Shown here: positions 1-64,000 of the stretch, piece by piece | How the letters are laid out: each line of letters starts with the position of its first letter | How positions within the stretch are numbered: position 1 is the first letter of the stretch | NCBI RefSeq assembly: GCF_040954835.1 | Contig: NC_090718.1 | Location: forward strand, 11,485,532 to 11,549,531 | Direction: 5' to 3' | DNA from: Lepisosteus oculatus | Lineage: Eukaryota; Chordata; Actinopteri; Semionotiformes; Lepisosteidae | DNA length: 64,000 nt | The notes under the pieces: model-generated | What the model saw: the letters and a program-made list of their open reading frames with translations, nothing else | What the model was told of the DNA's origin: nothing | The model's database searches: none | Program-made: the position numbers and the translations under genes

Positions 1-303
1 AGTGCCAGTTTTCTTACTGGGAATATTAATAGTTTGAACTCAGGTGGTTCTTCTGCTGAAGACAGCAGTTAAAAACGTTGAATACCTGAACTGTGGGCTG
101 AAACCACACATAGCTCTCCGCCTGGCCCTGGTTATCCTGCTGCTCACACAAAACTGAACTTTGACGAACGAAAGAAGAGAAACAAATGCCACACCTGATT
201 GAAAAGTGTTTTGTTGTGCACAAGAAATAAGTGGGAGAGCAGACAGGCGGCTAAATTAATGCTTCAAGGTAAAAAAAAACCCTGCTGTGAGCGCACAGCC
301 CTT

Positions 304-324
304 CTCGTCTTGAAACAAGACGAG
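304..324. repeat. Perfect short inverted repeat (hairpin)
   Basis: The arms CTCGTCTTG (304-312) and CAAGACGAG (316-324) are exact reverse complements separated by AAA. No T-run or gene context suggests a function; short perfect palindromes also arise by chance. Confidence 0.7.
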
Positions 325-1790
325 CCATTTAAGTGCCTAACCATTGATCAAACGTTTTCATAAGAGACTTGGCTCAGTTGACCTTTTTAATGGGTCTGCA
401 GCATTAACTGTTTTATTTTAGAAAAGCAGAACATGGAAGGAAAAGAGAGAGATCGGTCCATAACAAAAAAAAGGCAAGCTGTCTTTTCCACTCTGCTGTA
501 AAAACACCAGCATAATATACAATTGCTTGGATTTATACTACATGCAAAGTAGTTTACATGAAGGAGGGGAGCCAATTAATCCACCACTGACCTGCAGTCT
601 CCTCTGGAGCGACTTGATGCAGCCCCATTACACAGCAGATGGAGAAGAGGAACATTTGTCAACTGCATTAAGGGAGAAATTCAGATTTTGACAGCCCGGA
701 GTGAAATTTGTGTGGCACTTTAATTTTGCTAATGGCTTTTGAGATAAAAATAAAATGTATCGGCCACCAGGGCTTGTGCTTTTTATTTGAATTGACAGCC
801 CATAATTCTCAAATAACACGGGACGTTCGCAGATGAACAAACACAAACGGTTCGGGCTTGTAAAAAGCTCCTGTCTTATAATATGTGAGTAGATATTGGT
901 TCTTCCGCTTACTTAAATTCCACCTCTGCTACAGTATATCTATATTCTATGAACATGTGTTCACGTATCAAATAGGGCACAATGTAGTCCAACACTGCAG
1001 GCGATGTCAAGGAAAAACAAACATCTGTGTGAATACCAGAGGCTGCCTGGATGTCTGAGTGACAGGTGCAGACACAGAGACACAGGAGGCCTGAGGGATC
1101 TACAACTCAGGGCTAAATATTCACCCTGCTGTGCTGTGGGCTCCCTACCCAGCAGCCTAGACACTCGATTGTCAGGCCTACTGCAGGGAAAGAGACAAAC
1201 AGAGCATGGCAAAAAATGCCTTACTGCAACAAAAGAAAGACAAAGTCACTTAAATATTTTTTGCCACGCTGGTATCAGTGTGCCTTACCCAATAACGATT
1301 ATTGCAAAAAAAAGAAAGTGATTTCTTATGTACAGTCTTACCAGCTTCTGATCTGAACTCCCTAAAAATGCAGACACTAAACTAGGCCAGACACATTATG
1401 TACTGCGATGGGAGACTTCTAGAAGAAAACAGACAATAGGCAACGCTTTTCCATCTGGACCAAAATTCCCAAACAGATCGCCCAGTGTGGCACCCAGGGA
1501 CACTGTACTTTGGATAAAACATTAAATTACCGTCCTGATTACTTGGCGATTACAAATCTCATGGCACTCTTTGCAGGGGGCAGGGTTATTACAAAGACTA
1601 GCGTCCTGGCTAAATTCCACTCTGGGTTTGCTGCAAAATGGCCTATAAACAAATGTAATAAAGATGAAGTCACCTCTGTCCTTAAGGACTGTGCTACTGA
1701 CAGACCCTGACGTCATGCACTGCGATATTCCAGCACTGAGACAGTGAACACAGTGTAAACCAGTGTAAATGCCAAGCTACTGAACACAGT

Positions 1791-1816
1791 TCAGCTCAGC
1801 TCAGCTCAGCTCAGCT
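1791..1816. repeat. (CAGCT)n microsatellite
   Basis: About five uninterrupted copies of the pentamer TCAGC/CAGCT. The surrounding 1,730-1,890 also carries a looser repetition of 'ctactgaacaca' phrases, suggesting local slippage or small tandem duplications. Confidence 0.85.
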
Positions 1817-1924
1817 CTCTAAACAGTGAGCTACTGAACACACTGTAACCCCAACTCTAGATACCAAGCTACTGAACACAGTACAGCTCAGAACTTAACA
1901 TTTTACACTGTGCAGCAAACTAGA

Positions 1925-2245
1925 TCCATCCATGTTCTAACAGCTTCATCTGATTCCGGGTTCATGGGGAGCCTATCATAGCATTGGGCAGAAGGCGGGA
2001 TACACCCTGCCCATCACAGGGCACACATAAACACAGACACGCTCCAGGGCCATTTTTCCAAGAAACCAATTAACATACCAGTCTGACTTTGGACTGTGAG
2101 AGGTAAGCAGAGCCCCCCGAGGAAACCCACTTGAACCCAGGGACAACACGTTCTCCCCACAGAGGCGGCACCCCAGATCTGGAATTGAACCCCAGTGCTG
2201 CGAGGCCGGAATGCCACCAAGCAAACGATCCAACCACGGTGCGAC
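1925..2245 (-). repeat. Dispersed repeat fragment, fish-wide family
   Basis: This segment has the phrase order of a very common fish interspersed repeat: 'gggatacaccctgcccatca', then 'ccaattaacataccagt', 'ttggactgtgagag', 'gaacccagggacaacacg' and 'ggaattgaacccca'. A second copy of the family lies at about 38,060-38,330, and degraded pieces occur in the spacers of the beta-domain gene array. I cannot assign it securely to a class (LINE 3' region or SINE). It abuts a LINE 3' end at about 2,246. Confidence 0.6.
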
Positions 2246-2646
2246 AGGGAGCGCTACAGGAGGTCATCCTTGCCTTCAGCCATAAGACTGTACAACACAG
2301 GGCAACATTGACATTGACCTGTTTTGGACTAAACAGTAAACTCTCTGTTACATCTGGCTTTTCTTGTTTACAACCCTTTTTGTGCAATATATTCCACGGA
2401 CTTGTGCAATACATTTATATTTATATTGCGCAATACAACTTTTTGTGTACTGTTTTGGTTGGTTCCCAGTGGTTCTGTATATCCTGGACTGTGAGTAACT
2501 CTTCTTAGTGCATTTATCACTGACCGTACTGATTGTATTGTATTATTGTATCATTTTGTTACACTGTGCTGTGTTGTCTGTGTTAAACTGCTGTTGCACT
2601 GCAATTTCCCTCACGGGATCAATAAAGTATCTATCAAATCAAATCC
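2246..2646 (+). mobile_element. Non-LTR retrotransposon (LINE) 3'-end fragment
   Basis: It begins with 'gcgctacaggaggtcatcc' and 'cataagactgtacaacac', which resembles the end of a fish LINE reverse-transcriptase ORF, with Arg/Lys and a Leu/Tyr-Asn motif. AT-rich untranslated sequence with several 'ttgtgcaatac' phrases follows. The end is 'gggatcaataaagtatc' and a short 'tatcaaatcaaatc' tail, typical of LINE 3' ends. It is strongly 5'-truncated, and the exact clade is not assignable by eye. Confidence 0.6.
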
Positions 2647-3224
2647 TAAATCTCTTTTTAAACGGCGGTCTAAGTTGAGAGCAAGCCTTGCTCTACCCTC
2701 TGGTGCTGTGTCAGGACGCATGCATGTCCCAGCCCCAGAGATAGCGAGGCACTCAGAGGCACATTACCGCCAGAGAAGCCTGTGCCCTGCCAGCAGCCGC
2801 TGCCTGCTGAAGAGAGAGGGCAAGCCCTAGCTGTTGCTAGGAAGACTGAGACAGTGCAACTCCCCAGTGAATTCCGAGCGGAAGTGGAGCTTAATCCCCT
2901 CCCCACCTCCACACACGCTCACAGAGACAGCGGCCCGTTTTGCACCACGTTCTTGGGACGTGACCTGCCGAAATGAGGAGCAGGGAAAGGAATCCACACG
3001 TCTGGTTCGCCCTGGCTCAAGCACAAAGCAGGTGCAGTGCATCTCAGCTGAGCGTTTGCTCGACACCTTTTCAGATTTTGTAGACCTGCTCCCCTCCGTG
3101 CCTCACAGGACCTGGGGCAGGGGAAACCCGGAACTCACAACTGTAGCACAAATGGGGTCGCTGCCGATCGCAGTTCAGCTCCATGTGAATCTGAATTACA
3201 GGCTCGGTTGGTGAATAGATCCTA
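2647..3224. other. Intergenic, no gene seen
   Basis: Moderately GC-rich DNA with overlapping short open frames on both strands (around 2,670-3,214). None shows a recognisable domain or a convincing splice-bounded exon. Confidence 0.45.
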
Positions 3225-3775
3225 TCAGCAGCCATATCACCCTGCAACTCACAACTGGCAGCCCCAATGAAGCTAAGCAGGTGTGAGCCTGGCCAGTAGC
3301 TGGATGGGAGACCTCCTGGGAAAAACTAAGGTTGCTGCTGGAAGAGGTGTTAGTGGGACCAGCAGGGGGCGTTCACCCTGTGGTCTATGTGGGTCCTAAT
3401 GCCCCAGTATAGTGATGGGGACACTATACTGTAAACAGGCGCCATCCTTTGGATGAGATGTAAAACCGAGGTCCTGACTCTCTGTAGTCATTAAAAATCC
3501 CAGGGCGTCTCTCGAAAAGAGTAGGGGTGTAACCCCTTACCAATCATGGCCTCCTAATAACCCCTATCTATGAATTGGCTACATCACTCTGTTCTCCTCC
3601 CCACTGTAACCCCAGCGTTCTGGCACACTATGGCTGCCGTTGCATCATCCAGGTGGATTCCAGGTGCACATTGGTGGTGGTGGAGGGGATCCCCATTACC
3701 GTTAAAGTGCTTTGAGTGGAGTGTCCAGAAAAGCGCTGTATACAGTAAGTGTAAGCAATTATTATTATTATAATT
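3225..3775 (+). mobile_element. 5S-Deu-L2 type SINE (SINE3), near full length
   Basis: The head is 5S rRNA-like: 'gccatatcaccctgcaactc', 'gaagctaagcaggtg' and 'tggatgggagacctcc' match the vertebrate 5S gene in order, including the internal promoter region. A Deu domain follows ('gagatgtaaaaccgaggtcc', 'cattaaaaatcccaggg'). The end is an L2-like 3' tail ('gtgctttgagtggagtgtcc', 'aaaagcgctgtata') and an ATT-rich terminus. This is the only clear copy of the family on the + strand here. It is decayed and not an active 5S gene. Confidence 0.88.
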
Positions 3776-6700
3776 CTTCACACGCAGGACTTCAAATATA
3801 TGTCCACGATGCTGCATTTCAAGCTACACCAGCAGGGCACATTAGGGCCGTGCAGATCACATTTCTTCCTTTTCTCCCTCTGTTGCACGATTGGTGGAAT
3901 TTCTTTTATTTCAACCCTTTTGTTAAGAGCTCGGATCTTATTTCTCCAAGACTGCAGTGTTGTGCTGATGCAGGGAAATGGCTTGATCCCTGGGAAAAAA
4001 AAAGATTAATCCCTGGAGCTCATATGAGGGCACCACTGGCTACTAAGTGTAGTGTGAGCATCCCTGGTAAGAAATTAAATACACCGGGGGCGTGATCTCT
4101 GTTCTTCTCACGCAGGAGAGGGCAACAGCCCAAGTTGGGCGACGGTTTCATCACCAAAGCCGCTTTGAAGTTCCTGGATCAAGCCATTTCTTTCCAGAAA
4201 CACCTTAGATAGAAAAGAAATTCCACTGGGATCCTTCTCTTGTTTCGGAGGGCCCGGAGATCCACTCGCGAGGTCCTCTGGAGCAGGTCTGCCTCAATCT
4301 CGGATGAAAATAGCACGGCTTTGTGTGGATTCGCTGCGCGGCATCATCAGAGAGCCCATCAAGGACAGGCGCTGGCATCGAGGACAGATAACAAAAGCTG
4401 TGTAACACAATGTTCTTGAGACGCTTATCCCAGCTTCCAGTAATGACAGAAGGCAATGTGCAGGGTGCCAGAGCTGATCAGCCTGACTGAGACAGAGGGG
4501 GAGGAATGACACCACAGTGAATCCTCAAGAACCGCACACAGGTTTTCCTGGAGTATCCATGATTCCCCCTTTTGAAATCATGTTGAACCATGCAAAACAA
4601 AAGTCTTCCACCTTCAAGGTGATATAGTGTAATCTGCATGCAACACAACCCCAAGACCAATTCAGGGCTGACACACAATAACCTCTGGCTTGGCCCACTG
4701 CATTGTAGAGATGCTCAATCAGAGGTCTGATCCCTTCCACTGAAAGGAATATTCACTGGAAAATGTTCCACAGCACTGGGAAAGGGGGCCAGCTTTAATA
4801 TAACATATGATGTTAAGGAGAGAGCTGGCGAGATGGAGATAGTAGACCTTTGCAAAGACCCAGAAGTCCTCAGCTAGCGGGATGAAGACACAACAGCAGA
4901 CTCAAGGCAACGTGAGACATAGGGGTGGGAAGGATTGGAAGACCACAGCATGGCCTACAAAAGGGCATGTCTGGAGCTCATCTATTGAGGGGTTTATGTT
5001 TGAAAGATAATATCCAGTGGAGTACCTTAATTCTCACCTTCACCACCCACTACAGTAGGCAGCATTTCCAACGAGTGAAACCTAGAAATTGGTGAAGTAC
5101 TAGACAACACAATAGCAGGAGAGCCACCCACCCGCTTGGATGACCAATATTAAATCTGTGTCTTAACACGGCTGAGTAGTCCGAGCGCAAGGCTAATTGG
5201 AATGAAAACACCATTTAAATATGTCAACTGGGTCCTACTTAATTCCTTCAGAGAACCGAAAGTGTCTTAGGGAAGCGGTCGCGCTCATTGACTCACTTGG
5301 CGCTGTGATTATGCCTTTGAGCTCGAACAGTTCCTCTTTACCGACACTGCGAACTTTGCAGATTGGTCTTCCATACAATCAAGAAGTAAAACGAGAATGA
5401 GAGGAAACACTTCACGTAGACCGTTGTTGGACAAAACACAGGAAAATATAAGAACATAAAAAATCAGTGAAGCACATCACACAGATGTGCAAACAATGTT
5501 GCTTATTACCATTAACGTTAATTGGCATCCACCAAAATTAAGAGCCGTGGTAGCCAACACAGCTGACTCATCTGCATTGCTGTTCATGTGAATAACACGT
5601 ACCAGTGCAGCTGTACACAATTCTACCTATCCAGCAAAGCACCAGCTTCATGACAGTCACAGACTTTCTTACCAGCTGTTTATATTCTACTCAAATTAGG
5701 ATGTATGTTCATACCCATATGGACAGCACTGCCTCCACAGGAGACAGACAGAAGGCGGAGAAGGAGCTACCAGCTCCGTTGCTGCTTTTGACTCAAAATA
5801 CGATCGACCCCTGGGCGGCTGGGTAACCCTGAATCTCTCTCTCTGACAGCAGCTCCCCTTAAAATTAAACCTGATCTGCAGCCGACGCAGACAAACCCAT
5901 AACTATGCGCATCGTCAAGCTTCCCGCGGTACAAGGACCGATGCGGGTTGTGCCTGCTGTACCATTTTCCAATGAGCAAAAACAATCAGGCTATTTTAAC
6001 AATGCACTAGTCCACATCAGTAACAGGTAAGCAAACCCCCCCCGAAAAACAGAAAAACAGAGAGGAAAAACTCATTCCTCGGTTCTTATTTGAAAAATGA
6101 AAAACAGCACGCATACCCTACACAAGTAGGTCCATTAATAAAGTATTATGTAAAGTAGAATTATGTTTGGGACACGATTACACATCAATTTCCTAAATAC
6201 AGTATATAAATATGTACAAAATGCCGTGCAATGCCAATGCATGAAAACATATCCTGTAAGAAAAACAAGGAGAGAAAATATACACTGATTGCATTAAGTC
6301 TAAACGTGCTCAAGTCCCGCTTTTACTCATCCCAGATAAACTAAAGCACTGTTACATAAATAATGTCCTATTCTCTATATTTCTGTCTTTGCAATCATAA
6401 CAATAACACCACGCAAGATAAGGAGAACACACCTTACTGTGTGGTGATGCGCAAACCGGACAGACACGCTCCGCTGTCTACAAACCACTCCGCCGTTACA
6501 GAATTAAAACGAGGTCCCGACTCATTCCTGGAGCAAAATACGCTGGTGATTGAGGATGAAACAACGAAAGAAAACACCAGAAATAGGTCCGGTGATCAAC
6601 GCCTGTAATCGACCATCCTTGTACGGCTCCAGGGGAGAGCAACGCGTGAAGCTACAGTATCTTCTGCCTCCCTTGCTCCGGAGCTTGGGTTTCTGCAGTG

Positions 6701-7330
6701 TAGCCCGACTCTGATCCGAAAACCAGCAGCCCCCCTTCCAGTGACAACAACAAATCTCATGGAAATAATCCCAGCGTGGAGATTTTTTTTTTTTAAAAAG
6801 GAAACGCTATCGGCTTATGGGCAATTGACGAACTCTATTGAGCAAAAGCAATTTGATCTCCGGCGCCTATTGTGAGCGACGCAGGGGTAACAGCAGCGCT
6901 AAACGTTGGGTACATTCGCCGCTTGAAGTTTTATTCCAACACTTCTTCAGCACCTCCGTGCATCGATGCACTGTTATTCTCGTGCTCTCTCTCTGTCATT
7001 TCCAGTCTCGAAAACGCACACCACAAACCCCAGTCATGAAGCAGCGAGTCAGTCTGTCGCCTTATCTACCGGTCTTGCAGACATCACTAGCGCACACCGG
7101 CCCTGGGTAGGGCGTCACTAACAGGTTCACTTAGAAAATACAGCATACTGTATTATACAGTACATACTGGTAGGGTAAATGGCTTCTTGGCAATTTGGCC
7201 CTGGTGTGAGTGTGTCTGTGTATAGACAGTATTTATTTTTGGAAAATAAAAAAGGTTATGGAAGTCCAGAACAAGCTACCCATTCATATTGTTATTTCAA
7301 GAAAAAGCAGCCAAAACTCTGAGCTCAGTT
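3776..7330. other. Intergenic, no gene seen
   Basis: About 3.5 kb with no supportable gene. The stretch 6,590-7,110 is somewhat richer in CpG ('gatctccggcgcctattg', 'cgtgcatcgatgcactg'), but I see no exon with matching splice signals. 'caggaaaatataagaacata' near 5,440 resembles the edge of a dispersed fish repeat. Confidence 0.45.
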
Positions 7331-7815
7331 TTAATTATAATAATTATAGCACTTTTCTGGACACTCCACTCAAAGCGCTTTACAGGTAATGGGGACTCCC
7401 CTCCACCACCACCACCAATGTGCAGCCCCACCTGGATGATGTGACAGCGCCAGAACGCTCACCACACACCAGCTATCAGTGGGAAGGAGAGCACAGTAAT
7501 GAAGCCAATTCTTATATGATTAGATCAATGTGAAATTTGGCCAGGATGCCAGGGTTACGCCCCTACAATTTTCGAGAAACGCCCGGGGATTTTTAATGAC
7601 CACAGAGAGTCAGAACCTCGGTTTTACGTCCCCGTCACTATACTGGAGCATTAGACCACAGGATGAGCGCCCCCTGCTGGCCCACTAACACCACCTACAG
7701 CAGCAACCTTAGTTTTTCCCCGGAGGTCTCCCATCCAGCTACTGACCAGGCTCACATCTGCTTAGCTTCAGTGGGCTGCCAGTTGTGAGTTGCAGGGTGA
7801 TATAGCTGCTGCCAT
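7331..7815 (-). mobile_element. 5S-Deu-L2 type SINE, reverse orientation
   Basis: On the + strand it starts with an ATT-rich end and the L2-like tail ('acttttctggacactccact', 'caaagcgctttacagg'). The Deu part follows ('gggatttttaatgaccacag', 'cctcggttttacgtc'), then the 5S-derived head in reverse ('ggtctcccatccagctactg', 'tgcttagcttcagtgggctg'). All three modules are present, with an internal gap in the Deu region compared with the copy at 10.9 kb. Confidence 0.88.
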
Positions 7816-10800
7816 CTACTAGCAAACAGATTGACTAGATGATCTCCTCTTATTTGTAACCTTTATTTGATTTTTTTTAAAGAATTGTAGCAAAGCAACA
7901 CTGCGTTCAGAGAGAAGTCTCCCTCATTTTGAAGAGCAAAATGACTCTCCAGCTACAGTCACGGACTGTCATGCGATTGGAGACTCTTTGTGTACATTGG
8001 GGTTGAATTCCCAAGGAGCTCTGCGGACAGTACCAGCAACACACCAATACTATCAATCTGAGGGGACACCCCCAGTGTGAAGGGGGTTCCTCTCCTTCTT
8101 CTCCCCACGACAGAGCAAGTTTTGGCCTGAACAACAAGCGACACACCCACTCAGCTTCGATCCGCTGACACCTGCAGGGATAATCGGAGCCTTTGCCGGT
8201 CAAAGACAGGGAAAGGACAGCTCCTTAAGAGGCCATTACTGAAGGAAGCCCTTGTTCTGAAGTGTCCTTTGCAGTGGGAGTCAGGTAATAGGATGGCCTC
8301 AGACCTGTTAGGAAGTAGCAGTGAGGACCCTATGCAGAAAACCAGGGCAATCGCCAGAGGCGTAGTCGATAGAACAATCCGAGGTTCCGAAAGCCGAAGG
8401 TAAACATGCAAAAACCATAAGTTAAGCCAAAGTACCAAAACCAAAACCAGGAGACATAGTCAAGGAACAAAACAGGGTCAGGAAGCCAAAAACCAAGTAG
8501 TAAGTTATAGCGAAAATGGAAGTACTGTAGCTCTAGCCAGGAAAAACGCTCATACTGAGCCCAGGGGAGAGTGTGAAGCAGCATTAAATAGGCTGGGGGT
8601 AAATGGGCTAGTTGGGAACCGTGCTGGAATGCGAGGTGGAATGACAAGTCCTCTGGGGGGCTTGGAGTAACTAGACCAGCCTGCAGTTCATAAATTTTTT
8701 CACTTTCCATAAAACAACCCGTCCCACAGAATGTGAAACAATGGCCAGTCAAGTAAGGCTGTCTTGCTCATGCTGTCATTCAGACTTTCATTCTCTCAAA
8801 CTCCAGGGGAAGGCCTGTAAAGGTGTTTTCCCCCACTGGGGATATTTATGCATGGAAGTCAGCCTGTCCAGAAGAAGGGGCACGAGCCGATATGCCAGAA
8901 CCAGGACGAGCTCATTTCTCGCCGCAGAGCACTCATCAGCGCGAGTGGGAGCCGTTCCTGTCAAAGATGTGCATTCTGAGCCTGAAAGGGTCCCTCTTGT
9001 TCAGGTGGCCCTGTTGGAGAAGAGCTGAGAGCTGTAGCTATTCCAGGGACAATGAGAGTTTTTCAACGCATGGCCTTCAATCTTTAAACTTTTCCAAAAA
9101 CGTAATCGATACCTAAACCAATTACAATGTCCGTGGATTAATAGAATCCACTACCATATACTAGCCATGAGGTTGAGTCCACAACAAACCTCATTTAAAC
9201 TTCATAATACAGTACTTTTCAATCTGGTCAAGAGATTTGTGCAACGGCACCTGTTGTTGCTGACAGAGGCCTAATTCCACTGAGGAATTAACCTGCTCAT
9301 CCTGGGGAAACTCCTTCTAAAATCCCTAAGCTGCTGAAGGAGAAAGAAGAAGGGTTTTTAATAAGCTTGGTTTATTCCCCACTGGGGTGTGAATTCAATC
9401 TGCTTCAGCCAAAAACGGCTCTCCAGCTCAAAGCTTGCCTCAGATGAAGAGCTGGGCAGAACATTCCCAGACGCAGCCTTCCTCAGCATCTGCCAGACGA
9501 CAGACTGAGTGTACTTTCGATACTGCAGCATGAAGTCAGCACCGCAATAATCTTAGTCAGTCGTGCATCATTATATGATTCGACCACTAGCTCTAAATGT
9601 TAATCTGATTCCTCAACGACTTTTGAACACATTAGACATTCCAACTGCGTCCTGTTTGTGTGCTTCAAGACACTGAAACCCCAAGCCACTCGAGGAGCTG
9701 TTTTTAAATAATACTAGCGTTCCAGACAGCATTGGTGGCAACCAAAATAGCATCCAAAGCAGTCGACCAGGAGAAAAGTTAACGCTATTTCTATAAAAAA
9801 CACTACACAGATTCTAGAAGGACATAAACCTCTAGAGAATACAAAGGAGCCCAGAAAAGACTTTGTTGCAAACATGATGCTGTACTATAGGAGCCGGAGA
9901 GCCTGATATTAGACTTGACTGCAAATAACAATAAAGATATACCAAATAGGATCTGCCAGATGAGCAGATTACAAATCACAAAATTCTTTTCACTTACAGA
10001 AATATTCTCAAACGACTGGGATTTTCAAGATAATCTCTGAATGGGATATTCCACCCATGTAGACGTCGGCTACCCTTTCAAACTTTGCACTGACCAGAGG
10101 TGGTGAAGGGCAGTAATTAATACGAAGGAGCTCCTTCAGTACCTGCAGTTGCAAACACATCAGGTACTGCGCTCTACCCCAGGTTTCACCAGTGATCCAC
10201 AGACGCCCTTTATAGGCAACTACAGAGTTAACGAATGCAAGAGGAAGTCAAACAAAATCTCTAAAATCCTTCACCCAGCGCTCTCAGAGGAATGAAGAGG
10301 AAGGCTGGGAGGTGGCTATGAAAGTACTTTATTCCTGACAAGGCAGTTCAGAGAAAAGCAAAAAAAAAAGTGGTTCAAAATCAGCAGAAATTCAAAGTAC
10401 TGTACACCCACCCACCCTGCTCAAAAACTCCCGTTTCATCTCAGTCCCCACAGACTGGGGGGAGAGGCAAACACCCTGAGAACTCTCAGCCCCTTGAGGA
10501 AAACGCATGCATAATTTCTCAGTAATGAAACGATACAGTACGTGACATGGCATCGTCTTCATTTTGCACATTGTTTGTCTCACACTTTCGCGTGCAGCAA
10601 ATGCACTCTTCCGATTTCCTGCAAACATTTAGGCTGGAGGTGCGGAGCAACCTGAAGAGGGCGTGGCGCTGGAATGATAACATTTTGCTCACAGGCGGCA
10701 GATGGGGTGCAAATTTTGCACTTGCACAAAAGCTTTCGAGCACTCTCTTGTAAACTTGTCATTTACAGTATGGGATGCTATATCGGTCCCCGATACGAAG

Positions 10801-10834
10801 ACAGTTGTGCTGAATGCACACTAATACATTCAAA
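7816..10834. other. Intergenic, no gene seen
   Basis: The first 70 bases carry the end of a dispersed repeat ('gatctcctcttatttgtaac'). 8,150-8,700 is a low-complexity purine-rich stretch on the + strand with repeated 'ccaaaaccaggag'-like phrases that gives long hydrophobic open frames on the - strand; it is probably an old repeat. The rest is unique AT-rich DNA without a recognisable exon. Confidence 0.45.
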
Positions 10835-10897
10835 TAAACTGGGGCTACATTGTGGGATAGTTACTAGGGTTCTGGACCAGAGGGCTGTGGGTTCAAA
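10835..10897 (+). mobile_element. tRNA-derived SINE head fragment
   Basis: 'agggttctggaccagagggc' followed by 'tgtgggttcaa' has the A-box/B-box style of the tRNA-derived SINEs seen more fully at 25.65 kb and 43.1 kb. It is cut off where the adjoining 5S-Deu-L2 SINE begins, so the later insertion probably landed in it. Confidence 0.5.
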
Positions 10898-11390
10898 TAA
10901 AAATAATAATTCCTTACACTTATACAGCTTTACAGGTAATGGGGATTGCCCTCCACCACCACCAATATGCAGCCCCACCAACGGCACGGGTACACTAAAC
11001 ACACATCAGCTATCAGTGGGGAGGAGAACAGAATGATGAAGCCAGTTCAGAGATGGGGATTATTAGGAGGCCATGACTGGTTACACCCCTACTCTTCTCG
11101 AGAAACGCCCTGGGATTTTTAATGACCACAGAGAGTCAGGACCTCGGTTTTACATCTCATCTGAAGGACGGTGCCTTTGAACAGTATTGTGTCCCCGTCA
11201 CTATACTGGAGCATTAGGACCCACACACACCGCAGGGTAAGTGCCACCTGCTGGCCCCACTAACACCACTTCCATCAGCAACTCTAGTTTTTCCCAGGAG
11301 GTCTCCCATCCAGTTACTGGCCAGGCTCACACCTGCTGAGCTTCAGTGGGGCTGCCAGTTGTGAGCTGCAGGGTGAGATGGCTGCTGGCA
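10898..11390 (-). mobile_element. 5S-Deu-L2 type SINE, reverse orientation
   Basis: Read on the + strand it has an AAT-rich end, part of the L2-like tail ('tttacaggtaatggggattg'), the Deu domain ('gggatttttaatgaccacag', 'cctcggttttacatctcatc') and the reversed 5S head ('ggtctcccatccagttactg', 'ctgctgagcttcagtggg'). Part of the tail ('tctggacactccactcaaag' in sister copies) is missing, so the tail is internally deleted. Confidence 0.87.
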
Positions 11391-12239
11391 AGAGCAGACA
11401 CCCAGAATGGGACATGAAATCCTAGACTGCAGTTGCAGGCATGCTGTTGTTCTGGCCTTCAGCAAGATGTTTCACTCACACTGCCCTGGTAGGTCTCCAG
11501 CTCATCACTGCTAAAATACCCTTTGGTCTCAATTCACTTCTCAGTGAACTGCACATAAAGAACTTAAATACTCGTCTGGTGCTTTTTGAATGCCTGTTTC
11601 ACATGGGATCGCACGTAGTCTTTTTGTTGTCTGATCAGAGCAGAAAGACTCCGAGCCCTCAACCGTCTTCGCTGTGATTTGTTTTCGTTCAGATCAAAGT
11701 AAAAATATTTGGGGATCTGATTACGGCTACATTAGCACTGGAGACCCTATCTGTTCTTCATCGGGTTTTCCTTATGGTTCCAGAAAGTCATCTTCATAAA
11801 ACAGTCCTGATATCCGAGTCTGCGAACTCCACAGCTGGTTCTGAGGAGCTTCAGAAACAAGTCTTACCTGTGAGCATTTCAGCTTCTGTGTGTGGGAACA
11901 GCAATTTAATTACCCGTGTCTGCTATCGGCGCTCTCTATATTGGGGCTCATGTTTATAGCGACAAAATGTGTCGTGTGGGATATTACCCATTAATCTTCT
12001 TCAGTAGAGCTGGAACGCAGTGAAATATATTAGCTTATGCTAAAATAATGTTGCATTCGTACTGCATTTATTGCAACGATTTGTGCTGACCTGGACATAT
12101 TTATTGTGCTTTAAAGGATAAGAAAATAGAGAAAGGAACAGGTCAGATCCAATCCGAAACACGCCTATGCGTGCTGAGCTAGGTACAGTAATGAGTTTCG
12201 TTCCAAAATGCCTCATCATCCTTTCCCAATCCATGTGCG
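11391..12239. other. Intergenic, no gene seen
   Basis: Unique AT-rich sequence, with no conserved coding pattern on either strand. Confidence 0.4.
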
Positions 12240-12490
12240 CTAAAGGGGAATCTGGCAGCTGGAGCCGCGCTCTGTCTGTACATCCTGCACCTGTGTCGCT
12301 GAGCTGCTGAGCTGCTTTGCTGCCGCCGATGCTGCAGAGCCGGGGTTACTGTCGGTCGAGTGCAGGAGGTAACTCGCGTTCAAGCGCCGCCTCCACATCA
12401 CAACTGCGAAGCTACCTCGCCTCGGTCGGTACCCACCGCGGTCGGAATAGCCGAGAGGAAACCGCGGAACTGAAGATCAAGCCCGTGCTT
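12240..12490. promoter_or_regulatory. CpG-rich patch, possible promoter or first exon
   Basis: This stands out from the AT-rich surroundings with many CpGs ('ctgccgccgatgctgcag', 'gcgccgcctccacatc', 'ggtacccaccgcggtcgg'). A good donor-like site (GAG|gtaactcg) lies near 12,367 on the + strand. No TATA motif or recognisable protein is visible. It could be the start of a non-coding transcript, the first exon of an unseen gene, or a CpG patch without transcription. Confidence 0.3.
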
Positions 12491-14040
12491 CTTTTTTTAA
12501 TCAAGGCAACCGGCTTAAAAAAAAAAAGCTCATGCAAATGCGGAAAGAACAAACCGATGCAAAAGTCAAACCATGCACAATTGTAAAAGAAAAAGAAAAT
12601 ATAACTGCAGCTATTATTGTTGTACATGTCCAATCGATACACATCTTAGTGTCAATAGCTTTGTTTCTTGAACCCTGCGGTAAACAAACAAACAACAACC
12701 ATATAAAAGTATAATAATAATACGTTTTTAGCAATCTCATTTCATCTCCTACGTAAGGAAGATATTTTTAAAGATTAAGATATGTTTTAAAAACAGTTCG
12801 CCCTCACAGCTGTTGGATTTAACACACGTGCTCCTAAATCTCGTGTGATTCAAAACCTAGGAGAGACAACATCAAAGAACAGCAAAAAATTAAAGAGAGG
12901 TTGAAAAAAGCACCGAGCGGCAGCATCGCCGGGCTCATGAAGACCAGCCATCCACCATGAGCAGAGATGTTTGAAGACGTTTGTTTAAAAAGTCTTGCTT
13001 GATAGTAAAGTAGATGCGTCACAGAGTGGCACGGGGATCAAATTTGGCTTTTTTAGCTGGTGTGAAGGGTGGTCTATGGTCTGTTGTGTTGGTATTTTTA
13101 ATCTAACAGCTGTAGCTCACCTGTAGGAGGCACTATTAAATATCCATCAGTGTTTACAGTTCAAATGCTGCCTAGAACACTAGCACTAAAATGTATTCTT
13201 TTTTTTTACCTGAACACAATGCATGTGACTCTATCCGTGGAAATAAAGTAATTTTAACGGTAGACGTTGCCGTCTAAAATCCAAGATGGACATATAATTT
13301 TGTATAACCTTACAGTATAGGAAGAAGTGTTTTGTTTAGCGTCTGCTTGTATTTAAATAATTCTGAAAGTGTACAGTACGAAGGAAACCACTGCATATTC
13401 CTGGCAGCACAGCGACACCTGCTGGAGAATAAAAACATTTCTTCGGTCCACTTAAAAAACAGCAGTCGGAGCACTAGCTATGGAGTTTCCTACCAGACTA
13501 TTTCAAAAAGCCTATAAAATAGGTATTTAATATTAAAGGAGAGAGTTAAAAGCACCTCAGAAACTGACAACTCCAATCCTTCGGCAGCAGGAATCCTACT
13601 ATGTCTATGTCTTCCTTAAGTTACAAACAGCTTTTCGCTGGGATGGAGTGTTGAATTGATCCAGGTAAGGTTTAGTGTTTATGATAAACTTAAGTTTAAG
13701 TGTCTTAAGTGTCTAAACTGGCACAGTACAGTCAAGTGAGCTCACATTAGGACCAGAACACGACCAGGCAAAAAAAGGGAAACCAGAAATCCTCTACTTG
13801 AGAGCTCTAGGAATAAGAAGACAACAAACGAGCTGATATGGTGTGGTCTAAATCCAGAATTCTCGATTTTGAACACATTTCCTGATAAGGAAGTCACCCT
13901 AGCGTAAGGAAACACTGACAAGACAGAATCCCAGAGACTGACACATCAACAGAGGGTCTTTTACCAGCCTGGTCCCAAGGTTTTCCTGAGATCTGAGCCC
14001 GCTTGACGTTACTATCTTCTCACTGGTCTCAGAAATGAAT
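12491..14040. other. Intergenic, no gene seen
   Basis: AT-rich, with several A and T homopolymers and no supportable exon. Confidence 0.4.
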
Positions 14041-14195
14041 TACAGTCCCTTGCAAAAGTATTCACACCCCCCCGGACCTTTTCACATTTTTATGTGTTAC
14101 AGCATGGAACCATGATGTAGTTAACTGAGAAGTTTTGCCACTCACAAACACAAAGTACTCTATAATGTCAAAGTGAAATAAAAAAATCCATACAG
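14041..14195. mobile_element. Tc1/mariner-like terminal remnant
   Basis: It begins with 'acagtcccttgcaaaagtat' followed by 'tcacacccccc' and 'cttttcacatttttatgtg', the usual outer end of fish Tc1-like inverted repeats. It continues with 'caaagtactctataatgtca', also typical of these ends. Only one end is evident and no transposase is encoded, so this is a terminal fragment or a short non-autonomous copy. Confidence 0.72.
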
Positions 14196-16562
14196 TACAT
14201 TGCATATCCTTTGCTGGACATGCTCTCGCTTATAAATTATCATTAATGAAATGACTAGGCAAACAACCATTTGAAACCAAGTTTATGTATTAAAGTTTCT
14301 TTAGGTCACTGGTGTGTGAACTAAGTTATTTGTCCCCAATCTGGTCTGAGCCATATTACTCTATGTCATTTAGCTCTAATATAGAACTAATAATAAATCT
14401 CTCTTTCACATGAATGTGATATATTTGAAGCATACGATACCATGACAAGTGTCCTGCTAACTTTAGGCTGTCTATACATTCTCTCTCATTTCGTAGTCTA
14501 AGAAAAACAAACTATATCAGATTTAAATGATTCAACTCAAGGGAAAAACAGCTTTCAAAACGTCAATACCAACTGCCCCTAAAAAAATGGATTCTTTATA
14601 GACAAACCACTAACCCTTAAACTCTCCATCTGCTTACAAAAGAAACTGAGTCTTCCTGAGGCCAAATTCTAGTGCTGGTATAGTCTCCCACAGTCCAAAC
14701 TGGAGGAAAAAGTGCCACCTCCTACCCCCATCAACAATTCCAGTAGCAGCTCAACTCTTTTCAAAAAGCACCCCTGCTCTGATCCTGCTACAGGTCAATG
14801 GTGTGTTTCAGTACATCTTCAACGGGACCTTAAAAACACAAAGTTACCAAGCAATCTGTCACCACTGGGCCTATTCTCTTAATTATCCACATTCATCCCC
14901 AAAGTCTGTCAGCTGTCTCAGCAATTGCTCTGAGGGAAGAAGAGCCAATTAAACTCTCGGCAAGTCCTGTCTCACCCAGGATGTCACAAAGTGTTTGACG
15001 TCTTATGAATTATGAGAACATGCAATTGATTTAAAGTGTGTAGAAATATATATACCTGTACTGTATACGCCCACCCACCCATGCATTTTCACATCTAAAA
15101 AATTAACTATGCAACGCAGATAACTGGTGTAGGTATCGCACAAGATATTTTGACAAGAGATAAGTCGATTTTCACCACAACAACAGAGGTTTGTCTTATG
15201 CTCTTTTTGATGGATTTCATCTATTAAGATTCTACCACACAACCATTTTGCATGAATCAATACGATTGTGATCAGGAAGGGAGAAAATCCCATTCACTCT
15301 AATTACAAATTGCATTCGGGGAAAAAAAACAACAAAATACAGCACTAAAAAGCTGTGGCCCTGTCTAACTATCTCAGGAGTTCAGTGTTAAAGGGGATGA
15401 GCAGACATGGGCGTTGCAGATGAAACACGGACACGCAGGCAGACAGTCACCCGTGAAGAAATGCAGACAGAGAGACAGAAGATTTGATTTTGCAGCCACA
15501 CACAATACCTTTTCACCCGGCGAGAAAGCAGCGATGAAGCAGGAGCAGGCCATAGTTGGAGCACAACAAGGTTTTGCAGTAGTGAGGCCCAGGCACTCCC
15601 AGTTCCGGATGACAGTGCTGCTATCCGCCCAACTTTCTGCAAATGAGCAGAACATCCATCAAAGAGGAGAGAGACGCAGGGGGCAGTGGCTGTTCTGAAC
15701 TGACTTAATTCCTTTCCTTTTCAGCCTGATGTTTGTGTGAGGTCTGAGTACTTATTTTTTATTATCCCTGCCTGGTAAGTGGTACCATTAAGGACTCAGA
15801 GCACATCTATCTGTGATAGCATCAGGGATAGGGAGAGTAACAGTATCTCTTACACAATAGATTCACCTCTGCAGGGGAATGAGAAGGATGTGCAGTAAAA
15901 ATATCTTCAACAAGTCTCCCAGAGGGGCAATCACAATGCTCTGAGCCTTTATCCTTTGATATTTACATAGAGTGTTGCCCATCCCCCTATAGAACAGGAG
16001 TCCTAACTCCTGTCCTCAGAGTCTGAAATCCATCAGACTTTTTATCAATCTTTAAATTATAACAGCTTCAGATAAAGTCCTTTGTGATAGGAGAAAAATA
16101 AAGGCAATTGAGTTGCCTTTAAATGTAACTCATAGAAATAAATGCAAACCTAAACTATTAAGAGAATACTGTGTATTTTTGCTTTCTTGTATCAACTATG
16201 AAATGTTGCATCTATTTAAAACCTAAAATCAATCTCCTCCAATGAACAGAATCCTCACTAACGAACATAAGGGAAACCCCTCCAATTAGAACAGTGCAGG
16301 TAATTGCTGCTAGATGAAGGAGTCCTAGGCTGACCTCTCTGTGGCCTGAGAATTAGTCTTTAGGGATATTTCAGGTTGGAGCAGTGAAAAAAACAGAAAA
16401 GAGTCCTCAAAAAATCCAGCAAGCACAAGTTCGCGAATCGCATAAATGTTTTCTAAACATTTTGTGGGCAAAACGACAATGTGTTAATTTTAAGCTTTTA
16501 TTACACAGGATATTGTTATTATCCAATATCCTATAATGTTATCACTCTACTGCTACTACACT
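14196..16562. other. Intergenic, one weak exon candidate only
   Basis: Mostly unique AT-rich DNA. On the - strand 15,512-15,640 looks exon-like: a pyrimidine-rich acceptor ending 'catttgcag' lies upstream and a donor 'GAAAAG|gtattg' downstream, and two frames are open across it. Neither translation matches a family I know, so I list no gene. Confidence 0.3.
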
Positions 16563-17072
16563 ACTGCTAATAATATTTTCCTTACTCTTATATAGCGCTT
16601 TTCTGGACACTCCAAAAGCGCTTTACAGGTAATGGTGACTCAACTCCACCACCACCAGTGAGCAGCCCCACCTGGATGATGCACCAGGACCCTCACCACA
16701 CACCAGCTATTAGTGGGGAGGACAGCAGAGTGATGAAGCCAGTTCAGAGATGGGGAATAATAGGAGGCCAGGGTTCACCAGGGTTATACCCCTAATATTT
16801 TTTTAAAAGACCCTGAGATTCTTAATGACCGCGGAGATTCAGGATTTTGGTTTTACATCTTATTCAAAAGACGGGGTCTTTTATAGAGTAAAGTGTCCCC
16901 AACTCTAAACAGGGGCATTAGGACCCACACAGACCACAGGGTGACTGCCCCTCCTGGTCCCACTAACACCTCTTCCAGCTACAACCTTAGCTTTCCCAGG
17001 AGGTCTCCCATCCAGTTCCAGACTCACAGCAGCTGAGCTTCAGTGGGCTGCAGGGTGATATGGCTGCTGGCG
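16563..17072 (-). mobile_element. 5S-Deu-L2 type SINE, reverse orientation
   Basis: On the + strand the order is the L2-like tail ('tagcgcttttctggacactc', 'aaaagcgctttacaggtaat'), the Deu domain ('gattcttaatgaccgcggag', 'ttggttttacatcttattc') and the reversed 5S head ('ggtctcccatccagttccag', 'gcagctgagcttcagtgggc'). Substitutions are frequent compared with its sisters, so it is a fairly old insertion. Confidence 0.85.
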
Positions 17073-18570
17073 ACTGATTTACAATCGTCAATGAAATGTT
17101 CAAATAAAGGATAAGCATTGGTGTGTCAGCTGACCCCGTCCCCTCTGTTGTGGTCTGTGTAGCTGTGATTTGAAACATGCAAGCATCTCTTCCAGTTTTA
17201 TTCTGTAAAGTCACAAAGTCAAATAATTTCCCTTCATCTCCCCTCTAGTCAATCTGAATAAGCTCTTTGAGGGTTGGTTATGGGTACTTCTTGATAAACC
17301 AGCCAGAATAACATAAAACATCCCAGCCTTCTGCTACATTAGCACCTCCTCCAAACAGCAGGTGGTTCTGCCATACCAGAAGGCCAGCCCTCCCTTCACT
17401 GGAGAGTTCAAGCAGGTTTCTAAGGGATTATAGCACAGTATCAGCCTGAATCCTTTACACAGCAATGCATTCCTTCAAAACAAAACCGGCAGGTGTTCCT
17501 GAAGTGGATGGCACACACCACAAAAAAAAATTAATAAAAGCTAAAGTTCAGTATTATGCCAGATCCTTCCCCAAAAGGATGAAGATATGTTGCTGTGGAG
17601 GTAACCCATTAGCCAGACACGTGAGTGGTGAGAGAGCATGGAGGAGACTGTGATGAGACGTTCTACCTTCATTTCAACCTCTTCGTGATGACTTCAGGCC
17701 TGCTGGAGAGGCTTGCTGACAGCAGTTGTATAACAGCGCTCGATAAAAGTGCGAGCCGGCCCCCTCACCCATCCCCAGTCCGCACCCATTACAGAAACCT
17801 TCAAGTCAACTATCAATAGAAATGCTTTAGCAGTATACATGTATCAGCTAACAGTAGCTTGCAGCAGTGAGACATGAGTGGCATAGCTCTCTGCTTCTAA
17901 AACATACAGATAAATATTCTAATACATTCTGTGAGAACTGATGTAATGGAAAATGAACACTACCACTAATAATAATAATAATATTAATAATACATTGAAT
18001 CTCAATAGGCGTCACATAGAAAATAATAGAGAAGTTAAATAACTTAAAAAAATCACTAGGAAGGAAAAAAAATAGGTAATCAACAATTTACTGCATAGTA
18101 CTGTAAGTTGATACTGTACACTTGCAGGTAGAGAAGGGAAGTTACAATTCAAGTTCCTTGATGTTCCGTATGTTGAGCAACAGAATCACAGACCCAAGAG
18201 CAAAAGCACGACAAACAATAGAGACATTGTCGTCTCAGCCTCCCCTGTGTTTGCACAGGTTGGTTAATGCTTGGGCAGCAGAGGGCAAGGCTGTTCATCC
18301 AAAGTGATAAAAACCCACAGCCTAGATTCCTGGAAACTACTCCAAAACATATGCAAAGCGCAAAGAATACAAAATCAGACGTCAAAGTGCGATTTATCAT
18401 AATTAAATAGAGTGAGGACAATTAAACGGAGTGTTATGCAGGTGTTCCAAGAACTACTGAAGTGTTTAATAGTGTTGACACAAGGATAAGGCATTCTGGC
18501 TAATTCACTTAGGTGAAGAGGGCACACACACCATGTGGGAATAAAACAACTTTACCCAGAATGAGACTGG
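17073..18570. other. Upstream region of the beta-domain array
   Basis: Unique DNA with an (AAT)n tract near 17,965-17,992 and no gene. The last 30-50 bases grade into the conserved core promoter of gene A. Confidence 0.4.
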
Positions 18571-18576
18571 CAGTGG

Positions 18577-18631
18577 TATAAGTAGCCCACTGTGCCAGCA
18601 CAGGAGGTATTCGACTGAGACGTCAGGCAGG
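18577..18631 (+). promoter_or_regulatory. Core promoter and short 5' leader of gene A
   Basis: 'gtataagtagccca' places a TATA-like motif at 18,577, 55 bases before the ATG. The block through 'aggaggtattcgactgagac' to the start codon is nearly the same in all four array members, so it is the shared promoter and 5' UTR. The transcription start would lie roughly 25-30 bases after the TATA motif, leaving a very short leader. Confidence 0.7.
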
Positions 18632-21600
18632 ATGGCTCTCGCTGTGACCATGATCCTCTCCACAGTGCTGCTGCTGGTTCCAGCGCTTCTGGTTCAAGCA
18701 GGTAAGACAGTTCTAGCAGGTGCCTCAGCATATATTCATCGGACTATGTACTGTATATGATAACAACCCTGTACAGCTCGTTAATCAAACCAGTAATCAT
18801 CATTCTTTAGTATTATATACAATAATGTTTGTCTTGCTGCATTTTCTTTTGTACCCTCTGAGACAATTATGTTCTGCTGGCAAAAGTAACCATAGTGATA
18901 GTAATTATTTGGTTAAGAAAACACCCTTGCCTTAGTTCTGTCAGACGAGAAGTGAAACAGAGCGTCCGCCCTGTGCTGTATTAAGGTGATATGTGTTGAC
19001 ACAACACTTTTGAGGGAGCATTTTGATTTTTGGAACCAACTGGAGAGTGGACATTGGAATAATAGTAGATAATAACATGGGAATTCAATTTTCCCTCCAT
19101 GAGTTTTCAACTTGTTGTTTTTCTATATATTTCATTATTCTGTTTAAGAATTTTTGTGGTGCCCATCAGTGAAAAATGCAGGACATAAACATGAGAAAAT
19201 GCCAGTTTTAGCCCATGACATCCTGAAATAAAAAAACAGAGAAACATTGAAAGAGTAGGTAATTCCTGATAAAAACGTGAGAGGTTGAAAACGTACAGCT
19301 TTTTTGCAAGACACTAAGAGGAAGGACAGAAAAGATTTGTTTCGCTGCCAGAGGAGAATTGTTTTGCAAAAACAAAAGCAAAGTCTTTTTTTTGAAGTAG
19401 AATACACAGTCCCTAATGGACTCACCATGTTAGCAATTCAGGAATAACTCCTAGCATACTAACACTTAAAAAATGCTGAACAGCCCCTTTACAGATGTCA
19501 GAATTTAATATTTTGTGTAAATACATGTTAAATACATAACCTTCATGATTCACTAATACAACCTACTGTACTGTATATAAGGCATGTTTTAGTCAGTTTC
19601 TAGCATTTAAAGGCTGTGTGTCAGTAACAAAATAGAAACACTTGGCTTACAGATGACTCCCAATGTCCAGATCTATAAAATTCACAATCCTGAAGTGCCT
19701 GCATGAGTCCCCAGGAGTGAGAATAGAGTTGGAAAGACACTCAAGAAGAAAAGCACTTTCATAGTCAGCATCAAGACCCACCCCTTCAATGACTGAATGT
19801 CCTTACTTCCCAGAATCGAGTGAAGCAAGAAGCAAGTGGTCTCCGATTCAGTTGTCAGTGGAGAACGCCATCGAAAGTACCCCTCCACTGATCTTCAAAG
19901 GCTCTGTGCCCTACAGGGGAGTTCTCCTGGGGGCGATGTTGAGAATACAGCAAGAAAACTCAAATTTCAGGTCGGTAATAAGAAAAGAGGCAGTTCAGGA
20001 GTACAATCTAAAATTTAAAGAAACTCAAACCTACATTTACCATGACTTTGAAGCTTCTAAACCAAACTCTTCCATTCTGAAAGAGGCCAATTTCCTGCAC
20101 TGTGAAGTTTCATGGCCTTGTCAAGCAGTATGAATTAACACCAGGAGCTGTCGCTGTGGGCTAATGGCCTGGGCTCAGCTACACAAGGCTGTGTCTGTTT
20201 CTGCAGGTATGAGACCAAGGATGACATCAACTATGGCCCCTACCTGCTACAGAGTAACATACGGATTCTGCTAGCAGACTCCATCAATACGAAACACTTC
20301 CATTCTGAATGAAGCCTAAACCGCACGTCATTTTTCCTACACTCTGAAGTTTCTTGGCTGTGTCAAGAAGTATGAATTAACACTCTTTCTCCAGCTGCCT
20401 GTGTAATTGCCAGAAGCTGTCGCTGTGGGCTAATGGCCTGGGCTCAGCTCACAAGGCTGTGTCTGTTTCTGCAGATTTGAGACCAGGGATGACATCAACT
20501 ACGGCCCCTACCTGGTGAGTGTGAACGGAGTGGCTGGGAACGACACGGCCCACACGTACTGGCAGCTCCTGAGGTACCCCAACATGCCTCTGGACCGGGG
20601 TGAGTCACTGTGAGAATCCCATCACACCCCTGTGGGAGCTGTCAAAGAACCGGAAGAGACAGGCCTGCCACAGCGCTGCACGATCCCTGTCCTTACTGGA
20701 AGACAAGGGAGAGGAGCTCGGCTCAAGGGCTGTGGGAGTCTGGAACAAGCAACACAGCCATGTTGTTAAAGCCACTATCTTGGCTTCTTTCAAGAAATGG
20801 CTGCAGGAGATCTTTGGGTCAATGGTTTGCTAACTACTGGACAGGCTAGATGGACAAAACGACCCCCTGTTGTTTGTAACCTTTCTTCAGTTTTAATTAC
20901 ATTTAATTAAAAGTAATTACCTCACTCCTCCTTCCACTTTGTCTTCCGTTGGACAAACCCTGGCATGGTGAATATGCATCAATGCCAATACAGATACCAG
21001 CTAAAACACAGGACAGTTACTGTTACCCCCATTAACAGGTGATATAATTCAGCTTCATGACACTGGAAGAAACAATTAATTAATGTGAAGTGTTTGACAC
21101 ATAATCTAGGGAATTACATCTCCCCTTGTCCAAAGGACTTCATCCACAGCCCTAGGGAGAGTATGTTCACGTAGGTGTGTTACCATGGGCTGAGAAAGAT
21201 TCTAACCACAAGAACCCAAGACCCACCAGTGAAATTACTGTAATCAAACGAAAATCAGCAATAAATGATCAGTAAATTAATCTGCAGGCATAGCATTCTG
21301 TGTCCTGGATGAGCCCAACACCCAGGAATGAGCAGTGTTTGCTTTCGATTATCAATGTCAAGTTGATTTTAGCCAGACAAACTGGTGCATAGATAGTTCT
21401 CATCACAGATGTGGAAAGTTAGGAAATTACCCTGCTTTGGTTTCCAGCAAAACAGATGACAACATTAGAATTTGCCTGTGACGTAGAGGAATGATGATGC
21501 AAGTCTCCTCACTGTGACAACAGCTATGAAATCCATGCCTTGTGATTTATGTCCAGTTGAGTTCCTGATTTAATTCATACTTCTCCCTGCATCTTGGCTC

Positions 21601-21731
21601 GCTAATCTCTGTGCTTCGATAACTTAATTAAGCACATCTGTTTGTTTACTCACCTTGTCTTTCCAGGAGTTGGGTGCTACATTCCAGGGGAAAACGAGCA
21701 CATCATCCTGAGATTCACAACTTGGGATTAG
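18632..21731 (+). CDS. Gene A: secreted transcobalamin-beta-domain-like protein
   Basis: Four coding exons: 18,632-18,701; 19,814-19,970; 20,475-20,599; 21,667-21,731 (417 nt, 138 residues). All introns are GT-AG with phases 1, 2 and 1. Residues 1-23 are a signal peptide (MALAVTMILSTVLLL...). The rest matches the C-terminal beta domain of transcobalamin and intrinsic factor: a strand-rich start, 'GSVPYRGVLLGAM', then 'YGPYLVSVNGVAGNDTAHTY', 'WQLL', 'PLDRGVGCYI' and 'ENEHIILRF'. Human TCN2 has the same order (WGPYITCIQG..., TYWELL, PLSQGAGSY). The alpha-barrel that makes up most of those proteins is absent, and the start sits right after a TATA promoter, so the short form is real. It is probably secreted; N98-D-T is a glycosylation sequon and C121 is the only cysteine of the mature chain. 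Oddities: an extra partial exon 3 in intron 2, and four more residues near the mature N-terminus than B and C. An AATAAA lies at 21,905. Zebrafish proteins named transcobalamin beta are, from memory, the nearest equivalents. Ligand binding is inference. Confidence 0.85.
20130..20312 (+). repeat. Partial duplicate of intron 2 end plus exon 3 start (gene A)
   Basis: 20,139-20,246 repeats 20,410-20,513: the same 'agctgtcgctgtgggctaat' intron end, the same 'tgtctgtttctgcag' acceptor, and the first 40 bases of exon 3 (from 20,207). The copy departs exactly after CCCTACCTG. Used as an exon it would read on in frame to a TGA at 20,310-20,312, giving a shortened protein that lacks the TYWQLL strand region. 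It is either a decoy or an alternative terminal exon. Confidence 0.7.
20606..20890 (+). repeat. Dispersed repeat in intron 3 of gene A
   Basis: 'gggagctgtcaaagaaccgg', 'gtctggaacaagcaacacag', 'ccatgttgttaaagccacta', 'ttctttcaagaaatggctgc' and 'gttgtttgtaacctttctt' form a common fish interspersed repeat whose class I cannot assign. Shorter versions sit at the same intron position in B (from 26,970) and C (from 31,771), so the insertion predates the duplication of A, B and C. Confidence 0.6.
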
Positions 21732-21910
21732 AGGAGACCACTGGAATAAACTAACTGGGAGTCAGACTTTTCCCCTAAGTCTCTGCTGCAAGATCAGCTC
21801 GCTAGAGATGGAAGCATTTCCTGACAGGGTCTTCCAGGCTGTCCAGCTCTAGAATACAACTTTTATTATCCTGAATGATTTTATGAAACCACTGAAGGTG
21901 TCCCAATAAA

Positions 21911-24442
21911 GTCTAGAATGATTAAAACTCACTGCCATGTCTTGTCTTGGTTGAGATGAATTTCACTCTTCAACCTGAAACACAAGTGTGTTGTTGCTGG
22001 ACTGAACTGGTCAAGCAGTTGTGCTAACAGGTGGACTGCTGCAGAAGTTAGATCTAATGTCCTAATGGCCAGTACACGCGTCATTAAACTTACTGTTATA
22101 GGTATATATTCATAGCAAGTGTAGCATGTGCTGCTTTTGCAATTTGCAGAGTTTTGGACTGTTTATGTTATGTACAGTAGACTGTTTTATTGAACTATTC
22201 ATGTTCTGCCAGCTTTTCCATCCACCCAACCACCCATTTATGCCTGGTCTCGCAAAAAACATAAGATCAACCATCACTAGCTTTCCATTTGCAAAACAAT
22301 ACACGAATGCAAAACAGAATTATTTGTATTGCTGAACAGTAAACGCGTTTCTTGTAAATACCGAAAAGCAAAGCTTCAGCCTTTGCTTAAAATCCAAACA
22401 CAAGTGTCTCCTTAGAAAAATTATATTCCTTTTCTTATAAAAAGGGACACACGTGTTCCTCTCAGGCTCATACACACCCATGCAGAGATCTTTTCTTTCT
22501 AGGCTTTGTGAATAAAGACACTACTGGGGCATCATGGGGAACAAGGCAGAACTACACCATGGATGGGATGCCAATCTGTTGGGAGGTACATGCACACCTG
22601 GACAGTTTAGAGAGGCCTGTTAAAACCAGTGAAAGCCTGCGCTGAAAGTGTTGCTATGGTGCTGCACATGTGCACACACCTTCCTTCCCTATACCCATTA
22701 AGCCAGCCAGCATGTCTTCAGAACACTGGAGGAAAGTGGGGTTACTTAATTATCCCCCCCAGAAGACGTTGATTGGTTTTTCAGTTTGGCAACAATATGT
22801 TTTCGTTACCTGCCATATTCATTCCTGGTCCTTGAAGGCCACAGTCCACTGAGGTAGTTTTTATACTGTATCTTCACGAGTATAAAAATGGTACAAGTGT
22901 TAATCAAGACAGTGGATTCCAATCAAGTCAATGAGAGGCCAAGCTGGAATGAAAACTGAAAGGCTCAGCAGTTGTACAAGACAGCTTTCCCACAGAAAAC
23001 CTAGCCTTAGCTAGTTCACACAGCTATTTCCTTTTCTATCTAGATATAAATCCCTTCCAAACCCAGAGGAGCAGAGTCTAAAAGACATTTTCCTCAAGCA
23101 CACATTTTTCCAGAAACAAGAATATAAAAATAAACTTGCACTTGCACAAAGGAACAAAAGCACCAATCTCTTCTGGCTGGTCAAATCCAAAAGATATCTT
23201 CAATATATCCAAATATGCAATGTATATTCCAGAGGATATCTTCAATCTTCAATTCAGAAGAAATCCAAAAGATATCTTCAAAAATTTTATGGATGGAACT
23301 TGGAAAGAAAGGACAAGAAAAAAGTTCACCTTACAAGGGTGGCTTTATTAACTTTTGTTCTGTTTCAGCTCAAAGGGTTGTACTGTTCCAATTCAAAAAC
23401 AGAAACCCTTAAAAGCCCAAAGAAATGTTTATGATATTTTATGACATAAAATCTCTTGACACAGACAAGGAAGAATTAGAATAATAGGACCTTTGAATGG
23501 ATGTAAGAAGAGCTGGAGAATCCCAATTGAGGTCAAACAGAACAGAAATATTAGACCTAAAGCAGTTTATGCCTTGAAAAAACAGGGAAATGACCTAAAT
23601 ATGAAAAACAAAACATTGTTCAGAACAGCAGTAGTCAGTGATCTCACATTTTAAGGTCCAAGGATTCCAGTAACCTTGAAGAAAGGAAAGGACATGGGTC
23701 AGATTAGCAAGTTATACTGTAGCCATAAAGGTGCAAATGGCAGAAGTATCTCAGGGGAATGGAGACATCCGTCATCCGTTCAACTGTCATCAGTGAGCCA
23801 TTTATCCCTGTGAGGGTCAAAGCAAGAGCTTATTCCAGAAGCACAGGCAGGACTTTGAGCAAATGGCTGCTGTCATCCCTGCTCTGGACTTCAGTCTACT
23901 TCGGACCTCTGCAACCCTGAGACCAAAGGCAATGTATTGGCTTAAGTGCTGGTGGTTTTTCCCATATCGTAAACCACTGAGGGCACCATCACACTGAAAG
24001 GAATATATTCCCCCATGCACTGCTGGCATAGCCTGGATTTGAACCATCCACCTCCCCTCTGCCATGCCGGAGTGCATCCTAGATTTTAAAGGGCGTGCCA
24101 GGAGATGGCACACCAAGTCAATGAGATTAATAACCAGGCTCCTCAGGCGACCACCGGATAACCTGAACAATCCAGATCGAGGAAATGCATCCTGCAGCCC
24201 TGGGCCCAAAAGATGAAATAGCATCCAGACAGGGAAGCTTCTGAGAACAGGCTGGGAAAGATTAAATGGTCCAAGAACAAATATTACACTTTGGAAACTA
24301 AAACGACATTCTAAAGAAGGAGGAGGGAGATTTGAGACTATCAGAGCAAAAACAAAATAGCTTTCTTTGACCAGCTAAATCTGCACTGAAAGCTCAGCCC
24401 TACCCCATTCCTCCTCCCCTAGACCTGTGACAGTAGAGGAAG
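21911..24442. other. Spacer between genes A and B
   Basis: About 2.5 kb without a gene. 22,555-22,650 holds degraded dispersed-repeat phrases ('gatgccaatctgttggga', 'acagtttagagaggcc') that recur in the B-C and C-D spacers. 23,165-23,290 carries three copies of a 'gatatcttcaa' phrase. About 24,000-24,440 resembles the region upstream of C and D ('aaagaaggaggagggagatt', 'agacctgtgacagtagagg'). Confidence 0.55.
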
Positions 24443-24497
24443 TATAAGTAGCCCAGTGAGCCACCACAGGAGGCATTCGATTGAGACGTCAAGCAGG
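24443..24497 (+). promoter_or_regulatory. Core promoter and 5' leader of gene B
   Basis: 'agtataagtagcccagtg' puts the TATA-like motif at 24,443, again 55 bases before the ATG, followed by 'agccaccacaggaggcattc'. The match to A, C and D extends about 30 bases upstream ('agacctgtgacagtagagga'). Confidence 0.7.
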
Positions 24498-27400
24498 ATG
24501 GCTCTCGCTGTGACCATGATCCTCTCCACAGTGCTGCTGCTGGTTCCAGCGCTCCTGGTTCAGCCAGGTAAGACATCCCAGATAGCAGCCCCTGCCAAGC
24601 AGGTGCTTTAGCGTATACTATATTAATCAGACTATGGATATGATAACTACTGTACCCTGTACAGCTCTTTAATCAAACCAGTAATCATCATTCGGTTGTA
24701 ATTACTGCATACATAATCTTGATTTCACACTGCATTTTCTTTTGTGCCCTCTGATAAAATTTGGTTCTGCTGCCAGAACTGCTGTGAAAAAAATCTTAAG
24801 TATCAGTATCAACAGCTTTTTATATGAGCAGTTCTGTGGAACCGCCTTATGAAGGGGTGTGGACTGTTACACTCATTCATTTTCTTACTCTCTTGTTTTT
24901 CTATCTGACTATTTCCTTATCCAATTTAAGAATGCCTTTGTTTTTTGTCCATCAATGGAGTGCAGGTTGCAACACTAAAAAGGTCTTCAGATGAAAACAT
25001 TCCTGAATGCCATTATTAATCACAATTTTCTGAAGTAAAACGCAAGGAAACATTGCAACAATTACAGATAAAAAGAAACTTGAGGATGTTTGCTGAATAT
25101 GTGCAGCTTTTTAAAAAAAAACCCCACAAACTAAGGCTTATTGTGCTGCCACAGGTGCACCGTGCAGGAAGAAGAAACAAAAGTCTAAAATACTTATAAA
25201 GTATTAACAATTGCCTTACCGATGATTTCTAACATCTACATCTAAAAATAAATCACAAACCTGGAGTGCCTGCAAGAGTCCCCAGGAGTGAGAGTAGTGA
25301 CTGATTGTCCTTTTTCCCACAGAATCTAGCGGGTGGTCGCCAATCCTGTTGTCAGTGCGGAACGCTATAGACCAGAAAGCTCCACTGAGCTTCAGAGGAT
25401 CTGTGCCCTACAGGGGCTCTCTTCTTGGGGCGATGTGGAGAATACAACAAGCCAACTCTAATTTCAGGTCAGGACACCATATCGGTGCAGAGTTACTGTA
25501 AGACAGCAGTTAAAAGATTTCTTAACAATAATATAGTCCAGTATCTCAAATGCAATATAGCAGAAACAGTTCCCCTGCAGAATTAGTAAATAATGGCCAG
25601 TCTTTGGTCACGTTGCCCATTTTAGACGAGTACTGTACTATGAAGTGTAAAGGACAGTGTAGAGTACTAAGAAAGTCTCTGGACTCATATTGGTGGGTTG
25701 TGGGTTCAAGTCCCTGTTGGAAACCATCATCAATATCTGCCTCTATGAACTCAGAAAACTTAGGTCTTATGATAACTTGTTGTTTCTCCAGGGTGGAATA
25801 ATGTGCTCCCAGATTGCTTGTCCTAGAAACCAGGAAGAGCCTGAAAAATAAAAATGGTGACAAATGAGCGATAAATTACCTACTGATTATGAAGTGAGAA
25901 TTTAAGTCACATTTAGCACATAAGGTAAATGAGAAACACAATATCAATATTAGTATTATATTCCATCCTGGAGTGTGTGATTCCAAACTAGGCAGTGATA
26001 ATTATATCAGTCAGCTGCTGTACCTTTGGATACAGTAGTTTAGATGCATTGCTCCAGTACACCCTGCTGTAGAAATGGGTTTTGGTCTCAGAAACGGACC
26101 CTCTTTTTTTAGAAAAACCTCCATGATAAAAAAGAGGCAGTTTTGGAGTACAATTTAAATTTTACAGAACTGCAAACCTACATTTACCATGACTTTGAAG
26201 CTTCTATACTGTAGAAACCAAGAGATTCGAGCCTGAAGTGTCCGTTCGTCAAGCCAAGCTTTATTGTATGCATACAAGGAACCACAAGAAGAACCATAGT
26301 AGCTATAGCAGTTATAGTAGCTCAAAGGGGATCTGGCTCTAGACAGCGTATATATACACTTTTCTCTACACCCTCCTCCTCCTGTCTTTGAGGTAGCTTT
26401 CTCAAGAAACTCCAGGACTCAGAAAGCACTTAAAACATTCCTTTCTTATCAGGGAGTTTAGTAGAAACATTCCGTCCCCATCAGGAGGTTAGAACAGAAG
26501 ACAGGAGTTTAGTACAGCGTGGGAAAAGCACCTGTGCTAAAGCAAGTGTGAAGGTTAGAGTTTAGCATGTGAATTCAGCAGGAGTTCACTGCAGCAACCA
26601 CTATATGGGTACAGAGTAACATACGGATTCTGCTAGCAGACTCCATCAATACGAAACACTTCCATTCTGAATGAAGCCTAAACCGCACGTCATTTTTCCT
26701 ACACTCTGAAGTTTCGTGGCTGTGTCAAGAAGTATGAATTAACACTCTTTCTCCAGCTGCCTGTGTAATTGCCAGAAGCTGTCGCTGTGGGCTAATGGCC
26801 TGGGCTCAGCTCACAAGGCTGTGTCTGTTTCTGCAGCTTTGAGACCAGGGATGACATCAACTACGGCCCCTACCTGGTGAGTGTGAACGGAGTGGCTGGG
26901 AACGACACGGCCCACACGTACTGGCAGCTGCTGAGGTACCCCAAGACGCCTCTGGACAGGGGTGAGTCACTGTGAGAATCCCATCACACCCCTGCGGGAG
27001 CTGTCAAAGAACTGGGAGAGACAGGCCTGCCACAGCGCTGCACGATCCCTGTCCTGACTGGAAGACAAGGGAGAGGAGCTCAGCTCAAGGGCTGTGGGAG
27101 TCTGGAACAAGCAACCCAGCCATGTTGTTAAAGCCATAAATGTGTGGTAATAAATAAATCTGTACCCACAGTATTCTGGGTCCTGGATAAGAGCAAAGAC
27201 GTTTTGTGCACTGGTCATTCTCCACCCAAGAATCAGAAATGTTCGCTCTGAATGATCAATGTCAAGTTGATTTCAGTCAGGCAAACTGGTGCACAGATCG
27301 TTCTCATCACAGATGTTGCAAGTTTGGAAATTAATCTGTTTTGGTTTCCAGCAAAACGATTACAAACACTAGAATATGACTGTGATGTACAGGAAAGATG

Positions 27401-27653
27401 ATGCAAGTCTCTAACTGCAACAGCTACTGTATGAAATCCACGCCTTGCGAATTCTGTCCAGCTGAGTTCCTGTTTTAATTCATACTTCTCCCTGCACCTA
27501 GGCTCGCTTGTCTCTGTACTTTGATATAACTTAATTAAGCACATCTGTCTGTTCACTCACTTTGTCTTCCCAGGAGTTGGGTGCTACATTCCAAAGCCAA
27601 ACGAGCACATCATCCTGAACTTCACAACCTGGGACAATCTAAAACGACACTAA
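24498..27653 (+). CDS. Gene B: secreted transcobalamin-beta-domain-like protein
   Basis: Exons 24,498-24,567; 25,323-25,467; 26,837-26,961; 27,574-27,653 (420 nt, 139 residues), with phases 1, 2 and 1 as in A. A signal peptide is followed by 'ESSGWSPILLSVRNAIDQ', 'GSVPYRGSLLGAMWRIQQ', 'FETRDDINYGPYLVSVNG', the sequon N94-D-T, 'TYWQLLRYPKTPLDRGVGCY' and an ending 'HIILNFTTWDNLKRH'. The basic C-terminal extension of about four residues past the TTWD end of A is shared in length with C. The mature chain has one cysteine (C117). All exons are open and all introns are GT-AG, so it looks functional. Intron 2 carries a tRNA-type SINE and a solo LTR-like element. AATAAA lies at 27,817. The family and ligand considerations are as for A. 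It differs from C at only a few residues, implying a young split or gene conversion. Confidence 0.85.
25645..25860 (+). mobile_element. tRNA-derived SINE in intron 2 of gene B
   Basis: 'agtctctggactcatattgg' and 'ggttgtgggttcaagtccc' show a tRNA-like head with a clear B-box. About 120 bases of body follow, ending near 'cctgaaaaataaaaatggtg'. The same insertion is present at the equivalent place in gene C, so it predates the B/C split. Confidence 0.6.
26210..26613 (-). mobile_element. Solo LTR-like fossil in intron 2 of gene B
   Basis: Read on the - strand this block of about 400 bp starts TGTA and ends TACA. It contains a TATA-type motif ('gtgtatatatacgc') and, about 80 bases later, 'aataaagcttggcttgacg' as polyadenylation signal and R/U5-like start. 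That is the internal order of a retroviral-type LTR. No internal coding region is attached and no convincing target-site duplication is visible, so it is a lone, dead LTR. It is absent at the matching place in A and C, so it inserted after B separated from C. Confidence 0.6.
26970..27140 (+). repeat. Dispersed repeat in intron 3 of gene B
   Basis: Shortened version of the intron 3 repeat of gene A ('gggagctgtcaaagaactgg', 'gtctggaacaagcaacccag', 'ccatgttgttaaagccataa'). The 3' half present in A is missing here, as it is in C. Confidence 0.6.
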
Positions 27654-27822
27654 ACTAATTGGGAGGCTGAATGTTCCCTACGTTCCTACTGTGAAACTGA
27701 CTCAAGTCAGACAGAAGAATTTCCTCACAAGGTCTTCCCAGCTGTCCTGCTCTAGTAATAAATCTCTGACTATTCTTTACAATTTTGCTCAAAATCTGAA
27801 CATGTCTAGAAATCCAAATAAA

Positions 27823-28948
27823 CTCTGGTGTGATTAAAACTCACTCCCTTGTCTTATCTTGCTTTCTGAGATGAATTTATTTCTGAAACCTGACGACCAA
27901 GTGGGGTACTGCTGGACTGAGATAGATATTCAATCAATGCATGTGTTACTGGTAAACAGATATAACAAATATGTGTGGGAAGAGCAGCAAATCTTGCTTT
28001 AGCAGTTCTCAGGTTACCTTATACAGATTTACCTTTTTACACCTGTAGTTTTACTGAACTATTCATACTCTTCTACTACAGTACATCATCCATCCACCCC
28101 ACTACCCCTCTTGGCTGGACTACCCCCAAAATAAGATTGTCATTTCAATAGTTTGCCATTTGCCAAAGAAATACATGAATGCAAAATAGAATTAAGGCAG
28201 GGCTACACCATGGTTGGGATGCCAATCTGTTGCAGGGTACATGTACGCTTGGGTAGTTTAGAGACACCTTGTCAAACTTGTAATTGGCCATCATTATACT
28301 CAGCCTTACTCAAAATGAGCACCATACTGTACATCCATCTGTTGTCAGGAAGTCACTTATCCTGATGAGTCACAGCAAGCTAGAGACTATCCCAGAAACA
28401 CAGGGCTGATCTTAGCCTTGGATAGAATGACAGTCCACAAAAATCCTACTGCAACCCCAGATGCTAAAGTCAACCTATTAGCTGTAGTACTGGTATGATT
28501 TCCCATACTGTAAACCACTGAGGGCACCAGCACAATAAAAGGAGAGTGCACTGCAGTCATAGTCTTGTTCTGAACCACCAACCTCACATCTGGAGAGCAG
28601 GTCTTATATCGGTTTAGCAGTTGCTCTACGTGATGCACCAAGTTGCAGATCACAGATAACCAGACCAATCCAGATCTAGGAAATGACAAGAGTATGAACA
28701 CACCATTCGCTCAAAAAGGCTGCCGAGAACAAGCTGGGAAAACACAAAAAACAAGACAGCCCAAGAAGAAAGGTTAGGTTATCAAAACTAAAAAAACATT
28801 CCAAAGAAGGAGGAGGGAGATTGGAGAGCAAGAACAAAATGTCCAGCACAATCAATCCTTTCTGACCAGTTTGACCCATACTAAAAGCTCGGTCACTCTG
28901 TACTCACACCCTCTTCCTCCTCCCCCAGACCTGTGACAGTAGAGGAGG
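27823..28948. other. Spacer between genes B and C
   Basis: No gene. 27,830-28,560 is nearly identical to 32,610-33,350 in the C-D spacer, including 'ctcactcccttgtcttatct' and 'ctgtagttttactgaactat', with only scattered substitutions. 28,200-28,640 consists of degraded dispersed-repeat sequence ('gatgccaatctgttgcaggg', 'gtagtttagagacacc'). Confidence 0.6.
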
Positions 28949-29003
28949 TATAAGTAGCCCAGTGAGCCACCACAGGAGGTATTCGACTGAGACATCAAGC
29001 AGG
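28949..29003 (+). promoter_or_regulatory. Core promoter and 5' leader of gene C
   Basis: 'aggtataagtagcccagtga' places the TATA-like motif at 28,949, 55 bases before the ATG. Upstream 'cctcccccagacctgtgaca' is also shared with B and D. Confidence 0.7.
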
Positions 29004-32000
29004 ATGGCTCTCGCTGTGACCATGATCCTCTCCACAGTGCTGCTGCTGGTTCCAGCGCTCCTGGTTCAGCCAGGTAAGACATCCCAGATACCAGCTCCTG
29101 CCAAGCAAGTGCTTTAGCGTATAGTATATTAATCAGAGTATGGATATGATAACTACTGTACAGCTCTTTAATCAAACCAGTAATCATCATTCGGTTGTAA
29201 TTACTGCATACATAATCTTGATTTCACGCTGCATTTTCTTTTGTGCCCTCTGATAAAATTTGGTTCTGCTGCCAGATTATACCACCTAAATATAATTATT
29301 TGGTTAAGAAAACATTGTTACCTACGTTTTCTCAGAGAAGACAAAAATGAAACAGGGTGGTGTTGCAAACGTATTTACTTAGTTATTTTCATCGATATTA
29401 TTCTTTGTGGCCCTACCTTGTGCCCGTTTCTTGCTGGGATGGGCTCTGGCTCCCCTGCATCCCTGAATTGCAAGAAGTGGTTAGAAAATGGGTGGATGGA
29501 TATTCTTTGTGGCAGGCTGGTCTTTGAGGGGACTCATATGACAGCTGTTTGTAAATACACACAGTGTAATTCTTTCATTATTTGTGGTTGCTCTTTCCAC
29601 ATTCTCACATGAGGGTTAATTACTTGGGATATTAGGTACATAATGGGCTTCACAGTTTTAGCTGGGGGCTGGGTGCTTGAGAGCTGTCTGGGGTGTCTCT
29701 TCTGGGGTGTTCTATGAAGACCTGTAGTATCTGTGAAATAAATCTTAATACTAATCTATACAGTATCAGTATTAAGAGCTTTTTATATGATCAGTTCTGC
29801 GAAACCGCCTTATTAAAGGATTCAATCTGTTACACTCTTATTTTCTTACTCTCTTGTTTTTCTATCTGACTATTTCCTTATCCAATTTAAGAATGCCTTT
29901 GTTTTGTCCATCAATGGAGTGCAGGTTGCAACACTAAAAAGGTCTTCAGATGAAAAAATCCACGAATGCCAGTATTAATCCCCATTTTCTGAAGTAAAAC
30001 GCAGGGAAACATTGCAACAATTACAGATAAAAAAAACTTGAGGCTGTTTGCTGAGTATGTGCAGCTTTTAAAAAAAAACCCACAAACTAACAGGCTTATT
30101 TTGCTGCCACAGGTGCATCGTGCAGGAAGAAGAAACAAAAGTCGATGAAAAGGGGTGTAATCCTTTGCTGCAGAAAACAGTGCACAGTCCCTACTGGACT
30201 CACCTGTAAGACATGTGTTAGCAATTCAGGAAAGGCAAATTAACAGTGACTAACTAACCAGCACATGATGAATGATCTCTGTATACAACTTAATTACTGT
30301 TCTTACTTTTTCTCATAAATAATAAATGCCTAATACAGAATATAATCTTCATGTTTCACTAATACAGCCTGTAAAAGGCATGTTTTAATCGGTGTCTAGC
30401 ACTCAAAAGCTGTGTGTCAGAAAGAAAGTATTAACAATTGCCTTACAGATGATTTCTAACATCTAAATCTAAAAATAAATCACAAACCTGGAGTGCCTGC
30501 AAGAGTCCACAGGAGCGAGAGTAGTGACTGATTGTCCTTTTTCCCCACAGAATCTAGCGGGTGGTCACCAATCCTGTTGTCGGTGCGGAACGCTATAGAC
30601 CAGAAAGCTCCACAGCGCTTCAGAGGATCTGTGCCCTACAGGGGCTCTCTTCTTGGGGCGATGTGGAGAATACAACAAGCCCACTCTAATTTCAGGTCAG
30701 GACACCACATCGGTACAGAGTTACAGACAGCAGTTAAAAGATTTCTTAACAATAATATAGTCCAGTATCTCAAATGCAATATACTGTAGCAGAAACATTC
30801 CCCTGCAGAATTAGTAAATAATGGCCAGCCTTTGGTCATGTTGCCCATTTTAGACGACTGAGACTATGAAGTGTAAAGGACAGTGTAGAGTACTAAGAAA
30901 GTCTCTGGACTCATATTGGTGGGTTGTGGGTTCAAGTCCCTGTTGGAAACCATCATTGATATCTGCCTCTATGAACTCAGAAAACTTAGGTCTTATGATA
31001 ACCTGTTGTTTCTCCAGGGGGGAATAATGTGCTCCCGGATTGCTTGTCCTAGAAACCAGGAAAAGCCTGAAAAATAAAAATGGTGACAAATGAGCGACTG
31101 TGCATGGCTGGAATAAATTACCTACTGATTATGAAGTGAGAATTTTAGTCACATTAAGCACATAAGCTAAATGAGAAAAAATATCAATATTAGTATTATA
31201 CTGTATACCATCCTGGACCGTGTGATTCCAAACTAGGCAGTGATAATTATTTCAGTCAGCTGCTGTACCTTTGGATACAGTAGTTTAGTTGCATTGTTCC
31301 AGTAGACCCTGCTGTAGAAATGGGTTTTGGCCTCAGCAATGGACCCTCTTTTTTAGAAAAACCTCCATGATAAAAAAAAGGCAGTTTTGGAGAACAATTT
31401 TAATTTTACAGAACTGCAAACCTACATCTACCATAACTTTAAAACTTCTATGCGAAACACTTCCATTCTGAATGAAGCCTAAACCGCACGTCATTTTTCC
31501 TACACTCTGAAGTTTCTTGGCTGTGTCAAGAAGTATGAATTAACACTCTTTCTCCAGCTGGCTGTGTAATTGCCAGGAGCTGTCGCTGTGGGCTAATGGC
31601 CTGGGCTCAGCTCACAAGGCTGTGTCTGTTTCTGCAGGTATGAGACCATCGATGACATCAACTACGGCCCCTACCTGGTGAGTGTGAACGGAGTGGCTGG
31701 GAACGACACGGCCCACACGTACTGGCAGCTGCTGACGTACCCCAACATGCCTCTGGACAGGGGTGAGTCACTGTGAGAATCCCATCACACCCCTGTGGGA
31801 GCTGTCAAAGAACCGGGAGAGACAGGCCTGCCACAGCGCTGCACGATCCCTGTCCTTACTGGAAGACAAGGGAGAGGAGCTCAGCTCAAGGCTGTGGGAG
31901 TCTGGAACAAATAACCCAGCCATGTTGTTAAAGCCATAAATGTGTGGTAATAAATAAATCTGTAGCCACAGTATTCTGGGTCCTGGATAAGGGCAAAGAC

Positions 32001-32437
32001 GTTTTGTGCACTGGTCATTCTCCACCCAAGAATCAGAAATGTTCGCTCTGAATGATCGATGTCAAGTTGATTTCAGTCAGGCAAACTGGTGCACAGATCG
32101 TTCTCATCACAAATGTTGCAAGTTTGGAAATTAATCTGTTTTGGTTTCCAGCAAAACAATGACAAACTTAGAATGTGACTGTGATGTAGAGGGAAGATGA
32201 TGCAAGTCTCCATCTGCAACAGCTACTGTATGAAATCCATGCCTTGCAAGTTCCTGTTTTAATTCATGCTTATCCCTGCACCAGGGCTAGCTTGTCTCTG
32301 TGCTTCGATATAACTTAATTAAGCACATCTGTTTGTTTACTCACCTTGTCTTTCCAGGAGTTGGGTGCTACATTCCAGAGGAAAACGAGCACATCATCCT
32401 GAACTTCACAACCTGGGACAATCCAGAAGTACACTAA
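29004..32437 (+). CDS. Gene C: secreted transcobalamin-beta-domain-like protein
   Basis: Exons 29,004-29,073; 30,551-30,695; 31,638-31,762; 32,358-32,437 (420 nt, 139 residues), with the same phases as A and B. Signal peptide as in B, then 'ESSGWSPILLSVRNAIDQ', 'GSVPYRGSLLGAMWRIQQ', 'YETIDDINYGPYLVSVNG', the sequon N94-D-T, 'TYWQLLTYPNMPLDRGVGCY', and an ending 'HIILNFTTWDNPEVH' that is acidic where B is basic. C117 is the only mature cysteine. All exons are open and all splice sites canonical. Intron 1 is longer than in B because of an extra 500-base block (about 29,277-29,760) containing a dispersed-repeat tail ('agtggttagaaaatgggtgg'). AATAAA lies at 32,601. It is probably functional; the role is inferred only from the domain. 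Confidence 0.85.
29400..29510 (+). repeat. Dispersed fish repeat tail in intron 1 of gene C
   Basis: 'gggatgggctctggctcccc' followed by 'tgcaagaagtggttagaaaa' and 'tgggtggatgga' is the usual 3' end of a very common fish interspersed repeat that finishes in GGATGGA units. It is absent from B. Confidence 0.6.
30875..31088 (+). mobile_element. tRNA-derived SINE in intron 2 of gene C
   Basis: Same insertion as in gene B: 'agtctctggactcatattgg' and 'ggttgtgggttcaagtccc', body ending near 'cctgaaaaataaaaatggtg', with only a few differences between the two copies. Confidence 0.6.
31771..31945 (+). repeat. Dispersed repeat in intron 3 of gene C
   Basis: Same shortened repeat as in gene B at the same distance after the exon 3 donor ('gggagctgtcaaagaaccgg', 'ccatgttgttaaagccataa'). 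Confidence 0.6.
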
Positions 32438-32606
32438 ACTAATTGGGAGGCTGAATGTTCACTACGTTCCTACTGTGAAACGGACTCAAGTCAGACAGAA
32501 GAATTTCCTCACAAGGTCTTCCCAGCTGTCCTGCTCTAGTAATAAATCTCTGACTATTCTTCACAATTTTGCTCAAAATCTGAACATGTCTAGAAATCCA
32601 AATAAA

Positions 32607-33752
32607 CTCTGGTGTGATTAAAACTCACTCCCTTGTCTTATCTTGCTTTCTGAGATGAATTTATTTCTGAAACCTGACGACCAAGTGGGGTACTGCTGGA
32701 CTGAGATAGATATTCAATCAATGCATGTGTTACTGGTAAACAGATATAACAAATATGTGTGGGAAGAGCAGCAAATCTTGCTTTAGCAGTTCTCAGGTTA
32801 CCTTATACAGATTTACCTTTTTACACCTGTAGTTTTACTGAACTATTCATACTCTTCTACTACAGTACATCATCCATCCACCCCACTACCCCTCTTGGCT
32901 GGACTACCCCCAAAATAAGATTGTCATTTCAATAGTTTGCCATTTGCCAAAGAAATACATGAATGCAAAATAGAATTAAGGCAGGGCTACACCATGGTTG
33001 GAATGCCAATCTGTTGCAGGGTACATGTACGCTTGGGTAGTTTAGAGACACCTTGTCAAACTTGTAATTGGCCATCATTATACTCAGCCTTACTCAAAAT
33101 GAGCACCATACTGTACATACATCTGTTGTCAGGAAGTCACTTATCCTGATGAGTCACAGCAAGCTAGAGACTATCCCAGAAACACAGGGCTGATCTTAGC
33201 CTTGGATAGAATGACAGTCCACAAAAATCCTACTGCAACCCTAGAGGCCAAAGTCAATCTCTTAGCTGTAGTACTGGTGTGATTTCCCATATTGCAAACC
33301 ACTGAGGGCACCAGCACAATAAAAGGAGAATGCACTGCAGTCATAGTCATGTTCTGAACCACCAACCTCACATCTGGAGAGCAAATCTTATATCAGTTTA
33401 GCAGTTCCTCTAGATGGTGCACCAAGTCCCTGAGATCAAAAACCAGGCACCTCAGGCAAGTAACAGATAACCAGACCAATCCAGATCTAGGAAATGACAA
33501 GAGTATGAACACGCCATTCGCTCAAAAAGGCTGCCGAGAACAAGCTGGGAAAACACGAAAAACAAGACAGCCCAAGAAGAAAGGTTAGGCTATCAAAACT
33601 AAAATAACATTCCAAAGGAGGAGAGAGATGGGAGAGCAAGAACAAAATGTCCAACACAATCCTTTCTGATGAATTAGACCCATACTGAAAGCTCGGTCCC
33701 TCTTTACTTACACCCTCTTCCTCCTCCCCCAGACCTGTAACAGGAGAGGAGG
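32607..33752. other. Spacer between genes C and D
   Basis: No gene. Near-identical to the B-C spacer for about 700 bases and then similar up to the promoter of D. The two spacers therefore come from one recent unit duplication. Confidence 0.6.
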
Positions 33753-33807
33753 TATAAGTAGCCCAGTGTGCCACCACAGGAGCCATTCGATTGAGACGTC
33801 AGGCAGG
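33753..33807 (+). promoter_or_regulatory. Core promoter and 5' leader of copy D
   Basis: 'aggtataagtagcccagtgt' with the TATA-like motif at 33,753, again 55 bases before the ATG. The promoter is kept although the gene behind it looks broken. Confidence 0.65.
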
Positions 33808-35974
33808 ATGGCTCTCCCTGTGACCATGATGCTCTCCACAGTGCTCCTGGTTCAAGCAGGGAAGAGACAACCTGCACCTCGGCATGGGATCCTGGCTCCT
33901 ATCAGAAGGGCTTAACAACACGTGTTAGTCAGGCTACACAAGCGAACAGGTCAGCTCAATCAGGGTGATTCATTGTTTAATATCATTTCTATTTTCCAAG
34001 AGGACATGGGTGATGCTTTGGGTTTGTTGATCAGGCTGGGAGACGCACAATTTTGCAAGTTTCTTTTTTTCTCAATGTGATCCCAAACTGAAACCTCAGG
34101 AGCCTCGCACATCATCCAACCTTTTTTATGGTCTGCCCTGGCAGCACCACTACTATGTTTAAGCTGTCATACCGCAGCGATTTCAACAACAGCTTCACTG
34201 GGCAGTTCCAGGTCAGCATCCCAAAGGGTTCCATTCTGTTTGGGGCCATGAGGAAGATACACTAGCTCAATCAAGACAAGTTCAGGTCAGAGGGATTTTG
34301 TGCTCTTCATGTACTTGTGATCTGCTCAGAACTTACACACCCATCTTCTGCAGCTTTTATACAGCTTCATTGACTTCTGTAGATTTGCACCAAGAGCTTT
34401 GCTAATGCATATCTTTACCATTAGTTTGCCTCAACCTTTTCAGGTCAGAATAAACTGTACTTTTCTACTCTACTATTCCTCTATTTTTCCAAGTGACTTT
34501 TTACCTATACTTAACTAAGGAATGAAATCAATCGAATCAATAACTCAGAGATTGTAGATTGGGCCGAGCATCAATCTACAAAGTACAGTACCAACTTTGA
34601 GAGGTATTGGAAATGTGACCTATAAGTTCCAATATTCTTGCAATTAATGCCTTTCAGTAAAATTATTTGTTCTAGTTGTAGAAAACGGTTTTAAGACATA
34701 CAGTACATCTTTCAGGAGGAAGAGAATCCTAATTTCCAGTCTAAAACCTTTAGCTACCAGACATCTGCAGCAGTGATAAGTTATTCATAAACCATCATAC
34801 GGCATGAATTCAAAACTTCTTACACAGTTAAAAGTCACAAGCCTAAACTCTTTTTGTGTACTGTTTTGAAATTAAACAAACATGCGTCTTACTGCCTAAC
34901 CCATCATGCCGTTACTGTGAGATGAAAACAGTTCTCAAGCATTCAGTCCAGAAACGAGGAAGCAAAAACTAGAGGAAACACTGGGCTATTTTGGTTTTTC
35001 TCAGAATTGCATTAATGTCTGCTACATCTGCTCCTTGCAGTGTGAATAAACCCAGGCCTTCCTTCATTCCCAATCCCACAGACATTCCAGGGTAATCTCA
35101 TCTGATCAGGACAGGATGTGATGGGTTAAGGGGAATAATCACAGCCCCAGATTTCCCTGCATGGCATAAAACAAAGTGAAAAGCTTTCAAGGGTAACTAC
35201 CTTGAAGTAGATCGTCAGAGGTTTATCACTGTGTCCGCCGAAAGCTCTGTAGAAAAGTAGAGACACTACTCTGAGTAACAGACATTCCTTGCTTAGCTGA
35301 TCCCTGCAGATTTGAACCTCTGTACATCACATGACTGTGTGGTTTGGTTATATTCTCTTAATTCAGCTTTCAGTACACTGTGGAAGACTACGGACTCTAC
35401 CTGCAGAGTGTGAACGGATTGCAGGCCAACACATCCAGTCACACCTACTGGGAGCTGCTGAAGGCTCCGAACAAGCCTCTCACTGAGGGTAAGAGAATCA
35501 ACTCCCCAAGTACTGAGGCTTCATCCATCCTTACCAACATGCACACAAACAGTGGAATATCTGGAACATCCAGGAGGACCCTGGAGAGTCTCCACTTTGA
35601 ACAACACCATACACATCCTACAGTACATGCACATCAGAGCACCAGCTCCAACAACCTTTTTTTATTTCATCAGCTCCTACAAATGAGCTTTTAATCAACA
35701 TAGTTTCACCCAGTACTGTGACTTTATCAGTATTATACAAACAAACCATCTGTACACTTGTAATGCTAGCTTAAAACATTTTAAAAGATAGAATGTCATT
35801 TAACACTTGCTTTTCATCTGCTTAGAGGTTTAGGTGGGTAGACGCCTATTTTATATGCGTAATGAATGCTAAAGGATTTGTTCCTATACTGCTATCTCTG
35901 GTTTGGTCTGCGGGAATAGGCTGCTATGTTGTACAAAATAATGACCACATTATTCTGAGGTTCACCTCGTACTA
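33808..35974 (+). pseudogene. Copy D: divergent, probably broken beta-domain gene
   Basis: Exon 1 (33,808-33,859) matches A-C but lacks six codons of the signal peptide, and its donor reads GGAAG where the others have GTAAG. The exon 2 equivalent (about 34,142-34,285) encodes 'LSYRSDFNNSFTGQFQV' and 'SIPKGSILFGAMRKIH', then has an in-frame TAG. The available acceptor (ccctggcag) would not keep the frame from exon 1. Exon 3 (35,367-35,489) is clean: 'YGLYLQSVNGLQANTSSHTY', 'WELLKAPNKPL'. Exon 4 (35,939-35,974) reads 'CYVVQNNDHIILRFTSY' to a stop, but the expected acceptor position has GG. An AG six bases further on would keep the frame with loss of two residues. AATAAA lies at 36,105. Exons 2-4 are far more divergent than exon 1 and the promoter, so D looks like an older paralogue joined to a recently copied promoter and exon 1. 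A functional isoform using other splice sites is not excluded. Confidence 0.7.
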
Positions 35975-36110
35975 ACTCCAGGAAAACCCAGAGGGATGCA
36001 ATACCAGAACTGGCCACAAGAAGCTTTCTCTCATCCTTCTGATGGCTGCTGCACGTGTAGGATTCTCATGACAGTGCCTGTCACGACTTAAAAAACACCC
36101 TTGAAATAAA

Positions 36111-37607
36111 TCGATTAAATGCATTGCAAAGTTTGGACTTTATTCTTCTTCTAAACATCTGACAGAAAACATTCACAGCCAGGCAAATTTAAAAAGAGGA
36201 TCCGTAACAGGGAGACAACTGTGACAAAACACTAAGCACACTATTTAAGCAGATGCAGACCCATCTACCTGGTAGTATGGTTTTGGATAATGGAGGGTCT
36301 GATGTAAAAGGAAGTTGATATTGATACCAAGTGAGTGGAAGTATTGTGAAACAAGTAGAAAAAGGGAGTGCTCACTACAGTATAATATAGGAGGGCTGCC
36401 TACTGTATATATAACCAAGACATTAAGAGGTAATGGAGAAGGGTTTGAATACAGAAAAGGCTTGTTTATGGTCAGTAATAACATCTAACCACATGCCATC
36501 AAAGAAAGCATTTGGCAGGATAGCAAAACAATCTACAGCTGCACCTTTGTTAAGGAATCAAGACCAGATTTGAACACCAAACACAGCAATATTTTTCAAC
36601 CCTGCTACCCCAGTCCATCACAGGAGACTGATGCAGAAAACAGACACATTTTAGTTCTCCCATGGAGGTACAAATAATGTCTTCTATCCCCTATTAAACA
36701 TGCAGATATCCAGAGCTTGGAGAAGAAAAAAAAGCAGCGTCCCACACTGTCCCATGTCTTTACGACATCCCCTGAAGCCCCCAGTAACGGAACGGGATGA
36801 GTCAGTCTTAGGCGGTGCTGGGAAGGGTGCGTCAGTCTTGTAGGGCGAAGGACATCGGACCGACTTAGCCAACCCCCCACCACTCGCTGAGAAATACCGA
36901 GTAATAATGCGATTAGGACCTGAGCTCCTCACACTGCTCGTCTGGAGCAGACGGAGGCAACAGGCGGGCTGAAAGCAGATCCCTAATCCGGTCGAGATCG
37001 GACAGACAAGGCTCCGCTCTCTTCCCTCCCTGGCACGCCAAACCTTCTGCTTCCCAGTCACTTTGGGGCTTCCAGGAGACATGCTTTCATGTCGTGTTCC
37101 ACTTCCGAGGAGTGCTGTGCAAAGACGAAACCCCTCCCCGCTATTCTGTCAGACGAGGTCTTTACATTTCAGCAGCAAACCTGCAAACGTGGTTTCGGAA
37201 GATGCCGCAGTCCTGCGTGAGTCCAGAGCTGTTGACAATCCAGGGGGGTGTTCAGCAAGGTCCAGGACACGTGTCAAGAGTTTTTTTTGTTTTGCTCCCG
37301 CGTCTCCCCCCTGCAGTGCCACAGTGTGATCTCAACTCTATCTCTGCGCGCGGCTCCGGTCTCTCCTCACTCGAGCAGAGACGAGCGGGCCTGCAAGCTG
37401 GTCCTGGCTGCTAAAAAACCACCCAAAAAAAACCCTCTGCTCTTAAAGAGGGGCAACGTGAACCCGAGCCGCTGGAGGAAACTGGTGTCTAGCGAGGAAG
37501 CCCTGGTCGATCCAACTGTCCGCTGTCGTGCTTGATGAGGGTGAAGGTTCTCTGCAATTCCGTCATTAAAAGACACTCTTCCTGGAGGAAGGAGTGAGGC
37601 TCTTGTC
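36111..37607. other. Spacer; 36,680-37,600 is GC-rich and may include the 3' UTR of the sushi gene
   Basis: 36,111-36,670 is AT-rich with nothing recognisable. 36,680-37,607 is GC- and CpG-richer, and open frames overlap on both strands as expected from base composition. It lies directly downstream of the stop codon of the - strand sushi gene, so part is probably its 3' UTR; I found no clear polyadenylation signal to mark the end. Confidence 0.4.
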
Positions 37608-40135
37608 TTAACCAGACAAAGCTAGGGGAGAGAAAGACAGTGTTGATTTTTGCAGAAAACAAAGGGGGGTGGGGGAGACAGCTTCTGCCTGATGGTAGTT
37701 CATTACATCAATGGCTTTAAGACGGAAGCTTGACATGAGCCCATGTGAATTCAAACTACTGTACAACAGATAAACTCCAGGTACCTACAACAAAGGTCTC
37801 CTTTCTTATATATCCGCCATACCGACAAAATGAGGCAGCTTTGTGGTTAAGACCAGGAGTAAATCAGATTTTTCTGATCAAACATCGCTGTGTGGGAAAA
37901 GATTAATGTGGTATACCGAGGTGAAAGGCAGCATGAAATGACAGGTAAACCATGGAAGAACACAGGAAGGTAACCAGACGGACCCTAGAAAGCCATGGAG
38001 AGCAAACCAATCGGATCATAAAATTAATACCACTTAATGCCATGACGTGCAAGTTTACACAGTTGTTTTCCAACCATAACGTCTTTCTCCAAGCAAGGGG
38101 CGCGAGGCAGAATACACCCTAGATGGGTTAGCAGTCTGGCACAGGACACACACACACACCAAGGCCAGTTTTCCCAGAAGCCAATTAACCCACCAGTATG
38201 TCTCTCGGTTGTGGGAGTAAACTGGAGCACCCACAGAAACGCGGGGAGAACATGCAAACTCCACACAGACAGCACCCCGGGTCCAGGGCTGAACCCAGGT
38301 CCGCAGCACTGGGAGGCAGCCATGCCCACGACCGCGCCCCCTCCCAGTTCTATGGGTCAAGGGTAATGGCTCCGGCTGCCTCAGATGTCTGTGCAACGCG
38401 GAAGCCGGGGCGCGAGCCGTCTGGGTCCGGGGCAGGCGGGGTCTGGCTGGCTCACCACAGGGCGTGAAGCAGTCGCACTCGCAGTAGTCGCAGCGCACGA
38501 ACCAGCGCTTCCAGCCCGACTGCTTGGTGACGCAGTTGTCGATCTTGACGCAGCCGTGGTGGAGCGGGCCGAGGTGCGTCTTGGCCGAGCAGGTGGAGGA
38601 GCAGCTGCCGTCGATGTCCTTCTCGTTGATCTCCAGCCGCCCCCGGAGACAGACCCCTGCGGGAAGAGGGAGCAGAATGGCCACAGTGCCAAAAGGGGGG
38701 CCGGGGGGGGGGGGGGGGGGAGAGCGAGAGGATGGGGTAACAGGCTTGTGGGTGTCTGAAAGAAAGGCCAGGGCACAGGGACACCTTGAAAGTACATATC
38801 CTGCTGTGTTGGGCCATGTCTGTTTAATAACAATGTTTTAATAAAAGTCAAACCCCGACTTTCCCATATTGAAAAACGTTTTTCTAGCTGCAAACGTTAG
38901 AATGTAGGTTTATGAACGTGACCTACTGGTAGAGCTGCTGGCGAGTTATCTCTGTGTTGAAAAGAAAAAACAAACAGTTAGGCTAGACAAGCATGAATTT
39001 CGAAGCTCAGGAGGTAGAAACAGTGCGGTCACCATGGCGACCGTGCGCTAGGCCTCTGCGAGCAGTGGGCCCAGTTGTTGCCACTCACGCATGCAAGCTG
39101 GCTTGGGGGTCCACTTCCCGTCCGACTGGCAGGCGCGGGCAGGGTCTCCGACCAGCAGGAACCCGGGCCGGCAGGCGTACCTCACCACGGAACCCACCCA
39201 CCAGTCGTTCCCGAACACCAGCGCGTTGAAGTCGGCGTCGGGTTTCCCACAGTTCACTGGGGGGTGGGGAGTGCAAGTATAGCAGTCACAAGAACACAAC
39301 AGCCTCTTCTCCGTTCTTCCTAATATATTGTTTCGATGAACTGCTTTATCATGGAACTACAAAACAAAAAAAACCTTTACAGGAGCCTCCTTGCAATAGA
39401 TCACAGCAAAAGTACAAGTCTGATTTAAAGTACAGTGAACTGGTCAAGAGGTTTTTAGAAAACGACTCAATTGTCAGCCTCCTGTGAAAAGTCATAAATA
39501 ACACACACACACACGATGAATTCATCTATTTACCTCACTGAACCTTAAAGCACTACTAAGCACTGGGACCTTGGCAAGAACACATACAGTTGCAACTCTA
39601 CTGCAGGAGTGAATTCTACATGACAGGTGAAGCACTGCAGGGTTGGGGTGAGGATGAGGGTCAGTGCGTCACTCTTTTACCTCGGCACAGGGACTTGGAC
39701 CCCAGCCAGCAGCAGCTGCCGTCCCCGCAGCGGTCTCTCTTCAGCTCCTTGTGCTTCCCCCGGCAGCCCCCCAGGCACAGGGGGGCTGTGCCCGACCAGT
39801 AGGTGTCGGGCTCCAACAGCGCCAGGCCTGCAGATCGCAGAGCAGGGCGTCAACATGGACGGCGGAGCTCACCAGTCCGTACAGGGCAGCCAGCAGGGCG
39901 CCTTTCCAGAATAGAGAGATGAATCACAATAGTTTTGCACTAAAACGGATCACCGAAATGAGAAAACCTCCGGGTTTTCAGCTCTAAAAATCACATACTT
40001 TTTTTAATCCCAAAAACAAGAGGCTCCTGCCTTACCGCTGCTCCCTTCCTCCTCCTCCTCTGCCTCCTGCGCTGGCACCTGTACGAACACCCCCGGAAAG
40101 GACCCCAGCAGCAGCAGGAGTGGCCCCATCCTCAT
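37608..40135 (-). CDS. Small secreted cysteine-rich protein with one sushi domain
   Basis: Five coding exons: 40,135-40,036; 39,827-39,681; 39,256-39,089; 38,656-38,456; 37,621-37,608 (630 nt, 209 residues). All introns are GT-AG in phase 1. Order: a signal peptide (MRMGPLLLLLGSFPG...); an acidic linker (QEAEEEEGSSG); a cysteine-rich segment 'YWSGTAPLCLGGCRGKHKE' to 'CGDGSCCWLGSKSLC'; one complement-control (sushi) module from 'VNCGKPDADFNALVF' through 'GNDWWVGSVVRYACRPGFLL' to 'CQSDGKWTPKPAC'; then a second cysteine-rich segment with 'LEINEKDIDGSCSSTC', 'GCVKIDNC' and 'GWKRWFVRCDYCECDC'. The final exon adds only ALSG and a stop. There is no membrane segment, so it should be extracellular. 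I do not recognise the gene. The two flanking cysteine clusters around one sushi module suggest a matrix or ligand-binding factor, but function is unknown. The tiny last exon is inferred from splice signals and phase. Confidence 0.75.
38060..38335 (-). repeat. Dispersed fish repeat in intron 4 of the sushi gene
   Basis: 'gcagaatacaccctagatgg', 'ccaattaacccaccagtatg', 'tcggttgtgggagtaaactg', 'gggagaacatgcaaactcca' and 'gggctgaacccaggtc' give the same phrase order as the fragment at 1.93-2.25 kb, and this copy is better preserved. Class not assigned. Confidence 0.7.
38703..38720 (+). repeat. Poly-G tract, 18 bases
   Basis: An uninterrupted run of G on the + strand, preceded by another G run (38,695-38,700). 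It lies about 50 bases upstream of the acceptor of exon 4 of the sushi gene, where it reads as a long poly-C in the transcript. Its exact length could be an assembly uncertainty. Confidence 0.85.
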
Positions 40136-43070
40136 GGCGAATGTCCGTCGGGCTGCGGTTTCAGTTCATCGTTGGCTGCCAATCTAACAGCAGAGCCTTC
40201 TTTAATCGTTCCCCTCTCCCTTACTTGACTCATTAACTTCCGTTCTCACCTTGAGCCACAAGATCACAAAGAGCAGGCACCACTTGTGATTCACCATTGA
40301 CTTGCCAACCAATCTTCTCTGAACTAGGTCCCCTCTGTGGATGTATTCACCCAAACATAAACAGGCAAAGGAAATGATGACTGAAACTGAGACTTTACCT
40401 CTCTCCCAGCTCCTTCATATTAATCGGAAGATCGTCATTTGGTGCTAGCAAGCAATCTTGAGCTAAACATATGCCAAGGAAGCTGGCATTTCTTATGATC
40501 CTTCACTTTCCAACTGCAGAGACACGAATATACTGACAAATAAACACAGGCTTTGTTTCCATCTCCCTTTAAGTGTGTCCCAATCCCAAGCTCGTGCAGA
40601 GGCTCTCCCGTTTAAACCACCAAGTTCCCACCCGACACAAGTCCCTGGTTAACAGACAGCAAGTCATGTGCTTGGTGCCCTAAGCCCCTGAGTAATCCTT
40701 TAAATGCAGATAAACAGCAGAAATCGCCTGGGGAGAGGGTAGAAGAGGAAGGCAGGGAAAATCAACTGGATGAAACCAGACCTATTCCAAGCTGTAAAAC
40801 CTGGTTTCATTAGATATCATGTCACACAAGCAAACGAACGACTCAGACCCAGCCTTTCCTGTGTGCTTAAACAGTGCGGAGCCCAGACAAACCACAGCTG
40901 ATCCTCACTGTGCCCACAAATGGAAAGATTAAGCACATTCAGCCCTTTGCCTCATTGGGCTCATGGAACAATTTGAAAAGACAATGGTTTTTCCGCTGAG
41001 ACGCGATTTCTTTTCCCAGGATAATGTGGGTTTGTTGACCAGGTGGGTCCACTAAGCAGATTAGTTTATGTTGGTATTAAAGGGTCCTGCTGTCCTGGTT
41101 GGGGGTGAATACCAGAGGAGAGTACACCATGCAGGCTATAAACTTTGACATGTTAACAAAACCGGTCCATTCCAGGATATTTGCTCAATATTTGTTCTAA
41201 AACACTTACACTGCACTTGAAGCGCATCTGCTTCATATTTTAACCCGCTTAATTTAATCTAATCAGGGATTATAATTCCTTCTCAGTCAGGCAGGTTGTG
41301 GTGAACCATGAAGTCGATTATTCCTCAGCCTAAACACTACAGTAAATATAATGAGCTCCACCCAAAGTGTTGGGCCTTAAAAAGACAAGAAGGGAGAGCT
41401 TTCCTTTACAGTATGAACCTAGTTTCCTAAAAATCAGAATGAACCGAGTTCAAGTTAAAATGACCTTGTTGATTTTGCTTTTCTTAGGATTTAACTGACA
41501 ACAAATACCCTGAGAACTCATTAAAGATCACGCTGCAAATATATGAAAACCAGAAAAATAAAATACAGGCACGAGAAAGGAAAACAAAAAACCCAGGGAT
41601 ACACTGACCAATTTTATATATAGTAATACTGCGTTGCAAAACAACATTTTACATTGCAAAGAAAAGAAAACAGAAGCTCCTGGCCCAGGTGTCATGTGTA
41701 GCTCAACCACTGCTCACTTGCGGGGCTCTCCGAGGATCAGAGCTGCTGTTTTTACAGGTCCGCTTCTCCTGCTGGCTGCAGCTCGTTCACTGTCCACCCG
41801 CCCCTCGACTTACAAACACCCGCCTAGAGCGCACTGCGACGCCCGTTTGGTGCAGCTGCAAAGAGAATTTGTGCTACAACAACAGCACGTCCATCACAGC
41901 CAAATGGAAGACACTATACCCTCAGAGCGAGACCTCCCCCGCCACATGTCCTCAATGCATCTGTGTGCTTAGACAGTGGAGACATTACTCTTGCCTACTG
42001 TATTAGGGCAAACAGGACAAACAAGCACTAACAATAGTGTTCTTACAGTACTTTGACAATTCAGTGCTGTTAGGATAAAAATAATACTGGACGACTGTCT
42101 AGGCCACTGGAAAGAATCAGAAAGCTGTGCATGAAAACTAATAGGAATTGCATTTTTGGTTTACAAATTTGCACCTTCATGTCCGAGGAACGGACTATGT
42201 TAATAAGTCAAGACATGGGTATAAGACCATTAAAACTAAAGGAATCACTGCCCACCCATAATCCACTCTAAACCTCTTGGGGAAGCACACTGAAGCATTT
42301 TAGCAATCCTTGACCCAGACAGAAGAAATCTCCATCTTTTCAGCAACCTGACTACCACTGCATACTGAATCCAGCCAGTGACCTGGCTTTATTAGTACTC
42401 GTGATAGGGTACAGTGCTGCAGCACAATAGTGCCCTCTAATGGTTCGCAGGATGTCAGGCAGTCTGGAATGCAAGCCATAGTGCAGATCATTGGGTTTTC
42501 CATTAGTGCAAAACTCAAATAGAAATTTCATAGGAAATTTACAAGAGACTGTCAGAAAGACAACAATTAATATGTATTCAGGTTAATAAGATGTCTTTTT
42601 GAATTAAAAACCAAGGGTAATATAACCTATACAAATTTCATCTTAAGCTTTTCACATTTCTAAACTCATGTGGCATAAAATATATTTTTTTTCCCCAAAA
42701 CACTAATGCCATGCAAAAATAAATCAGTAAGGAAACTCCATGAAAATGCAGCTGTTTCACCCACCACTAATCAGGATTCACAGGGATGCAGAGTACGAAG
42801 GACACAGCTGCCTTAGTGTGTAGCCGCTGTTAAACTGCCATGCAGACTTCAAGTTCAATGACAATGTGCAGGTTTATGTCAAAAGAGACATAAAAAAAAT
42901 ATATCATTCTCCTTCCCTGAAGAAGCACAGGCAGTACAGTAGAAAGCACATTAAAAAAAATTGTTCACATAAACACAGCAACTTCCAAAGTCCAAAACTC
43001 CTTCTATTCAACAGGAACATCATTCTACACCAGTGTATGGCCAGTGGTATAATGGCAGTTGTCATTGTTC
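40136..43070. other. Upstream region of the sushi gene, no other gene seen
   Basis: About 3 kb. The first few hundred bases should hold the promoter of the sushi gene, but no TATA motif is obvious. The rest is AT-rich with scattered short open frames. No exon is recognisable. Confidence 0.45.
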
Positions 43071-43074
43071 TATA

Positions 43075-43255
43075 TTTACTGGGCCGATGCCAACTTACAT
43101 TTGTCATCATTTATACAGCTGGGTATGTTCCTGGAGCAATCTGGGTGAAGGATCTCGCTCAAGGATACAACAGCAGTGTCTCACCTGGGATTTGAACCCA
43201 CCACCTTGAGTCCTAACTGTTCAACACTGCAACACCACTTCCCTAACTACTTCCA
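43075..43255 (-). mobile_element. tRNA-derived SINE, reverse orientation
   Basis: On the - strand the element reads 'gtggtgttgcagtgttgaac', then a B-box-like 'ggtgggttcaaatcccaggt', then 'tgagcgagatccttcaccca' and 'gattgctccaggaacatacc'. This is the widespread fish tRNA-head SINE with its conserved body, and it is moderately decayed. Confidence 0.7.
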
Positions 43256-43329
43256 CTAACAGTAACTCATTCAATGGATTTTTCAGAAGGATGGATTTAA
43301 TGGATAGTTGCTTAATACTCCAAATCGCT

Positions 43330-43760
43330 TTTATCAAAAAACGTTCTTTGGGGCTTCCCGAGGGGCTGGTCCCAGGTCAGGTTGGGCTCTACGATCGCGG
43401 GGTTACGACCTGGGACGTGTCACTAGGTGGTACCTACCGGGATCAGCCGAGTGTCAAAGCCATGGGTGGGATTACTCAGCTTTTGGTGACACTGCCCCCT
43501 GTGGCCACCAGGGAGCTTGCAGGCATGCAGAGCCATCAGTCAAGTGATGATTCCCCAGTAGGGGACTGTACTGAGCAGCCTGCAAGGTGTTAAGACAAGT
43601 GACTTGCATGAGGCTGGGAGGGGTCTGCCTACACTTTCCCCCCTGTGTGCGGTCACAGGGTCCTCAGCTGTGAGACATGAGCAGGGCTGCTTTGGTCCCA
43701 GTGACACTGTCTGGAGACCAAGACTAACTCTACCAGCCAACACAGGGGCTGATTGTCAGA
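43330..43760. repeat. Possible tRNA-derived SINE or old repeat
   Basis: 'ggggcttcccgaggggctgg' and 'ggggttacgacctgggac' are weakly reminiscent of a tRNA A-box and B-box, and the segment is GC-richer than its surroundings. No second copy is in the window, so this is tentative. Confidence 0.25.
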
Positions 43761-44280
43761 GTACCAACAAGTGGTCCCGAGCAATATGGTACCGATATGG
43801 ACACACATCCTACTCACCCTTGTGTGTCAGGATGTTCACATTCAAGACCTTAATTTAAAAAAAAAAAACAGCTTTATATAACTGAAAAAAAAAATCAAAA
43901 TTAACATCCAGTCCAAGTAAAAAGTAAAAAAAATAAAATAAAAAGCTCATAACTCATACAACTTACAAGAAAACCCAGAACAAGCATGCAGCTTCACTTT
44001 AAAACAATGCACTTCTGCATCGTCCTGTATATTCCTTGCCTGAAAATGTGCCCCCAGCATCACTGAAAGGCGAATCTCTTCCTGGAAAGCCCACAAACGA
44101 AAGCGAATAAACCGGCCAGAGACATGGCCTGTGCATCACGGCGGACAAGCGAGATGCCTCCTGTTCTCCCCCCCCGTCCCCGTCTTGTCCGAGTCCGGTG
44201 GGAGCGCCCACGGCGCAGCGCGTGACGGCTCCTCTCCGTGCCGGAGGTTTGACGCGAAGCCTGTTCCCCCCCCGGGCCCG
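43761..44280. other. 3' flank / 3' UTR of HINFP
   Basis: Directly downstream of the HINFP stop on the - strand. The - strand reads C- and G-rich for about 150 bases, then AT-rich with long homopolymers around 43,857-43,945. No canonical AATAAA is found on the - strand, so the transcript end is uncertain. Confidence 0.4.
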
Positions 44281-47200
44281 CTACACCACCTCCATGCCCA
44301 GATGCTGCGCCGTGTCCTGCAGCTGCAGCATGACGCTGCCCCCGTCCTCCTCGCCCCGTCGCCCCGCCCCCTCCGTCTCGGGGGCCTGCGAGGGGCTGCT
44401 GCTGCTGGTCAGCACGTAATAGACCGTTTCACTCTCGCCCATCTCGTTGGTCCTGTTCTCCACCCGGATGACGGTACTCAACGCCTCCCCCTGTGCCCCT
44501 CCGTCATCCGGTCTTCCTCCTGCTCCGTTCTCCAGCACCATCCCTCTCGCACCTGCCACCTTCACCCCCGGCGCTTCCCCGCCCTCAGATCCCTTGTTGG
44601 ACCCATCCGGGGCGCCGGCATCCCCCGGTTCCGGCCCCAGCTCCAGGCAGTCCGCGCGCGCGCCCTCCCCCGCCGCCAGCCTCTCCTTCATCAGCTGCTC
44701 GGTCAGCTCCACGCTCTCGTAGCGGATCAGCTGCAGGCGCATGAAGCCGTCCTCATGCTCCTTGTACCTGAGACAAAAGGAGGGGCGGAACGCTTAAACC
44801 TGAACGTTTGTTGTTGTTTTTTTTACTCAAATCTCACGATCTGGCCCACCTAGATTCGAAAAACACCTCCTTGTTTGTTATTTTTTTGCCGCTGCGTATT
44901 CAAGGAGCTCACCGTCCTCCAGAGCTGCTCTCAAAAGAATCTGGAAGAACAATTATTTCTTTCAGCTCGAACGGACGATAGTGTACGGGTGCTTTGCCAT
45001 CTACAGTATATGCCTGCACTGGTGCTTGAGCCCTGATGCACTTGACGTTTGTGTCTGTCACAAGAATGTGCACACAACCTTGTAAACCCAGGACTTTTTC
45101 CCAAGTCCCTCAGAGGAAATGGAACTCAAATTTGCGTGTCTTAGTACAGGCAGCTAATATCCTGGACTGCACCTTTTTATTACTTTTTGCTGAACGGAGG
45201 CATCTCTCACCCTTGCACGTATACCCGTGTCTGCTTTGCGCGTCTCTTGCATTTCGGCGGTGTGCTGTGACCGTACCTGAATCTGGGATGCCCCGACGGC
45301 CATTTGAACTGGTGTTTCTTCCGGAGGTGGGAGGTGAGGTTGTTCCCCCTGGTGAAACACTTCTCACACACGTGGCACTTGTACCGCGGCGTCAGATCTC
45401 CCTGCGGGGACAGGAGTTCAGACACAGCCTGCAAACCTGCCTGGGCTTCCGTTTGTGAAATATGACAGGACTGAGCCTTGCCCATTCATCCCCTAACCCA
45501 CCCCCCCCCAGAACAGATTCACGTCCAGGACCAACAGCAGCAACCAGTAAATCCAATACTTGATTGCAACTTTCTAGCAGGTGCTGTAAAGAAAGATACA
45601 GGAGCAGGAAGCCACTAAAAGCGAAACGGTCCAGGGTCACGGGTTCGGGTGGAGAGGATGGGTTCGGGTTCGGGTTCTCATTCGTTCTCACCTCATGCAC
45701 TCTCCGGTAGTGCGACTTGATGGAGTGCAGAGAGCGCGTGGCGAAGCTGCAGTCCAGAAACTCGCAGCGGTAGGCCGGATCGCTACTGTGGGTGTCCAGG
45801 TGCCTCCGCAGGTCGATCAGGTTCTTACAGCTGCAGGGCACAAACGCAGGGCATGGGGTTCAGGGCGTAAGACTGCCCTGCTGCGGAGCAGCTGAAGCCA
45901 TTTCAGGTTAGGGTTTGGCTTATCTCCCGTCACGCCCGACAGCGAAAAACTGAAGCGGATGAAACCGCTTTGCAAAGAGAGGCTGTCTTCACAGGAACTT
46001 GACCAATATACAAACTGTAGGTAACATTTACCTTAAGCAACACACGCAACATACAACATACTACATATTGCAGAAACACACAGCAACGCTATTAACAGAC
46101 TACCAGGGCTAGCACCTGCAGGAAACAAACAAAAACCCACATGTATATACCTCAAACACAAAACATAAGCCCACGCACCCTGTGCTGTTAAGACAGCAAA
46201 CTTGTATACGGAAAGCAATTTGCAGAGCACCCAGGAAACACCATGGTGAAGTAATGCTGACAGAAAGATTTGTTACATTCAAAACTCAAGATGGTCTCAA
46301 GACTTCTTTCTAAGAATGATAGCAACAATTCAGTTCCTCCAAACAGATGCTTTTAACTGACCGAAGCCTGAATTGTCCACCCCGGGTTGCCCAGAGAGGG
46401 GGACAGCTCCCCCTACCTGTACTCGCAGTACTCGCAGCTGTAGGGCTTCTCGTTGCTGTGCCTGAACTTGATGTGGTTTCTGAGGGAAGAGGGGGACGGG
46501 CAGGTCATCTCACACAAGGGACACTTGTAATGGTTCACTGGCAGGACGAGAAGGGACAATCAGACAATGGACATTATGCTGTAACAGAAGTTCAAGTAGG
46601 TGGCTGCGTCAGCATGCGTAGGCTGCAAAGGAACAACTAAAGGTTTATTCCAGGCTGAAAAGAAAAGAATCACAACGTTTCAACTGTGGAGCCTTCTTCA
46701 GGTGTTCCATTATTCTGTAGTGTCAGGCATGTTTGCATGACTCATGAAAAAGAAAAACTGTAAAAACAAGGAATAAGCAGCGATCATGACTGATCAGGGA
46801 GCTTTTCACTTTTCACTTGGGGGCGAGTTAGTGGAGCGTCTCTTTGTGACCAATTCATTCTTCCAGGGGTTGGAATCGTGAAGGGTAACAATTTCGTTAA
46901 CAATTCTCTTAACATGTGCTTTTTGTACAAGGCAAAGCTTAATGCACGAAAGTGCACTGTCCCCTTAATTGAACACCCTAAATGACCACAAAGGCGCAGA
47001 CAAGTGTTCTTACACCAGAGATATTATGCACTGGTCTAGCAGATTTTCTCCCACTTCAAACATGATAATAATTTAAGAGATAACTTGGTGTAATTAAAGC
47101 TTGACTGGACCAGACATTTCCATTCCATATGGATCTTTTGGCTCTTGCCCCAAGGTAAAAAACATATTCTGAGAAAACAGAGCCTAACTGTTGAGTGACT

Positions 47201-49854
47201 AACAGACCAATATCCTGCTTGGCGTTGCTCTGTGCGAGAATGGAACAGCGTGTTCAGGTACAAGACCAGGGCCGAAAACAAACAAAAGCTGGCAAATACG
47301 ACACAGATACACACCGTGGTTCCTCATGTGGTCCCGAAGGAGCCTCTCTGTGGCAAAGCGCTTGGAGCAGTGAGAGCACTGAAACCGCTGTCCTGGAGAC
47401 CACAGAGAAAGCAAGGAGCGTAATAAGGTGATGAATGGAGAATTGGGGAAGGAGAAAGACACAGAAAAAAAGGGGATAAACAGTGAGAAAAAGTGCAAGG
47501 ATCTTCAGCAATCAAGACAAAGAACACCAGAGTTCTCCTACAGAACTCTGAATACGGACATCGATTGCCCAAAAGCAACAAATATTTATATACGTGATAC
47601 AAGAAACAAGTCAACTGAATATAATCAGGAATAAGGTTCAAATTTGATCATTTAAAACAAGATGAGCTGTGTCTCAGAATTAACCTTTTATTTTACAATT
47701 TACTGAAAGATCGACTGCATTGGGTTCAGACAATCCACATCAGACAACCGCCAACCCCACCCCTCCACATTGCTTGTTCAGCACTCCCCATCTCCCCCCC
47801 GCGGTCCCTTCCCCTTCGCTCACCCTCGATGGTGGTCTGCCGGCGGATGTGGTCGAAGAACTTGGTGTTGTTGGCGAACATGCCCCCGCAGGTGGGGCAG
47901 GCCACCACCTTCTCCTGGGTGTGGCTGCGCAGATGCTCTCGCAGTTTGAACCGGCCCTTGAAGGTCGCCTCGCACTCTGGGAGGACAGACAGACCACCAT
48001 CAGGCGCGCAGGCCGGGGCCCAGTGGAGACGCCCCCACCTCCGCAAGCAAAGAGAGAAAAGCAGAGAGACTGAGCGCCAGCGAACGCACAGGAAAGCCTC
48101 AGGGAATCTCACCCTCACCTTTCCACCCACAGCGCAGCACAGGCTCCTCCTTGCTGGTGGACTTGAGCTCCATACACAGGCCGTGCATTTCCACATGGCG
48201 GTAGAACCATTCCGGGTTCTCAAAGGAGGCCTGCTAGAGAAAAGTAAAAACAGTTCGTATGATTCACGCTGTGGGCAGCCTCACTTAACTCTGTACGGCA
48301 GGGTCTCAAAATCTGCGAGGGTTCAGTGCAGAGAACATTAGCTAACAGCCACGTTCACATATAAAAGTTACCAAGTCCACTCCTATACTGCCACATTATG
48401 TACTACAAGATATAGTTTGTAAGATTAAAAGACATAAGGTACCCTTCCATATACAGTACTGGCTTTAAGTTAAAGTAGCTCGGATGAACTAAAGCAAACA
48501 ACAGTAATCACAAAATTATAGTAATCCACTAACATAAGCAACATGAATCCCTCCTCTGCATTCAGTGGATGCCTGCGCTTTCTCTCTCGGCCCGTGTCAA
48601 GAAAAGGGCAATAAAACTATCAGTGAGCTTGTCATCTCCAGCCTGTCATTCCCCGCGCTGCATACAAGACCTCGTCGGCCAGACCGAATCGTGAGCTAGC
48701 GAATTTGCAAATGTTAAATTTGCAGGTGCCGAGACCCTACCATACGATCCCTCTTCTCTCATGCTGCAGGCCAAGTCCCACCATCCCACAATCTGCTAGG
48801 CTGCACACACTGTACTCCTCCCCCCTCCCACAGCCCCTTAGTCCCTGCTCCCCCAATCCCTCGGGACAGAGGGATACATCCCACCTCCCCTCCTCACCTC
48901 ACAGTGCTCCCACTGGCACAGGAATTTATCCAGGATCTCGGGGACGATGTTGCGGTTCTGCAGGTCCAGGGTGCAAGTGCCCAGGTCGGGCTGGCTCTTC
49001 AGGATGCTCTGGCCCCACTGCTTCAGCTTGGTGTGGTAGCAGTGGAAATAGATGTGCCTCACCAGCTCCGTGGGGTTTTCCAGCGAGCAGAACCCACAGT
49101 CCCGCCACAGACAGCTGCGCTCCTCTGGAACAGGAACACCAGCAAACACGCCCCGCGTGGGACTGTGAAACTCTCTACCGAGCATTGAAACCCCAGCTCC
49201 ACTGGAACTGTTTTCCTTTCACCTGCACACTCCGGCGAGAGATCAGCCTTATTTTAGTGAATTCTATATCCAGCTCTCATCAATTTAGATTTCATAAAAC
49301 ATTCACTATTTTAACTCTGCATTACAAGCCTTTTATTCAGACATCAAGTGCGCAACAGACAAAACTGTAAAAATACAGTTAACCGGTTAAACGCAAATGT
49401 TAAAACCTATGGAAGCTTTTTAGCACCACAAGAGAAAAATATACTAGTTTAAACGCAAAATTGTTTCTCATTTTAAAGCAATGTTATCTCATTTAAATGC
49501 ATTTTTTCCCCCCGTGGCACCAACAAGCTTCTGTAAAAAATCTTCTTCAAATCTAGATGCTGCTGTGAGATTTACAATCTTCTCCACTGATGGCAGAGTT
49601 GTCCCACATCTCTCCGAATTACAATGCCTTTACAGATCACCCAGTAAAAGAAGCACCTGGTATGAGACACTCCCCCTTCCCAATCCCAAAATCTCACCCA
49701 GCATCTCGCTCTCCTCGGCCTCCAGCTGCAGAGATTCCAGATGTTCCCCCACATGCTGACAGAATTCCTCCATCCTGGTGAAAGTGGCCTGGCACGGTCC
49801 CCACTCACAGCCCAACTGCACCTCTTCCCTCCTCGCACGCTTTCCAGGAGCCAT
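44281..49854 (-). CDS. hinfp: Histone H4 transcription factor (HiNF-P)
   Basis: Nine coding exons: 49,854-49,698; 49,124-48,898; 48,230-48,119; 47,976-47,824; 47,392-47,315; 46,537-46,417; 45,830-45,692; 45,401-45,277; 44,767-44,281 (1,599 nt, 532 residues; human 517). The exons encode about ten C2H2-type fingers: '[10 protein letters not shown]', '[11 protein letters not shown]', 'CQWEHCEASF', '[20 protein letters not shown]', '[17 protein letters not shown]', '[20 protein letters not shown]', '[17 protein letters not shown]', '[20 protein letters not shown]', '[20 protein letters not shown]' and '[20 protein letters not shown]'. An acidic and glycine-rich tail follows, with '[17 protein letters not shown]' and '[12 protein letters not shown]', the conserved end of HINFP. 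The human factor binds histone H4 promoters and acts with NPAT at the G1/S transition in the nucleus. The ATG chosen ([14 protein letters not shown]) matches the human N-terminus; an acceptor 12 bases upstream implies a separate non-coding first exon. Exon 3 has a TAGCAG double acceptor. All splice sites are canonical. Confidence 0.96.
46636..46745 (-). repeat. Dispersed repeat end in a HINFP intron
   Basis: On the - strand: 'cctgaagaaggctccacagt', 'gaaacgttgtgattctttt' and 'cagcctggaataaacctt'. This phrase is common in fish genomes as the end of an interspersed element, possibly Penelope-like, but the class is uncertain. Confidence 0.5.
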
Positions 49855-50880
49855 CACATCTGGGCCCTGGGAAGAGCAGAACCACCAGCCCATCAGAACC
49901 GAGCTCTGCCGGCAGAGGGTCGCACGCAGCTCTTAATCGTGGTGCCCATATACGTTCACTAAAACATTAGAAACTTTCCACGACGATGTCAGATTAAGTT
50001 AATTGCACATTACTTTGCAGTTTTAAGTTGTTTATATGCTATACTTCAGCACTTTAAACATTAGTCGTCCGGATTAAGCGCATATATTTTTTAAAATATA
50101 TATATATACAGTATTTCTTTTCCAATAGACGAAAAGAACAAGTCTTTTAATAACTTCCAACAAACCCTCACTTAAAATAGATATCGACGGGAAAGTATAT
50201 TTCCCTGCTGTATTCATTTGTATTGGAAAGTCACACAATTCACGAGTTTTTGGGATTAGGGGTGAAAATGATTAAAATCCCACATTACACGGTTGGTTCC
50301 ACACCAGAGACCGCCTGATTTTGTCAAATGCAGCACGATTTCTTAATAAGGAAGTGACGAGCCGTACTGTATTGATGTTTTACGGAAAAATAAACAATAA
50401 TATTTCTACATTCTACATACTATTTTAGGCATGCTTTCCTAAAATTTCGATGCTTAATGCAAATGCATCCAAACCCTGATATACGCGATTCTAAACTACT
50501 GTACAACATCGCATTATGGGCAGATTTATCAAATATTGTTAGCTGCAGAAAACCTGATTTGAAAAACCGGTTCTTTCCTTACGGCATGAATGACTCATTT
50601 CAACACGGCGATATGCACGTTTGCATTCAACAATCGAGAAACCCCTCTCTTAATGCTAATAAACATTATTTTATACAACAGAAGGAAGTTTAACTTTTAA
50701 ATCGTGTCAGACCCTCGCCAGAGTTATAAGTAACTCAATATTATCGTGAGGGCATTTAGGTACAACGGAAAGCACTTTTGACCACTATGCAATCTCTAAG
50801 AAAAACGTTTACGTGATATAAAATCACATAATTGAAAAGGGAAAGCCAAACTAAATATCAGATGCTAAAAAAACAACATT
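49855..50880 (-). other. 5' UTR intron region of HINFP
   Basis: Upstream of the coding start there is a 12-base untranslated piece and then a good acceptor (ctcttcccag, ending at 49,867). This AT-rich kilobase is therefore probably the first intron, with the non-coding exon near the CCAAT-rich block beyond 50,890. Confidence 0.45.
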
Positions 50881-50889
50881 TCCAGTTCC

Positions 50890-51130
50890 TACCTCCACCT
50901 CACTTCAAGTGTCCACCCCCTTCTCCCGCACAATTCAACATTGACCGACTCCCACTTTCAGCTGTAACCAATCGTGTTTGAAAGCTTATCGTAACTGGCA
51001 AACGCCCTGTCCAATGGGAAGGTGCATTTAACTGCTGCTGTAGCTAATTGGATAAACCGGATACATGCTCAGGACCAATAGAAGTCTTAGGAAGGAAAAC
51101 AGTACGTCTGCTAGATTTTCCCCCCGAGAA
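50890..51130 (-). promoter_or_regulatory. Candidate HINFP promoter with four CCAAT boxes
   Basis: Four CCAAT motifs occur within 112 bases: CCAAT at 50,968, 51,011 and 51,075, and ATTGG at 51,047. There is no TATA box. Clusters of spaced, mixed-orientation CCAAT boxes are typical of cell-cycle and housekeeping promoters bound by NF-Y. The position about 1.1-1.2 kb upstream of the HINFP ATG fits a spliced non-coding first exon. The assignment is inferred from position. Confidence 0.5.
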
Positions 51131-51171
51131 ACTAGGGTCAATGAATGTGATTGAATGAGGTTCCCAACAGC

Positions 51172-51204
<33 letters not shown>

Positions 51205-54092
51205 TGAATTAACATCATTAGTTGAAGAACATATTCAAGAAAATGGGGGTTGTACTGTGTGTGTTGTCCCACACATGAAGTCATGAATTGGGCGAGAAAT
51301 ATCGGGATTGATGAAATCTTTTCACGAAAAAACTAATACGCGCTAGCAAGTGGTTAACTTGTGCAATGCACTGCCTTTCCAAGCGTACCGAGCACGGGTT
51401 TCAGGAGAATCTTTCAAATGGAAACCCTCACGGGCAACATATGCCTGCTTATTAGTCTGCCAAGAGAAACTGGAAAGTGCATCAACAGTGAAAAGCAATA
51501 GAATGACAACTAACTTGGTCATTTAAAACGTTACAATATGGACAAGTGTTAAAAAAATCTTCAAACTGATAAGATAATTGTATTGACAAAATTGAAAATA
51601 TGCACTGATGTTACTTAAATGGTTTCAGATATGTTGAAAAGCCAGTTTCACACTGTACTATATTCTGCTCCTTTGCCTGGGTTCTACCAGGTTTCACGGG
51701 TTATCTTAGTGAGTAAAACCTACAAACGGTGCTAATACAGATCATCTCTTAGTTTCAGCTGATTTGAAGAAGGCCATTAAGATTCCAGGGTGGAATGAAA
51801 AGCAGAAGACATGTTTCCCCTCCAGGACAAGGAGTGCATTTCAGCACTGTAGGGGTCTGGTTTTTAGTGTGCCTGAACTACATGCAGTACAGTTAATGCT
51901 CCATGTGACCACTTTATTCTAGGTTGGTGATCTGTTGGTAGTCAGGGAAATGCATATATTACTCAGGAAGACTTTTTAACTGCAAAAGTGATATTCTGGC
52001 ATTTGAGAAGTGGCTGGATACGATTTTCAGATTACTTCACTGCAAACAATCAGGTCTGCACAGTGGATCTTTTGCTTGTAAGCTTTCCTGCGATACAGCT
52101 GCCAGAGCCAACCAGTTCATAATGCCTGTGAAGTCTGGCTTTCTGGAATGGTTTACACCTTGGGACCTTAAACTATTTAGGAGGTGGGAGGTGCCGAAAG
52201 CCTGCAGTTCCCTTATCCTGTAAAACCTGGAGGCTCCTGGATTGCCAGTTAGATAATTGTTCTGCTGCTTGTACTTGTAATGATCTAATGAAACAAACTG
52301 GATCAATAGAACACTTTTCACAGGTCTGCAGCTGTTGATAACTGCTTGATTCAGGTCCTTGATGATGATGATGACGATGATAATAATTGCTTACACTTAT
52401 ATCTGTTTCTTACTTACAGTCATTCAATGGGGTCAAATGGACTGCATATTCATATTCAGTGTTGTTTGCGACTCAGGACGGCGCAATGCTCAGTAAGATG
52501 TTGGAGACTCATGATTGTAAATGTTTAGACAGAAGCCTGTATTCCAAGGATGTCCAACACCTGGTCCTGGATGGTCACTATGCTTAGGTTTTCTGGATCT
52601 CTTTAAAGAAGCAGCACCTACAGTATAAAGCTGAAAGAAGCTGTTAAATTGGGCGGCCTTACTAAGAAACTAGCTGATTGAGCACTTTAAGACCTGAGCT
52701 GGAGTGAACACCAGCAGATCCTGAACCTCCGGGATCAGGATAGAACAGACCTGCAACAGTCACTGGGCTGGTGAAGCTGCAGTCAATTCTACACGTAGAA
52801 GTGGCCCAGATCCTCAAGGGTTAACTGGAAGGGATACTTACAGTAGCACAGAAACCATACATCATGGGGGCGAAGCATTTCATTAATTTCTTCATGAGCT
52901 AAATATTCAAGGTGGAAAAGGTCAAAAACACAAACCACTTTAAGGTGATTTGATGATGCCTTCGTTATTTCTAACATCTGTAATGTTTTTTGTTTACATA
53001 CCACAGCGTTGTCGATTTGTGGCAGAGCAGGAGAAGGCCAGTGCAGCTATAGGTTTTAATTCCAGCATCTCTCACCTATGTACAGCCCCTGATTATTGAC
53101 TTAACTGGACTAATGCCAAGGCGTCTCCCAGTCCAACAGGTCACGCCTAAGTGTGTTAGAGAGCCAGCGGCCACACAGACCCTCCAGGAGCTGCACTGGT
53201 CTAACAGAAGAGATGAATGCCCCAGGTCTGACCGCTTTTCTGTATATCTTAAAAAGATACAAACTGGAATCCAGTTGTAAAAACTTTAAGATCTGGGCTG
53301 GCAATGCATCGACATTAGCAAAGGACACAGAAGATGAAGACAACATACTCAAAGCATATAAATAAGGTGATGAATGTGCAGAGCACATTAGAAAAATACT
53401 TTAATCCAAAATTAGTATGATACATTTTCTAAACTCATAATTTTATGGCATGTCGAGTTTGAAAATCTGTGTATACATGCTGGATGGTTCCCATAACTAA
53501 CATTTTCTGTTTTTATCCCTAGTTGTGGCCACCCATCTGGATACGAGATGGAAAAGGGCTGTTAGTAGGCCACGCCGTCATGTTTTCACCCAGGCGTGTG
53601 ACTGACTCAGTCTCTTATTCCTGGACTGCTGGGGGCTCATCTTGGACGACAGCAGTCAACAGAGACAGACCTGGGACGAAGATGGCACAGACCCAAGTGT
53701 AGGGTGGGGGGTCTAGATTAAGCCAGACAAAAACAAAACCCTTCAGGACTCACTTTTATTCCAGCGGTTTGATAGGCAGGTTTCTGACTTCCTTCTTTAA
53801 GCTGCAGGCGCCAAAGTCCAAATCATCTCATGACATCTAAGTTCAGCTATGAGCAAATTGACTTGCGAGGACAGAGAGCAGCTAAGAACATTGCAACGAC
53901 GTCAGAAACGTACACCACACTAACACCCGATCAGGAACAAAGATACAAGGAGTAAATAAAAAATCAAACAAACATAAACAACATTCAGGATTTTCACAGT
54001 AGTAGACAGTTACGTTTTTCAAACAAAAAAAAAAAGACAAATGTGGATTTTTCTCTTCCCAACCCTTTCCCAGGGGTCCCTCTGTGTGGCGT
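51131..54092. other. Spacer between HINFP and DPAGT1
   Basis: It holds an (ATT)n microsatellite at about 51,173-51,204 and otherwise unique sequence. The right end contains the 3' UTR of DPAGT1, with a - strand AATAAA at 53,755-53,760, about 330 bases past the stop codon. No further gene is supportable. Confidence 0.5.
51173..51204. repeat. (ATT)n microsatellite
   Basis: About ten uninterrupted ATT units just upstream of the CCAAT-rich block relative to HINFP transcription. Confidence 0.9.
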
Positions 54093-59832
<5,740 letters not shown>

Positions 59833-62800
59833 TTTTGCAGAACACGTCGGCTGATCTTTATAAACACTGATATTAGGCTCCAGGCGAAACCGTCAAAAAC
59901 AGAAAGCTAACGCAAAACGGAATTGTCTTTTTTTTTCACTCCTAGGTGTCCTACGTCTGCTGTTAGCAAGGCTCATCTGAACTTGTACAAATGTTGTCCG
60001 TTATCTAGCGGCTGACATCGTGTTAGTCTGCGTTACGTAGCCCTAGGGGCGTCCAACTTTGAACTAGTTTTAGCTACCACGTATCTTAATCTAGCCCACG
60101 TAGACAGTTTTCTGTCATTTATTCCTAAAGACTGAAGGTCATTTGACACCATTTATAAAGCTTTTTCTAAATGTACATGTTACAATTTACAACCGTCCAC
60201 TTATATTTCCATGTTGTGCATTTTTTCATTCAGTCCACTTTTTCTCCGGATACTTATTCCCACATTGACGAGAGCTCCTGTCGTGACCCTCTTCCAAATT
60301 CATACGCAGCTCATCCAAAAATCATAAAAAAGTGATGACAAGCGCTAGCATTAATGGCATGATCGAGTGTCATTCAGACAGACGGGAGAAATTATTCCAC
60401 AGTAAATTGCAACTTGACAGCTAATACAAAGGTTCTCGATCTCCGCCCTTGTTCCTAGTCGAGCCCTGGGACCGCTTCCCTAGTTACACGTCTACTTCCG
60501 ATAATATTTTTGCTTTCATTAAAAAGCTGTATGGTTGTTCCAAACCGTTATTTTAACGCATGATATATGGAAAAGAGGCTATATCGCTGCCATGTTTGTT
60601 TGGACTCTCACATTCTGCTTAAAATCTTGTAATTCCCATGAAAACGTCGCATTGCCCTCGCCGGACACATTTGGTGGTTGCACCGTGAAGGAAGTCGTTG
60701 TGTTGTCCTGTCACTCTGCTGGCACCTGCTGTTCTACGGCGAGAAATACTGCAGTTTTTGAATTACGCGTTAGGAAGTGCGAAAAAACTGCTTTCTGACC
60801 ATTTTTGAAGTCTTTGTCGATAAAGAAATTGTAATATGTGGTCTTCTTTGTGATTTACATCAGGAGCTGCATTAAATTTGCTATTAGATATTAGAGGCAT
60901 TAGATATTGCCTTTACTTTTTTTTGTTAATTCTGCGAAAGACATTTCTAATGTGTAGCATCCCCCCATTTTCCATGTAGGGGAACTGTGCAGCAACACAC
61001 CCTACTTTTTAACGATGTAAAGAAAAGAATGTAAAGAATGTAAAGAAAACAAATCGGCACACATCAAGTTTCATGTTATGCTTGAGCACAGTTTTCTCTG
61101 GCTTCTGTGCCTTTTGCCAGTCAGGAAGCGAGGAAATGAACGTCGTGGAAATCTACCGAGTCAGAGAGCAAATCTTGTTAAAGGAGAACCCATTTCTCTT
61201 GTCATTGATCCGTATACAGTTAGCTAAATTAACCCCTTCCAAGTATATTGTACCATTTATTGAACAGCCTGCACACATTGTTTTCTTAAGCCTCGGTACC
61301 TTGTTCATTATTTTAGAAGATACCAATTTGAACTGCTGAAATTATCGACTTAATGAGAAGCAGATTTGCTTGTACAGTGTAGACTGTTAATCGCATTGAC
61401 CTTGACTCGTTATAGACAGTTTTGAATATATTAACTACAAGGCCAATTATGCGCTATGTCTCTGGGGTTAACTGAAATGGGGGGTGAATTGAGATAATTC
61501 CTTTCTCATAAAGTACTACACATTTTCATTATGTTTTTTTTTAATAACCTGGACCAGCGGGCTCCATAACTCGTAGCTGTTGCTAGAAGACGCCCGAAAG
61601 GTGCTTCCAGAATTGAAAGTGCACTGAAAATGTTTGATGCCAAGACCTAAATTGCATTGAATTGCGACTGTCCTTGAAAGCACTACTCCTCAAAACGCAT
61701 TGTCGTTACTGCACGATTGGTAAAGTTGCTCAAAAGCATTCATTACCCTTCTAGAAAATGAGTACCATTTGGTTTCTCAGTACTGTAATTATTTGGGCGG
61801 GGATCTTTTTTTTTAACACCTACACGGTTTGCAAGTGTCCTACTAATGCCTACGCGAGTAGCTGCCACTATGGACGTGGTTGAAAAAGTGTGCCTGCCCC
61901 TTTAACTGTGTGCTGTGCGCTCTCTGTTGTGCTGCGATTTGACAGCTCTGCGTCCTGCGCATTCCCGATTATGGCCCTCTGACTACGAGAGGGCTCCAGT
62001 CGCTATTCCGGGAGCGCTGTTCACAGGGACTAGCAGCCTCTGAGGATACCAACCGTATCGTTTTCGGCTGAAGTGGAAACCGTAACTATACAAGAAAACA
62101 AGGAGTTAAGATTACAGCTTCCTCGCTGGGTGTTCGGCACTGTGGGCACAGCCCGGAGACGAAGAGTAAGGGGGGAGAATTTAAAAAGGAAGATATATAC
62201 AAAATAATGTATCTAAATTATTACTAGTGTCGTGCTTGCTCTACAGACGCTGGCATTACTGCGTATTAAACCTTGACAATGATTTTTTTTTGTTAAAAAA
62301 GGAAAACTGGTTGCATAGGTTGCCGTTTAGATGTAGCGTTCGTAAATAATCCTAACCCACTAGCTATTAATGATACTGTAACTACTGACGCGATTATATT
62401 TGATGGACATTTGTGGTTATTATTTGAACACGGCTACAACAAAAACAAAAAAAAACATCCAGGGGTGACAATATCGATATAACCCACGTTGCAGCTAATA
62501 CTATCAAATCAACTACGCAAATTCCGTGCATCAATGGAATATTACACAAGACCGAGGGAGCGGGTCTGAATGTGGATTCTGAAAATGTGGGACGTTAACC
62601 GGAGCAATGTAAGGCGATATAACCTGGACGGACTGAAACACCTGCGCTGGTAAATTCTCAAGACTAAAAGTGGTCAGTGGGGAAACTGGTTTTCACACAC
62701 ACAAAAAAAACCCACGAGCGAGACAACGAAACGAAGGGTAGACACAGAAGACGGATTTTTTTCATTCTTTCATTATTTTTTTGTGCACTTTGCATACTGT

Positions 62801-63409
62801 ACCTCAGCCATGCATCTTTCTCGACGTCAAGAACATGACGCCAGGACCCCAGTTGTCTAAACACACGCGAAACTCTCGACAGGAGAGGAAGACTTTATTT
62901 CACTCTTGGTCACAAATAACCAGGGCGACCCCAGAAAGCGCCCTGCAGCTGAAAGTGTGCCGGAGACCACCGAATATGCGAATATTAAACACAGAGACAT
63001 TTAATGACATTGTTGCATTAACGTAAGCCTGTGAGAATATTTGTGTATTAACGCACGTTTATCTATCGTACATCATAAATGATATGAATATACATTACGT
63101 TTACCGCACTGTTCATACATTGAATGCTGTATATTATTTAACTCACGCTCAGCTATAGGTTCATTTCGGATGCCCTTTTCAAACATCGGATGTCTAATTC
63201 AAACATCCTTTGCCATTCCTATAATTTGTGACTGCGCCCCAGATGACTGACATATTTCATTTTATCATCATCCTAAGGACATCGTGAAGAACAGAAGGAA
63301 AAAGAAGCAGGCGTTCTCTTTTTTTTTTGTTTTGGCTTTTGCTGAATTCGCACTCGGACTGCACGTCAAGCATCAGCTCCCAGTACTTGGATAAGGGTGG
63401 ATATTAAGC
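59833..63409. other. Divergent spacer between DPAGT1 and C2CD2L
   Basis: 3.6 kb with no further gene. The left end should carry the DPAGT1 promoter (59,840-60,060, moderately CpG-containing, no TATA). 61,900-62,170 is GC-richer ('gcgtcctgcgcattcccgat', 'attccgggagcgctgttcac') and ends near a donor-like 'gacgaagag|taagg', so it may be the C2CD2L promoter and first non-coding exon. The middle is AT-rich unique DNA. Confidence 0.45.
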
Positions 63410-64000
63410 ATGGCACTAGTACGGCTTCAGGATGTCAGCTGGTTCCTTTTAGTTGCGCTCTTCTTCGCCTCCGTCCTGACTGTCCTCTCGTGGCTGGTGC
63501 AGTATTCGAGGGGAGTATTGCGGCGGCGGACCGGCCGGCTGGGCTACCAGCGCAGCGGCTCGGTCTCTGTGCCCGGGACCGCACCTCGCCAGATCCGCGC
63601 CGGGGGCGTGTGGGGCTCCCTACTGAAGCTGGGGTTCGGGCTGGACGGAGGAAGCGGGGTCAGCGGCGAAAGCGAGGCAGGGGTGAAGGGCCTGTTGTCA
63701 TCCCTGTTCGCCTTCAAGTCGTTTCGGGAGAACTGGCAGCGGACCTGGGTTCGAGCCCTCAACGAGCAAGCGTGTCGGAATGGGGTGAGTGTGTGACATT
63801 CCCAAAGCGGGCGGGGGATCTTGGTGTGATGCCGGATGAAGACGCAATATCCTTCAAACGGACATCATTATTGAATAGGTAGATATTTCGGACTGCCTGT
63901 CAAAATGAATGCATTTCTATTCATACAGTATGTCAGCTTCAAATGTTTTCTTTGGGAAAATGAATTAAATGTCTCTTTTTTTTACCTTAAAGCATCGCTG
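63410..64000 (+). CDS. c2cd2l: C2CD2L (TMEM24), first coding exon; gene continues past the window
   Basis: Coding exon 1 is 63,410-63,784 (125 codons, phase 0), ending at the donor AATGGG|gtgagt; the rest to 64,000 is intron. Residues about 9-31 form the N-terminal membrane helix ('SWFLLVALFFASVLTVLSWL') that anchors the protein in the ER. A variable Gly/Arg/Ser-rich linker follows, then the highly conserved 'GLLSSLFAFKSFRENWQRTW' and 'VRALNEQACRNG', which in human TMEM24 precede the lipid-binding SMP domain. The human protein moves phosphatidylinositol at ER-plasma membrane contacts and supports insulin secretion. The SMP, C2 and C-terminal polybasic regions lie beyond the window. The start codon is the first ATG of the frame and gives the membrane helix directly. 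Confidence 0.95.

Follow-up and report, generated by a model that had tools for sequence, protein, structure and literature searches.

Human TCN2, CBLIF (intrinsic factor, IF) and TCN1 have an alpha barrel ahead of their beta domain, and this joined two-domain arrangement is the canonical architecture of the carrier family. A series of genes at positions 18577-36110 (+ strand) of a 64,000-nucleotide stretch of Lepisosteus oculatus contig NC_090718.1 (the window) departs from it, and this raises the question of what their barrel-less products are and what they could do. In the present study, we interpret the locus as a tandem expansion of the beta-only transcobalamins of fishes (tcnb, TCNL), whose products would be secreted and would bind corrinoids without a barrel, and we give this reading a probability of about 0.85. 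Its observed basis is the gene anatomy, the homology to the TCN2, IF and TCN1 beta domains and the lack of any barrel match in the gaps scanned.

Results

The array consists of four tandem copies, three of them intact genes (g1-g3) and the last a probable pseudogene (Table 1). The intact genes have four coding exons each, all of which are open (12/12), and the nine introns between them all have GT-AG ends. Each gene encodes a hydrophobic leader, MALAVTMILSTVLLLVPALLVQ, read directly from the translation, followed by a single transcobalamin/intrinsic-factor beta domain with no further domain detected, and the 70-base leader exon is the sole exon ahead of the beta-domain exons. A TATAAG lies 55 bases 5' of the ATG in all four copies and an AATAAA lies 3' of each, both as consensus matches only. 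The repeats within the array are far above chance expectation, and the exons of one copy retrieve those of another by tblastn, with E-values down to 3e-26 (g2 exon 2 against g3). Thus the leader, promoter and poly(A) signal that the original prediction assigned to the genes were recovered, the leader in g1-g3 and the two signals in all four copies. The prediction had also counted four genes; four copies are present, but copy 4, as read, is probably non-working. At the exon 1 donor of this copy, GG stands in place of GT, and its exon 2 relic carries an in-frame stop. The usual acceptor of its exon 4 has likewise become GG, a lesion that alone is not decisive because an AG 6 bases downstream would preserve the frame.

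Table 1. Features of the array and of its neighbourhood (positions in the window)
Feature	Position	Strand	Details
g1	18577..21910	+	TATA 18577; poly(A) signal 21905; 138 aa
g1 coding exons	18632-18701, 19814-19970, 20475-20599, 21667-21731	+	
Extra partial exon 3 copy, within g1 intron 2	20205..20258	+	second tblastn match; repeat family D9
g2	24443..27822	+	TATA 24443; poly(A) signal 27817; 139 aa; calculated pI 9.2
g2 coding exons	24498-24567, 25323-25467, 26837-26961, 27574-27653	+	
g3	28949..32606	+	TATA 28949; poly(A) signal 32601; 139 aa; calculated pI 5.4
g3 coding exons	29004-29073, 30551-30695, 31638-31762, 32358-32437	+	
Copy 4, probable pseudogene	33753..36110	+	TATA 33753; poly(A) signal 36105; exon 1 from 33808, donor lost
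Copy 4 exon 2 relic, weak, in-frame stop	about 34164-34292	+	tblastn 32-41% identity, E 0.30-0.71
Copy 4 exon 3 relic	from 35367	+	tblastn 45-49% identity, E about 1e-10
Copy 4 exon 4 relic	from 35914	+	tblastn 52-60% identity, E about 1e-5
Sushi-domain exon of another gene	39048..39356	-	Pfam Sushi 7.8e-11
C2H2 zinc-finger exons	47199..48280	-	zf-C2H2_4 28.5 bits (cut-off 27) in 47199-47504
DPAGT1 exons	56640..58537	-	58268-58537 matches solved DPAGT1, 1.1e-40

Judged from sequence comparison, the g1-g3 proteins are beta domains of the TCN2/IF/TCN1 family. The search against solved (PDB) sequences by phmmer covered the g1 and g3 proteins. With g1, the TCN2 beta domain was matched at 1.7e-10, IF at 3.1e-09 and TCN1 at 7.3e-08, and nine solved carrier sequences were matched in total (1.7e-10 to 3.5e-07); with g3, TCN2 gave 4.6e-09 and IF 2e-08, and the nine carriers spanned 4.6e-09 to 2.5e-05. 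The human proteins concerned are TCN2 (PDB 5NO0), CBLIF (3KQ4/2PMV) and TCN1 (4KKI). The profile check put forward in the original prediction was borne out only in part, as the Pfam model PF14478 (DUF4430) shares its domain region with the window proteins but scored them at 16, 19.3 and 17.7 bits, all below the curated cut-off of 23.8 bits; for g2 the sub-threshold match has an E-value of 0.0016 and runs over profile positions 4-71 of 72. Because DUF4430 stays below the cut-off in 3/3 proteins, the claim of homology is based on the matches to the solved TCN2, IF and TCN1 sequences. A chance match was rejected on the phmmer E-values of g1 and g3 and on the four-exon anatomy common to the copies. 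The prediction of stand-alone transcobalamin/IF beta domains in tandem holds. In the G-I/V-A-D-Y motif, the Asp of TCN2 and IF is replaced in the window proteins by a lone Cys, which is the single Cys common to the g1-g3 proteins and the copy 4 relic. The proteins also contain YGPY, whose first Tyr aligns with the IF Trp and second with the TCN2 Tyr. Haptocorrin is described as combining two bulky ligand contacts, Trp359 and Tyr362 (PMC4350170), and the Tyr pair is linked to these by that description.

The barrel was claimed to be missing from the whole window. This stands for the part scanned, since 9/9 + strand translations of the three gaps gave no match to an alpha barrel; the control was a single sushi exon elsewhere in the window, not a barrel, and it was detected by the same form of scan. 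We also considered the copies as exons of an upstream two-domain gene; this was rejected, as every copy comes with a leader exon and a TATA match of its own, and it is further countered by the negative + strand scan of the gaps.

The copies have diverged unevenly. Between g1 and g2 and between g1 and g3, dN/dS is about 0.42 and 0.38, respectively. Between g2 and g3 there are 17 nonsynonymous and 2 synonymous changes (for the mature part, dN is 0.067 and dS 0.026), and the introns differ at 69 of 1511 aligned bases; the coding divergence is not below the intron rate, and there is no sign of constraint between these two genes. Positive selection between them was rejected (p = 0.18 with silent sites as the reference and 0.56 with introns 2 and 3; 0.26 and 0.22, respectively, for the mature part only). 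Counted as K+R minus D+E, the net charge of g2 is +3 and that of g3 is -4. A neutral simulation of simple design rarely produced a gap of 7 units (fractions 0.0018 and 0.0042, each from 20000 runs), which we take as a hint only because the gap was noticed before being tested.

On the minus strand beyond the array, the solved DPAGT1 matched by the exon at 58268-58537 is named in PDB as dolichyl-phosphate GlcNAc-phosphotransferase, and Glycos_transf_4 is above cut-off in this exon and below it in 56640-56930. C2H2 models match 47726-48280 below cut-off, and the zinc-finger exons belong to a gene that we take to be HINFP. The human gene order is presumably DPAGT1-HINFP-ABCG4; a six-frame search of the window for ABCG4-type motifs gave no match. 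Pfam scanning gave no family in 6/6 translations of positions 1-9000 on both strands and the sushi exon only on the minus strand of 36000-45000, and among 10 neighbouring ORFs scanned, four had no family and one had a weak unrelated line only.

Discussion

Carriers of this kind are already described in fish, and the gar cluster is therefore a new example and not a new kind. Two zebrafish proteins, transcobalamin beta a (Tcnba) and beta b (Tcnbb), are reported (Benoit et al. 2018, J Biol Chem 293:17606) as carriers without an alpha domain that bind cobalamin tightly, with affinity close to that of Tcn2; the window proteins are likened to them by architecture and not by alignment. The icefish TCNL is described as barrel-less and as the top gill transcript, and in icefish and other Eupercaria it has a signal peptide and C-terminal domain only (PMC7918649, which labels the retained C-terminal domain 'alpha'); the window proteins have a hydrophobic leader, a putative signal peptide, and the beta domain. 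Short DUF4430-only proteins of teleosts were reportedly on record by 2014. The tcnl gene is reported to adjoin abcg4 in wrasse, zebrafish, platyfish and tetraodon (PMC5840709). With DPAGT1 and a C2H2 gene in the window, the chromosomal neighbourhood may be common to both, a possible likeness that concerns the neighbourhood only. Unlike Tcnba and Tcnbb as reported, the window has three intact copies and one broken copy in one array, and its multi-copy form also differs from TCNL/tcnl as given in PMC7918649 and PMC5840709. In the literature searched, mostly by title or abstract, no published tandem array of such genes was recognised.

The predicted product of each intact gene is about 13 kDa in size and would be secreted. 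By analogy with the zebrafish relatives, and with the human TC beta domain, which is reported to bind cyanocobalamin by itself in crystals (PMC5599065), the single beta domain could, with no alpha barrel, hold a corrinoid such as cobalamin. Its probable site of action is plasma or the surface of an epithelium, where it may capture corrinoid and then hand it over to a putative uptake receptor. Beta-only carriers show that one half of a vitamin B12 carrier can be enough. The original prediction had offered weak binding, a barrel acting in trans or another secreted role; these are no longer the leading options because Tcnba, Tcnbb and TCNL of fish are reported as high-affinity cobalamin binders.

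Other readings were weighed against the tandem expansion of corrinoid-binding carriers. The proteins might be scavengers at skin, gill or gut that keep B12 from microbes or clear analogues in the manner of haptocorrin, and not means of delivery. This is possible, although we consider it somewhat unlikely. In zebrafish, the periderm of the skin is reported to be enriched for tcnbb (PMC6778804) and the anterior best4+ cells of the gut for tcnba (PMC12724568), but surface expression fits uptake equally well; the two aromatic contacts of YGPY resemble haptocorrin, described as an analogue-accepting carrier, and the copies differ strongly in charge, while the zebrafish proteins are themselves called cobalamin transport proteins (PMC9730659). 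It is highly improbable that the products are half-carriers that close round cobalamin only with the help of a barrel protein in trans. Separately made human TC alpha and beta domains are reported to assemble on cobalamin, each binding less tightly alone (PMC5599065), but the reported near-Tcn2 affinity of the zebrafish beta-only proteins argues against such a need, as does the negative barrel scan, which concerns three + strand gaps of the window and leaves room for Tcn2 elsewhere in the genome.

The array could also be decaying, with further copies out of use besides copy 4. The broken state of copy 4 and the g2/g3 divergence, which is not below the intron rate, are in favour of this; however, the open exons and intact intron ends of g1-g3, their retained TATA and poly(A) matches and a dN/dS of about 0.4 between g1 and the other two make it decidedly unlikely. 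Within the preferred reading of a corrinoid-binding tandem expansion, g1-g3 may form a diversifying set that has the corrinoid class in common, in which the basic g2 and the acidic pair g1/g3 serve different surfaces or receptors and a Cys-linked dimer of two beta domains closes round one cobalamin, replacing the barrel; we regard this elaboration as very unlikely. With one basic and two acidic members, this natural trio of intact, closely related genes would be useful for probing how the barrel is replaced and which receptor takes the complex.

We infer that the array arose by unequal crossing-over, that exon 3 was homogenised by conversion between copies and that copy 4 then decayed. The unequal crossing-over, the exon 3 conversion and the single basic paralogue may be new for this family.

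Results

In the present study, the proteins of the three intact genes of the array (g1, g2 and g3, each with four exons) were identified by comparison of g1 and g3 with solved structures. g1 matched the beta domain of human TCN2 at 1.7e-10, intrinsic factor (IF) at 3.1e-09 and TCN1 (haptocorrin) at 7.3e-08. It matched 9 carrier sequences at E <= 3.5e-07, the 3 other listed matches having E >= 0.66, and g3 matched the same 9 carriers at E 4.6e-09 to 2.5e-05, with no further match up to E = 1. These results bear out the original prediction of a transcobalamin/intrinsic factor beta domain. Its proposed profile check gave a weak result: Pfam DUF4430 was matched by all three translations (16, 19.3 and 17.7 bits), but none reached the curated cut-off of 23.8 bits.

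Haptocorrin has two bulky aromatic ligand contacts, Trp359 and Tyr362, of which the Tyr is retained in TCN2 and the Trp in IF, according to PMC4350170. In alignments to IF and TCN2, the first Tyr of the Y-G-P-Y motif in our proteins lies opposite the IF Trp and the second opposite the TCN2 Tyr; the equivalent in copy 4, the fourth array unit, is Y-G-L-Y. Each protein has a single cysteine (residue 121 in g1, 117 in g2 and g3) in the motif G-V/I-G-C-Y, whereas TCN2 and IF have A-D there, and the cysteine is also found in the exon 4 relic of copy 4 (from 35914). In a secreted protein, a cysteine that has no partner points to a dimer held by a disulphide, or else to a thiol ligand.

The four repeat units are spaced 5866, 4506 and 4804 bases apart. 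The coding sequences of g1, g2 and g3 are complete (417, 420 and 420 bases, stop counted) and encode 138, 139 and 139 residues, each protein with a hydrophobic leader and an N-D-T glycosylation motif; with an assumed leader cut site, the mature chains have 115-117 residues. All nine introns have GT-AG ends, and a 70-base leader exon is followed by exons of 145-157, 125 and 65-80 bases. In addition, g1 carries an additional partial exon 3. The TATA box and poly(A) signal predicted for each copy were recovered as consensus matches, TATAAG at 55 bases 5' of every ATG and AATAAA 3' of every stop. By eye, about 450 bases in g2 intron 2 are missing at the matching place of g3; they may represent an inserted element such as a solo LTR, and their final part recurs in g1, adjoining the partial exon 3.

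Positions of features in the window
Feature	Position	Strand	Remark
5S rRNA-like match	3224-3343	+	52.7 bits
5S rRNA-like match	7695-7813	-	43.2 bits
Repeat-like stretch	16560-16790		around CACACACCAGCTATTAGTGGGGAGGACAGCAGAGTGATGAAGCC
Array	18577-36110	+	four units
g1	18577-21910	+
g2	24443-27822	+
g2 intron 2 insert	about 26208-26655		begins near TGTAGAAACC
g3	28949-32606	+
Copy 4	33753-36110	+
Sushi-domain exon	39048-39356	-	downstream of array
C2H2 zinc-finger exons, presumably HINFP	47199-48280	-	downstream of array; 1 of 2 ORFs above curated cut-off
DPAGT1	58268-58537		downstream of array; 1.1e-40

Four genes had been claimed; three are intact and copy 4 is a relic. It still has the array-type promoter and first exon, with GG as exon 1 donor and an in-frame stop in exon 2. 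Its usual exon 4 acceptor is GG, and an AG six bases on would preserve the exon 4 frame. Its tblastn identity to the exons of g1-g3 was 32-41 per cent in exon 2 (a weak match, E 0.30 to 0.71), 45-49 per cent in exon 3 and 52-60 per cent in exon 4. The unit is an older paralogue that has most likely become a pseudogene.

The barrel, said to be absent from the whole window, gave no match in nine plus-strand translations, scanned with X at stops, of the gaps 14500-18631, 21732-24497 and 27654-29003, and the claim holds for these gaps; the one line returned was weak and unrelated (E 0.076). This form of scan was shown to detect a lone sushi exon, the barrel itself not being used as control, and in the rest of the window it covered 1-9000 (both strands), where no Pfam family was matched, and 36000-45000 (minus), where the sushi exon was the only match. 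Copy 4 is preceded by a gap that shares 96 per cent identity with the scanned one in front of g3.

Over aligned bases only, large gaps excluded, g2 and g3 are 93-96 per cent identical in introns and 99.3 per cent in the 600 bases 3' of the stop, but just 70 per cent in the 600 bases 5' of the ATG. Furthermore, the stretch from g2 stop to g3 ATG is 96 per cent identical to that from g3 stop to copy 4 ATG (1294 of 1343 aligned). This pattern is consistent with an unequal crossover close to the gene start in which g2 and copy 4 recombined, and by which g3 would have gained the copy 4 upstream region and the g2 body. From the last part of intron 2 through exon 3 into the beginning of intron 3, block-wise identity between g1 and g2 is 94-100 per cent, against 79 per cent in exon 2 and 85 per cent in exon 4, which may reflect gene conversion across exon 3.

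Whole-coding-sequence dN/dS was about 0.42 for g1 versus g2 and about 0.38 for g1 versus g3. g2 and g3 differ by 17 nonsynonymous and 2 synonymous changes, and neutrality was not rejected (p = 0.18). The calculated pI was 5.3, 9.2 and 5.4 for g1, g2 and g3. At 95 per cent coding identity, the calculated charge of the mature chain is +3 in g2 and -4 in g3, a gap of 7 that was rare under neutral simulation in a look-back test, having been noticed before testing.

Discussion

The array is most likely a new tandem expansion of an already known fish family. The 2018 abstract of Benoit is said to describe the beta-only carriers as a class highly conserved among ray-finned fishes. In 2014, short teleost proteins consisting of the DUF4430 domain were described, with phylogeny and synteny leaving their origin unsettled (PMC4350170). 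Zebrafish Tcnba and Tcnbb are named as cobalamin transport proteins in PMC9730659, with Benoit 2018 as its source. Enrichment of tcnbb is described for the periderm of the skin in PMC6778804, and that of tcnba for anterior best4+ cells of the gut in the preprint PMC12724568. Icefish TCNL, also without barrel, shows the highest expression of all gill genes in PMC7918649, and its orthologues are stated there to occur across all Eupercaria; that paper names the retained domain 'alpha'. According to PMC5599065, the isolated human TC beta domain binds cyanocobalamin with a rotation of about 9 degrees, and the whole protein binds tighter than the separate domains. By analogy with these relatives, the lone beta domain would carry cobalamin.

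In the human genome, DPAGT1, HINFP and ABCG4 are close neighbours, and therefore the array may occupy the tcnl place. tcnl adjoins abcg4 in wrasse, zebrafish, platyfish and tetraodon, as stated in PMC5840709. A six-frame search of the window returned no ABCG4 motifs. The two 5S rRNA-like matches (gathering score 38) may be dispersed copies of the 5S gene or SINEs derived from it, and the stretch at 16560-16790 looks like a dispersed repeat and may resemble repeats of non-teleost ray-finned fishes.
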